Source of the DNA: Deroplatys truncata
Lineage: Eukaryota; Arthropoda; Insecta; Mantodea; Mantidae
Reading direction: 5' to 3'
DNA: 64,000 nt
Assembly: GCA_030765065.1 (NCBI GenBank)
Contig: CM060985.1
Span: 177,136,096 to 177,200,095, forward strand
Shown here: positions 1 to 64,000 of the stretch, piece by piece
How positions within the stretch are numbered: position 1 is the first letter of the stretch
Layout of the letters: each line of letters begins with the position of its first letter
Notes under the pieces: generated by a model
Database searches by the model: none
Told to the model about the DNA's origin: nothing
The model's input: only the letters and a program-made list of their open reading frames with translations
Program-made: the position numbers and the translations under genes

Positions 1-116
1 ACATACGACCATAGGCGAATGGGAACGCAATAAAAGTTGCAGTTCCGCCCTATGCGATCGTACACCACGTACATTCCGGGTCAGGATAGCCATTAAGAAA
101 AAAGGGGATAAACTGT

Positions 117-1399
117 CTATTTAGAAGGGCGGCTTAAAATTACCTTTTGTTTAACCTTGGGGCTCGGGCTTTTTGTATGGAGTTGGTCAGACTCCATAGC
201 TTCCTCGGAGGAAGGGCCCACGCGCTCAGTGCCAGAAACAGATTCAAGCGCCGTGAATCGGTTCTGGGTGGCGATGGGTGAGGGGTGCCACTGAGCGCGG
301 CTTGTCCCAGGACCTTCCTGGGACAACGACCTCCGAGGAGGAGAAGGTGAACTTTTGTTACCGCGCGCACGCGGAGGGTCTTTCAAAAAATCTTCCCTAC
401 GTAGTTTCTGCTTGGGCTTCTTTTCAGCGGCTTGCGATTTCATTGACTTTGGACCAGGTTTATAGGACTTGGTAACAGTAGCTTTAATAGACGGCCGGAT
501 GGTAGTGGCGGTTAATCCAGTCAAGGTCCAGGTCTGAGTTTCGGCATCTACTCGTGGTACTGGCGAGGCAACAACAGAACTAAATGTGCCAGATCGCAGG
601 AGTGAAGGTTGGCGCGCATGGAAACGCCTCCGGGCTTCGGCGAAGGAGAGTTTCTCCTTTACCCGGATCTCCTGGATCGCCTTCTCGTCCAAGTACCGCG
701 GACAGTCGGCAAACGAAGCAGAATGTGACCCTTTACAATTAACGCAGACGGGGGCTGTTGAACAGGCACCTTCGTGTGAGGGCTGGCTACATGTTGCACA
801 GATGTTAACGGCACTCTTACATGAGACTTGCGTATGCCCAAAACGTTGGCACTTAAAACAACGCAGAGGTCTAGGAATATAAGGCCTCACAGAAATACGT
901 TCGTACCCTGCGGAGATGCTCGTGGGCAGATCGACGCCATCAAATGTTAGAAACAGGGTACGAGTGGGTACCAATACGCCGTCGCGTTTGGCCTGCACTC
1001 GATGAACCGCTGTCACCTTCTGGTCTGCAAGATATTCGACCAGGTCCTCGTCCGATATGCCATCGAGGCTATGCGTGGTGACAACGCCTCGACCAGAATT
1101 CAAGGTGCGGTGCTTCTCAACACGGATAGGATAACCGTGGAGAAGCGTGGCGCTCAACAAGGACTTACTTTGTGCCTCGGATTTGCTTTGCACTAACAAC
1201 GAACCATTACGAAGCCGAGTGCAGGAAAGAACCGGACCAGCAATTGAGTCAATGCCCTTCTGGATGATAAAACCTTCTCGAATGATTGTCCTTCCTCTGT
1301 TCGGGTAATCACTAAGTAACAACCAGCTGTTGGCGGTGCTACTTCTGTTACTAAAACTTTTCGGCGCTTGTTGTTTATAATGGAGAAAGGGTGCTCCAT
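117..1399 (-). pseudogene. Non-LTR retrotransposon ORF1 (gag-like, CCHC)
   Basis: This is the nucleic-acid-binding ORF1 protein of a Jockey/I-like non-LTR retrotransposon, which packages the element RNA. The main open frame runs 117-1421. Counted from its ATG at 1421, three zinc knuckles are visible: C188-x2-C-x4-H-x4-C201, C208-x2-C-x4-H-x3-C220 and C226-x2-C-x3-H-x6-C240. A charged segment and a Ser/Pro/Lys-rich tail follow. The family-like N-terminus (MEHPFSIINNKRRK...) lies in another frame, starting at 1399. It joins the long frame near 1275-1285 at a T run that is one base short, so this copy carries a frameshift. The 1421 ATG in the long frame reads a Phe run and is probably not the native start. 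ORF2 would lie below position 1, outside the window. Confidence 0.85.
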
Positions 1400-1421
1400 A
1401 GCGAAAAAAAAACTCCACCAT

Positions 1422-2035
1422 TGCAACCGTCTCCGACCTCGGGCTCTGACTTCCCGGGCGTTACCCCGGCTTGGGTGAGTGGCCTATCTATACCTAGCTC
1501 ACCCCAGGGTCACACCTCCCAGAACATAGACAGAGGGACCCAATCGCCGTCGGAAGCCAGCAGCTCATGCAATGGCCCCCCCCCGCGGGACTGCAGTTGA
1601 ACAGCGGATACGAACACAAACCCTACATGACGACCCCGGGTGGTGGGGATGACGCCATTACCCACTCACCCAGCTGCGCACGCGGTGCGCGGGTATCCGT
1701 CAGGCTGTGTCCACGGAGGATTTAAATAAAAAGATAAAAGAAACTAAAACTGTGTGGGCGTTTCGCACGCAAGGTAGGCCGGCCAGGAAGAAAAAGAGTT
1801 GTGTGAATGTCGTGGTGCGAAATGGTCGGAAAGTGACAAGGGAAGAAAGAAACGATGGTGAGGTGCGGTATGAATGGAATGTAAAGAACGCACGAGAGCC
1901 TACCTTGGGTCCACCGGTCACGAGAAGAACCCACCTCGACCGGATGGGGGTGAGGGGATGAATGTGGCGATGATTGGCTCGGGAACCCCCGGGTGCGCCA
2001 AAAACCGGTACTCACATAAGGTGAGCCCCTGAGGG
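1422..2035 (-). other. Presumed 5' UTR of the non-LTR element
   Basis: This GC-richer stretch precedes ORF1 on the minus strand and ends abruptly where a Q repeat begins at about 2036. Open frames here on both strands show no recognisable protein. The position and sharp boundary suggest the element's 5' UTR and promoter. That the element is complete at its 5' end is inferred. Confidence 0.5.
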
Positions 2036-3310
2036 GTGGATTTTCTTGAAAACCTTCGTGTCGCATCTCTGGAAGATACTGAACCTAAATACCAACTTTG
2101 GTGTTTATCTGACTGTTCGTTTCTGAGTTATGCTGTTCACAGACACACACGGACATGTTTCCAAAAATGCTTTTTTTGGATTCAGGGGATCTCAAAACAT
2201 GTATTTCCGGTGAAATCTTGGTATCGAATTTTTGGGTGGAATACAATACTTCCCCTACTTACTATACGTAGTAGAGAAAGTAAAAAACGAATAACGAATT
2301 CCCATTTGAGAGAATGTATATGTATTGGAAAATTCAAACATATAACAAGGAATACATGGGAAATGGTCCACTCGACAAGAAAAAGTGTGTAACATAAATC
2401 GTGCGTTTTAATAAGATGTCCATTTTTGTGTAACAAAATTATGTCTTTCTCTTACTGTAGTACGTGGTCTAGAAGGCATTGTAGATACCAACGCTTCGCC
2501 AAATGCAGCGTTTGGCATCTTCAGGGTGAAGTGATTCGTTGTATGCGGTGGTCAGAGCCTACAAGCCCGAATAGTAGTAATTCAGTTATCCGTGTAGCTT
2601 TTCAGTTATGCTTTTCACAGACTCGTTGGCCCACACAGGGATCTTTTTTTAAAAAGTTTTTTTTTTTATTTTAGAGGTCACATTGACCTACCCAAAACTT
2701 GTATTTCCGGTGAGATCTCGTTATCGAATTTTTGGGAGGAATGCAACACTTCTGCTACTTACTCTGTTAGAGAAAATAAAAATATATCAGGTTTTCTTCC
2801 TTGTTACTTTCTCTGCTACGTATAGCAAGTAGAGATAGCATTGTAGTCTACCCAAAAACTCGACGTCCAGATTTCACCGAAAATATATGTGAACACTCAA
2901 AACGAAAGCATTTTTAGAAAAAGCTCTTCGTGTGTCTGTGAACCTCATAACTCAAGAACATGAAATTTTTTAAGAAAATACCACTCCAAAGCGTACCCTT
3001 TAGCTGAAGCATTTTTCGAAATTTTCTATTTCCTATACATGGTTCTAACGATTTTGATTAAAATATCGTATATTAAAGATATTTACGTGGCAAATGAAAT
3101 GTATTCTTGAATTTTCTGGAAATAGCCTATTTTCATCCCAAAGGGATTTTGTATAATCTTGTATGACTGGTAAACGTTAAGCAATTTGCAAATTCTTATT
3201 ACAGCAAAAATATAAATCTCTTTAAAACACAATTTATTTCAGACAATTTTGTTATGGCATAGGGCATTTCTGAGATGGCCTATGCAAACGATTATTACAG
3301 GTTCGAATTG
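2036..3310. repeat. Cluster of Q-repeat fragments
   Basis: 2036-2285 is the plus-strand 3' third of a Q repeat, ending in ACTATACGTAGTAGAGAAAG. 2290-2455 is a middle segment of another plus copy. 2690-2785 is a further 3' end. 2806-3310 is a divergent minus-strand copy beginning TTACTTTCTCTGCTACG. 2456-2690 contains no recognisable feature. Confidence 0.7.
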
Positions 3311-3641
3311 TGCCAATTCTTTGTCTTTCTCTTCAAATGCTGTTTTTTTTCAGCTGGCTGTGGAGTTAAACCCAAATCAGTTTCTTGTGTCTTGTATTAG
3401 AGTGTTAGTCAAAGCAGCGCATAGGAACTGATGGTTGTGAATCGCGCGCGCGATCGGTAGGACTTCGAAAAAATGTAATTGTTCAAGGGACCGGGCACGT
3501 TTAGTTGGACCGAGTTTGGAGCACAGCTCCGCCAGTAGGCCTTTTTGAATACAGAAAAGAGTGCCATTATATTTTGTAATATCCCATATGAAGTACAGGT
3601 CAGAAGGTATGTAAAAGTTGCCTTCCTACCTGTAAATAGAC
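3311..3641. other. No recognisable feature
   Basis: I see no homology, tRNA, repeat or credible ORF here. A short GC-alternating run (CGCGCGCGATCG) lies near 3445. Confidence 0.4.
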
Positions 3642-3945
3642 GGTGTCGTTGCCGAGTTGTTAGACCGCTCGCCAGGGTTCTATTCTAGTGGCCAGCATGT
3701 AAGATTTATGGTGAACGAAGCGGCGTCTAGGCGGGTTTTCTCAGGTTCTCCGTTTGCCCCTAGCGTTCATCCCACCAATTGCTCCATTATCACCTTTCCT
3801 TTCATGCATTTTGCCTTCATTTCATGTCATCTTCTTTCTTACTCCAATACCTGGATACGGGCCGATCTCCCGACCCAAGACACAATGTCCTAGAGGGTTA
3901 AGTCCTACATAGGAAGAGGCTAAGCCGACTAAGTAAGTAAAATAT
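3642..3945 (+). mobile_element. tRNA-derived SINE, copy 1
   Basis: The head is tRNA-like: GTTGCCGAGTTGTTAGACC resembles an A box followed by the anticodon arm, and GGGTTCTATTCTAG is a decayed B box. The body (CATCCCACCAATTGCTCC, then ATCACCTTTCCTTTCATGC) matches the body of the SINE at 7305-7597. The two are therefore copies of one family. Confidence 0.65.
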
Positions 3946-4776
3946 ATGTATTTATCTTAGTACAATTTTTAACCACACTAGATGAGAATTTCGTTTTTCA
4001 TCTGTGAGTCCAAAGTCTAAAAACACGGCACGGAAAAGTGTGCCAAAACGATTTTACATGGCACTGCTTCTGTGTTGTTAATGTTGGCGTGTTCGTGCCC
4101 TACCATTTGGGAGGGTAACATAGTAGTGGCATCCTCCTCGAGCGCTTCCTCGAATAAGGTGGCTCAGAGAAGTCGAGCCGTGTTCGGCATCCTACGACAA
4201 CAAACTGCCATTGTTCCACCACAAACCACCAAGCTTCGCTTGAGCGGTGCCGAGCATTCTGGTGAACGGAGCTCACCGAGCTCAGAGGTGCTGTCCGGGA
4301 TTATCAGGTTGTCAGTCGAAGAACACGGCGGTTGAAAGGAGCAGGTTGAGAGAGGGACAGAGAGAACATTAAGGAAGATAGATCTCAGTAATCAAAAATA
4401 TAGCTTGCTGTTATCTCTTGCGGTTGGGCCATCGTGTCTGTTGCTAGTGTGTCGGCAAGACCCTGAGCAAGACTGACTCTCTTTTTTGGAGTAGGGGGAA
4501 ACAGGAATAAAGGTATAAGGAAAAAACAAGAATATATAGGAATGAAGGATGAGGGACTGGAGGGATCTCAAGCTGTGGTGACATAATTTATGTGGAGCAA
4601 AAATGGTGTAATGGTGTCCGGTACTGCCATAGCAAACCGAAAGTTTGTGAGTAGTTGCGTAATGTGGCAGAGTTCTTCGCAGTGAGGTTCAGGTATCTGA
4701 CATGGCCAATACCTGACAGTGACCTGTGAACTGCGATGTCATTATGGTTGTATTTATGGCTCCGTACCCGGGCGTG
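3946..4776. other. No recognisable feature
   Basis: Unique-looking sequence. The 87-codon plus-strand frame at 4072-4335 has no family signature, and I do not call it a gene. Confidence 0.4.
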
Positions 4777-6236
4777 TCAACCTCCGAGCACTAGATCAAG
4801 TGTTGTGTGGTGCAGACAGAGGAGGCTGGCGTGTGTTGTCGATGTTTGTTCATTTGTTGCAGCATCTGTGGTTGCATTAGGACGTGTTGTTCCATAATAT
4901 TTCTTATCAGCATGTATGATTTCTGCAGCTTGTGGTGGTGTCTTGGAGTTGTTAAGTCTGTAGGTAACGTCGGTGATGGTCTTTTCTTGAAGCTCTGGTA
5001 ACCTGGCAACTGAGGACTCTAGGGCGGTCTTCACCGTCATCAGCTTACGCTGTATCGAGGCAAGGATTTCTGGTTCTTCACTGAGCTCTAGTTGCTGAAT
5101 GATTGAGTCTCAAGTTTCCTAAAGTGGCTTGAAGCAGCTACGTAGTTTCTGTTAGTGGTGCGGTGTTTGTCTTCTACTGCTTATAGTCTCTTATTTGTTG
5201 TCGTCTTGAGGGCATCGAGGCGTTTGTTTGGCGTTGCAACTTCAGCCAGGATGACCGATGAAGCCGTGAGTAGTTCATTGATGAAAGTCTCCAATGCTGC
5301 TAGATTTTCAGCATCGTTTGACGGTCATGGTGTGGCTGTGCCCTCCAAATGGCGACTGATGTGTCGTTGGAGCAACGGTGTGGCATGTGGTAGTGCTGTC
5401 AATCTTGGATGGAGCTGATAGCAAGCCTGCCCAATGTAGTAATACACCCTACAGCAGCTGGCGCAAAATCTCCTTCTACGCGTGAGATCATGCTGCGGCG
5501 CCGCAGTAGTGGCAGCGAGGTGGTGATGTACACTGGTCAGCCGAATGGCTATAGAGAAAGTATGCGCTGGACGGCGGGCTCTGTTGTGTTCGGGGGCTTC
5601 AGAGCGAATATTATGGTATAGGAAGTCCATACTCGTCGCCAGGGCTGCGTCGTAATGCGCCTGCCCTAGAAGACAAGGCGCACAAGTGGAGTTGATTCTT
5701 TATTGGAGATGATTCTTGTGGCCTTCGTCAAAGAGGGCCAGCGTTTACAGGTATCGCCGACAAGGCCGTGCGACCGTGTGGCAGTTGTAGAGAGGACTGT
5801 TGCGTAGCGGCTGTGCGGATGGCGTAGCTGAGGGCACCCTTGCCGGTGGAGTAATATCGTTGGTGCTTGCAGGTAGACTGGGCGAGCGCCGCTGCTGGGG
5901 CTGTGGTGACGGCGACGGTGTCATCGTGGTACGGCGGGCGCCTGTGATAGACATCCTTAAACGCGATGTGGTATTGTGGTTGGTTGCCGGTGTTCTGAGC
6001 GAGCAATGCCGTGACAGCACGGAGAGCATCCCGTTGAGGCTGCTTCTTCGTGGGCAGTCGTGAGGCGATCGGTTCCTGTGACGAGCAGGAATGGAAATCT
6101 CACGATATTTCCTCCTCAGCATCTCAAATAGAACGCCTCTGTTGCTATCTGCCTGCCCATACATACCTTCTATGCTAGTGACCCATTCCAGCGAACGTTG
6201 AAAATACGCGGTGGAGCCTCGCTTACTAATTCCCAA
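4777..6236 (-). other. GC-richer degraded coding-like block, unidentified
   Basis: Several minus-strand frames of 87 to 163 codons (4777-5040, 5325-5630, 5745-6236) lie in series in a block that is clearly GC-richer than its surroundings. This looks like the remains of one broken coding region. The predicted peptides are Thr/Ser/Pro/Arg-rich, and the most N-terminal one (5745-6236) has an LRRKYREISIPA stretch. I recognise no domain. A decayed retroelement gag or a low-complexity host gene are both possible. Confidence 0.3.
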
Positions 6237-6309
6237 AGATGCGTTGCTACAGGTATCAACCTATACACAAATTTCTGTTTGCGCAATCGCACTGTGGCTC
6301 TAAACAAAA

Positions 6310-6440
6310 AAAAAATCAGTGGCACAATAACATGGTCCCACCAGCATTTACCTACCGCTCAGGAGAAACCACGAAAAAACCAAGGTCACAGTGGCACAAC
6401 GGAAATCGAACTCTGGACCTCCCAAATGCGAGATTTCCAT
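6310..6440 (-). mobile_element. SINE-like fragment with B box
   Basis: On the minus strand, GGTCCAGAGTTCGATTTCCG contains a good Pol III B box (GTTCGATTTCC). No clear A box is visible upstream. It is probably the tail of a tRNA-derived SINE. Confidence 0.4.
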
Positions 6441-7300
6441 GGTAAAGTCACCTATAAGTTTAATAAAAACTTCTTCAGCGTGTTGTTGACATTATTATCC
6501 TTCACCTAAGAATAGTTTTTCAGTTCTTAAGTCCTGTACAGAAGACTGGTGTCTGTTCACGAGTTACGTCTCTTCTTTGCTGTCAAAAAACAAACGATCC
6601 AATTACTGGCCTGTTAGTGACATGCCTGCAGATGTGCACTCTGTTTCACTTCGATACACACAATAAAAGATACAAAGTTACCTTCAAAGGACAACGAAAA
6701 CGTCTCTTAGTTCTTACGAAGCGTTTTATTTGAGGTGAAGTGCACGAATGGTATGGAAGTCAGTCCAAGAGATCTTTAGTTCTCTTCTAAAACTTGTTAC
6801 TTTCTTCTCGTTTTCTTTCATTTCACCGGGTTTTTTTACTTTGTGCAGAAGTGCGCGCGGTCCAAATAACGAAGGGATTGAATTCCTTTAACAAATGGAA
6901 AAGAGAGGATTTGAGTTTGCTCCCATAGTTTGCTATAGAAGTGGAAAAAAGTCGGCTTAAGTTGCTCAGTTTACAGCCCATAGAAACAACTTCTTCTGCT
7001 ATAAAATATTTTTAAAGGAAACATTCATCTGGAAACCTTCGTACACGCACTGACACATAAGGTGCATCGAATTTCAACACGAAATTAAAGGTATGCATAG
7101 GTAAAATTTTTAATACTGCAGTTTTATTAAAATACTTTAAACATTATCAAAATTTTGCAAAGATTTTAAAATATTGTTGTAAAAAATGTTTTAAGTTTCA
7201 TGCAGATATCTTTTATATTTTTTCAGACAAAAATGTTTGGTAATTAATCGATGTTACAGACGATTTAGAAACGCATTCATTCACTGTTTAACCTCATATA
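6441..7300. other. No recognisable feature
   Basis: AT-rich sequence without a supported gene, repeat or RNA. Confidence 0.4.
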
Positions 7301-7304
7301 ATGT

Positions 7305-7597
7305 AGAACTTACACCCCCAGGACTTACAGGCGGGTGCCTGGAGTCAGAGGCCCGTCGAGGAGCAGACATTCCTGGATCAGACAGAATATCCGGGAAGGG
7401 TGATCAGCCCGATGCCTGGTATGGGATGAAGGAAGTAGATGAAACGAAAAAATGGCGAAATAAGTGAAAGGAAAGGTGATGATGGAGCAGTTGATGGAAT
7501 GACGCTACGTCCACCACAAATCACACATGCGGGGATTGAACCCGGGCCGCTTCGATGAGAGGGGAGCGGTCTAACCACTCGGCCACGGTGCCGCCCC
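7305..7597 (-). mobile_element. tRNA-derived SINE, copy 2
   Basis: On the minus strand from 7597 there is a well-preserved tRNA-like head. TGGCCGAGTGGTTAGACCG forms the A box and D arm, and GGGTTCAATCCCCGC forms the B box and T arm. The following body matches that of the SINE at 3642-3945. The head looks most like a class II (Leu/Ser-type) tRNA. There is no matching 3' acceptor half, so this is not a tRNA gene. Confidence 0.75.
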
Positions 7598-7612
7598 GAT
7601 TTAGAAATCATA

Positions 7613-8530
7613 ATTTAAAAAAATCTGATGTGTTACACTCACATGACTTTCTCTATTCTTGTACAAACTACTTTTACAAACGCTTATTCTCCATCTACTT
7701 CATGTTAAATCAGATAAACATTTGCAGACTCTGTCTTATTGCTAATTTTCTTGTAGATGTAAGGGGAATATATATTTACAAGGGCAATATAGAAATACAG
7801 TAGCCTTTAAGCACATACATATCTCTTAATAGCTGGTTGCTAGATGCAGCACCATTCCCTTTGCCACAGATTAATACTCTTTGCAATATACAAGACAAAA
7901 AAATGAATAACGAATTCCAATTTGAGAAAATTAGTATTGAAAAATTTAAGGGAATAACAAGCAATATCTCGAAAATGGTTCACTCAACAAAAAAATGTAT
8001 ATGACATAAATTGTGTATTTTAACGGGATCTACATTTTTTTGTGTAGTAAAATTTTGTCTATCTCTTATGGTTTACCAGTTATGCAAAAGTAGTTCACAA
8101 TGAAGAATACTTTTGGAGACATTCCCAGAAAATTCAAGATATACATTTTATTTTCATGAATATATCGTAAACATATGATATTTTAATCAAAATCGTTAGA
8201 GCCATTTTTGAGAAAATTAAAATTTTCGAAAAATGTTCCATGTAAAGGGTAGTCTGGGGTGGGGGGATTTTCTTGAAAACCTTCGTGTCGCATCTCTGGA
8301 AGATACTGAACCTAAATACCAAGTTTGGTGTATATCTGACTGTTCGTTTCTGAGTTATGCTGTTCACAGACAGAAACACAGACACACACACGGACATGTT
8401 TCCAAAAATGCTTTTTTTGGATTCAGGGGGTCTCAAAACATATATTTCCGGTGAAATCTCGATATCGAATTTTTGGGTGGAATACAATACTTCCCCTACT
8501 TACTATACGTAGTAGAGAAAGTAAAAAATT
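7613..8530 (+). repeat. Q repeat, near full length
   Basis: It begins TCTGATGTGTTACACTCAC and ends ACTATACGTAGTAGAGAAAG. The terminal inverted 12-mer ACTTTCTCTACT / AGTAGAGAAAGT is present. The 3' third contains the family's roughly 100-codon open frame (8233-8530, interrupted near 8450). Confidence 0.8.
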
Positions 8531-8697
8531 AAAAACACTAGCATACCAAACAGTCGTTTTGTGGCCCAGCCACGATCCGTTTGGGGTGGCCCGATGTTAC
8601 GAGGTGTTTGATATCAATTTCCAAATTCAAGAAATACACGGCGTATTGATGTATTTGCCTTTAAACCTGGCTCACATATTGGTTACGTACATTGCGT

Positions 8698-10012
8698 TCG
8701 TAGATCGGTCGGACCGTTCCGCGGCGACCTTGGGCTGGGTGAGGATTGGCGCGCCTTCCGCCAGAATTACACTTTAACGACCGGCAAGTCATGTTATGGA
8801 ACACTAGTACTCTACTAACTATATTAGGCTTACCTACGTCACAATATATGTTGAAGTTGACGACCTTCAACGCGAATACATTCCCTATATCTCTGAAAAA
8901 AGTTCTGGTTTACTCGCAAAAGTTCATGTTGACTGTTTGCCTATATTTCTCTCATGGTATTGTCCTTCAATTATTGTAACGTGTGCGGATTTGGTGCCTA
9001 AACGTTAGCTTTTAACGTTCCCCATAAATAAAAATTGCATTGAGATAAGTTCAGGGGAACGAGGTGCCACAATTCCCGACCAAATATTCGGTCACCATGC
9101 ACACTTCGCAATTCATGCATAGAATTCAAGCAGTGTGCGTTGTAGCTGAATCCTGCTGAAATTAGCCACAAAATCTTTCATTTCTTGTTAGTTGCGGACA
9201 AATTTATTTAAATTTGTGTTCACATAAAGGTGTGAATGAACTGTTGTGTCGAAAAATATGAGAGCGATAATTCTATACGCACTCACTGGGCACCAAACAC
9301 CAACTTTTGCAGCGTGGTAAGGAACTTCAAGAATAATATGGGAATTTTCGGTAGCCCAGTATCTATTGTTCTGAGTAGAAACGTGATAAAACCAAGCTTC
9401 ATCAGTGAAGAACGTTAAAAGTGGGTCCACGTCGCCATGATGAACGGACTGCAATAATTAACCTTGTGGTGGTAAAACAAATTACAGTTACCTTGTATGG
9501 CTGAAGTTTCAGAAGCTTCGTGGGCACAAAAGCTGACGTCTTGGAAATGTTAACCTCTTGTGTTAAACGTTTCAGTGATTTTTGAGGTGAGTGCTCTAAC
9601 GGGACCCCTACTTTGTCAAGCTTCTCTTTGTGTCAGCACTGGGTGCTGTTGAAAACGTTTCTTGTCCAAAAAGTCTCCTGTGCGCCTGACGTTATTGACA
9701 AGGTCATGAATAGTTGACGTGCTAGGAATTCGAAAACCTGCAAACCGATGTTGAAATTTTCTAAGACACCTTCTTGCAGAAAAGAACTTCACATACGCCT
9801 CGTACAGAAAAATAAGTTGCACTAAAGTGTACTCAACCATTATTAATGAACAATTTATCACCAAGAGACAACACAATTTAACTCTAAACACGCGCACAGA
9901 TATATTTCCCTCACAAAAGATGCAACTCCACTGAATTACAGCGCTATTCTCTGGCGGCAGGCGCGCCAATCCTGACTCATCCAATGCCGCCGCGGAACGG
10001 TCTACGAACAGG
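8698..10012 (-). mobile_element. DUF4817/DDE-type transposon with TIRs
   Basis: A DDE transposon of the mariner/Tc1 (IS630-like) group common in insects. Terminal inverted repeats are visible at about 8698-8768 and 9946-10012. They share CGTAGA, CCGTTCCGCGGCG, AGGATTGGCGCGCC and CCGCCAGA, with one roughly 9-base indel. Between them lies a minus-strand transposase relic. The element is about 1.3 kb, a normal size for the group. It is dead, judging by the coding breaks. Confidence 0.8.
9188..9840 (-). pseudogene. Transposase relic (DUF4817 HTH + DDE_3)
   Basis: The N-terminal part reads from an ATG at 9840 (MVEYTLVQLIFLYEAY), with the helix-turn-helix features FQHRFAGFRIPS and TIHDLVNNVRRTGDF typical of DUF4817. 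The catalytic part lies in another frame, at 9188-9454. It contains FFTDEAWFYHVS with the first catalytic Asp, then NRYWATENSH and KVGVWCPVSA. The segment between, and everything after the first Asp domain, is missing or scrambled, so no second or third catalytic residue can be placed. Confidence 0.75.
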
Positions 10013-10097
10013 TATTAGCTCCAATAATAAGATTCGAAACAAGGAGGTCGATGATGAGAAGAAGAACATCTACCAGCCAACAGTTCCAGATTATAAA

Positions 10098-11000
10098 GAA
10101 AAACAAATCTGATGTGTTACACTCCCATGACTTTCTCTACTCTTGTACAAACTATTTTTACAAACTCTTATTCTCCATCTATTTCATATTAATCGAGATA
10201 AACATTTGCAGAAGCGAACTTTTGACATGCAAAGAGAATTACATTTTACACATAGCGACCAGTTCTAAAAATATTCGACTATCGCTTAAGGTGTACTATG
10301 TTCCCCTTGTTTTGTATTTGCAAGGGCAATATAGAAATACAGTAGCCTTTAAATATACACATATCTCTTAATAGCTGGTTGCTAGGTGCAGCACCATTCC
10401 CTTTGCCACAGATTAATACTCTTTGCATATCCAAGACAAAAAAATGAATAATGAATTTCCATTTGAGAAAATAAGTATTGAAACATTTAAGGGAAAAACA
10501 AGCAATATCTCGAAAATGGTTCACTCATAAAAAAAAATGTATATGACATAAATTGTCTATTTTAACGCAATCTAAATTTTTTGCCCAGTAACATTTTGTC
10601 TATCTCATATGGTTTACCAGTTATGTAAAAGTCGTTCACAGTGAAGACGTTTGGAGACATTCCGAGAAAATTGAAGATATACATTTTATTTGTCATGAAA
10701 ATATCTTTTAATCAAAATTGTTAGAGCCAATTTTGAGAAAATTAAATTTTTTTAAAAATGTTTCATGTAAAGGTAATCTGGGGTGGGGATTTTCTTGAAA
10801 ATCTTCGTGTCGCATCTCTGGAACATACTGAACCTAAATACCAAGTTTAGTGTTTATCCGACTGTTCGTTTCTGAGTTATGCTGTTCACAGACAGACACA
10901 CAGACACACGCACGGACATGTTTCCAAAACGCTTTTTTTTATTCAAGGGTTCTCAAAACATATATTTCCCCTAATTACTATACGTAGTAGAGAAAGTAAT
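10098..11000 (+). repeat. Q repeat
   Basis: It starts CAAATCTGATGTGTTACACTC and ends TATACGTAGTAGAGAAAGT. The Q landmarks are in order, including the (CA)-rich tract near 10891-10915. A short deletion lies just before the 3' end. Confidence 0.8.
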
Positions 11001-11400
11001 ATTGTCTCGGCCACGTTGTGGTGATTGAGCTGTTAATAGGTGCACGCGGAACAATTGCAAACTTCTTCGCTGACACCTGCAAGATGTTGGGCTTATTCAC
11101 TATTGACACCAAATCATTTGGAACGTCCGCTTTGAAGCGATTAGTAGCCCTCTTATAAATCACCTTTATAGCCTTTGTTATCCACAGTGATAACTCGTGT
11201 TCTTCTACTGGCCACATCCAAATCATCGTGAATGTTCAAAACAACTCACAATGTATATTTAAATCTTTACTTTCTTTAAACATTGTTTCAATGCATGACT
11301 TCTTTCTTTTCTTACTGCCCTACTCAACCATTTATATGTGTGTTTATTGGTAATTCTGTATTTGTTGTGCTCTGTTTAAGAGGCAGTCTTTCAATAAACG
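11001..11400. other. Unidentified, one 82-codon minus frame
   Basis: Most of this interval has no recognisable feature. A minus-strand frame (10978-11226) gives a fairly protein-like peptide containing KVIYKRATNRFK and IVPRAPINSSITT, but I know no family for it. It could be a fragment of a transposon gene. Confidence 0.25.
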
Positions 11401-11504
11401 AAGCTTTAAAATTAAAATAATGATGTGATACATTCATATGACCTTCTTTACCCTCAATCAGTTATTAGTGGGTATACAAACTATGTTTACTAAATAGGTT
11501 CCCT

Positions 11505-12277
11505 GAATCCAAATACAGCATTTTTAGTAACATATCCAAAATGATTCTGTGTGTTTGTCTGTGAACAGCACAACTCATAAACAAAAAGTCCAATAAATAC
11601 CAAACTTGTTATTTCAGTTTAGTATCTTCCAGAGATGCGACACGAAGGTTTTCATGAAAATACCCCCACCCCAACTACCCTTTACATGGAAGTTTTCAAA
11701 ATTTTGATTTCATAAAAAATGGCTCCAACGATTTTGATTAAAATACCATATATTCAAAATGCTTACATTACTAATCAAATGTTTATCTTAAATTTTCTGG
11801 AAATAGCCCAGAAAGTCCTCTTCATTCGAAAGGAATTTTGAATAATCTGGTATAACTTGAAAACGTTACGTGATAGACAGAAAACGTACTACACAAAAAG
11901 GTAGATGTCTTACAAGCACACAATTTACTTTAAAAAAAATGTTTTTGTGGCATAAGCCGTTTCTGAATATCTTATATTAAAGGCTCGAATTTATCAATAC
12001 TTTTTTTTGAAGTCCCATTGATTCTCAGTTGTTTTTCGTGATGTCATGGAAACAGTATGGAATTTTAAGGCAGCATATAGCGCCCAGTTGTTAAACATTT
12101 GACTATCGCTGTTCACCTTGTGTGTATAGTGAAATGTGTACTGTAGCTATTTTTGCAAAGCTTTATTTTAATTATATGTAGTACATAAAAAACTAAGCTT
12201 TCGTAAGTAGAGTTTGTATACCCATTAATAAGGACACAGGGTAGAGAAAGTTATGTAAATGTGTCACATCAGACTTA
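11505..12277 (-). repeat. Divergent Q repeat (subfamily b)
   Basis: A minus-strand copy. Its 3'-third motifs (CAGAGATGCGACACGAAGG at about 11631) are followed by middle segments, and it closes near 12277 with a decayed version of the TCTGATGTG end. An extra Q start fragment lies at about 11418-11460. Confidence 0.6.
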
Positions 12278-12582
12278 TCTATTACATTGAATACACTAGT
12301 CTGCATTTTCAAACTTTTTGTCAGATGATTTCTTAAAAGTAGGTGTTCTTGAATCAAGTTTTTATGCTGATTCCAGAAATAACTTCCGTTGTTTTCTATC
12401 ACGTCATATTTTTACAAAAAAAATAAGAAGTAATGTTTTAACAATTTTACTAATGAGCGTAGAAAAGTATTCAAATACCATTTCACACAAGGTAAGTTTT
12501 TATTCAAGAAACATTTTAGGAATGCTCACAACTCCCCTAATTTATTTCATGACTAAATTTTAGAACAAGAAGCAAAAGTGTT
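12278..12582. other. No recognisable feature
   Basis: AT-rich sequence with short plus-strand frames. Nothing is supported. Confidence 0.35.
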
Positions 12583-14257
12583 TCATTTAATTTTTTCTAA
12601 CTTTCTCTTCTTTGACTTCCTTGCAGATCCTTGAAGATGACTATCCCTCCTCAACAACCAACAGTAGTCGACCATCATAGTTTCATTCCATCTCCCCTGG
12701 TACCTCCTCTCCATTTCCTTAGTATCTTGGTGAAAACGTTCACCCAGCTCTTCACTATAATGTCCCAGATTTTCTGGAAAGTAATCGATATGTGAATGCA
12801 GAAAATGCACCTTTACACTCATGTTACAACCCATCTTCTTGAAATTTTCCAACATTGTTTCAACAACGGCCTTGTAATTAGGATCTTTGTTATTGCCTAA
12901 GAAGTTTTCAGTAACTGATCGGAAGGCGGTCCATGCTTCTATTTCTCTCTCATTGAATGTCTTCTCAAAATCTTCATCCTTCATCAATTTGTTTATTTGA
13001 GGATCAACAAAATTTCCAGCCTTTAATTTGTCTTGTGTAATGAAGGGAAATTTCTTGGAAAGGTACTTGAAGCAGGATCCTTCCTGTGGTAGAGCCTTCA
13101 TCAAGCCCAATTTTATGTGTAGTGGCGGGAGCAATATATTTTGCCTCTATACAAGCGGTTCGTGCAGAATGCTTTTAGTTGCGGGCAACAAGTTTCTCCG
13201 CTGTGGCCATACTTTCACACTCCAATGTCTTTGCTTTGCCCGACTGTCCCATTCGCACAGAAAACAAGGCATTTTTGTGAGCCCAGCTTGTTGTCCTAAT
13301 AGTATTCCAATAACTTTGAAATCACCGCAGATACACCGTTTGTGTTCCTCGTATTGGATACTTGTTAAAAGTATCTTCATGTTTTCAGCCGTATCTTTCA
13401 TTTGAGCTGAATGTGTGACAGGAAGGGACCCATACACATTACCATTATGCATTAACATGCCCTTCAGCCTCCTCTTTGATGAATCTATAAAACGTCTCCA
13501 CTGAGTAGGATCATGTTCAATGTCATAAAAGTGCATTAACTCGTTTATGTTATTGCAGTAAACCAAGGACTCGATCTGTGAGGAAAAAGTAACTAGCTCT
13601 TGTTCTCTGTGTCTGTATCATGAGTAATGTGTTCCTGGTTCCAGAAGGTTCTTAATTTTTAAAACGGGAGCCCAGTAACACTGCAGATTCCTTAGTCAAA
13701 TTCAAATGACATACTAGATCATTTAGTTAACTCTGAGAGAACAGTTGTGGAGTCACGTCGTATTCAGGGCGGTAGACATCAGAATCGTCTTCGGTGATTG
13801 CATGAGGTTCACTTTCAACACAATCTTCTTCCAAGTTCTCTAAAACACCTGAAGGAAGAGGAGCAGGCAGATCTTCTCCGTGTGGAACTGGCCTGATGGC
13901 TGAAGGAATACTTGGATACATAATGTATTTCTTATTTTTCAAATTGCACCCCTGAACATTAACTAAACAGAACTAACAAATCTTTAAGGTTGTTTTAGGC
14001 TCCATCCACACCATAGGAATTGCAACTGGCATGCATTATTTCTTTCCTTTTATCCACAATCTTAACCTCTCACCACAATAGCGGCAAACTGTCTTTGGAG
14101 CCCAGGCCTTGTCTTGGTCACAAAGTTTCAATTTAAAATAAGCATGGTGCACTTTTTTCACAAAGTCTGTTATATCAGTTCTCTGCTGAAGCACTGTATA
14201 ATATTCACAAATGTAGTAGAAAAGATTTGGATTGTTCACACACTTGCGTGTAGACAT
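12583..14257 (-). pseudogene. Pseudogene of a multi-copy arthropod family of unknown function
   Basis: The pieces appear in the order of a protein family that recurs as uncharacterised, multi-copy genes in arthropod genomes. The N-terminal part is at 14036-14257 (KLKLCDQDKAWAPKTVCRYC, a likely Zn site). A frame break follows near 14020 (MPVAIPMVWMEPK in another frame), then a low-similarity linker (13727-13942). The long conserved part runs 13566-12583 in one frame. It includes WRRFIDSSKRRLKG, CICGDFKVIGILLG, PCFLCEWDSRAK, LLPPLHIKLGLMK, AWTAFRSVTENFLGN, HFLHSHIDYFPENLG, GERFHQDTKEMERRYQG and DYCWLLRRD. A single in-frame TAG (about 13140) separates its two halves, where relatives as I recall them have Asp. 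The many copies and conserved Asp/Glu/His positions suggest a transposon origin, but that is inference. Confidence 0.7.
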
Positions 14258-14432
14258 AATGTATTTATAACATCAATCACGATATAGCACTGCTAATGCA
14301 GCCTCTGATATTAACAACAATGCTTAAATTACAAATACCAACCAGCATCTACAGGTGTAACAACCTAAAGTTAAGTCTATATTGATAAATTTCCCTTCAA
14401 CAATACTCATCATCTACTGGCTCAACTCTATA

Positions 14433-14568
14433 TTACTTTCTCTACTACGTATAGTAAGTAGGGGAAGTAAGTATTGTATTCGACCCAACATTTCGATACC
14501 GAAATTTCACCGGAAATACATGTTTTGAGACCCCCTGAATCCCAAAAAAGCATTTTTGGAAACATGTC

Positions 14569-14621
<53 letters not shown>

Positions 14622-15311
14622 ATGTCTGTAAACAGCATAACTCAGAAACATAACAGTCGGATAAACACCAAACTTGGTATTTAGGTTCAGTATCTTCCAG
14701 AGATACGACACGAAGGTTTACAATAAAATCGCCCCACCCCACATTACCCTTTATATGGAAGATTTTTCGAAAATTTTAATTTTCTCAAAAATGGCTCTAA
14801 CAATTTTGATTAAAATATCATAGGTTTAAGATATTTTCATGACAAATGAAATTTATATCTCGAATTTTCTGGGAAAGTCTCCAAAAGTATTCTTCATTGT
14901 GAACGAATTTTGATGGCAAACCATAAGAGACAGACAAAATTTTACTACACGAAAATGTAGATCGCGTTAAAGTACACAATGTTTGTCATATACATTTTTT
15001 GTTGAGTGAAGCATTTTCGAGATATTGCTTGTTATTCCCTTAAATTTTCCAATACTTATACTTTTTCTGAAATGGGAATTCGGTATTCATTTTTTGTCCA
15101 GGTGATGCAAAGAGAATGCAATACTGCACATAGCAACCAGCTCTTAAAACATTTGACTATCGCTTAAAGCCTACCAATTCCCCTTGCATCTACAAGAAAA
15201 TTAGCAATAAGATTAACATCTCGATTAACATGAAGCATATGCAGAATAATCGTTTGTAAAAGTAGTTTGTTCAAGAGTAGGGAAAGTCATGAGCGTGTAA
15301 CACATCAGATA
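14433..15311 (-). repeat. Q repeat, near full length
   Basis: It begins TTACTTTCTCTACTACGTAT and ends at about 15311 in a Q start motif. A (TG)n microsatellite of about 48 bases (14573-14620) has grown from the family's CA-rich tract. The roughly 100-codon family frame remains open through it (14428-14742). Confidence 0.8.
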
Positions 15312-16139
15312 TTTTTTGAAGTGAAATTGTAAATAAACTGTACGCGATAGAACTGTACTAAAACCATAAAAAATTGATCCAGAATCATTTATTGGTTTTC
15401 AGTTATCCAATATCATGCAGACTATTGTAATTACTGAACTGCTTTTCAGGTCATTCACATTTTGAGCTGTGTGAAGTGAAAAGTTGGTTACGCAAGTACA
15501 CACACTATAGTATTTAAGAGAATGAACAAGATTTTATGCTCGACAGTGTACAGAGCAGAGAAAGCAAAAATCTAGCTAGCCGTGGGCGACGAGAACAAGA
15601 AGTCGTCATAAATCAGATTAACGGGTTGTAAGCGTGGAGATTCACAAATGAGCTCGAAGATCAGGCCTGTTTCTTCGTCTCAAATTACCCTGAGGCGGTT
15701 CCAAGGAATTTCCGTCAAAATTTAGGTGTGGAATTTTTGGTCTGACCGCAATACATGTCTAATTTATAGACAACTAGTATAGAAATGTTTCAAAACGTAA
15801 TATTAACAGCCTGCAGCATTACAAAATCTCTGCGTTGACTATTTGTACTCGCAGGGTAAACATTCACAGCAGATATTTAGATTCATAAACAAAGCGCACA
15901 GTAGGTTAGACTTTGTCAATAAAACTTGCAATGTTTTACTATAACACGGGTATCTTTCGCGTCAGTTACTAATTAGGTATCCCCTGATGAATATATCAAC
16001 GTGTGTTCACACTGAAGCGTGAACCATTGTGTTAGCCTACGTCAAACTACACCAGGTTGCAATGCCTATATGAGCTGCCTATCGCCTGCTATTAACGTTA
16101 CATTAAACGCTGGGCAGCAAACTTACATCCTTAAAAACG
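15312..16139. other. No recognisable feature
   Basis: Unique-looking AT-rich sequence. No gene, tRNA or repeat is supported. Confidence 0.4.
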
Positions 16140-16701
16140 TGGCTACTATAAACAAAATCTGACGTGTTGCATTCGCATTACTTTCTCCACTCACTTTTCT
16201 ACAAATTAATGTTACCAAAGCTTTATTTGATTTATGTAATGCATGAATGAGTGTATTTATTTACAAAAATGTATACATACATAGATCTTTATCAATTGCA
16301 CGGGTTCGCTGACCGTACGTGCTGTTATAATACACAGAATAATAACGAAGATTAATAATAATAAAAAGAAAATCTGATGGGTTGCACTCGTATGACATTC
16401 ACTACTCTTGCACAAACTGTTTTTACAAACGCATATTCTCCATCTAATTCATGTTAATTCAGATAAACATTTGCAGAAACTATCTTATTGCTAATTTTCT
16501 TATAGGTGCAACGGGAAATGGTAGGCTTTAAGCGATAGTCAAATGTTTTAAGAGCTGGTTGCTATGTGCAGTATTCCATTCTCTTTGTAAGTTCAGGACA
16601 AAACAAAACGAATAACGAATTCCCATTTGAGAAAAAACTATAAGTATTGGAAAATTCAAACAAATAACAAGAAATATCTTGGAAATGGTTCAGTCCACAA
16701 A
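16140..16701 (+). repeat. Two Q-repeat 5' fragments
   Basis: 16150-16260 is a divergent Q start. 16368-16701 is a second copy covering the Q start to middle, ending at TCAGTCCACAAAAA, where the next copy starts. Confidence 0.65.
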
Positions 16702-17623
16702 AACATCTGATGTGTTGCACTCACATGACTTTCTCTACTCTTCTACAAACTATTTTTACAAACGCTTATTCTCCATCTACTTCATGTTATTGCAGATAAA
16801 CATTTGCAGACTCTATCTTATTGCTAATTTTCTGTAGATGTAAGGAGAATATATATTTACAAGGGCAATATAGAAATACAGTAGCCTTTAAGCACATACA
16901 TAGCTCTTAATAGCTGGTTGCTAGGTGCAGCACCATTCCCTTTCCCACAGATTAATACTCTTTGCATATCCAAGACAAAAAATGAATAACGAATTCCCAT
17001 TTGAGAAAATAAGTATTGAAAAATTTAAGTGAATAACAAGCAATATCTCGAAAACGGTTCACTCAACAAAAAAATTGTAAATGACAAAAATTGTGTATTT
17101 TAACGTGTTCTACATTGTTTCTGTAGTAAAATTTTGTCTAACTGTTATGGATTACCAGTTATGCAAAAGTCGTTCACAATGAAGGATACTTTTGGAGACA
17201 TTCCCAGAAAATTCAAGATATACATTTTTTGGCATGAAAATATCTTAAACATATGATATTTTAATAAAATAGTTAGAGCCATTTTTGAGAAAATTAAAAT
17301 TTTCTAAAAGTGTTCCATGTAAAGGGTAATCTGGGGGGATTTTCTTGATAACCTTCGTGTCGCATCTCTGGAAGATACTGAACCTAAATACCAAGTTTGG
17401 TGTTTATCCGACTGTTCGTTTCTGAGTTATGCTGTTCACAGACACACAGACACATGGGCAGACAGACAGACAGACACACATACACACACACGGACATGTC
17501 TCCAAAAATGCTTTTTTTGGATTCAGGAGGTCTCAAAACATATATTTCCGGTGAAATCTCGGTATTTAATTTTTGGGTGGAATACAATACTTCCCCTACT
17601 TACTATACGTAGTAGAGAAAGTA
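16702..17623 (+). repeat. Q repeat, full length
   Basis: It runs from ACATCTGATGTGTTGCACTC to TACGTAGTAGAGAAAGTA, with all landmarks in order. The CA-rich tract near 17436-17492 is interrupted by CAGA repeats. It abuts a minus-strand Q copy directly, giving a tail-to-tail pair. Confidence 0.85.
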
Positions 17624-17879
17624 CAAAAGCATTTTCGGAAACATGTCCGTGTGTGTGTGTGTATGTGTGTGTGTGTGTGTGTCTGTGAACAGCATAACCC
17701 AGAAACGAACAGTCGGATAAACACCAAACTTGGTATTTAGGTTCAGTACCTTCCAGAGATGCGACACGAAGGTTTTCGATAAAATCACCCCACCTCAAAC
17801 TACCCTTTACATGGAACATTTTTCGAAAATTTTAATTGTCTCAAAAATGGATCTAACGATTTTGATAAAAGTATAATAT

Positions 17880-18795
17880 TGTAACACTCCACGGGCGATG
17901 GTTACACCGCAGTAGGTGATTACACTAGGGGGGTGATAGCTCAGAGGTAGGGGATGCGTCGGTACTGGGGTGGTAGGTAGGCCAGGGTGGCGTTCCAGGA
18001 TGGGGGTATTTAAATGATGCACAGGGGATGCATTGACCCAATAAATTATATTATTACTTTAAGTGAGTACATTGGACACTCAGAATGGGATGAAGCCCGA
18101 CAAGTAAGCAGAACTTAGTAGAGATACATTCTTACCTGTTCACCTGGTGTTGCGTAGGCGACTCGTGTACGGGGTCTCGACGACGGATTCAACAACTGAC
18201 CTGACAACTACTCTTTGATAACTGCTCCCGATTGCCTTTTAATAACTCTCTCAATAGCCTTCGTATAACTGCTCACTGACAACTGACAATCGATTGCCCT
18301 CGTATAACTGCTCACTGACAACTGACAATCGATTGCCCTCGGATAACTGCTCACTGACAACTGACAATCGATTGCCCTCGGATAACTGCTCACTGACAAC
18401 TGACAATCGATTGCCCTCGTATAACTGCTCACTGACAACTGACAATCGATTGCCCTCGTATAACTGCTCACTGACAACTGACAATCGATTGCCCTCGGAT
18501 AACTGCTCACTGACAACTGACAATCGACTACTCTTTGATAAGTGCCCTCTGACAACTGACAATCGACTACTCTTTGATAACGGCCCTCTGACAACTGACA
18601 ATCGACTACTCTTTGATAACTGCCCCCGATTGCCTTTGGATAACTCTCACGACCGAGTCAAAACCCTGTAGTATAAATACGTACAGAAGAGCTGAATCGG
18701 CGTTCTTTAGCGTGGTCGTGTTATGGTAGCCCGCTTTCCACACTTTACGCTGGTTACGTCATATGATGTAATACTCGGTGCTCAACCTGGTCCGC
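17880..18795. mobile_element. 916-bp insertion with 8-bp target-site duplication
   Basis: The insert begins TGTAACACTCCACGGGCG and ends CTCAACCTGGTCCGC. It is flanked by identical TATAATAT at 17872-17879 and 18796-18803. No terminal inverted repeats are evident. An 8-bp duplication is known for hAT-like elements, but a TG start also fits an LTR-type end, so the class is open. Inside are a tRNA-like GATAGCTCAGAGGTAGGGG stretch (about 17936), an AATAAA (about 18041), a 39-bp minisatellite and a TATAAATA (about 18672). Confidence 0.75.
18255..18640. repeat. 39-bp minisatellite, about nine units
   Basis: The unit is built on CTGACAACTGACAATCGA. There are about seven units of one type, then two or three variants with CTACTCTTTGATAA. 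A unit length of 39 is divisible by 3, so several frames on both strands stay open through the array. Those frames are a consequence of the repeat and not evidence of genes. Confidence 0.9.
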
Positions 18796-20373
18796 TATAA
18801 TATATTTAAGATATTTTCATGACAAATGAAATGTATATCTTGAATTTTCTGGGAATGTCTGCAAAAGTATTCTTCATTGAACGACTTTTGCATAACTGGT
18901 AATCCATAAGAGATAGACAAAATTTTACTACACAAAAAATGTAGATCGCGTTAAAATACGCAATTTATGTCATATGCATTTTTTTTTGAGTGAATCATTT
19001 TCGAGATATTGACTGTTACTCCCTTAAATTGTCCAATACTAATACTTTTTCTCAAATTCGTTATTCATTTTTGTTGTCCTGGACATGCAAAGGGAATGGA
19101 ATGCTCCACATAGCAACCAGCTTTTAAAACATTTGACTATCGCTTAAAGTCTACCATATTCCCCTTGCATCTACAAGAAAATTAGCAATAAGACAGAGTC
19201 TGCAAATGTTTATCTCGATTAACATGAAGTAGATGGAGAATAAGCGTTTGTAAAAATAGTTTGTAAAAAAGTAGAGAAAATCATGTGAGTGTAAACATCA
19301 GACTTTTTTTGGCTTGGGAAGCATGCCTGTGTTGTAGTCCATTTAGTGTTACCCAGGGAGCACCACGTGGAGACGGACTACGTTGTTCTACAAAGAATAA
19401 TAACAGGAGGTGTAAAACAACACCAATTACAGTACTACAAAGCTTCACATAAAACATGGCTAAAGAATTGGAACATGAGTTGAAAGCAAATACTCTAGCA
19501 CAAAATCTGCATGTCAATAAAAACAGATACTAGTAGTACCACACAGCAGATACTATAAGTAATTTAAAAACTCAAATAAGCTTCAGAATATATATTAATA
19601 ACTTAAAATACAAAAATATAATTGGAACAGACGTAAGAAATCCAATAGAATATATTGATATAAAATACCAGAATGACCTGATATATACAATACACAAACA
19701 AAACAATGTACCAGACGAAATGAGAGCCAGAGCAGTAGCTACGTTCAATGAAAGATACAAAAAAAAAAAGAATGGCTCCGAATATATACAGATTGATGCC
19801 CCATCAGTAAAAAAAATTCCTTTGCAGGAGTATACTGTAATCATTTTGCACAGTATCTAGCATTAGATGAAACGTCAAACCACTATGATGGAGAATTAAC
19901 AGCTATAAAAGCTATACATTTTGTATAACCATACATAAAGGAATAAATAGTCATCTTATCAGACTCTAAATCAGCCATAGATGGAATAGTAAATTACAAC
20001 AATAAAACAACAAGAAATATTAAAGAAATAAGAAGCCTAACTAAAGCAGCTGAAACTAGAAATTATGTCACTCTACAATGGATCCCAGGTCATATCGGAC
20101 TTTTGAGCAATTAATATGCGGTTGAATTAGCAAAGAAAGGTGCAATACAACAAATAAAACCGCTAGAAAAATAGAAATAAATAAACAATTAAATAATATT
20201 AAGAACAGTTCAAAAGACAGTAGAGACTTCATGAAGAAGATAAATTATAAAATAACGATTATAAGAATATTAAAGGTGGAGATGATATACACAAAATGCC
20301 AAGGAAGACTGCAGTGGCCTTATTTAGGATGGCAACTGGCCATGATTGCCTCGCAGAACACCTCTACAAGACA

Positions 20374-21594
20374 CATTACGTGATCAAAGGTATCCGGACA
20401 CCTGGCTGAAAATGACGTACAAGTTCGTGGCGCCCTCCATCGGTAATGCTGGAAGTCAATATAGTGTTGGCCCACCCTTAGTCTTGACGACAGCATTCAC
20501 TGTCGCAGGCATACTTTCAATCAGGTGCTGGAAGGTTTCTTGGCGCATGGCAGCCCATTCTTCACGGAGTGCGGAACTGAGGAGAGGTATCAATGTAGGT
20601 CGGTGAGGCCTAGCACGAAGTGTTCTATAGGATTCAAGTCAGGACTCTGTGCAGGCAGTCCATTATAGGGATGTTATTGTCGTGTAACCACTTCGCCGCC
20701 ACAGCCCGTGCAGTATGAACAAGTGCTCGATCATGGTGAAAGATGCAATCGCCATCCCCGAATTGCTCTTCAACAGTGGGAAGCAAGAAGTTGCTTAGAA
20801 TATCAGTGTAGGTCTGCGCTGTAATCGTGTTACGCAAAACAGCAAGGGGTGCAAGCCCACTCCAGGAAAAACACGACCACAGCATAACACTACCACCTCC
20901 GAATTTCACTGTTGGCACTGCACACGCTGGCAGAAGGCGTTCACCGGACACTCGCCATAACCACAACCTGCCATCGGATTGCCACATTGTGTACCGTGAT
21001 TCGTCACTCTACACAACGTTTTGCCACTGTTCAATCGTCTAATGTTGACGCTCCTTACAACAAGCGAGGCATCGTTTGGCATTTTCCTGCGTGATGTGTG
21101 GCTTATGAACAGCCGCTCGACCATGGTTTCTCACCTCACGCCTAATTGCCATAGTACTTGGAGTGGATCCTGATGCTGTTTGGAATTCCTGTGTGATGGT
21201 CCGGAAAGATATCTGCCTATTACTCTTTACGACCCTCTTCAAATGTCGATGGTCTCTGTCAGTCAACAGACCAGGTCGGCCTGTACGCTTTTGCTTTTGT
21301 GCTGTGCATGTCCCTTCACGTTTCCACTTCACTATCACATCAGAAACAGTGGACCTAGGGATGTTTAGGAGTGTGAAAATCTCGGGTACAGACTTCTGAC
21401 ACAAGTGACACCCAATCACCTCACTACGTTCGAAGTCCGTGAGTTCCACGGAGCGTCGCATTCTGCTGTTTCTCGATGTCTAATGACTACTGAGGTCGCG
21501 GATAATGAGTACCAGGCAGAAGGTGGCAGCGCAAAGCACCTAAGATGAATAACGTATGTTTATGGGGGTGTCTGGATACTTTTGATCACATAGT
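20374..21594 (-). mobile_element. Tc1-like transposon inside the retrotransposon
   Basis: Inverted termini are visible: CATTACGTGATCAAAGGTATCC at the left and its relative (CACTATGTGATCAAAAGTATCC on the minus strand) at the right. Length is about 1.22 kb. TA follows at 21595-21596, while the left TA appears mutated to CA (20372-20373). Removing the element and one TA restores an in-frame Lys-Ile-Gly junction in the host ORF2. Confidence 0.9.
20600..21461 (-). pseudogene. Tc1-like transposase (DD34E), broken
   Basis: The N-terminal paired-like HTH region starts at 21461 (MRRSVELTDFERSEVIG; then VPEIFTLLNIPRSTVSDVI and a second domain with GRPGLLTDRDHRHLKR). The catalytic part holds SDESRYTMWQSDGR (first Asp), FGGGSVMLWSCFSW, FHHDRALVHTA (second Asp) and SPDLNPIEH (Glu). 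Damage includes a TAG just before SDES where family members usually have Trp, and frameshifts near 21040 and 20640. All three catalytic residues survive in their motifs, but the frame is broken. Confidence 0.85.
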
Positions 21595-22256
21595 GTAGGA
21601 TGCTTACGTACACCCAAGTGCACTTTCTGTGAAGATTATTTCATCCTGAACAAACAACATATCGCCAGATACAAAGGCCTTAATTGTGATAACTTACAGG
21701 CTTTATATTGGGAAGTCAGAGGGAAAATGATGCAGATCAATCAATCCCCAGTGCCATTGGTGAACAACAACATTTCTAGCTTTTTTGTTACTGAAACAGT
21801 TATTTCAAACTGTGATGTTGACTCTGCAGAAGTCAGCAACTGTAATAATTCAATTCTTATAGTTTCTAGTGCTACAGTTCCTAGTCAGTTTCATTCTTTA
21901 TTTTAAAACGGTCAGTTACTCTCTTCAGGAGGTAAGATATTAGATGACATTAAATTTCTCAGTCAATTAAAACTAGTGTTGTCCTTAGAATGCGCCCACA
22001 CATAGACTGAGAGATAGATCCATACCGACTACTGAATCAGCCGAGTCAACAGCAGATTTTGGAAGCTAGTCAAAAAGTTGACGACCATTGTCCGACTTCG
22101 TTGGTTATTTTTCATTCTTTAAAAAATGGCTCTAATGAATTGGATTAAAAGACCGAATATTTAAGGTATTTTCATGATATACAAAATGTATATCCTGAAT
22201 TTTCTATCAACACCCTGGAGAGTCCCCTTCGTTCTGAAATAATTTTTTAGAATCGT

Positions 22257-23105
22257 ATATATAGGTTGCCTCAGAATCTCTACGATAAACTCTGGGAACG
22301 ATAGATCTCGTTGAGGGGAACATTTCTTGACAAGCAACCTCCATCCTCCAACACATCATTATGGAGTTATTCACCCCTGTATGAAGCATATCCGGTAGGA
22401 TAGGATTGAGAGGCTCAACGAATACATTCTGACTGTTTGTTTACAACCGCTGAATCAAGTGACATTGCCTATTTCTTGTCCCTTACGTCTGAGACACACA
22501 GCCCAATTTAACTCAGTATTTGTGAACAAGAGCTCCACACATACCACCTCCAGCAAGTACAAGGACTGGCGCCGTATGACTTTTCACCTCATGTTCAGTT
22601 TGTCCAGTGGTTTCTGCAGCGAAGTATCGCAGATCCTACATTTTCCGCTCACGTCCTGTTTACCGATGAGGCCAGCTTCTTCCGAGATGGATACTTAACA
22701 GCAAGAACAGCCACATCTGGGATGTTGACAACCCTTATGTTCATTAGGCATCACCAACGCAAGTATTCCGTAAACATCTGGGCTGGAATCGTTAATGATC
22801 ATCTGCTGGAACCTTTGCTTTTGCCAATCCGTTTGAGTTAAATTGGGTTGTGCGCCTCAGACCTGCCAAACCTAACCAGACACAATAGACAAGGAGACGA
22901 AGTCCCTTGATTCAGCGGTTGTAAACAAACTGAGTGTCAAAGTGTACTGGTTGAGCCTATCAAACCCATCCTACCGGAAACGCTTCAAACAGGGCTGAAT
23001 AACTCCTTAACGATAGGTTGGATTATGCTGGTTGCTTGACAAAAATGTTCCACTCTGCGATATCTATCCCACCTCAGAGTTGTTGCAGAGGTCCTGAAAC
23101 ATTCT
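22257..23105 (+). mobile_element. Internally deleted DDE transposon, about 200-bp TIRs
   Basis: The first and last roughly 200 bases are inverted copies of each other. Shared blocks include GTCAAGCAACC/GACAAGCAACC, GGAGTTATTCA, TCCGGTAGGAT, AGGCTCAAC and TTTACAACCGCTGAATCAAG. The interior (about 22460-22905) keeps only a transposase fragment with VLFTDEASFFRDG and YSVNIWAGIVNDHLL, the first catalytic region of the DUF4817/DDE_3 group. The rest of the coding region is gone, so this copy is non-autonomous. Confidence 0.8.
22550..22850 (+). pseudogene. DDE transposase fragment
   Basis: A short catalytic-core relic. LVQGLAPYDFSPHVQFV leads to VLFTDEASFFRDG (first Asp) and SVNIWAGIVNDHL, with frame changes between. 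It resembles the transposase at 53.8-54.2 kb more than the mariners here. No second or third catalytic motif remains. Confidence 0.7.
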
Positions 23106-23254
23106 GTTTAGCTGATAAGAGATAAGACAGAGACGAACTACACAGAAAATGTGGATGTCTTTAAAGGACAGTTTATGCTAAATAAACGTCTTTTGATGTT
23201 AACCATTTCCAAGATACAAGTTATTTGTTTAAGTATTCAAATAACTTTGAGACT

Positions 23255-23985
23255 ACCTGAATCCAAAACAAACATTTTTGGAAACATGTCCATGTGTGTG
23301 TGTCTGTGAGCAGCATAACTCAGAAGCGAACAGTCGGATAAACACCAAACTTGGTATTTAGGTTCAGTATCATCCAGAGATGCGACACAAATGTTTTCAA
23401 GAAAATCCTCCCATCCCAGATTACCCTTTACATGGCACATTTTTCGAAAATTTTAATTTCCTCAAAAATGGCTCTAACGATTTTAATTAAAATATCATAT
23501 GCTTAAGATATTTACATGACAAATGAAATGTATATCTCAAATTTTCAGAGTATTTCTCCAAAGGAATTGTTCATTGTCAACGACTTTTGCATAACTGGTA
23601 AACCATAAGAGATAGACAAAATGTTACTACACAAAAATTTTAGATCGCATTAAAATACAAAATTTATGTCATATACATTTTTTTTGTTGGTGAACCATTT
23701 TCGAGATATTGCTTGTTATTCCCTTAAATTTTCCAATACTTACGTTTTCTCAAGTTCGTTATTCATTTTTTTGTCCTGGTAATACAAAAAGAATGGAATA
23801 CTCCACATAGCAACCAGCTCTTAAAAGATTTGACTATCGCTTAAAGCCTACCAATTCCCCTTGCACCTACAAGAAAATTAGCAATAAGATTAACATCTCG
23901 ATTAACCTGAAGCATATGCAGGATAAGCGTTTGTAAAAATAGTTTGTACAGAAATAGAAAAAGTCATGTGAGTGTAGGACCTTAG
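23255..23985 (-). repeat. Q repeat, minus strand
   Basis: It opens inside the 3' third (GGAAACATGTCCATGTG) and runs to the Q start near 23985. The terminal ACTATACGTAG segment is missing. Another short Q start lies at about 24076-24200. Confidence 0.75.
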
Positions 23986-24200
23986 ATTTTTTTTTCAAGC
24001 CAAAAGTATTTGTTTTTCTCGTAGTTATACTAAGAAAATGGAATTTCAAAGACATCACATTGCGACACACACTCAAAAATGCGACGTGTTACACTCACAT
24101 GGCTTTCTTTACTCACTACTGTACAGACTACTCTTAGAAACATTTATCTACTTCGTGCTAATAGAGGTCAACATTTGTAGAAATTATCATATTATTTCCT

Positions 24201-25413
24201 TGTAGGTAAAAGGGGATTACGGGAATACCATAGGCTGTAATCGAAAATTGTCGCTATGTGATTACTTTGAAATTCCTTCTGTTTGCAGGGTGAAGCAGAA
24301 ACATGCGCCTGAAAATTATTTATATATACATGGATAATAAATAGAATAAATAAATAGAATAAATACACATAAAATTAGACATATTCGTAGCATAAGGAAT
24401 GAAATTTCAAGAGAGCTAAAGTTTGCAGAAGTGTAGACCGGAACATGTAGATGTTAAAAGAGCTTGAGGCTATAACGGGATACACCGGAAAGGTCTCCCG
24501 TCTCTAAAGAATTCTGCCGAACATGTGGCTTTCTGAACAAAGACAGAACATTCACACGCGACCGACAGGCACCAAGATGTACGTGCTTAATCGGTCTCCA
24601 AATTCACCGAAGCGTAAAAACCAACGCTAGAAATGAGTGACAGGCCATAAAATATTCCAAATTTAAAATAGAAATCGCACTAGTATTGGTATGAGCGTGA
24701 AATGGGAAACGATCCTAGACAGAACGAGGTAGGACCCGCGAAGACTCGGTCTCTCGTTCCAATCGGCTTCATGTTAAAACGCTAAGTATTGCATTTCCGA
24801 CGTAGTGGTCAGCAAGATAACTAAGTCTACATTAACAAAGTTCACGTATAGCGTAGTGCAAGAGATTAAGTAATAATCATAGAAATTAGCGTGTTATAGC
24901 GAGGAACGACAACTCATTTTCCGGACGTAGATTAGGTGACAGCGACTTATTATATCATCATAACTGTAGCAATCGGCTTGTATCTTGTGTGCGGGACAGA
25001 GGGAGAGTGTTTTTGGCAAGAATAAGGTGGCCAGCAACAGAAGGTCGTCTACTGTTACCTGTGTCTTCTTTGCTTGTATACCTAGGATAGGAATCCTTCC
25101 CCGGTCCAACATCCCATTATCACTAAAAGGGGAACGAACTCATGAGGAGCTAAGAGCCTACGGCCACAACACACGACCCCGCAGCCACAACAAACCCAGC
25201 AACCCAATATATCACACCTACTATCCCACTTGTTTTAACCCGTACCAACGTGTTTTATTATCACACCAAAATGACGCCTAAAGTATCAATACTTTGCCAT
25301 CTATTAAAAGTGCCGTCGCTATTTAGTTGTTTGTTGTGGTAGAGGAGAAACAACACCACACCAAAATAGCACCAAACCTGTTATACTCCCACACCAAGAG
25401 CCAAGAGAAAAAA
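24201..25413. other. No recognisable feature
   Basis: Unique-looking sequence. The 98-codon plus frame at 24985-25281 has no recognisable domain and I do not call it. Confidence 0.4.
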
Positions 25414-26895
25414 GAATCTGATGTGTTACAATCACGTGACTTTACCTCACCTCCGTCGTTCATTAGTGCGTATACAAATTATCATTACTCAAGTTTATTT
25501 TCCTATTTATTTAATTTTATTCCAGATAAAACTTTACAGAAATACATTACACATTTCATTACAGATACAAAGAGAATAGTGATAGTCAAATATTTAAGAA
25601 CTGGACGCTATATGCTGGCCTTAAAATTCCGCGACATTGCGAGAAACACTTGAAAATCGACAGGACTTCAAAACAATGTCTAATATTTGACAATCAGAAC
25701 CATTAGTAACCGATGCCACAAAAGCTTATTTGAAATAATGGTGTATTTTAAAGAGATTTTAGTTTTGTGTAGTACGCTTTCTTCTATCGTAACAGGATTG
25801 TACAAAATTCCTTCCGAATGACGAATTTACAGGATATTTTCTGAAAATCAACATCTAAATTTTATTTGTAACGTCAATATCTTAATATTAAGTGTATGTA
25901 CTTCAACCAAAACCGTTAAGGACATTTTTGAAAAAAATAAAATTTCCAAAAAATCTTCCATGAAGAGGATAGTTTGGGTTAGGGAGATTTTCTTAAAAAT
26001 CTTCCTCTCGTATTCTTGGAAGATGCTGAACTGAAATATCAAGTTTGGTTTTTAACCGACTCTTCATTTTTTGAGTTATGCTGTTCACACACACACACAC
26101 CCGCGCGCACGGACCTTTATCTAAAATTCTGATGTGGTACAGACTTTCTCTATCCTCTGTCACATATGATATTTTATTTGAGATAAACCTTTCCGGAAAC
26201 AGCTACTTTACACATTTCGTTATAGATACAAAGAGAACAGCGATAGTCAAATGTTTAACAACTGGCCTTAAAATTCCATACTGTTTTCATGACATCGCGA
26301 TAAACAACTGAATATCGACAGTACTTGAAAAGAATGACAAATTATTGAAAAATGGGAAATATTAACAACGGATGCCTTGGAAATGGCTATCTCAAAAAAG
26401 TTACTCGAAATAGGTTGTATGTTTTAAAGAGATATACATTTTTGGAATCGAGTTATACAGAATTATAATACAAAATTCCTCTCGAATGTGGAAGGCCTTA
26501 CAGGCTATTTCCAGAAAATTCAGGTTATGCATTTTATTGGTCAAATAAATATATTTACTGCATAGCATTTATTTAAAATCTTAGGAGTAATCATATAAAA
26601 TTATAAAATCCGAAAAATCTTCCATCTAAAAGGTGGGTGGGATGTGAGATTTTCCCAAAAATCTTCGTGCTGGATCTGGAGAAGGTGTTGAGCCTAAATA
26701 CTAAGTTAAATACCGAATTCCAGTTCTTGAATTATGCCGTTTGCGCGCGGGGACCGACGCTTTTTTCTGAAAATGCTATTTTTTTATTCAGGGTGCCTCA
26801 GGTTATGTACTTCCGTTGAAACCTCGATATCGAATTTTTGGGCTGAATACCATACTTTCTCTATTTACTATGACCGAACTAGAAAAAGTAAAAAT
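25414..26895 (+). repeat. Two divergent Q repeats (subfamily b)
   Basis: Copy 1 runs about 25414-26110, from AATCTGATGTGTTACAATC to a CACACACAC tract. Copy 2 runs about 26120-26895 and ends with a decayed 3' motif (CTATTTACTATGACC). Both are much more diverged than the copies at 7.6 or 16.7 kb, which points to an older subfamily. Confidence 0.6.
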
Positions 26896-27339
26896 AGTGT
26901 TTTGTATGAACGGTGTGTAGAAGATAGAGTAGGGAAGGTGATGTTAATGTTACGCATGAGATTTTTGTACGTAGCAGGCAACAAAGGAATTGGGTTGTGA
27001 GCAACATAGCGCACCGCGCGCGATGGCGAGAGTATTGATTTGAGATGGTGGTTTAACCGGCTATTGCACCAGCTGGTGGTGTGCCCGACAGCATGTCACT
27101 TGGAATGTTGGATCCATTGTTCTCCAAATGCAATTCATTTTAAATCCCGGTTACTGATGTGTTTAGTCCTAGACAGCAAAACAAACTACACACAGTGTTT
27201 GTTGTTTGAAAATGTGAAGCGTTTCTGTTCCCAGCTACGAGTATATGCCTCAGGCGTATCATCGGGATTTTGAGTACCTATAAAATGACTGACTGTTTTA
27301 ACAGTTAAAGTCGGTTATCGACACCCAGGAGAGAGAGAC
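26896..27339. other. No recognisable feature
   Basis: Short plus frames only. No domain or repeat is recognised. Confidence 0.35.

Positions 27340-27382
<43 letters not shown>
27340..27382. repeat. (AAT)n microsatellite
   Basis: An uninterrupted AAT run of about 14 units. Confidence 0.95.
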
Positions 27383-27419
27383 TAAGACGATGAAAACCAT
27401 AAACAGACAACACAACAAG

Positions 27420-28240
27420 AAAAATATCATTCGTTACACTCACATGATTTTCACTACTCTTGTACAAACCATTTTTACAAACGCTTATTTTCCATATGCT
27501 TCATGTTAATCGAGATGTTAATCTTTTTGCTAATTTTCTTGTAGATGCAAGGGGAATATGGTAGGCTTTAAGCGATAGTCAAATGTTTTAAGAGCTGGTT
27601 GCTATGTGGAGTATTCCATTCTCTTTGCATGACTAACGAATTTGAGAAAAAGTACTAGTATTGGAAAATTTAAGGGAATAACAAGCAAAATCTCGAAAAT
27701 AATGCCCCAACAAAAAAAATGTGTATGATATAAACTATGTATTTTAACGCGATCGACATTTTTTGTGTAGTAAAATTTTGTCTATCCCTTATGGTTTACC
27801 AGTTATACCAAAGTCGTTCACAATGAAGAATACTTTTGGAGACATTCCCAGAAAATTCAAGATATACATTTTATTTTTCATGAAAGTCTCTTAAATATAT
27901 GATATTTTAATCAAGATCGTTAGAGCCATTTTTGAGAAAATTAAAATTTTCGAAAAATGTTCCATGTAGGGTAATCTGGGGTGTGGGGATTGTTTTGAAA
28001 ACCTTCGTGTCGCATTTCTGGAAGATACTGAATCTAAATACCAAGTTTGATGTTTATTCAACTGTTCGTTTCCGATTTATGCTTTTCACAGACACACACG
28101 GACATGTTTGCAAAAAATACTTTTTTTTGGATTCAGGAGGCCTCAAAACATGTATTTCCGGTGAAATCTCGGTATCGAGTTTTTGAGTGGAATGCAATAC
28201 TTCCCCTACTTACTATACGTAGTAGAGAAAGTACAAAAGA
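27420..28240 (+). repeat. Q repeat
   Basis: It runs from a decayed start (ATCATTCGTTACACTCACATG) to ACTATACGTAGTAGAGAAAGT. All landmarks are in order, and the family frame is open at 27932-28186. Confidence 0.8.
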
Positions 28241-28835
28241 TGCCCACTCTATAAATTCATACTAGGAATGTATAAAGTATACCGGAAGTTTCGCTTTTGT
28301 ACCTTGGCTCGGACGTGAAGTTAACAATAGCCTCAAAGCTTAGCAGGTCAGAAAGCATACTGTTTTATCTTGATCTAAGTATATTCGTGGGAAGATTTTA
28401 AACTCAAAATAAGTTTAAGAAGCTGTCGAAGTGGGGATAGCCAATAATAAAATCATGAAACATAAATGATAGCCAATTAAAGATCGCGTATACATCACAT
28501 GAAGTCAAAATGGAACAAAACATAAGTAAGGTGGGGGAAATTCTAAGTTTAGTGATAGGCGTGAAACAAAGGGAGAAAACGCCGAGAAACAGTCGGGTAA
28601 AAACTAACCACGAGGACAGTTGATGAACACTAAAAGAAACTAATCAGGAAATTTGGCAATGAAGTGTGGAAATCTAAGCAAATCGAGGGCTAGTTGGAGG
28701 AACATATAAGTAGTTACTTCGCGACAGTTATGACAATAATAACAGTAGGTTTGTCGGCGAAGTTGGCGGGACGATCAGATAGGAATCTTCTTAACAAAAT
28801 AAAGAAATAATAGTTCAATCTTCGCCTACATCATT
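28241..28835. other. No recognisable feature
   Basis: AT-rich sequence with no supported gene or repeat. Confidence 0.4.
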
Positions 28836-28990
28836 ATCAATATTATAGAGGCAGTGTCACCACCCCTGAAAACCAGAAACTCAGCTCTACCAGAACAAGT
28901 TCCAAATTCCTGCCATCTAACAATCGAACCCGGGACTCTGAGTCTCCTCGAAGTAATAACAAGAATCAACAGAGGTGCGGCAAAGGTCAG
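28836..28990 (-). mobile_element. SINE-like fragment
   Basis: On the minus strand, AGTCCCGGGTTCGATTGTTAG contains a clean B box. It is followed by a non-tRNA tail with GGTGGTGACACTGCC. No tRNA fold is complete. Confidence 0.45.
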
Positions 28991-29288
28991 CGTCACAGTG
29001 ACATAATAATTATAAAAAAATCTCATATAATACATGCACATGACCTTCTCTGCACTCTATCCCGTATTAGTAGACATATAAACTATTCTTACAAAAGTTT
29101 ATTTTACTATCTACTTTAATTTAATCGAGATAAACCTTTCTGGGAATAACTGCATCACACATTTCCATATACAGTGCCTTCGTTTTATTCTAAGGCCGTG
29201 GATCGCGAATGCATGCTCAGCACACATTCAACTACACTGCGGGGTTTTCGTTCCGTTATTTCCACATTATTTACGAATGTTAGTAATA

Positions 29289-30623
29289 TACAAGGTGATT
29301 TATGAAGAACTGACAAAATTATTTATTTAATTGTTTCAAAACGAGTTATGCTAGCAACAACTTATTATACCTGAAATGCAGAGGAATTTTGGGAGATTAT
29401 TTACCTCTATAACAAATGCTGAAAATGTCCTCCATCCTGCATAAGGCACAACTCAACACGTTGTTCATGTTACTGGCCGCTCGTAGGAGAACTCTGTTGT
29501 CAATAGCTCCTGTGTAATGTGCTTCAGATCTCCAATGTCTGGGGACGTGTGGCATAAACCATGTCTTTTAAGTAACCCCATAGAAAGAAGTACGGTAATG
29601 TCAAATCCGGAGATCTTGGTGGCCACATGTTCTTGGAAGTTATCCGGTCGTCAAATAAACTTGCAATTAGTGCCATGGATTCATTTGATGTATGGCATGT
29701 AGCGCCGTCCTGCTGAAAATATCCTTGACTCAGCTTTACATCATCTAGTTGCTCAGCAAACTCCATGAAAATCTGCCGTACTCTGCAGTATTCACATTGC
29801 TTTAAAAAAATTGGTACCAGTATTCTCTGTGCAGATATTGCGCACCAAACTCCGATTTTAACCGGATGCATAGGTGCTTCATGAAGAACATGTGGATTTC
29901 TGCTGGCCCAATAGCGTGAGTTATTTGAGTACACATAGCCGGATAAATGGAACCATGCTTCATCTGTGAACCATATGATGGACAATATGGCAGGATTTTG
30001 CACAATAAACTCCTGAAACCAACGACAATAATTCAGTCGTCTATCCTTATCTGGTTCCTGTAACTGATGGACAACCGTAATCCTATACGGTTTTAAGCCT
30101 ACACTTTTCACAGCTCTCTGACACATTAAGTAGGTGTACCTTGCCTCCTGCGAAAAACGTCTTAATAATTTTTTTGGGGTGACTGATCCAGTCGTGCTCT
30201 TACGTCAACAACCGTGGGAAGCCTAGATGAACGAGTTTTTCCTTTTTCACTCACCAGAGATCCAGTTGTTTCCAATTTGTTTACCAGTCCCAATATTGTG
30301 TTTCTTTGTGGACGGATTCCGAACACGTTCTCTCTGGTATGCCCTTTGAGTGGCTGTAATTGAATTCGTAATCCAGTATTGATTTACACGGAAGAGTCGT
30401 TCACTTAATGTGTACTCCATTTTCACGTTGACTAGAACAAAATCTCAAAAACGGTTGTCGACAATAAAACTAACAATTACGAATAAAACATGAGCATCTG
30501 CGCATCTAGAGACAGGCAATCGAAATATTCTGCTTAATTTGGTGCTAAAAATGGGTCACTGGGTGAATTTGGAACAGAATAATTAAAGAAAAAATGTGTC
30601 AGTTCTTCATAAATCACCCTGTA
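29289..30623 (-). mobile_element. Inner DDE transposon with TA duplication
   Basis: The left terminus is TACAAGGTGATTTATGAAGA and the right one (minus strand) is TACAGGGTGATTTATGAAGA, followed on both sides by ACTGACA. TA lies on each side (29287-29288 and 30624-30625), the mariner/Tc1 superfamily target duplication. The element is 1335 bp and carries one transposase relic on the minus strand. Confidence 0.9.
29524..30420 (-). pseudogene. DUF4817/DDE_3 transposase, broken
   Basis: The N-terminus starts at the ATG at 30420 (MEYTLSERLFRVNQYW) and is frameshifted within the HTH region. The catalytic part is a 200-codon open frame (30126-29524). It shows ITVVHQLQEPDKDRR, IIWFTDEAWFHLSGYV (first Asp), KIGVWCAISAQRI, YFQQDGATCHTSN (second Asp) and WPPRSPDLTLPYFFLWGYLK. 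In this last motif a Tyr stands where relatives carry the third catalytic Asp (PDFFLWG-like). The copy would therefore be inactive even without the frameshifts. Confidence 0.85.
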
Positions 30624-30739
30624 TATGTAATGAGTACTAACTTTTTGTAAGTTTTGTTGAAAGCGTTGTCTATGTGCGCGAAAACATTGTCATCGTCGGG
30701 GGAAATTATTATTCACATGCATAAGGTTCTTAATTTCAG

Positions 30740-30969
30740 CTTTTATATTGTCGTTAAGTTCGTCTATGTTTGGGGATTACTCCTATAAACTTCCTTTTAT
30801 AGCGTTTAGCGATCCGTTGTTCTAAATTTATTGACCAAACATCTCACAGTGTCTCTACCCGGAGCTGGATAACCAATAATTGCTGATGAAATTCTCTACA
30901 CACCTGTCTACAAGATTCAGTTTTCACGTATGTATCGCTCATAAACATTAGGCGTATAGTCGCAGGCAT
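30740..30969 (-). pseudogene. DUF4817 HTH fragment of the outer transposon
   Basis: From the ATG at 30969 the peptide contains MSDTYVKTESCRQVCREF, the helical N-terminal region of DUF4817-type transposases. Frameshifted pieces matching the following helix-turn-helix come next. The catalytic domain is absent. Confidence 0.6.
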
Positions 30970-31187
30970 TTCCGTGGACTAATAAGAGAATAACATTCCT
31001 AGGCAAATCACACACAGCACACGTATTGTCGAAACACATAACAACACGAGGACAAAGCAACGACTTTTACTTCTGCGAAGAGGCACAATACTGAGGTCAC
31101 TTATAAGGTGGTTGTGTCCTTGGTATAGAACGAAGGCACTATAGATACGAAGGGAATAGCGATATTGCAATGTTTAAGAACTGGAAA

Positions 31188-31255
31188 TAAAGTTGTTTTT
31201 CACCAAAATTTGTGTATTTTCTTTGTTAGATCGGGTACTTCTGGGACAGCCTTTG
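31188..31255. mobile_element. Solo terminal fragment of a mellifera-type mariner
   Basis: CCAAAATTTGTGTATTTTC followed by TTTGTTAGATCGGGTACTTC closely matches the right end of the mariner at 62205-63399 (positions 63340-63395). No transposase or opposite end is present. It sits inside a Q repeat. Confidence 0.75.
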
Positions 31256-31525
31256 CATGTTTCACGTAGTGTAGTTGGGTTGGAGAGGTTTTCTTTAAAA
31301 TCTTCGTGTCGCATCTCTTGAACATACTGAATTGAAATACCAAGTTTGCTATTTCTGTGACTTTTCCTTTTTGAAATATGTTCTTCATACTTACACAAAC
31401 GCAACTTTTTTGGATTCAGGGACCTTAAAACATAATTTACGGTGAAATGTCGGTATCGAATTTTTGGGTGGAATGTAATACCTTCCTCTAACTACTATGT
31501 AGGTACGTGGTAGAGAAAGTAGAAA

Positions 31526-32095
31526 GAGATTTGCAGTTGATAAAGGTATAAAACATTTAAATCCAATCCAACAAACAATGTCTCGGAAATAGTTAACGCC
31601 GGAAAAACGTTTTATTTGACAAATTCTGTTCTTTAATAAGAGGTACATTTTTATGTAGTAAGATATTGCATATTTCTTTGGTTATACCAGTTATACAAAA
31701 CTAATTCAAAATGAGTAGATCTTCGAAGGAATTCCCAGAACGTTCAGCATTTTTTTACATGCTGGGGTGAGAGCCAAAAGGTTCCCAGAAAATAATTAAA
31801 TTTTGATTACCCCAACACGCACATGTTCGGAACGTAGCGTGGAAGAGGACCAGGACCTTGATGTTAACATTCCGTTGCATGTGTAGGGTTTCTTTAACAA
31901 ATTTACAGAAAACTTCCATCAGTGACCTTACCTGTGGTTTATTAATAAAGTAATTTCTGACCCTACATTTCACACACAGAGAAAATTAAGGATTGAGGGG
32001 AGATGCCTCACACACGCACAACTTACACCTTACACACCAATTCTCAGACTGACTCCAAGTGACCTCAAAACACAAAGAAGGTAACGGTAACATCT
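31526..32095. other. Q middle fragment, then unidentified sequence
   Basis: 31540-31760 resembles the Q middle segment (TCTCGGAAATAGTTAACGC). 31761-32095 has no recognisable feature and forms the left flank of the giant palindromic element. Confidence 0.45.
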
Positions 32096-32101
32096 ATCAC
32101 C
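32096..32101 (+). repeat. Target-site duplication, left (ATCACC)
   Basis: ATCACC directly precedes the first base of the palindromic element. The same hexamer, in the same orientation, directly follows its last base at 47808-47813. Confidence 0.85.
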
Positions 32102-32109
32102 AGTAGGTT

Positions 32110-32800
32110 AGTATGAGACCTTCTATATCAATTTATGGCTTTTTAATTGGCTTAATTGATTTAAATTGGCTGTAATTGGTCTTTCATGTAAGGCCGACCC
32201 AAGTACATGGTACCTTCTATATCAATTTATGGCTTTTTAATTGGTTCACTTGGTTCAAATGGTCTTTCAGGCAAAGGGGACCTATAGTGCATGGTACCTT
32301 CTGTATCAATTTATGGCTTTTAATTGGTTCACTTGGTTCATTTGGTCTTTCATGTAAGCCCGACCCAAGTACATGATACCTTCTATATCAATTTATGGCT
32401 TTTTAATTGGTTCGCATGGTTCAATTGGTCTTTCAGGCAAAGGGGACCTATAGTGCATGGTACCTTCTGTATCAATTTATGGCTTTTTAATTGGTTCACT
32501 TGGTTCATTTGGTCTTTCATGTAAGCCCGACCCAAGTACATGATACCTTCTATATCAATTTATGGCTTTTTAATTGGTTCGCATGGTTCAATTGGTCTTT
32601 CAGGCAAAGGGGACCTATAGTGCATGGTACCTTCTGTATGAATTTATGGCTTTTTAATTGGTTCACTTGGTTCATTTGGTCTTTCATGTAAGCCCGACCC
32701 AAGTACATGATACCTTCTATATCAATTTATGGCTTTTTAATTGGTTCGCATGGTTCAATTGGTCTTTCAGGCAAAGGGGACCTATAGTGCATGAGTCTTC
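32110..32800 (+). repeat. Subterminal tandem repeats, left
   Basis: About eight units of 83-84 bp, each containing ATCAATTTATGGCTTTTTAA. They alternate between two types: one with CCCGACCCAAGTACATG, the other with CAAAGGGGACCTATAGTGC. Together they give a 167-bp higher-order unit repeated four times. The first unit abuts the terminus. The 66-codon frames here are repeat artefacts. Confidence 0.9.
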
Positions 32801-33039
32801 TGGATATATTAATGGTTACTGCTGGAGTTGGTAATTGCGAGGGTCGCTTACATGTCCACGTGTTGACATTTACTTGAAGCATTTAAAGGCTCGTCCCTCC
32901 TCCTCGGCTTTGGGTGAGGGAGGTAATCAAAATAATGTCTGCATTTCCAGTCAGCTATGAGACATGATTCACCCCTATAATGTACACGGCGTTAATTCTA
33001 ATCATATACATCAAATAAAAAATACAAGTTTCAATTTTT

Positions 33040-33324
33040 GTGGCGAACGCTCCTAACAACTGTAGATGTTTAAAAAAATCGAAAGGTTTAATTTTCACCA
33101 TCCTACCGCGAGTTGTTGCTTTCTACGACATGAATAACATGCTACTTAAAACCGTGTATGTATACAGCGAGGTCTCCCTACACGTCAGTTTAAAAGACAA
33201 TCGCCTGAGTATTCTGTCGCGACCCCTCTGTCTCCCCTTCTGTATACAATTTAGCGGCTATCGACTCACCCTTCGCATAAGCGGGGAATCTATTCACGGT
33301 ATTGATTTTTTCCCTCTCATATAA
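33040..33324 (+). other. Open frame conserved in both arms, unclear
   Basis: Ninety-four codons open from a GTG (first ATG near 33130). The mirror frame at 46584-46868 differs by one residue. The peptide shows no domain. It could be an exon, or only open because the arms are nearly identical. Confidence 0.2.
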
Positions 33325-33544
33325 GGACTCCCACACCATTGTAAAAGTTCGCTTTATCTACGCTAGATGCCATAAGGTTACAGAACTAACATTTCTAATT
33401 CATATCTGGCACTATAGATGCCGGCAGAATCCGATCCGCTATTGATTTTTTCATTAAAAATACATGAGATTCAAACACATTAGCTAATTACAGTGTTACA
33501 AGCTGTATGTACAGTAAAATAAAAACGAATCGCATTTAAAAAAA

Positions 33545-33838
33545 ATTCTCATATGTTACACTCACATGACTTTCTCTACTCTTGTACAAACTTGAGTGGG
33601 TTGCCATGTGATGCACTCCATTCTCTTTACATGCCTAAGACATAAAAAAATGAATAACGAATTCGAGAAAAAATATAATTATTGGGGAATTTAAGGGAAT
33701 AACAAGCAATATCTCGAAAATAGTTCTCAATAAAACAGGGGGCTCAAAACATAAATATCCGGTGAAATCTCGTTATCGAATTTTCGGGTGGAATACCATA
33801 CTTCCCTTACTTACTCTTCGTAGTAGAGAAATTTAAAA
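33545..33838 (+). repeat. Deleted Q repeat in left arm
   Basis: It starts TTACACTCACATGACTTTC and ends CTTACTCTTCGTAGTAGAG. It has two internal deletions, after GTACAAACT and after CTCAATAAAACAG. The same deleted copy is in the right arm. Confidence 0.85.
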
Positions 33839-34391
33839 TACTTAGTTATAACAACGGGAAAGATGTCTTGTATCTTTTTTCCCACGAGGTGTATGATTCA
33901 TGCAATAAACAGTAATTGAACAATGTCTTTATTACTTAATTAACAGCACACCCAAAGGCAGCTGCAACCATCAATAAATTCCCTACCTTAAGTTACTTAA
34001 GTTCATGAAGATTTACAATTTCCTGTCTAAGGGCAATTTATCTTAACAGTTCTCACGAAAAATAGAAGTCCCACCCGTATACATGCTCACACCGTAAAAT
34101 AATACATGTTAACTTTTGACATTTATCATTCATTTAAAGCCTCCCTCTCAGATGCACGTGGGATATGGATCTCATCCCTATGCTGGCGGCAAGAGTTTCA
34201 TACTCATTTAGACGGTCTAGGTAATAATAATAATAATAATAATAATAAAAATAATTGCATACATTCCCAGATTGTCAAGGGCATGTGACATTCATCCCTC
34301 CCTGTTTCTCACCAATGAACTGCCAGAAGCTACTAAAATGATTTTTCTTTCCTTAGCCAATGCGGAGGGGGCGTAATATTGAAAGACGCAC

Positions 34392-34399
34392 TATATAAA
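34392..34399 (+). promoter_or_regulatory. TATA box of gene A, left
   Basis: TATATAAA, with CACAG (a weak initiator) about 30 bases downstream at 34421. No ATG occurs between there and the splice donor, which fits a non-coding first exon. Confidence 0.6.
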
Positions 34400-34563
34400 C
34401 CCTCTACATTGCCCGCATTTCACAGTTTTCATAAAGGGACTCTATACTTGCGACAGTTTCTGGACAGAAACCACAGAGTTTAAAAACCTTTTGAAGTGAT
34501 TCAATACTATTTTTGGAAAAGAGTTCTTCATTTTTATCATCAATTGGATATACACTTTGCAAG

Positions 34564-34626
34564 GTAAGAAATTGCTTATGTTGCCTTATCATTTAGCCAT
34601 TCATTTTTAATCATCCTTCATTGCAG
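34564..34626 (+). other. 63-bp intron in the 5' UTR of gene A, left
   Basis: The donor TTTGCAAG|GTAAGAAATT is near-consensus. The acceptor is CTTCATTGCAG|GACATT. The length is typical of small insect introns. A further acceptor-like CATACTCTAG lies just before the gene A ATG, so a second UTR intron is possible. Confidence 0.55.
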
Positions 34627-35011
34627 GACATTAAATATTTCTCTTTAAGCAACACATTTACAACTACTTAACTACACCAAGTGATACGTTTCATATATAT
34701 ATATATATAGGCAGGCTAAATGCATACACTGAGCGAGCTATATATTAATCATAAATCATCACATCGATTTCAGCAATCAATAATATCACGATAGAGATAA
34801 TCGAGACTGTAATACTCATGATGCTTCTAGAATTGATTTTTTACTTCCTCTATTTTTAATTAGCACCTGTAATGAAATTAAATTCAATTTTTAGATTCTT
34901 ACACATCTTCTGACTTTAATTTTTAAGCAAGTACATGCATTATTACATGAATAAGCTATCAAATCTGAAAGATTCCCTAATTTGAATGTTTCTTTTACGC
35001 ATACTCTAGAA

Positions 35012-35989
35012 ATGGAGAATACAGTGACAAGGAAACCCTACAGTGCAGCAGTCGCTTGCGACATCTCCATCATGGAGAAATTTCTAAAGGATTTAGTCCA
35101 CTTAGATCAACACTCATCACACTATCATAATCATCAGGAATTTAACCAATACACAGACACTGCACCAATTCTTTTCACCCGAAGACATTGCCCACCCTCT
35201 GAACCAAATCTTTTCACCCGAAGACATTGCCCACCCTCTGAACCAAATCTTTTCACCCGAAGACATTGCCCACCCTCTGAACCAAATCTTTTCACCCGAA
35301 GACATTCCCCACCCTCTGAACTAAATCTTTTCACCCGAAGACATTCCCCACCCTCTGAACCAAATCTTTTCACCAGAAGACATTGCCCACCCTCTGAACC
35401 AAATCTTTTCACCAGAAGACATTGCCCACCCTCTGAACCAAATCTTTTCACCCGAAGACATTCCCCACCCTCTGAACCAAATCTTTTCACCCGAAGACAT
35501 CAGCATTTCACAAACATCCGACACCAAAACATAAATCCATACGATTTGAATTCACAAACCACCACCAACACCACCACCACCACCACCGCTGCCACCACCG
35601 CTGCCACCACAACCACCACCCCCACTACCATCACCATTACTACACGTCCTAGATCAATATCATCCCAAACCACAATTCATATCATTGAGATTTCACCACC
35701 CCGCATTAATCACAATAACATAGAGATCATTGATCTCACTCACCCGACGCCGAAAAAAACAAAACACACCCATGCATTATCACCACAGTCACAGCATATT
35801 TCACCGCTATCAGGCATTATACCATTACAAGCATCACCACCCCATTTCAGAAATGTACACGCGATTCGAAGGCGTGTCACACGGAGAAGGCTAAATTTTG
35901 ATCATATGCAACCTCTCCTACCTCCATTACCCCCATTAGTCCGCATCCCCTCCTACGGTAGAAGAAAACACCTCAACAATCCACAATAA
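35012..35989 (+). CDS. Gene A (left): repeat protein with SIM-like motif
   Basis: 325 residues from the ATG at 35012. The open frame extends ten codons upstream to a TTG, but the ATG follows an acceptor-like CTAG and is preferred. A 48-residue N-terminus (MENTVTRKPYSAAVACD) is followed by eight 13-residue repeats (LFTRRHCPPSEPN type) and a partial ninth. Then come a Thr-rich tract (about residues 185-215), IEIIDLT (IIDLT at 239-243) followed by PTPKKTK, and a basic Pro-rich tail with RRRVTRRR. IIDLT resembles a SUMO-interaction motif and the basic runs resemble nuclear signals, so a nuclear role is inferred. There is no membrane segment and no known family. AATAAA (35985-35990) overlaps the stop codon. 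The A/C-rich strand bias is strong. Confidence 0.6.
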   Translation: MENTVTRKPYSAAVACDISIMEKFLKDLVHLDQHSSHYHNHQEFNQYTDTAPILFTRRHCPPSEPNLFTRRHCPPSEPNLFTRRHCPPSEPNLFTRRHSPPSELNLFTRRHSPPSEPNLFTRRHCPPSEPNLFTRRHCPPSEPNLFTRRHSPPSEPNLFTRRHQHFTNIRHQNINPYDLNSQTTTNTTTTTTAATTAATTTTTPTTITITTRPRSISSQTTIHIIEISPPRINHNNIEIIDLTHPTPKKTKHTHALSPQSQHISPLSGIIPLQASPPHFRNVHAIRRRVTRRRLNFDHMQPLLPPLPPLVRIPSYGRRKHLNNPQ

Positions 35990-36243
35990 AAACAAACAAA
36001 CAAACAAACAAAAACACAATCACTCTAAATACAGCATACATACATACATACATAAATACATACATACATACATACACGAAATACACAGCCAGCAATGTTC
36101 ACACTCACATTCATACATTCACAGTTTCATTAATATCTAACCTGGACTGGACCAAACTAAGGAAAGAAACAAGGTAACATTCATCAAGGCTATTATTTTT
36201 TTAAATATTAGAATCATAGAACAATATAAAAACATTACTGATA

Positions 36244-36435
36244 ATGGCCAATATGAGGTCCATCACATCTATTTCTCTACAGGAGAACACTTATTACAAC
36301 GATAAATGCAATTCTTTCAACACAATGTGTAATGTTTCAGGACTGCCAGCAACGATTCATCTTTACCACAGCAAGCAAAGCACTGTTGCAGACCTTAAGC
36401 TGTGTCTCCACAGCATCGCTCAATGCCTGCAATGA
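36244..36435 (+). CDS. Region B small ORF (left), unknown
   Basis: 63 codons from an ATG, identical in the two arms. The peptide ends ATIHLYHSKQSTVADLKL...QCLQ. An acceptor-like ATGTTTCAG|GACTGCC lies inside it, and a donor-like AAAAG|GTGAGAA follows at 36482. The actual transcript may therefore be spliced and this ORF may be only an exon. No family is recognised. Confidence 0.3.
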   Translation: MANMRSITSISLQENTYYNDKCNSFNTMCNVSGLPATIHLYHSKQSTVADLKLCLHSIAQCLQ

Positions 36436-36620
36436 ATAATACATCAATCATCAATTGTCTCAATCGATTTAAAATACAAAAGGTGAGAATTACTCTTACA
36501 TTATTTGAACATTGCTCTAGTTACTGTTTCTCCTAATAGCGACATTCCCATTAAAGATCATTCACGCATAAAAGACATCGCCTTATTATCTTTAATCCTA
36601 TAACGATGTATTTCTTTCAG

Positions 36621-36857
36621 GACACCTGGCATTTATCTTTCAAATCATGACAACTAATGGTTCATTTGTTATGTTTCAGACTCCTAGGAAAAGCAACAAA
36701 TAAGAAGAACGCCAAGAATACCATAATGATGCCCACTGAGTTCGCTTCTGAAAGAGCGAAATATCCACGTCTTCACACGTCGCCAGATGAAAACGTCACC
36801 AATGCTCCAAGATCAGCGAATCACAATGCAGCAGTGACAAATGGGATTATTCAGTGA
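36621..36857 (+). other. Exon-like segment of region B (left)
   Basis: It is bounded upstream by good acceptors (TTTCTTTCAG at 36611-36620, and ATGTTTCAG ending near 36679). The donor at 36482 would give a 138-bp intron to the first acceptor. After the second acceptor a basic peptide (KATNKKNAKNTIMMPTEF...) runs to TGA at 36855-36857. AATAAA-like signals occur near 37075. The mirror is at 43168-43404. The exon chain cannot be settled from sequence. Confidence 0.35.
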
Positions 36858-37141
36858 ATACTACGTTGTGACTGATAAAAAATGTAATAATGAAATCATA
36901 TACGCCTCATTATTTGTGTGGGGGAAAGGCTCATACTATTTGAAGAATATCTGATTATGAAACAGCAAGGGGACAGTTAATTCACTTAACTTATTGTATT
37001 ATCATATAATTTCATTGATTATGGAAATGAAACAAATAGACTTTTATCATATTGAACAAATGAATGCAGTAAAAAATAAAAACTTTATTTAATAGAAATA
37101 ACAGTGACATTTATTGACGACATTGTATTTATTCACTCATA

Positions 37142-37330
37142 TTGTATAAAGACATGCTAAATAGTTATTTTGCTGTAATGATTGACATGTATCAATGTAA
37201 AATCAATAAAGTGAAAAATAATAGATTTCACATCATTTCCAGGCATTATCATCCGCTTCAATACTTAGAGTACATTGGAAAATTTTATAAAGGTGATGGA
37301 TCCCAAACACAGCATACAAATATAACATAA
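37142..37330 (+). other. AT-rich open frame shared by both arms
   Basis: 62 codons from a TTG, with the first ATG at codon 5. The mirror is at 42695-42883 with an identical peptide (MYQCKINKVKNNRFHIISRH inside). No domain is seen, and it lies downstream of a likely polyadenylation region. Probably not a gene. Confidence 0.15.
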
Positions 37331-37469
37331 CGCTAGGATAGTCTGCGAACAGGTAGAGTTAGGCTCGCACGATTGACCGAGTTTGAAGAACAGTCTACCA
37401 TAGAATGTCTTAGGAATGGATTCGTCATGATTGTCATGGTTGGCTGCGTTTCACGGTTAAGTTATTTAC

Positions 37470-37765
37470 GTTAGTGGTTACGTTTAGTGGTTACATTGGT
37501 TACGTCTACTGGTTACGTGGTTAGTGGTTACGTTGGTTACGTGGTTAGTGGTTACGTTGGTTACGTGGTTAGTGGTTACGTTGGTTACGTGGTTAGTGGT
37601 TACGTTGGTTACGTGGTTACGTGGTTAGTGGTTACGTTGGTTACGTGGTTAGTGGTTACGTTGGTTAAGTTTAGTGGTTACGTTGGTTACGTGGTTAGTG
37701 GTTACGTTGGTTACGTGGTTAGTGGTTACGTTGGTTACGTGGTTACGTTGGTTAAGTTTAGTGAT
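37470..37765 (+). repeat. 24-bp minisatellite (left arm)
   Basis: The unit is GGTTACGTTGGTTACGTGGTTAGT, with shorter GGTTACGT sub-repeats. A 24-bp unit keeps long frames open (37487-37792), and those are artefacts. Confidence 0.9.
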
Positions 37766-38619
37766 CTTTCAGAGCAGGTAAGGCAGGGATAGATTGGCTT
37801 AGGATGGTCGCTTGTGGCTAGGTTAGACTACTCCAAAATATCTAAAACTAACCAATTCAGGGATTGTCCCTATCGGTCTCACATGTTAATTACTTAACAT
37901 ATAGAAGCTTACAAAATCTAGAAAAAAAAAGGACTGAAAGTATGTATATTTATTCTAATAATGGATAAGAAATGCTCATAAAGTATCAAAATCAGTGGAA
38001 AATACATTAACTCTTGAAATTAGAATAAATACTTGCTTTAATGCACTGACTTACAAATGAAATTCCACTCTCCATATTACAATAGCATCCTAAAAGCATG
38101 TCACAATTCCTCATTCACATCTTAAAATACACTGAAAGAGGCTCAAATTCTCTTACCAGAAACTTTGAAAATAGCTGCAACGCGCCTAAAGAACCATCAG
38201 AATACTGTAAAGATCTGAGGCAATATCATGAACATAACAGCTCCTGCTTATAAAACCAATCATAATTTTCCAAAAACCTGTGTCTAATAGCTCATAAACG
38301 CCAGCTAAATGCTCTACAGTTCCTATTCCAGTGGCTAAAATGCAAGCAAACATTTCTAAGAATACACTACAATGCCTCTTACAGGATGAAAAATATATTC
38401 GAAATACCTACATCAATCCCTCCGTCTGTATTTTGAAGGATACTTTAAAAAAACATCATAAAGCATATTCAAAATGTTCTGAAAATCTTAAAAAGAAATA
38501 TATGTATTAAACCTAAAATACACAAAGGATAAAATCTAAACATCAGGCTTTATTATGAATAGGGATAGAGGCTAGAAAGGCACATCAAAAGAAACACTTA
38601 AGTAAATGGTGAAAATATC

Positions 38620-38625
38620 TTTATT
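38620..38625 (-). terminator. Polyadenylation signal of gene C, left
   Basis: AATAAA on the minus strand, about 175 bases past the gene C stop. The mirror is at 41400-41405. Confidence 0.55.
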
Positions 38626-38799
38626 GAGAATTATTATTATTTGATTTTACATTAAGCAAACACTAGAGCATTGAACAGAAGCAAACAAAATTTTAACACA
38701 CTCATTTCATTCAAATGTGAAAGCTCTTTACTATACAGAGTTCAGTCTCAATCATGCTATAATCCCAATGCTCTTCAATACTAGGATGATCTTATTAAT

Positions 38800-39319
38800 C
38801 TAAATAGATAAGTCGTTTTTACCAGCTTCATGCGACATCATTAACAGTCTTAGTTGGTGTACTAAGTCATTAGGATCTGTACAGGGATATAAAATCTCAA
38901 TATTCGCCTTGGATACATCACCCACACTGGACGAGTTAACACTAAAATGTTTATTTTCACTCAGGTGATTATTCAGAGTTTCATCATCCAAAGACACTGC
39001 TCTTCTTACATCTAACATCCCTGGTCTTGAAGAGATTTCAGTAGCACTCAAGGGTGATCCAAGCGCTTCACAGCTTAACTCTAACATCCCTGGTCTTGAA
39101 TAGATTTCAGCATCACTGACGGGAGTTCTAAGTATTGCACACTTCAATGATTCATTACTACATCTTTGCCGGTGTTGTTTAAGTCTTGAAATAGATCTGT
39201 TTTTTTAAAATCCTACTGCACATACGACACTTGACAGAACGATTCTTCTCATGGGTAATATAGGAAAAATGAAGCTTTTCGTAAGCTGGCTGTATTTGAA
39301 TGTCAATAAGGGAATCCAT
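38800..39319 (-). pseudogene. Gene C (left): BED-like zinc-finger protein, frameshifted
   Basis: The first frame starts at the ATG at 39319 (MDSLIDIQIQPAYEKLHF) and carries KCRMCSR, the first Cys pair of a finger. It stops soon after an A7 run. A frame offset by one base carries SRLKQHRQRC, the His/Cys half, and then 115 codons to 38800. The two halves together give a C-x2-C, about 14 residues, H-x3-C pattern like BED fingers of transposases and domesticated transposon proteins. The C-terminal part has two YSRPGMLE/SSRPGMLD repeats and an acidic/polar tail. The A7 run is the same length in both arms. It is either a pseudogene, a programmed frameshift, or a shared assembly homopolymer error. 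Confidence 0.5.
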
Positions 39320-39461
39320 GATTGTTCTAGAATATCATATACTGTATATGATTTCGAAACTGCACCCGCATATGTCATCAGGAGACTGTAGAATTATTTG
39401 CTTATTTCCTAATTTTATCGGTAATCTCACATCATTGATAACCATAAACCTTGCAGTCAAG

Positions 39462-39469
39462 TTATATAA
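39462..39469 (-). promoter_or_regulatory. TATA-like box of gene C, left
   Basis: TTATATAA, about 145 bases upstream of the gene C ATG. The mirror is at 40557-40564. Confidence 0.4.
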
Positions 39470-39831
39470 GAAACGGGGCTATGACAGAATTCCACATTAA
39501 TTGCAGCTACTCTATTAATTACATAAGCTCACCATGCATTAAATGAAGTCTACCCTTACTTGTAATATTGGAGGATATATGACGCAACCTCATTGAATAT
39601 GTTAGCACTCAAATATGCAATGTTTCAAGACTAGAAGGTCACCCATACAGATCTTCCTATGAAGAACCATACTACAGGGAAAGTGAGCAGTACACAAGTT
39701 GAAGATTTCGAGACATGCTGAGGTCTCTAACGTTTCCAGGTTATAACATCTCACTTTAAAAGTCCCCAATGTAACGACTCATTCCACATTGCAAGAGGAG
39801 AGGAGAGTCAACGAGGATCAACCAAGCATTT

Positions 39832-40193
39832 AGAAGGTATGGAAATACTTTGACTACATTAGAAGGTATGGAAATACTTTGACTACATTAGAAGGTATGG
39901 AAATATATTGGTTACATTAGAAGGTATGGAAATACTTTGACTACATTAGAAGGTATGGAAATATATTGGTTACATTAGAAGGTATGGAATACTTTGACTA
40001 CATTAGAAGGTATGGAAATACTTTGACTACATTAGAAGGTATGGAAATATATTGGTTACATTAGAGGGTATGGAAATACTTTGACTACATTAGAAGGTAT
40101 GGAAATATATTGGTTACATTTACAAGGTATGGGAATATTTTGGTTACTTTGGTAGGTATATGGTATTATCTTATTACATTTAAGGACTTCACA
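39832..40193. repeat. Central spacer: 29-bp minisatellite
   Basis: The unit is ATTAGAAGGTATGGAAATAC plus TTTGACTAC, alternating with a variant ending ATATTGGTTAC. About ten units lie at 39832-40125, followed by decayed units to about 40193. This is the only part of the element without a mirror partner, so it is the loop of the palindrome. Confidence 0.9.
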
Positions 40194-40556
40194 AAATGCT
40201 CGGTTGATCCTCGTTGACTCTCCTCTCCTCTTGCTATGTGGAATGAGTCGTTACATTGGGGACTTTTAAAGTGAGATGTTATAACCTGGAAACGTTAGGG
40301 ACCTCAGCATGTCTCGAAATCTTCAACTTGTGTACTGCTCACTTTCCCTGTAGTATGGTTCTTCATAGGAAGATCTGTATGGGTGACCTTCTAGTCTTGA
40401 AACATTGCATATTCGAGTGCTAACATATTCAATGAGGTTGCGTCATATATCCTCCAATATTACAAGTAAGGGTAGACTTCATTTAATGCATGGTGAGCTT
40501 ATGTAATTAATGGAGTAGCTGCAATTAATGTGGAATTCTGTCATAGCCCCCTTTCT

Positions 40557-40564
40557 TATATAAC
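40557..40564 (+). promoter_or_regulatory. TATA-like box of gene C, right
   Basis: TTATATAA upstream of the ATG at 40706. The two gene C promoters face outward from the centre and lie about 1.1 kb apart. Confidence 0.4.
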
Positions 40565-40705
40565 TTGACTGCAAGGTTTATGGTTATCAATGATGTGAGA
40601 TTACCGATAAAATTAGGAAATAAGCAAATAATTCTACAGTCTCCTGATGACATATGCGGGTGCAGCTTCGAAATCATATACAGTATATGATATTCTAGAA
40701 CAATC

Positions 40706-41225
40706 ATGGATTCCCTTATTGACATTCAAATACAGCCAGCTTACGAAAAGCTTCATTTTTCCTATATTACCCATGAGAAGAATCGTTCTGTCAAGTGTCG
40801 TATGTGCAGTAGGATTTTAAAAAAACAGATCTATTTCAAGACTTAAACAACACCGGCAAAGATGTAGTAATGAATCATTGAAGTGTGCAATACTTAGAAC
40901 TCCCGTCAGTGATGCTGAAATCTATTCAAGACCAGGGATGTTAGAGTTAAGCTGTGAAGCGCTTGGATCACCCTTGAGTGCTACTGAAATCTCTTCAAGA
41001 CCAGGGATGTTAGATGTAAGAAGAGCAGTGTCTTTGGATGATGAAACTCTGAATAATCACCTGAGTGAAAATAAACATTTTAGTATTAACTCGTCCAGTG
41101 TGGGTGATGTATCCAAGGCGAATATTGAGATTTTATATCCCTGTACAGATCCTAATGACTTAGTACACCAACTAAGACTGTTAATGATGTCGCATGAAGC
41201 TGGTAAAAACGACTTTTCTATTTAG
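40706..41225 (+). pseudogene. Gene C (right): BED-like zinc-finger protein, frameshifted
   Basis: The mirror of 38800-39319. ATG at 40706, A7 run at 40819-40825, second frame to TAG at 41223-41225. The total length is the same 520 bases as the left copy. It differs from the left copy by Val/Ile and Leu/Phe changes near the C-terminus. A TATA-like box upstream and AATAAA at 41400 make a complete small transcription unit. No intron fits the break: the nearest GT-AG pair spans only about 20 bases. Confidence 0.5.
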
Positions 41226-41399
41226 ATTAATAAGATCATCCTAGTATTGAAGAGCATTGGGATTATAGCATGATTGAGACTGAACTCTGTATAATAAAGA
41301 GCTTTCACATTTGAATGAAATGAGTGTGTTAAAATTTTGTTTGCTTCTGTTCAATGCTCTAGTGTTTGCTTAATGTAAAATCAAATAATAATATTTCTC

Positions 41400-41405
41400 A
41401 ATAAA
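41400..41405 (+). terminator. Polyadenylation signal of gene C, right
   Basis: AATAAA in TTTCTCAATAAAGATATTTT, followed by a T-rich stretch, 175 bases past the stop. Confidence 0.55.
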
Positions 41406-42259
41406 GATATTTTCACCATTTACTTAAGTGTTTCTTTTGATTTGCCTTTCTAGCCTCTATCCCTATTCATAATAAAGCCTGATGTTTAGATTTTATCCTT
41501 TGTGTATTTTAGGTTTAATACATATATTTCTTTTTAAGATTTTCAGAACATTTTGAATATGCTTTATGATGTTTTTTTAAAGTATCCTTCAAAATACAGA
41601 CGGAGGGATTGATGTAGGTATTTCGAATATATTTTTCATCCTGTAAGAGGCATTGTAGTGTATTCTTAGAAATGTTTGCTTGCATTTTAGCCACTGGAAT
41701 AGGAACTGTAGAGCATTTAGCTGGCGTTTATGAGCTATTAGACACAGGTTTTTGGAAAATTATGATTGGTTTTATAAGCAGGAGCTGTTATGTTCATGAT
41801 ATTGCCTCAGATCTTTACAGTATTCTGATGGTTCTTTAGGCGCGTTGCAGCTATTTTCAAAGTTTCTGGTAAGAGAATTTGAGCCTCTTTCAGTGTATTT
41901 TAAGATGTGAATGAGGAATTGTGACATGCTTTTAGGATGCTATTGTAATATGGAGAGTGGAATTTCATTTGTAAGTCAGTGCATTAAAGCAAGTATTTAT
42001 TCTAATTTCAAGAGTTAATGTATTTTCCACTGATTTTGATACTTTATGAGCATTTCTTATCCATTATTAGAATAAATATATATACTTTCAGTCCTTTTTT
42101 TTTCTAGATTTTGTAAGCTTCTATATGTTAAGTAATTAACATGTGAGACCGATAGGGACAATCCCTGAATTGGTTAGTTTTAGGTATTTTGGAGTAGTCT
42201 AACCTAGCCACAAGCGACCATCCTAAGCCAATCTATCCCTGCCTTACCTGCTCTGAAAG

Positions 42260-42560
42260 ATCACTAAACTTAACCAACGTAACCACGTAACCAACGTAAC
42301 CACTAACCACGTAACCAACGTAACCACTAACCACGTAACCAACGTAACCACTAAACTTAACCAACGTAACCACTAACCACGTAACCAACGTAACCACTAA
42401 CCACGTAACCACGTAACCAACGTAACCACTAACCACGTAACCAACGTAACCACTAACCACGTAACCAACGTAACCACTAACCACGTAACCAACGTAACCA
42501 CTAACCACGTAACCAGTAAACGTAACCAATGTAACCACTAAACGTAACCACTAACGTAAA
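42260..42560 (-). repeat. 24-bp minisatellite (right arm)
   Basis: The mirror of the left-arm array, with the same length and order of units and single-base differences at its edge. Confidence 0.9.
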
Positions 42561-43167
42561 TAACTTAACCGTGAAACGCAGCCAACCATGACAATCATGA
42601 CGAATCCATTCCTAAGACATTCTATGGTAGACTGTTCTTCAAACTCGGTCAATCGTGCGAGCCTAACTCTACCTGTTCGCAGACTATCCTAGCGTTATGT
42701 TATATTTGTATGCTGTGTTTGGGATCCATCACCTTTATAAAATTTTCCAATGTACTCTAAGTATTGAAGCGGATGATAATGCCTGGAAATGATGTGAAAT
42801 CTATTATTTTTCACTTTATTGATTTTACATTGATACATGTCAATCATTACAGCAAAATAACTATTTAGCATGTCTTTATACAATATGAGTGAATAAATAC
42901 AATGTCGTCAATAAATGTCACTGTTATTTCTATTAAATAAAGTTTTTATTTTTTACTGCATTCATTTGTTCAATATGATAAAAGTCTATTTGTTTCATTT
43001 CCATAATCAATGAAATTATATGATAATACAATAAGTTAAGTGAATTAACTGTCCCCTTGCTGTTTCATAATCAGATATTCTTCAAATAGTATGAGCCTTT
43101 CCCCCACACAAATAATGAGGCGTATATGATTTCATTATTACATTTTTTATCAGTCACAACGTAGTAT

Positions 43168-43404
43168 TCACTGAATAATCCCATTTGTCACTGCTGCATT
43201 GTGATTCGCTGATCTTGGAGCATTGGTGACGTTTTCATCTGGCGACGTGTGAAGACGTGGATATTTCGCTCTTTCAGAAGCGAACTCAGTGGGCATCATT
43301 ATGGTATTCTTGGCGTTCTTCTTATTTGTTGCTTTTCCTAGGAGTCTGAAACATAACAAATGAACCATTAGTTGTCATGATTTGAAAGATAAATGCCAGG
43401 TGTC
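43168..43404 (-). other. Exon-like segment of region B (right)
   Basis: The mirror of 36621-36857, with the same acceptors and terminal open frame. The 66-residue reading is identical in both arms. Confidence 0.35.
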
Positions 43405-43589
43405 CTGAAAGAAATACATCGTTATAGGATTAAAGATAATAAGGCGATGTCTTTTATGCGTGAATGATCTTTAATGGGAATGTCGCTATTAGGAGAAACA
43501 GTAACTAGAGCAATGTTCAAATAATGTAAGAGTAATTCTCACCTTTTGTATTTTAAATCGATTGAGACAATTGATGATTGATGTATTAT

Positions 43590-43781
43590 TCATTGCAGGC
43601 ATTGAGCGATGCTGTGGAGACACAGCTTAAGGTCTGCAACAGTGCTTTGCTTGCTGTGGTAAAGATGAATCGTTGCTGGCAGTCCTGAAACATTACACAT
43701 TGTGTTGAAAGAATTGCATTTATCGTTGTAATAAGTGTTCTCCTGTAGAGAAATAGATGTGATGGACCTCATATTGGCCAT
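43590..43781 (-). CDS. Region B small ORF (right), unknown
   Basis: The mirror of 36244-36435, with the same 63 residues and the same splice-like signals. Identity across the arms means it adds no independent evidence of selection. Confidence 0.3.
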   Translation of the reverse strand: MANMRSITSISLQENTYYNDKCNSFNTMCNVSGLPATIHLYHSKQSTVADLKLCLHSIAQCLQ

Positions 43782-44035
43782 TATCAGTAATGTTTTTATA
43801 TTGTTCTATGATTCTAATATTTAAAAAAATAATAGCCTTGATGAATGTTACCTTGTTTCTTTCCTTAGTTTGGTCCAGTCCAGGTTAGATATTAATGAAA
43901 CTGTGAATGTATGAATGTGAGTGTGAACATTGCTGGCTGTGTATTTCGTGTATGTATGTATGTATGTATTTATGTATGTATGTATGTATGCTGTATTTAG
44001 AGTGATTGTGTTTTTGTTTGTTTGTTTGTTTGTTT

Positions 44036-44896
44036 TTATTGTGGATTGTTGAGGTGTTTTCTTCTACCGTAGGAGGGGATGCGGACTAATGGGGGTAATG
44101 GAGGTAGGAGAGGTTGCATATGATCAAAATTTAGCCTTCTCCGTGTGACACGCCTTCGAATCGCGTGTACATTTCTGAAATGGGGTGGTGATGCTTGTAA
44201 TGGTATAATGCCTGATAGCGGTGAAATATGCTGTGACTGTGGTGATAATGCATGGGTGTGTTTTGTTTTTTTCGGCGTCGGGGGAGTGAGATCAATGATC
44301 TCTATGTTATTGTGATTAATGCGGAGTGGTGAAATCTCAATGATATGAATTGTGGTTTGGGATGATATTGATCTAGGACGTGTAGTAATGGTGATGGTAG
44401 TGGGGGTGGTGGTTGTGGTGGCAGCGGTGGTGGCAGCGGTGGTGGTGGTGGTGGTGTTGGTGGTGGTTTGTGAATTCAAATCGTATGGATTTATGTTTTG
44501 GTGTCGGATGTTTGTGAAATGCTGATGTCTTCGGGTGAAAAGATTTGGTTCAGAGGGTGGGGAATGTCTTCGGGTGAAAAGAATTGGTTCAGAGGGTGGG
44601 CAATGTCTTCTGGTGAAAAGATTTGGTTCAGAGGGTGGGGAATGTCTTCGGGTGAAAAGATTTAGTTCAGAGGGTGGGGAATGTCTTCGGGTGAAAAGAT
44701 TTAGTTCAGAGGGTGGGGAATGTCTTTGGGTGAAAAGAATTGGTGCAGTGTCTGTGTATTGGTTAAATTCCTGATGATTATGATAGTGTGATGAGTGTTG
44801 ATCTAAGTGGACTAAATCCTTTAGAAATTTCTCCATGATGGAGATGTCGCAAGCGACTGCTGCACTGTAGGGTTTCCTTGTCACTGTATTCTCCAT
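44036..44896 (-). CDS. Gene A (right): shorter repeat allele
   Basis: 286 residues from the mirror ATG at 44896. It is identical in design to the left copy but has five full 13-residue repeats plus the partial one, against eight. The 39-residue difference is exactly three units. Unit variants also differ (FTQRH in the first, SEPI in the fourth), so the arrays have changed independently. The SIM-like IIDLT is kept, followed by PPTPKKTK instead of HPTPKKTK. The frame is intact in both copies despite the repeat changes, which suggests selection or recent origin. Confidence 0.6.
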   Translation of the reverse strand: MENTVTRKPYSAAVACDISIMEKFLKDLVHLDQHSSHYHNHQEFNQYTDTAPILFTQRHSPPSELNLFTRRHSPPSELNLFTRRHSPPSEPNLFTRRHCPPSEPILFTRRHSPPSEPNLFTRRHQHFTNIRHQNINPYDLNSQTTTNTTTTTTAATTAATTTTTPTTITITTRPRSISSQTTIHIIEISPLRINHNNIEIIDLTPPTPKKTKHTHALSPQSQHISPLSGIIPLQASPPHFRNVHAIRRRVTRRRLNFDHMQPLLPPLPPLVRIPSYGRRKHLNNPQ

Positions 44897-45275
44897 TTCT
44901 AGAGTATGCGTAAAAGAAACATTCAAATTAGGGAATCTTTCAGATTTGATAGCTTATTCATGTAATAATGCATGTACTTGCTTAAAAATTAAAGTCAGAA
45001 GATGTGTAAGAATCTAAAAATTGAATTTAATTTCATTACAGGTGCTAATTAAAAATAGAGGAAGTAAAAAATCAATTCTAGAAGCATCATGAGTATTACA
45101 GTCTCGATTATCTATATCGTGATATTATTGATTTCTGAAATCGATGTGATGATTTATGATTAATATATAGCTCGCTCAGTGTATGCATTTAGCCTGCCTA
45201 TATATATATGAAACGTAACACTTGGTGTAGTTAAGTAGTTGTAAATGTGTTGCTTAAAGAGAAATATTTAATGTC

Positions 45276-45338
45276 CTGCAATGAAGGATGATTACAAATG
45301 AATGGCTAAATGATAAGGCAACATAAGCAATTTCTTAC
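45276..45338 (-). other. 63-bp intron in the 5' UTR of gene A, right
   Basis: The same donor and acceptor as in the left arm. The 62-codon plus-strand ORF at 45310-45498 runs antisense over this exon-intron junction. It is identical in both arms and is probably incidental. Confidence 0.55.
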
Positions 45339-45502
45339 CTTGCAAAGTGTATATCCAATTGATGATAAAAATGAAGAACTCTTTTCCAAAAATAGTATTG
45401 AATCACTTCAAAAGGTTTTTAAACTCTGTGGTTTCTGTCCAGAAACTGTCGCAAGTATAGAGTCCCTTTATGAAAACTGTGAAATGCGGGCAATGTAGAG
45501 GG

Positions 45503-45510
45503 TTTATATA
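45503..45510 (-). promoter_or_regulatory. TATA box of gene A, right
   Basis: The mirror of the left-arm TATATAAA (TTTATATA on the plus strand), with the same spacing to the exon. Confidence 0.6.
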
Positions 45511-45650
45511 GTGCGTCTTTCAATATTACGCCCCCTCCGCATTGGCTAAGGAAAGAAAAATCATTTTATTAGCTTCTGGCAGTTCATTGGTGAGAAACAG
45601 GGAGGGATGGATGTCACATGCCCTTGACAATCTGGGAATGTATGCAATTA

Positions 45651-45688
<38 letters not shown>

Positions 45689-46073
45689 TAGACCGTCTAA
45701 ATGAGTATGAAACTCTTGCCGCCAGCATAGGGATGAGATCCATATCCCACGTGCATCTGAGAGGGAGGCTTTAAATGAATGATAAATGTCAAAAGTTAAC
45801 ATGTATTATTTTACGGTGTGAGCATGTATACGGGTGGGACTTCTATTTTTCGTGAGAACTGTTGAGATAAATTGCCCTTAGACAGGAAATTGTAAATCTT
45901 CATGAACTTAAGTAACTTAAGGGAGGGAATTTATTGATGGTTGCAGCTGCCTTTGGGTGTGCTGTTAATTAAGTAATAAAGACATTGTTCAATTACTGTT
46001 TATTGCATGAATCATACACCTCGTGGGAAAAAAGATACAAGACATCTTTCCCGTTGTTATAACTAAGTATTTT

Positions 46074-46368
46074 AAATTTCTCTACTACGAAGAGTAAGTA
46101 AGGGAAGTATGGTATTCCACCCGAAAATTCGATAACGAGATTTCACCGGATATTTATGTTTTGAGCCCCCTGTTTTATTGAGAACTATTTTCGAGATATT
46201 GCTTGTTATTCCCTTAAATTCCCCAATAATTATATTTTTTCTCGAATTCGTTATTCATTTTTTTATGTCTTAGGCATGTAAAGAGAATGGAGTGCATCAC
46301 ATGGCAACCCACTCAAGTTTGTACAAGAGTAGAGAAAGTCATGTGAGTGTAACATATGAGAATTTTTT
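46074..46368 (-). repeat. Deleted Q repeat in right arm
   Basis: The mirror of 33545-33838 with the same two internal deletions. The insertion and its decay therefore happened before the arms were duplicated, or have been homogenised since. Confidence 0.85.
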
Positions 46369-47109
46369 TTAAATGCGATTCGTTTTTATTTCACTGTACA
46401 TACAGCTTGTAACACTGTAATTAGCTAATGTGTTTGAATCTCATGTATTTTTAATGAAAAAATCAATAGCGGATCGGATTCTGCCGGCATCTATAGTGCC
46501 AGATATGAATTAGAAATGTTAGTTCTGCAACCTTATGGCATCTAGCGTAGATAAAGCGAACTTTTACAATGGTGTGGGAGTCCTTATATGAGAGGGAAAA
46601 AATCAATACCGTGAATAGATTCCCCGCTTATGCGAAGGGTGAGTCGATAGCCGCTAAATTGTATACAGAAAGGGAGACAGAGGGGTCGCGACAGAATACT
46701 CAGGCGATTGTCTTTTAAACTGACGTGTAGGGAGACCTCGCTGTATACATACACGGTTTTAAGTAGCATGTTATTCATGTCGTAGAAAGCAACAACTCGC
46801 GGTAGGATGGTGAAAATTAAACCTTTCGATTTTTTTAAACATCTACAGATGTTAGGAGCGTTCGCCACAAAAATTGAAACTTGTATTTTTTATTTGATGC
46901 ATATGATTAGAGTTAACGCCGTGTACTTTATAGGGGTGAATCATGTCTCATAGCTGACTGGAAATGCAGACATTATTTTGATTACCTCCCTCACCCAAAG
47001 CCGAGGAGGAGGGACGAGCCTTTAAATGCTTCAAGTAAATGTCAACACGTGGACATGTAAGCGACCCTCGCAATTACCAACTCCAGCAGTAACCATTAAT
47101 ATATCCAGA

Positions 47110-47800
47110 AGACTCATGCACTATAGGTCCCCTTTGCCTGAAAGACCAATTGAACCATGCGAACCAATTAAAAAGCCATAAATTGATATAGAAGGTATCA
47201 TGTACTTGGGTCGGGCTTACATGAAAGACCAAATGAACCAAGTGAACCAATTAAAAAGCCATAAATTGATACAGAAGGTACCATGCACTATAGGTCCCCT
47301 TTGCCTGAAAGACCAATTGAACCATGCGAACCAATTAAAAAGCCATAAATTGATATAGAAGGTATCATGTACTTGGGTCGGGCTTACATGAAAGACCAAA
47401 TGAACCAAGTGAACCAATTAAAAAGCCATAAATTGATACAGAAGGTACCATGCGCTATAGGTCCCCTTTGCCTGAAAGACCAATTGAACCATGCGAACCA
47501 ATTAAAAAGCCATAAATTGATATAGAAGGTATCATGTACTTGGGTCGGGCTTACATGAGAGACCAAATGAACCAAGTGAACCAATTAAAAAGCCATAAAT
47601 TGATACAGAAGGTACCATGCACTATAGGTCCCCTTTGCCTGAAAGACCAATTGAACCATGCGAACCAATTAAAAAGCCATAAATTGATATAGAAGGTATC
47701 ATGTACTTGGGTCGGCCTTACATGAAAGACCAATTACAGCCAATTTAAATCAATTAAGCCAATTAAAAAGCCATAAATTGATATAGAAGGTCTCATACTA
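47110..47800 (-). repeat. Subterminal tandem repeats, right
   Basis: The mirror of the left array, with the same alternating A/B order and the same number of 167-bp dimers (four). Confidence 0.9.
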
Positions 47801-47807
47801 ACCTACT

Positions 47808-47813
47808 ATCACC
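47808..47813 (+). repeat. Target-site duplication, right (ATCACC)
   Basis: Directly follows the right terminus (...AACCTACT) and matches 32096-32101. Confidence 0.85.
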
Positions 47814-47914
47814 CTATCGCAAACTCTGGCTAGGGTCACCGGCTCAGAGGTGGAGAGTGTCATGTCAGACGCAAATTTAAACACAAGTCGAAAGAAATAC
47901 TAAATTACCCCAAA

Positions 47915-48240
47915 TGTCATTACAAATGCCTTTGAGAAGATTAAAAATTTCGAGAAATAATCAATGCAGAGGGTAATTTGGGGCCGGGAGATTTTGTTTA
48001 AAATCGCCTTATCACATCCTTGGGAGGTTTTGAATTTAATTCTCGGGTTTCACATTTAAACGACCTTTCGTTGTTGAGCTATGCTGTTCACAGATTCACA
48101 GACAAACAGCTAGGCACACGGTCCTTTAAAATTCTTTTGTTTTAACTCGGGGACCTCAAAACATGTACTCGCGGTGAAATCTCGACATCAAAGTTTTAGT
48201 TGGAACAGAAAAGCCCTCTGCTTACTGTATGACATGTAAT
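47915..48240 (+). repeat. Divergent Q fragment
   Basis: Decayed 3'-third motifs: GGTAATTTGGGGCCGGGAG, TGCTGTTCACAGATTCACAG and ATGTACTCGCGGTGAAATC. Confidence 0.5.
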
Positions 48241-48340
48241 CAGGGGCGGAGAGGGACATAGCACCCTCGACCTAAAGAGATCTTTTATGCCTAGGGAACT
48301 AATGGGGGGTCCCTAGAAAGGAGGGATGAGGCGAGAGGAA

Positions 48341-50220
48341 TCAGAGGGCGGCCGGATCAGGAGGCACAACAACAGCGGGCAGGATCCCTACATTTTCCTG
48401 TTGAAACTCCCCAATGGCAGCTGGTAAAATTGTCTTCCCTTCCCCCTGCAGGCTGCACGTCCCACTAGGAGGCCCAGACACGGAGACTGCCTCCATTCCC
48501 GGAGATAGTGTTACTGAGAACATGCTCTTTCCCTGCCATGTAACGCAGAGACTCCCGCCCACACTTGCAGCCCTAGACAACCAACCAGATGAAATGTGAG
48601 GCGAAACGACAAAAGAGAAGAAATGGAGGCACAGAAAATTTGGGGGATGTATTTAACCTTTCCAGGATTCATCTAATGACCTGGGGAAACCCTAGAAAAA
48701 GACTATGGGCCAGGAAGATTCGTCGCAGGAATTAAGTTCACGATCATCGAAATCCCCTCCCACCTGTAGACTTCCACATTCTACTGGAGGGTCCAGACTC
48801 AAACACTGCCCACATTGCCGGGGACAGTGTTAATGAGAGCAACCTTTTCCCTTCCAAATGCAAAGACAACCATCGGCACTTGCTGCCCTAGACAATCAGG
48901 CAGACGAAAGATGAACTGAAACGACGAAAGAGAAGAAATGGAGGCACAGAAAATTTGGGGGATGTAATTAACCTTTCCAGAGTTCATCTAGCGAACCGTG
49001 GAAACACAAGAAAAAAATCTGTTGTGTTACACTCTGACTTTCTCTACTCTTGTGCAAACTATTTTTACAAACGCTTATTCTCCATCTACTTCATGTTAAT
49101 CGAGATGTTAATCTTATTGCTAATTTTCTTGTAGATGCAAGGGGAATTGATAGGCTTTAAGCGATAGTCAAATGTTTAAGAGCTGGTTGCTATGTGGAGT
49201 TTTCCATTCTCTTTGCATTACCAGGACACAAAAAACAATAACGAATTTCCATTTGAGAAAAAGCATAACTATTGGAAAATTTAAGGGAATAACAAGCAAT
49301 ATCTCCAAAATGGTTCACTCAACAAAAAAATGTATATAACATAAATTGTGCATTTTAATGCGATCTACATTTTCTGTGTAGTAAAATTTTGTCTATGTCT
49401 TATGGTTTACTAGCTATGCAAAAGTCGTTCACAATGAAGAATACTTTTGGAGAAATTCCCAGAAAATTCGAGATATACAATTCATTTGTCATAAAAATCT
49501 CTTAAAAGTATGGTATTTAATTAAAAATTCTTGGATCCATTTTTGAGGAAATTAAAATTTTCAAAAATTTTCCATGTAAAGGGTAATCTTGGTTGGGGGG
49601 ATTTGCTTGAAAACCTTCGTGTCGCATCTCTGGAAGATACTGAACCTAAATACAAGTTTGGTGTTTATCTGACTTCGTTTCTGAGTTATGTTGTTCACAG
49701 ACAGACACATAGACGGACATGTTTCAAAAAATACCTTTATTAGATCCAGGGGGTCTCAAAACATGTATTTCCAGTGAAATCTCGGTATCGAATTTTTGGG
49801 TGGAATACAATACTTCCCCTACTTACTATACGTAGTCAGGAAAGTCGACCGCGAGAATTGAATCCACGATCAAACCCCGCACCCGCAGTAAGCTTGCATA
49901 TCCTATTATAGGGCCCAGATCCGGAGACCGCCCCCATTGCCTGGAACAGTGTTACTGAGAGCATCCTTTTCCCCTGCTATGCAACGTAGAGACTACCGCC
50001 GGCAGTTGCAATCCTAGACAACCAAGCAGACGAAAGGTGAAGTGAAACGAGAAAGGAGAAGAAATTAAGGCACAGAAAATTTAGGGGATGTAATTAACCT
50101 TTCCAGAATTCACCTAGGAAACCGGGGAAACCTTAGAAGAAAGCTATGGGTCAGAAAGTTTTACCGCAGGATTCAACCCACGATCATCCAAATTCCCGCA
50201 ATATTTTGAACAATATCATT
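48341..50220 (+). repeat. Tandem array of about 0.3-kb units, split by a Q repeat
   Basis: Three related units lie at about 48374-48715, 48716-49012 and 49851-50200. Each has a CAGTGTTA-type stretch (AGTGTTACTGAGA), a CCTAGACAACCA stretch, GAGAAGAAATGGAGGCACAG and TTAACCTTTCCAG, and closes with a decayed CACGATCATC. A Q repeat interrupts the array between units 2 and 3, with loss of about 8 bases of array. Confidence 0.75.
49013..49843 (+). repeat. Q repeat inserted in the tandem array
   Basis: It runs from AATCTGTTGTGTTACACTC to ACTTACTATACGTAG. Array sequence resumes directly with TCAGGAAAGTCGACCGCG. In this copy the last TAGAGAAAGT is replaced by array sequence. Confidence 0.85.
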
Positions 50221-50544
50221 AGTTAAAATCCACTTAAACTCTGGCTATTACTTCGATTCGTATAAGTGTACATTTGGGGCTAAGAACATGTGAAACACCC
50301 TATAGCAAGTATTATTACGCATAAGCCGCTCAGGACATCATGCTCACCGAACAATAATCTTCCGCATGACTAGTGTTTTCACAGTGACTGCATTTCTGTC
50401 TGAGAGCCACGCATTCTGATCACATGTCATGCTTTAATTGCTACATCATAGTGATTGCTAGCGTCTACAGAAATCCCTATAATGGGTCACAGATTATGAA
50501 AATCCATATTAATTAGGTCATGTATATTTTTATAATACTATGTA
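50221..50544. other. No recognisable feature
   Basis: No repeat, RNA or credible ORF. Confidence 0.4.
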
Positions 50545-51335
50545 GTGGAATTATTGTATTCGGCCCAAAACCGTGGTGTCGAGATTTCACCGGAAATATA
50601 TATTTTAAGGTACCCTGAAACCAAAAAAGTCAGTTTTAGAGAAAGATCTGTATGTTTGTGTTCGTGAACAGCATAATTCAAAAACGAAAAGTCGGATAAA
50701 CACCAAATTTGGTATTTAGATTTAGGATCTTCCAGAGATGCGACACGAAGGTTTCCAAGAAAATTCCCCTACCCCAGATTACCCTTTACATGGAACATTT
50801 ATCGAAAAGTTTAATTTTCTCAAAAATAGCTCGTAACGATTTTGCTTAAAATATCATATGTTTAAGATATTTTCATCACAAATGAAATGTATGTCTCGAA
50901 TTTTCTAGGAATGTGCTCCAAAAGTATTCTTCATTGTGAACGACTTTTGAATAATTGGTAAACCAAAATTTTACTATACACAAAATGTAGATCGCGTTAA
51001 AATACAGAATTTATGACCTATACATTTTTTTGTAGAGTGAACCATTTTCGAGATATTTCTTGTTATTCCCTTAAATGTTCCAGTACTTATACTTTTCTCA
51101 AATTCGTTATTCATTTTTTTTCCTGGACATACAAAGAGAATTGAATGCGCCACATAGCAACCAGCTCTTAAAACATTTGACTATCCCTTAAAGCCTACCA
51201 TATTCCCTTGTATCTACAAAAAAATTAGCAATAAGATTAACATCTCGATTAATATGAAGCATATGGAGAATAAGCGTTTATAAAAATAATAATAAGAGTA
51301 GAGATAGTCATGTGAATGTAACTCATCAGAATTTT
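50545..51335 (-). repeat. Q repeat, minus strand
   Basis: It opens with a decayed 3' end (ATACTATGTAGTGGAATTATTG) and runs through all landmarks to the Q start at about 51335. Confidence 0.75.
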
Positions 51336-51339
51336 TTAA

Positions 51340-52600
51340 ATTGTTTATACTCTGATAAAAGCTCTAACAACTTTGATTAAAGCACCCCATATTAAGGATA
51401 TTTACATGCAAAATAAAATGTGCCTGTTGAATTCTCAGAGATTAGGCTATGAAATCGTCTTCATTTGAAAGGAGATTTGTATTATATAGTTTGTAAACAT
51501 TAAACGATAGACGAAAACGTACTGTACAAAACTGCAGATCTCTTTAAACCGCACAATTTAGTTTAAATAACATTCTTTTTAGCAAAAGCGATTTATGAGA
51601 TTCCGTTATTAATGTTTGAAATTGCTCTTTACTTGGTCATTATCTTAAAGTCGTATCAACATTCAGTTGTTTCTCGCGATATCATGGAAACAGTATGGAA
51701 TTTTAAGACCAGCATATAGCGTCCAGTTGTTAAACATTTGACTTTCAATTAGAGATAGAGGATGTGAGTCTAACATATTTGATTTTTACTTTTTGTACTA
51801 CGTATTTTAGGTAGGGGAAGTATTAATTTCCACCCAAAAACTTGATAGCGAGATTTCACCGGAAATACATCTTTTGAGACGCCCTGAATCCAAATAAATT
51901 ATTTTGGGAAACACGCCCGTGGGTGTCTGTCTGAACAAACTCAAAAACGAAAAGTCGGATAAATACCAAACTTGGTATTTTAATCTAGTACCTTCCAAGC
52001 ATCCCCCACCCCAACAACACCTTATATAGAACATTTTTTAAAAATGTTGCTTTTCTAAAAATGGCTGTAAAGGTTTTGATTAAAATACATATGAGAGAAG
52101 TTTACATAAAAATGAAATGTATAGCTTAAATTTTCTGATAATAGTCTTTGAAGCCACCTTTTTTCTGAAGAAGGTCTGTATTATCTCATATAACTGCTAT
52201 ACTTTAAGCGACATATGAAAACGTACTACACAAAACATTTAGATATCTTTAAAACACACAATTTATTTCAAATAGCATTTTTTTTAGCAAAAACCATTTC
52301 TGAGATATTCGTTATTAATAGTTAGAATTTCTCATTGCTTGCCAGTTCTTTTGAAGTCCTATCAATTCAGTTGTTTCTCGCGATGTCATGGAAACAGTAT
52401 GGGATTTTAAGGCCTGCATATGGCGTCCAGTTGTTAAACATTTGACTGTCACTGTTCTCTATGTATCTAAGGAATGTGTAATATAGGTATTTCTGCAAAG
52501 TTTTATTTGGATTAAATGCAGTAAATAGAATTTAGTAAGAATGGATTGTATCAGAAAGTAACAAAGATAGAGGGTAGTGAACGTCATGTAAATGTATTGT
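51340..52600 (-). repeat. Two divergent Q repeats (subfamily b)
   Basis: 51340-51760 is a middle-to-start piece. 51788-52600 is a longer copy starting TACTTTTTGTACTACGTATT. Both share CGATATCATGG/CGATGTCATGG...AACAGTATGG with the copy at 11.5-12.3 kb, which defines the subfamily. Confidence 0.6.
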
Positions 52601-53232
52601 TCGGCTGTCCCTTGCTTGCTTTATGTCACCTTCCATTAGGCGTTGCGTAAATCCCTCTTCAGGCTTTTTTTTTTCGGCCAAGCTACCTGTTGCATGAGGC
52701 ATGGGTGAGTGAGTGCTGGAAGTGAGGCCTTGGGATAGGCCTTAGGTTTTCCTCTATGGAGGGTTGGAATTAGGCTTTCATGGTGAAGCAGTAACCGGCG
52801 GCGTACATGAGCTTGTTCATCTCATGCGGATTTTCAAATATTATGTTTAGGCATTCTTTTTGCATGCTGTTGGTCTGCGCTTCTAAAAAGGTAAAGGTAT
52901 TTATGTACCATGTTCCTTTTTGTATTCGAAATTTGTAGCAACCATGTTGTATCTTAGCTGATTTATCATTTACTTAAGTACATTTTTGTTTGCAAGCGTA
53001 AGGATACTTTGTTAAACTGCCCTCACTCAGCGCTCATGTAAGTTATTGCCAGTGTTCAAAGCGGTAACTGAATTTCCAGCCAGCCAGTGAATTCAGTAAT
53101 TCCAGCTGTACTGTGTAATTTGAAGTCAGTACACATCTTGATGATTCTCTCTCCTTTGTACTAAAAGGCGAAGTATTTGGGATTAAAAATATATGTGAGG
53201 GGAGTTTGAAGTCCACCTTCAAACTTCAGACA
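52601..53232. other. No recognisable feature
   Basis: Unique-looking sequence with no supported gene. Confidence 0.4.
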
Positions 53233-54527
53233 GTGATTCCTGACTAGAAATGGGGCACAAAACTTCATATCACCTTGTGTCCAGAAATGCATAGTACTCA
53301 CGGTAGATAGCACTGAAGAACGACTTCAAACAAAGAGCCCTAGCACACTGTACATGGCCTGACTCCCACCCATGTTACAACAGATGTTCAAAGTAGCCTC
53401 CATGGTATGCAATGCGCGCGTTCACACGTCGCATCATCGATTACGTTTGAATGTTTCGGACTGTGTCCGAATATCGTCACAGGCTACATGGAGATGCTGT
53501 TGTAGGGTCTGAACTTCAGCGAAAGGCTCACCGTACACAATGCTCTTCAGATGCCCCACAAGTAGACATCCAGTGGGTTTAGGTCCGGTGAAGAGCAGGT
53601 CATGCAATAGGACCTCAACATGCTATACAACGTTTGGGGAAGATGATGTTGAGGTGTCGGCGAACATTAATATGGAAATGGCGTACTGCTGCCACATTAC
53701 CTGTCGTATTGACAAAGAGCACATTCTCTAGCAATGGAGGCAGATTTTTTACGTTTCTCCGTTTTGGCGTTGTGGAAGAAGAACTGGTTCAAATAGGCGG
53801 TCGCCAATTATCTCTGCCCAAACATTGATGCTCAACCGCTGCTGATGAGACGCTTCAACCTTCCGTGAGGATTTTCTGTAGCCCAGAGATGACGATTATT
53901 TAGATTAATGATGCCATCTCTAACTAAGGTTACTTCTTCGGTGAAGAGAACTGAAGGCAGAAATCCCCTAATGCTGATGGCCTGTTGCAGAAACCAGGCA
54001 CACAATCCTTCCTCTGCAGGGAAATCCGCCGGTGATAATCCCTGCACACGTTGGAGGTCATGTAGGATACATACAACCGTCCTTTTGTTTACACCACGTT
54101 GGTGGGCCAATTGCCTGGTACTTGTACCAGAGTTGTTCTCAATATTAGGGAGAGCATATTCCTCCACATCTGGTGTACACACAGTCCCCGGCCACCCTCA
54201 ACGTTCGTCTGTCTCAAAGGACCCATGCTCACACAAACGCCGAAAAACGGCTTAAATGTTGTGTAATGTGGGTGGCGCTGTCTATCAGGGTACGTGGCTA
54301 GGTGCTGCCTCTGTAAAGTTTCCACCTACTTGCCGTACACAAACATCATCTCGGATGTTCCTGAAATGAATCCCGGACCATTTGCTTCTATATTCCTTAA
54401 ATTACACTATCTGTAACACACTGCAAGTTATGAGAGAATGTCGTCAGTGCCATCTACCGTGCAAACTATACATTTCGTAACAAAAAGTGATATGAACTTT
54501 TGTGTTCCGTTTACAGTCAAGAATCAC
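53233..54527 (-). mobile_element. DDE transposon with about 85-bp TIRs
   Basis: The termini are inverted over about 85 bases: GTGATTCCTGACTAGAAATG at the left and GTGATTCTTGACTGTAAACG (minus strand) at the right. Both continue with CACAAAA, TTCATATCAC and CACGGTAGAT. Length is 1.3 kb, and the transposase relic lies on the minus strand. Confidence 0.85.
53460..54182 (-). pseudogene. DDE transposase, broken, D-to-E at first catalytic site
   Basis: The 54182-53832 frame shows TRQLAHQRGVNKRTVVCIL (HTH), DLQRVQGLSPADFP and SVLFTEEVTLVRDG, with Glu where relatives have the first catalytic Asp (LFTDE). NNRHLWATENPHG follows. Past a frame break, PDLNP and LDVYLWGHLK (third Asp region) are readable near 53550-53590. 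The second motif is not recognisable. It is the same branch as the fragment at 22.6 kb. Confidence 0.8.
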
Positions 54528-54773
54528 CCACTGGAGTTTGTCGGTGGACTTAAAACGCAGTGTATTGAAGCAGTATTTTATATCACAACATTGTAAATGT
54601 CAGAGTGATTGTAGTGTAAATTAGCATTATTGTATGACAAAGATTTGAGATGTTTGTTAATTATAAGCATTGTTAGGAAATAAGTTTACACGGCCTCACT
54701 GAAACCGACAATAGGAGCGGGTAACAATGTAGCGAGGGGGTGAGTTGTTTATCAGTTATAAGAGAGAAACAAA
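54528..54773. other. No recognisable feature
   Basis: Left flank of a promoter-like segment. Nothing is identified. Confidence 0.3.
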
Positions 54774-54978
54774 TGACGTCAGAGTAGCCCGTTTTTCTGT
54801 AGAAATGGAGGGAATATCTTCCCTAGAGCATATGTGTTCGTAATTTTTATTGGATAAAAAAATAGACGCTAATGTTGGCGCGCTTTATTAACCAATAGCA
54901 GCTCTGTTATAACATTTAGGCATATCAGGGTGAGGGAGTATAAATTCTAAAGCCAGAGACAGGTATCGCCCAGTTCAA
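54774..54978 (+). promoter_or_regulatory. Promoter-like module (CRE, CCAAT, TATA, initiator)
   Basis: TGACGTCA lies at 54774-54781, CCAAT at 54892-54896, TATAAAT at 54939-54945 and CCCAGTTC (initiator-like, A at 54972) 33 bases after the TATA. AATAAA occurs twice about 190 bases on (about 55158 and 55172). This order (promoter, start, polyadenylation signal within some 200 bases) resembles U3-R of an LTR. A TGTTAA...AGTAACA pair (54655, 55220) could be its ends, but no target duplication is seen. Confidence 0.4.
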
Positions 54979-55368
54979 CATAATCTTTCACGAAGTACAC
55001 GTTACGTAATTCTACAGAATCTCTCGCGTCGTAAAGTTAGTTACAAAAATGTGAAATACTCGAATTAATAATGTGCGGCAAATAAGTGATTATAGTTACA
55101 TTCGAAAATATAACAGTTTCAGTCGGGCGTGTATCAAGAGTAAATATGTGGATTCAATAAAATGTGACGGCAATAAAAGTGTAAAAACAAATTCTTTTAT
55201 CAGTGTTATCTTTAGTAACAACTCCTTTCCGTTTACACACCCTGTTCATGAGATCTGCTCGACTGAGTAATAATAGCTAGCCGGAGGACAAAGAACACAA
55301 AAATTCAAAAATAGTAAAACAATAACAGGCGCTCAGCAAATAACATAACACAAACGTTACCGCAACAG

Positions 55369-55404
55369 TATATATAAACGGCAAAAATCCGGTCTGTTAT
55401 CAGT
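55369..55404 (+). promoter_or_regulatory. TATA plus TCAGT initiator
   Basis: TATATATAAA at 55369-55378 and TCAGT at 55400-55404 (A at 55402) have the spacing of an arthropod core promoter (29 bases from TATAAA to +1). No coding region is evident downstream before the mariner at 56.0 kb. Confidence 0.45.
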
Positions 55405-56028
55405 TTTACAGTGTCCGAGATTCTCACGTCCTTTAGGTTTATGTCTTTTGTTGACTAAGAAAATTTAGTAGAGAAATTTTAAATTAAACGTATCAGTCCA
55501 GAAAATATTAAATTATGCGTATCAGTGCAGAACGCCTTCAGTAATATAAAGTAGATATAAGAATAAGCGTTTATAGAGATGGTTTATAAAGGAGTGCGTA
55601 GAGAAAGTCATGTGAATGCAGAACATTATCTTTTTAAACAACATATTTAAAATGTATGTATTATGGCTTTAGGGAAATATTTATCAGATAATTAAACTTT
55701 TATTTTACGTCATTAAGTCTCAACCCTGTACCATACCATCTTACTTAGTCACATGTCCATAGAGGCGTGTGTATCTCTGCTTCTGTGACGGGCACATGCA
55801 GCTTCGACACGTGTTCACATAGACCTTAGTTCCAGACAACTCACCCCTATAAGAGGTGGGCAAATGGCAACTTTGATACCTGTCCACAGAAGCACGTGCA
55901 TACCAGAAGTATTTCTGCTTCTATACAGAACTTGCTCCTACCTGCTTTCATTATCTGTGGATAAATGGCAAAATATGCGCTATTACCATCTATTACCATA
56001 AGTCGAAATATGGGTGGTGGTATTATTA
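55405..56028. other. Small Q start fragment, otherwise nothing
   Basis: 55545-55650 is a decayed Q start on the minus strand (GTAGAGAAAGTCATGTGAATG). The rest has no recognisable feature. Confidence 0.4.
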
Positions 56029-57242
56029 GCTTGTCCCATAAGTAATGTCGGTTTTTAAGTTTAGTGTTTTATAAAATAGATATGGTTTTCTATGGTTCGC
56101 CAATTCTATTTACAGGATACCATGACTAGTATTGGTATATTAGTAGAATGTGTCAATCGTCAGTTGTTGATAACAACCCAAAATGGAAGTTAAAAGTTTG
56201 AGATTATAGTTCTTCTAAAGCACTACTGGAAACAAGATTATAAAGCTGCTGCCACGGCTCGAAAAATATGTGAAGTGGAAGAAGAAGATGTTGTTAGTGA
56301 GCGTGTGGCACAACAGTGATTCCAACGTTTCAACACTGGAGCAGAAAACATTACAGATTTACCACGTTCTAGAAGACCTAAATTATGGGATATTGAGAAT
56401 ACACTCAAAGTTTTGGAATAAAATCTACAAGAAGTACTCGTAGACTGTCAGAAGAACTTGGTCCATCAAAAGATATCATACATCTCCAGATTAAGAAACT
56501 TGGAAAACCAAACAGAAGCCGTAGATCTGTACCTCATGAATTGACACCCCAACAGGCTCAACGTAGAGTGGATATCTGTCATCAGCTTATCGGAAATCCC
56601 ATGGATTGTATATTTATCAGGAGAATTGTCCCATGTGATGAAAAATGGGTCTATTACCGCAACGCTGACGAATTGAAACAGTGGCTCAGTCCCCGTCAAC
56701 CTGCCAAAATCATCGTTAAAAGTTAGTTAACCCCCAAAGTAATGTGTGTCTGGTGGAATTTTGAAGGAGTGATTTACCGGGAGTTTGTTCCAAAAGGGTG
56801 TGCAGTCAACTCGTAAATTTATTCTAAACAACTGGAGCGAGTTCATAAAACGGAGACACCCGCATTAGTTAACCGAAATGCAGTTCTCTTGCAGCAGAAG
56901 AATGCAACACCTCTAGTACAAGAGGTAGTAATTGGAAGGAGTCAAATTGCTAGAACACCGAGAATACAGTCCTGATCTTGCGCCTTCAGAGTACCATCTG
57001 TTTCGATACATGGCCCATTCCTTGCTTGGAAGAAATTTCGAAAACTTTGAAGCTGTAGAAGTGGGTCTCAACGAATTAAAAAATCAGAGACTGGTAACGT
57101 CGCGGGATAATAAATCTCGCTGAAAGATGGCTAAAGACCATAGAATCTGATTGTCTCTACTTTGAAGAGTAGCACAATTTCTTGTCAGAAAGCGTTCCAA
57201 ATAAATTTTTGTTTAAAATACGACATTAATTGAGATACCGTC
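56029..57242 (+). mobile_element. mariner transposon, inactive
   Basis: A 1214-bp element flanked by TA (56027-56028, 57243-57244). Its termini are GCTTGTCCCATAAGTAATGTCG at the left and a relative ending in AATTAATGTCG (minus strand) at the right. It contains one plus-strand transposase relic. Confidence 0.9.
56182..57123 (+). pseudogene. mariner transposase, broken
   Basis: From the ATG at 56182 the HTH region is frameshifted (ATARKICEVEEEDVV, RFNTGAENITDLPRSRRPK in another frame). The best block is 56541-56726: LTPQQAQRRVDICHQLIGNP, then IVPCDEKWVYYRN with the first catalytic Asp and WLSPRQPAKIIV. At the second site LLQQKNATPL has Lys in place of Asp. At the third, YSPDLAPSEYHLF has Glu in place of Asp. 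Two of the three DD34D residues are therefore lost, besides several frameshifts. Confidence 0.9.
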
Positions 57243-57304
57243 TATAATAATGCAAACCGGTATTTACTTTGGAGACTGAATAACGAAACAACAAAAACAA
57301 CTCA

Positions 57305-57395
57305 ATCAAATTGCTTGGAGTATGGCATTTGAACCCGGAACGTCCCGAATGCAGCCATAGACCTTACCTCCAGAGCCATCTCGTTCGGCACATTT
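57305..57395 (-). mobile_element. tRNA-like SINE fragment
   Basis: On the minus strand, AGATGGCTCTGGAGGTAAGG (A-box-like) is followed about 35 bases later by CCGGGTTCAAATGCC (B box). A tRNA fold is not complete, so this is a SINE head and not a tRNA gene. Confidence 0.5.
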
Positions 57396-57904
57396 TATAT
57401 GTGCAAATGAGTAGAAAAGTATCTTGAATTTCCTCGTAGGCTTGTTTTAAATGCGTGGTATGTACACCGTAGAATGCCCCTTCTATAGCTCTGGCTTTTT
57501 ATACCACTTTTGTGTTGCGTTTTATTGCTATTGATTTTTTCGTAGAGCCGTTGTTTTCTGCGATGGAACAGTATATCTTCTCCCTCTCCCTTTGCCCTGA
57601 GCGTGCTGGAAACGACAGAAGAGCAAACAAACAGAAGCTGCCTCTCTCTTCAAAGCAGATAGAGGGAGACGGGGGTTGATGTGCATGTTAAGTGTATTTC
57701 ACTGACATACTTAGGGGATGTAAAACTACTTCAGTGTTTCTCAACTTAATCAAGATCGCCTAATGGACTAGCTACGTGTCACAGAACGTCTGACCTTGAG
57801 TACAGGGTGCTCTAAACCGCTATTCTCTGTAACAGTAACAAGCCGGAGTACTATTAACAAACAAATGAGACAGCACAATTTAATCGAGATAACAAATGTA
57901 AAAA
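57396..57904. other. No recognisable feature
   Basis: Nothing supported. Confidence 0.35.
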
Positions 57905-58887
57905 ATATGATGTGTTACACTCACACGACTTTTTCTACTCTTGTAAAACTATTTTTACAGACGCTTATTCTCCATGTATTTCATATTAATCGAAACAAAC
58001 ATTTGCAGAAACGGTCTTTTGACACAAAGAGAATTACATTTTACACATAGTGACCAGTTCTAAAAATATTTGACTATCGCTTAAGGTGTACTATGTTCCC
58101 CTTGTTTTGTATTTGCAAGGGCAATATAGAAATACAGTAGCCACTGACCACTGAGCAAAAAATATCTCTTAATAACTGGTTGCTAGGTGCAGCACCATTC
58201 TCTTTGCCACAAATTAATACTCTTTGCATATCCAAGACAAGAAAATGAATAACGAATTCCCATTTGAGAAAATAAGCATTGAAAAATTTAAGGGAATAAC
58301 AAGTAATATCTCTAAAATGGTTCACTCAACAAAAAAAATGTATATGACATAAATTGTGTATTTTAACGCAATATACATATTTTGTGGAGTAAAATTTTGT
58401 CTATCCCTTATGGTTTGCTAGTTATGCAAAAGTTGTTCACAATGAAGAATACTTTTGGAGACATTCCCAGAAAATTCGAGATATACATTTTGTTTGTCAT
58501 AAAAATATCTTAAACATATGATAATTTAATCAAAATCGTTAGAGCCATTTTTGAAAGAATTAAAATTTTGGAAAAATGTTCCATGTAAACGGTAATTTAG
58601 GGTGGGGGGATTTTCTTGAAAACCTTCGTGTCGCATCTCTGGAAGATACTGAACCTAAATACCAAGTTTGGTGTTTATCCGACTGTTCGTTTCTGAGTTA
58701 TGTTGTTCACAGACACACACACACAGACACACAGACAGATACACAGACACACACACCGACATGTTTCCAAAAATACTTCTTTGGATTCAGGGGTCTCAAA
58801 ATATGTGTTTCCGGTGAAATCTCGGTATTGAATTTTTGGGTGGAATACAATACTTCCCCTACTTACTATAAGTAATAGAGAAAGTAA
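57905..58887 (+). repeat. Q repeat, full length
   Basis: It runs from ATATGATGTGTTACACTCAC to ACTATAAGTAATAGAGAAAG. The family frame is open at 58576-58875 through a CA/CAGA-rich tract (58712-58757). Confidence 0.85.
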
Positions 58888-59640
58888 AAATCTGATGTGT
58901 TGCAATTTTATTGCTAATTTTCTTGTAGGTCCAAGGGGAATATGGTAGGCTTTAAGCGATAGTCAAATGTTTTAAGAGCTGGTTGCTATGTGGAGTATTC
59001 CATTCTCTTTGTATGTCCAGGACATAAAAAACCAATAGCGAATTCCCATTTGAGAAAAAGTATAAGGATTCAAAAATTCAAAGAAATAACCAGGAATATC
59101 TCGGAAATGGATCACTACACAAAAAAATGTATCTGGCATAAATTGTGTGCTTGAACGAGCTCTACATTTTTTGTGTAGGAAAATGTTGTCTATCTCTTAT
59201 GGTTTACCAGTTATGCAAAATTTATTCAGAATTAACATGTCTTTGGGAACATTCCCAGAAAATTCAGCACATACATTTCATTTGCCATGAAAGTATCATA
59301 AACATATGATATTTTAATCAAAATCGTTAGCCATTATTGGGAAAAACAACATTTTTGAAAAATGTTTCATCTAAAGAATACTCTGGTTTCCCTCCCATTT
59401 TCTTGAATATCTTCGTGCCGCATGTTTGAAAGATACTGATTCTAAATACCAAGTTTGGCATTTATCCAACTTTTGGCTTTTGAGCTACGGTGTTCAAAGA
59501 CATACAGACAAACATATACGTGGGTCTTTTTCTAAAAATCCTTTATTTGGATTCAGGGAGCGTGTATTTCCGGTGAAATCTCGATTTATGTGAGGAATGC
59601 GATACTTCCCCTGGTTATTATACGTCATAGACAAAGTAAA
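58888..59640 (+). repeat. Second Q repeat in direct tandem
   Basis: It begins TCTGATGTGTTGCAATTTTA immediately after the preceding copy and lacks the next roughly 100 bases. It ends with a decayed TTATTATACGTCATAGACAAAG. Confidence 0.75.
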
Positions 59641-61184
59641 AATAGTGTTAGTAGTGTTACGTGTTACAAGTAGTTTTATTTTGTCCGTTGTATCATAATC
59701 TACTGTTATATATCTTACAAGCACATTTGTCTATTGGTGTGCATAAAATGTGATCCATAATCGAACGGAGTTGTTTATGTTTGTTCTGATATAATCTAGT
59801 GCCACTCAACTCCTATCAGCGTGCCCACTTCTGTTTCTCGAGCATAATGCTAGCCACTCAATTGGTTAGAAATCTGTCTCCCTCAAAGTTTACCAAGAGC
59901 CGAAGGGTAGCATTGCAGCTTGAACCCTGTATTTTCATGTTACACTACCGTTCTCTTAAAGCCGTTTAGTAGCAGCAACAACTTTAACCTTAGTCTCCAT
60001 GTCACTGATGAAAGCTCTCGTATATGCAAATGTCGTATTGTTCAGTTTAACAACACGTGTAAACAATTCTTCACCACCTCCTCTAGAAGGCCGAATTATG
60101 TTGTACTTGATAAGGTATTTTCTTCATATAGTATTTTTTTTTAAACTTGAAGAAGTTTGCAACACGCTTTGGGCGTCGGTTTGAATTTGTTGATTACGTA
60201 ATAGTTACTGTTATTACGCAATATCCTGCTACGTACGAGAAGCTGATTTTATGATGTAATTTTGTTGTTACACTCCAAGTTTTACACTATAATATTTAAC
60301 TTTGTTATTAACACTGCTTCTATATATTATTTATGTTTGAATTTGCCTCGGCTGCGTCAGTAATGTTTGTAGAGTCTTAGGCAGGGTGCGATGTGACAAG
60401 AATGCAGACATCACAGAATTTAACTTTTTTAATTTACTTCTTTTATTAATTCTTGCACATTTTAACAAAGCACTACACTTTTTAAGAACTGTGAAAATCT
60501 TTAATACTTTCACTTAGCGCGTATACATATTTTACGATTCACACGTAGAGACCACATCTTCCATCTGTTCACTACCAAGGTTTGCCAGCAACTGAGCAAC
60601 TTTCAACTGTCAAAATCCGTAAGCTTCGGTATTTCAAGTCTCTGGTTGTCTAATTCTAGTCCAATAGACTATCTGTATTTTACTTAAAGGTTTTCTTTGC
60701 TGTTGATTGGCTAATTTTTAAATTGTAACAGAAATTACATTATCGTTGCTCTGACCATGACTAGTAATATTCAAGTTCTAAAACGCATTATTGCTACAAG
60801 GTTACCTCATTATTACCTCATTGTTAGCAACTTAAAACTTATTATTCTCACAGCTCTTGCATTACTAAAGTTATATAATGTGTTCACATAACATTAATAA
60901 ACATATTTTACAATACAAATAAGCATATTCAATGATTGTTACATACATTTTAAATAATTATTACATACATATTGTTTCAAGGCGGGCTGTTATTGAATTT
61001 ACTTATTATAAAATACAATTGAAATTATTTACGTATTAAAATACTGCCTCAAATTGGTTTAGGAATTTTTTTCTTATAAGTTGGATCCAAACCATCCGTT
61101 AATTTCACATAGACTATGAACATAGTTCATTAGTTAGCTTTTATGCCCCGTACTTGTTTCAGGCCAGTTACATAGAAAGCTGAC
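59641..61184. other. No recognisable feature
   Basis: AT-rich, unique-looking sequence. Short frames (59920-60184) have no domain. Confidence 0.4.
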
Positions 61185-61700
61185 GTGCATGGCAAAAAAC
61201 TATTTCGATCTAGGGAAATGGGACTGCGGCGCGATTCTTATTCGGTAGGTCCAGGATTCGATCTCGGGCTATCGCCTACTCTGAACCATGGGGTTTTTGT
61301 GGTTTCCCTGGATCGACAGGCGAATGCTGCGGTGGTTCATCTTCTACCACGATGCTCCTGCCCCCAATTTCCTGGGGTTGTAGGACCAGGCGACGGTTTG
61401 CGGCCGGACAGCGGTTTCGCGCTCAGTGAAACCTTCACCCTAACATCCTCCAGGGAATGCTCGGCTGGAAGCCTCCTCTGGGTGCTTCGGGCGGCTTTCT
61501 CTTCGGAGGACTTTCGGAGGCTCGAACCCAATAGAGTGAGCTAAGCGACGTTAGAGACAATCAATCTGGAAACATTAGGGACCCGTCTCTGTATGCACCA
61601 GTCGTCACGCGGATCCGGTCGTCCTTGGGTTTTTCCTCTCACCCCTCTCTCCGTGCTCTACGCCGGTTCAGGGTCCTCCTTCGTTCTTTAAGGAGAATCA
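61185..61700 (+). mobile_element. tRNA-derived SINE-like element with conserved insect core
   Basis: A B-box-like stretch (GGTCCAGGATTCGATCTCGG, about 61247) is followed by GGTTTTTGTGGTTTCCCTGG and CAGGCGAATGCTGCGGTGG. The latter resembles the core found in several insect tRNA SINEs (a GTGGTTTCCC...CAGGC(A/G)AATGC pattern). The tail beyond about 61380 is GC-rich and unidentified. The 119-codon frame over it (61185-61544) is not called as a gene. Confidence 0.5.
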
Positions 61701-62202
61701 GTCAGTTTTTATACATGTGAATGAACTTTCTTTCTCCACGCTATTAACCAAAACATCATATGTATGTCGCAGTGATGGAATTGTCTCCGCGTTGCTATGC
61801 ATTACCGTGCTCAAAGCTAAATCATCGCCCTGCTGCTAAGGCCTTGTATTCAGGCAACAGTATAGCTCGTTCAGGAGGTGCTACAAACAGGCAAGCTATC
61901 GTTCAATGGGATGGAACATAACACTATCAAATCGGCTTATCTAGCCGACGTGTTTTGTTTACATTGTGCGATTATCAAGTATGTATATCGCCTTCCCTTC
62001 ACAATGAAGAGAGATGTTTAAGCGGCTTGCACTTAAGCTAGCGATTAGCATTAGCGCTGTAAAGTGTTAGTGATCGCTGGCACGCTTTCCGTTTCAACAA
62101 CAGCTAGCACGTTTAGCAATACATTTATAACTAGTGAATTAAAATCAAATTTCTGAAAGCATAAATGTATTTATCAAGAATGACCACATCCTTAATTGCA
62201 CA
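61701..62202. other. No recognisable feature
   Basis: No gene or repeat is supported. Confidence 0.4.
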
Positions 62203-62204
62203 TA

Positions 62205-63399
62205 CGAGGCCACTCCCAGAAGTACCTGACCTGACATATGGATAGCGGTTGTTGTATCAAACAAATGACTATGGTAGAAAGTACCGCCCTTATAAAGCTT
62301 CAGTTTGAAGCTTGACGATGCTATGTTGTTAGTAATTTGAAAGGCCTTGGTACAACTAATATAAAAGCTGAGCTAGATTCTACTCTGGGGGAGTCTGCTC
62401 CTTCGTTTACAACAGTAAAGTATTGGGTGGCATAGTTTAAGCGAAGCCATACGAGCTGCCAGGACGAACATCGCAGTGGTCGACCAAATGAGATGACCAC
62501 GCCAGAAATTGTAAAGAAAATCTACAAAATAGTATTGGATGATTATCGACTGAAGATGCGCGAGATAGCAGACATCGTAGGCATTTCAAAAAAGTTGTAC
62601 ATCCCACACTAACTAAACATTAAGACATGAGAATGCTGTGCTCAAGATGGGCGACACGCTTACTCACAATGAATAAAAGCAGCGTCGTGAGAATTTTTCA
62701 GTCGAGTGTTTGGCGATGTTTCGCTGCAACAAAGCCGAGTTTTTGCGCCGATTCATAACCATGGAAATATGGGTCCATCGCTTCATACCTGAGACGAAGG
62801 AACAGTCAAAACAGTGGATTGAAACGGGAGAATCGGCTCCAGAGAAGGCGAAGACAGTTCTATCTGCAGGCAGGTACATGGCGTCAGTTTTTTGGATACC
62901 CGTGGGATAATTTTCACTGATTATCTTGAAAAAGGAAAAGCAATCAATGGCGAGTATTATGCAAACTTATTGCAGCGTTTGAATGATGAAATCAAGCAAA
63001 AACGGCCGCATTTAGCGAAAAAGAAGCTTCTGTTTTATCAAAACAATGCACCAGTTCACACATTCATTATCGGCATGCCCAAAATCAATCAGTTAAAGTT
63101 CGAATTGCTTTCTCATGCACCCTATTCTTCAGATTTAGCCCCCTCTGATTATTTTCTGTTTTCAAAGTTGAATAAATTGCTTGTGGTAAAAGATTTGCCA
63201 ACAATAAAGAGGTGGAGTCTGTAGTGATGGTTATTTTGCAGAACCCGATGGTTCTCACTATAAACAGGGTATCGAAGCTATTGAACATCGCTGGGAGAAG
63301 TGTATCGAGCTGAAAGGAGACTATGTAGAGAAATAAATACTTTTTCCCAAAATTATTGTGTTTTCTTTGTTAGGTCGGGTACTTCCGGGACAGCCCTCG
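62205..63399 (+). mobile_element. mellifera-type mariner, inactive
   Basis: It is flanked by TA (62203-62204 and 63400-63401). The termini begin CGAGGCCACTCCCAGAAGTA at the left and CGAGGGCTGTCCCGGAAGTA (minus strand) at the right. The element is 1195 bp. A solo right-end fragment of the same family lies at 31188-31255. Confidence 0.9.
62340..63336 (+). pseudogene. mellifera-type mariner transposase, broken
   Basis: The N-terminal region is readable from about 62340 (GLGTTNIKAELDSTLGES, HRSGRPNEMTTPEIVKK), with a stop at VA*FKR and a scrambled second HTH. The core has FITMEIWVHRF, where the Asp-Glu-Thr of the usual TMDETW-type motif is reduced by a three-base loss that removes the first catalytic Asp. 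VLSAGRYMASVFW follows, and the second site is FYQNNAPVHT, with Asn for Asp. The third, YSSDLAPSDYFLF, keeps its Asp. The C-terminus (ELKGDYVEK) ends at TAA about 63336. Confidence 0.9.
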
Positions 63400-63401
63400 T
63401 A

Positions 63402-63689
63402 ACTTAAAACAATATTGTGAGTAAATTTCCACTCTGGAATAGAGCTTTCATTTGAAATATGTTTGCGGCCTAAGACACTTGTATGTCTCACAAATATTTT
63501 GTACCATATTCGTATTCTGGCTCTTTCTGTTGAAGAATCCCTTAGCACTATACCACGCCGCCGTGGACGTCCTCTTTAACGAGGAAGCTATATTAAACAA
63601 ACCAATATATAGGAATGGAACCTCAATAGCGTCGATACTCGGCGGTATGGTAGCAAGTATAATACTTTGACATAAACCTTAGATACTTT
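63402..63689. other. No recognisable feature
   Basis: Unidentified sequence between the mariner and the last Q copy. Confidence 0.3.
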
Positions 63690-64000
63690 TAAATTTTTAC
63701 TTTATCCACGACGTAGGAGAAGTATTGTATTCCACCCCAAAACTCGATATCGGAAATGCATTTTTAGAAAAAGGCCCGTGTGTCTGTGAACAGCATAACT
63801 CAAGAACCAAAAGTTGGATCAACACCAAACTTGGTATTTAAGTTTAATACCTTGTAAAGATGCGACAGGAGGATTTTCAAAAAATTCCCCAACCTAACTA
63901 CCCTTTACACGTACATTTTTTAAATGTTTTATATTTTAAAAAAAGTCTCTAATGATTTTGATTAAAATACCATATATTAAAATTATTAACAGGGAAGAAA
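63690..64000 (-). repeat. Q repeat, cut by window end
   Basis: A minus-strand copy beginning TTTACTTTATCCACGACGTA. It carries GAACAGCATAACTCAAGAAC and AAGATGCGACAGGAGGATTT, and runs off the window. Confidence 0.7.

What the first reader, a model, noticed from the sequence alone, without database searches (positions are those of the whole stretch)
32102..47807. A 15.7-kb element that is almost all palindrome, with a 6-bp target-site duplication
Seen: two arms of about 7.7 kb in inverted orientation end at exactly matching termini (AGTAGGTTAG...). ATCACC lies immediately outside both ends in direct orientation, and the flanks then diverge. This makes the palindrome a transposed unit. Known: Polinton/Maverick elements are 15-20 kb, make 6-bp duplications and have, as I recall, termini starting 5'-AG; they are thought to replicate by protein priming. 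Inference: a one-ended, inverted-duplicated derivative, like the long-palindrome defective genomes of protein-primed linear DNA, that was integrated in trans. Transposons with TIRs covering about 98% of their length and carrying several genes per arm are not something I know to be described.
Basis: partly seen in the sequence, partly recalled or inferred. Interest (0 to 1): 0.92.

Follow-up and report, generated by a model that had tools for sequence, protein, structure and literature searches.

The report
Palindromic satellites of Polinton transposons
A large, gene-carrying mobile element that is almost a perfect mirror image of itself exists in many copies in an arthropod-like genome, apparently riding on a virus-like transposon of the same genome, and its two halves seem to be made identical again in each round of spread.

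Summary
32102-47807 is a 15.7-kb palindrome (arms about 99% identical; one-way 29-bp tandem array in the centre) between perfect 6-bp target duplications. Copies of the host repeat it struck show the empty site. It is not a one-off: of 102 loci for its inner gene, 48 have two hits, all inverted pairs, and 57 of 82 loci for its outer gene are inverted pairs (capped lists). The genome also holds ordinary Polintons with the same ends and 6-bp duplications, encoding integrase, ATPase, capsid and polymerase B. The arm's outer 1.9 kb is the polymerase-side end of that Polinton; the rest was not found in intact ones. The two arms of a copy are sisters in 17 of 19 copies (mean 0.33% apart, 1.51% between copies) and do not sort by side of the loop. 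Divergent, apparently old palindromes have diverged arms. So arms appear to be equalised at replication, not mainly after insertion. Best reading: a long-lived palindromic satellite, replicated and integrated in trans by Polinton enzymes through a self-complementary (hairpin) intermediate. The hairpin and the trans helper are inferred.

The parts
32096..32101 (.). Left target-site duplication ATCACC
47808..47813 (.). Right target-site duplication ATCACC
32102..39831 (+). Left arm of the palindrome
40194..47807 (-). Right arm (inverted copy, about 99% identical)
39830..40193 (.). Asymmetric centre (loop): one-way 29-bp tandem array, 39830-40142, plus unpaired edge
   Evidence: by counts of one 11-base unit the array runs one way in 18 of 19 copies (only partly seen in six of them), the 19th has no spacer
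32102..32794 (+). Left terminal region: AGTAGGTTAG terminus and 83/167-bp tandem repeats; the outer 250-500 bp is shared with both ends of the Polintons
47115..47807 (-). Right terminal region, the same
32102..34056 (+). Left outer part of the arm (1 to about 1955); beyond the terminal repeats it matches only the PolB-side end of the ordinary copies
45852..47807 (-). The same in the right arm (approximate inner limit)
   Evidence: mirrored with the arm alignment
35012..35989 (+). ORF1, 325 aa, with 13-aa repeats (39-bp array); no Pfam family
   Evidence: median dN/dS 0.46 across relatives
44036..44896 (-). ORF1, second copy, 286 aa (three repeat units fewer)
38800..39334 (-). Gene for a BED-zinc-finger-like protein (193 aa stop to stop in other copies), here broken by a 1-nt shift in an A run
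   Evidence: (zf-BED E 0.0035, 17.8 bits, below Pfam's cut-off of 20.6)
40691..41225 (+). BED-like gene, second copy, with the same shift
37511..37754 (+). 24-bp tandem array in the left arm
42271..42515 (-). 24-bp tandem array in the right arm

Best explanation
The unit is one copy of a multi-copy family of palindromic, non-autonomous Polinton (Maverick) elements, that is, satellites. Each copy is two inverted ~7-8 kb arms joined by a short array. Shown: same termini as resident Polintons, 6-bp target duplications, an arm end copied from the PolB-side end, genes of its own, many dispersed copies, arms nearest to each other within most copies, diverged arms in divergent copies. Inferred: Polinton integrase inserts them and Polinton protein-primed PolB copies them in trans. 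A displaced strand is self-complementary and folds into a 7-8 kb hairpin with the array as loop. That hairpin is a ready-made duplex with one Polinton origin at its open end. Repair of the stem, or copying one arm round the loop, makes the arms identical in every cycle. After insertion the arms drift apart.
For: Same AGTAG... ends and exact 6-bp TSDs in palindromic and ordinary copies alike (10 of 10 two-ended copies, one of them, K, inside a TA repeat; the window; T and I exact, P 5 of 6, O not resolved). Empty sites at 38 other places. Polinton proteins scanned from A and G, with matching frames in C and H; 55 PolB hits of 112 scored have 95% identity or more, 21 of the 55 in frames of at least 1179 aa with no stop flagged (my count). 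Beyond the terminal repeats the arm's outer part matches only the PolB side. None of 102 BED loci lies within 25 kb of the 55 PolB hits, and of 82 ORF1 loci only the one in copy H does. 17 of 19 copies have sister arms; same-side and opposite-side distances are both 1.510%. A gene module is swapped in both arms alike in K and Lc. Arm mismatches are 0.11-0.52% in seven copies, while arm identity is 97.8%, about 94.5% and 89.7-95% in three divergent palindromes.
Against: No replication intermediate, transcript or read data were available; trans-mobilisation rests on shared ends and duplication size. In three copies (F, J, cL036) another copy is nearer than the partner arm, and two copies (F, cL030) are unresolved in the tree. 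Mismatches are patchy in F and borderline in W and J, so some conversion after insertion is not excluded. That the divergent palindromes are old insertions is inferred from their divergence. BED shows no constraint (pN/pS 0.91). PolB was named from two recalled sequence motifs; Pfam, NCBIfam, PHROGs and PDB gave no polymerase hit. Ends and TSDs of L054-L056 were not fetched.
Confidence: 0.72

Rival explanations
1. The palindromes are trans-mobilised Polinton satellites, but the arms are kept alike by ordinary gene conversion between the arms inside the chromosome, as in the large palindromes of Y chromosomes (recalled).
For: Arms within a copy are sisters in 17 of 19 copies. Mismatches are unevenly spread in F (p<0.001) and borderline in W (0.049) and J (0.055). 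In F, J and cL036 the arm-arm distance exceeds that to another copy.
Against: Divergent palindromes have arms at about 94.5% (L055) and 89.7-95% (L056), so conversion in place does not hold identity there. Mismatches fit an even spread in B, K, Lc and M.
Confidence: 0.17
2. Repeated independent snap-back formation: each palindrome was made anew from an ordinary element by template switching, then inserted once.
For: Centres differ between subfamilies: 29-bp array in window-like copies, 31-bp arrays in both directions in L054, no spacer in L040.
Against: 18 of 19 window-like copies share one join position and array family, and they carry an inner region not found in the ordinary copies or near 55 PolB hits. 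Formation anew would need an ordinary donor carrying ORF1 and BED; only copy H holds ORF1, and its PolB is truncated.
Confidence: 0.07
3. Foldback-like DNA transposon whose long TIRs grew by the usual TIR-extension process, moved by an unrelated cut-and-paste transposase.
For: TIRs carry tandem repeats, as in Foldback elements (recalled); one 9-kb Galileo copy is nearly all TIR (PMC4168063, passages).
Against: Ends and 6-bp TSDs equal those of Polintons in the same genome; Galileo makes 7-8 bp TSDs. The only transposase-associated domain seen is a weak BED match.
Confidence: 0.02
4. Assembly or library artefact (inverted chimera, or arms collapsed by polishing).
For: No reads could be inspected.
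Against: Many loci with their own flanks and exact TSDs, differing array lengths and arm-specific mismatches, plus empty sites.
Confidence: 0.02

Closest known systems
Polinton/Maverick self-synthesising transposons (polintoviruses, adintovirus-like)
   Same: Termini beginning AG, shared TIR, 6-bp TSD, 15-16 kb size; outer sequence of a resident Polinton
   Different: No integrase, polymerase or capsid gene found in the arm; both ends are the same (PolB-side) end; whole element palindromic; genes of its own
Foldback and Galileo elements
   Same: Very long TIRs; one Galileo copy is 9021 bp with TIRs of 4246 and 4680 bp (PMC4168063, passages)
   Different: Galileo: P superfamily, 7-8 bp TSD, no transposase segment in that copy; here a multi-copy palindromic family with a gene under likely selection, and Polinton ends
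Palindromic defective genomes of protein-primed viruses and self-complementary AAV genomes (recalled)
   Same: Inverted-duplicate genome that can fold into its own duplex
   Different: Those are short-lived or engineered; here the form is inherited over subfamily-level divergence and integrated with TSDs
Palindromic rDNA of Tetrahymena and Y-chromosome palindromes (recalled)
   Same: Long inverted arms with a small non-palindromic centre; arm homogenisation
   Different: Not transposable; homogenised inside one locus

Membership tests
[quoted passage not shown]
   No frame long enough for it in the arm (Pfam of all six frames, though Pfam also failed to name the PolB of the ordinary copies); present in those by motif
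Polinton/Maverick | Retroviral-type (rve) integrase gene | tested here: not met
   None in six frames of the arm; rve E 3.8e-12 in ordinary copy A
Polinton/Maverick | TIRs with AG termini | tested here: met
Polinton/Maverick | 6-bp target-site duplication (rve-INT: PMC12220804, passages) | tested here: met
   13 of 15 two-ended copies exact (one of them in a TA repeat), one 5 of 6, one not resolved
Non-autonomous derivative of a Polinton (works like one) | Resident ordinary element with the same ends and outer sequence | tested here: met
   A, C, G; PolB is one long frame in A and G, split in C
Non-autonomous derivative of a Polinton (works like one) | Movement depends on that element's proteins | not testable with these tools
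   needs an experiment or helper-loss comparison
Foldback/Galileo | 7-8 bp TSD and P-type transposase (Galileo) | tested here: not met
   6-bp TSDs; no transposase family in the arm frames by Pfam

The most novel reading that the evidence does not exclude
Palindromy is an inherited genome form, not damage: a lineage of satellite elements, with its own genes, whose linear genome is self-complementary and is rebuilt from a single arm at each replication. It thereby needs only one type of origin and no separate second-strand synthesis, lives off Polinton enzymes (perhaps also its capsid), and may outnumber its helper (102 BED loci against 55 close PolB hits, both from capped lists).
Probability: 0.45. 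Interest if true: 0.92.

Novelty: new variant of a known kind. Interest (0 to 1): 0.82.

Why it matters
How Polintons replicate is, to my knowledge, inferred from sequence (recalled). A family whose two arms are reset to identity in each cycle leaves a record of that replication in many insertions, and makes a hairpin or panhandle step testable by sequence and by looking for the extrachromosomal form. It also suggests that a long palindrome, usually unstable, can be a successful and lasting genome plan, and that Polintons have satellites, for which my paper searches showed no description.

Tried and rejected
Pfam on all six frames of one arm found nothing above a cut-off; ORF1 and the three other small frames tried gave no family. 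Bases 1-14998 of the window, one frame per strand only, gave no Pfam hit. IMG/VR scans with ORF1 and with the Polinton capsid protein found no relative. PDB searches with the 364-aa tail-fibre-like protein and with PolB gave nothing. An ordinary donor of ORF1 and BED was sought and not found: no BED locus (of 102) lay within 25 kb of 55 PolB hits, and only copy H's ORF1 did. The 7.5 kb fetched from a second Polinton family (71-72% PolB identity) matched the window arm nowhere and copy K over about 200 bp at 75%. Four BED single-hit loci were opened: one is a palindrome, one has a rearranged second arm, two show no second copy in the 4.5 kb fetched. Selection on BED was tested and not found. 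Rejected: chance, artefact, Foldback membership, membership in Polinton proper by gene content.
Full report
OBSERVATION. The window lies in a 4.29-Gb assembly of 818 contigs. Of five contig ends looked at, one consists of CCTAA repeats (100 units in 500 bases), the telomere type usual in arthropods (recalled); the other four show no such array. The element runs from 32102 to 47807. Its arms are 98-99% complementary in large ungapped blocks, and ATCACC stands directly outside both ends. The centre holds a one-way 29-bp array. The joined flanks without the element match 38 other places at 80-89% across the junction, while the window itself matches only as two separate halves (40 of 480 candidates scored). 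So the element went into a copy of a dispersed host repeat.

RELATIVES IN THE SAME GENOME. A search with the terminal 211 bases found many places, often as inverted pairs 11.5-16.5 kb apart (40 of 661 candidates scored). Ten two-ended copies were fetched in halves. All ten have exact 6-bp duplications, one of them (K) inside a TA repeat and so not informative. Six are palindromes along nearly their whole length (B, F, J, K, Lc, M); four (A, C, G, H) share only TIRs of about 250-385 bp. Of four further copies, T and I have exact duplications, P has 5 of 6, and O's true ends were not resolved.

THE FOUR ORDINARY COPIES ARE POLINTONS. Proteins taken from copies A and G match an rve integrase (3.8e-12), the poxvirus A32-type ATPase (7.5e-07), a phospholipase A2-like domain (4.4e-13), a phage tail-fibre N-terminal domain (6e-06), a double-jelly-roll capsid protein (1.9e-109), and, below cut-off, the adenovirus core protein X (2.9e-04) and adenovirus protease (0.0033). 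C and H show the matching frames but were not scanned apart; PolB is split in C and truncated in H. The 1214-1238 aa frame of A and G has YMDTDSF and NNAVYGK motifs (seen in G), which I know as family B polymerase motifs C and B; no library named it. Of 112 scored hits (20814 candidates) to its C-terminal part, 55 have 95% identity or more, 21 of these in open frames of at least 1179 aa with no stop flagged; a second family lies at about 71-72% (my counts).

ANATOMY OF THE PALINDROME. The first ~1955 bases of each arm match the PolB-side end of A, C and G; the capsid side shares only the terminal repeat region. Copy H is a recombinant: arm 1 to about 4471 joined to a PolB-truncated Polinton body. 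The remaining arm is not in A, C or G. It carries ORF1 (325 aa, with 13-aa repeats) and, nearer the centre and on the other strand, a BED-finger-like gene (zf-BED E 0.0035, under Pfam's cut-off). None of 102 BED loci lies within 25 kb of the 55 PolB hits; of 82 ORF1 loci only copy H's does. Copies K and Lc lack ORF1 and carry another module in both arms, including ~550 bp homologous to the Polinton. L054 has ORF1 but no match to the BED region, and a centre of 31-bp repeats. So neither gene is present in all palindromes examined; what these share is Polinton-end sequence and the palindrome itself (the outer ends of L054-L056 were not fetched).

NUMBERS. Searching with the BED protein, 150 of 6647 candidates were scored; they form 102 loci, and all 48 two-hit loci are divergent inverted pairs. 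Of the 54 single-hit loci four were opened: one is a palindrome, one has a rearranged second arm, two show no second copy in the 4.5 kb fetched. Searching with the ORF1 C-terminus (175 matches, not all listed), the 146 hits I used form 82 loci: 57 convergent pairs, one ++-, 22 singles, and two clusters of direct copies. All are lower bounds from capped lists.

ARMS EVOLVE IN CONCERT. In six arm segments and five or seven copies, the two arms of a copy differ by 0-1.06%, different copies by 0-4.6% (one segment of 50 bp had no differences at all, and close pairs of copies, such as F and J, are in places as near to each other as their own arms are). With 12 more copies, found as hits of the window's own central segment, 38 arm ends of about 1 kb were compared. 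The loop array has a direction, so each arm can be called 5' or 3' of it in 18 copies. Mean within-copy distance is 0.325%, between-copy 1.512%, same-side 1.510%, opposite-side 1.510%. In the tree 17 of 19 copies have sister arms, 11 with strong support; cL030 and F are unresolved; the side label needs 18 changes for 18 copies, 14 of them forced by well-supported branches. In F, J and cL036 another copy is nearer than the partner arm. Thus the two arms are not inherited as two separate sequences: one becomes the template of the other.

WHEN ARE THEY EQUALISED? Arm mismatches in seven copies are 0.11-0.52% and fit an even spread in B, K, Lc and M; F is clearly patchy, W and J borderline. Three divergent palindromes have arms at 97.8% (L054), about 94.5% (L055) and 89.7-95% (L056) while matching the window arm at 89-92%, 85-89% and 72-84%. 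If these are old insertions, as their divergence suggests, old copies drift, and equalisation happens mainly at or before insertion. They also show that the palindromic plan outlived subfamily divergence and, in L054, replacement of the centre.

SELECTION. ORF1's C-terminal 162 codons across 28 sequences (18 of them picked to span the range of identities; one is the window's second arm; some partial) give a median dN/dS of 0.46 (275 pairs with pS above 0.08), and 24 of 28 stretches are open. Decay after insertion biases this upward, so constraint during spread is likely. BED gives pN/pS 0.91 between ungapped copies, and one-arm differences are 12 nonsynonymous to 1 synonymous. One frame shift is shared by both arms of W, B and L033, another by both arms of L040; L031 has two different ones. 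So copies with a broken BED gene have spread: it is dispensable in cis, or free to decay.

MECHANISM. Shown: transposed unit, Polinton ends, resident Polintons, concerted arms, diverged arms in divergent copies. Inferred: integration by Polinton integrase and protein-primed copying by PolB in trans. A displaced palindromic strand folds on itself; its stem ends in a complete Polinton terminus, so it equals the panhandle that adenovirus-type replication makes from short TIRs (recalled), extended to the whole arm. Mismatch repair in the stem, or synthesis round the loop, would make both arms alike. The rival, conversion in the chromosome, is weakened by the divergent copies but not excluded for part of the effect.

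KNOWN OR NEW. Paper searches for Polintons together with palindromes, non-autonomous forms, inverted duplication or fold-back showed no description of such elements; only listings and starts of abstracts were seen there, one search returned no paper, and subscription papers are mostly missing from the library. Passages were seen in PMC6431247, PMC4168063, PMC2836005 and PMC12220804. The nearest published form that I saw is one Galileo copy. I file it as a new variant of a known kind: non-autonomous and Polinton-like in ends and duplications, not a Polinton by gene content.

Noticed in passing
G000, 71-72% PolB hits such as C2:33256144-33257241 (L053): A second Polinton family with many long open PolB frames; whether it has palindromic satellites of its own is unknown.
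   Followed up: partly
L019/L020 (copy H): Recombinant between a palindrome arm (to about 4471) and a PolB-truncated Polinton body, with exact 6-bp duplication, so the chimera itself was probably inserted.
   Followed up: partly
G000:C16:353.93 and 354.00 Mb: Two palindromes whose ORF1 hits lie exactly 76,379 bases apart with equal scores: a direct segmental duplication or a haplotype left in the assembly.
   Followed up: no
G000:C15:105.68-107.26 Mb: Five BED hits, all on one strand and without listed partner; the one opened (L049) shows only one inner segment in 4.5 kb.
   Followed up: partly
L040 (C16:475245266): Palindrome that has lost the spacer almost completely.
   Followed up: no
window 117-1421, minus strand: 434-aa frame with cysteine-rich knuckles like a LINE gag-type protein (recalled resemblance); this frame was not given to Pfam on its own.
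   Followed up: no
window 49234-49391 and 50964-51121; 49713-49845 and 51788-51920: Other inverted repeats (80-84%) just outside the element, perhaps another transposon.
   Followed up: no
window 34389-34400 and 34562-35011: A TATAAA-like box and possible splice signals upstream of ORF1, seen by eye only.
   Followed up: no
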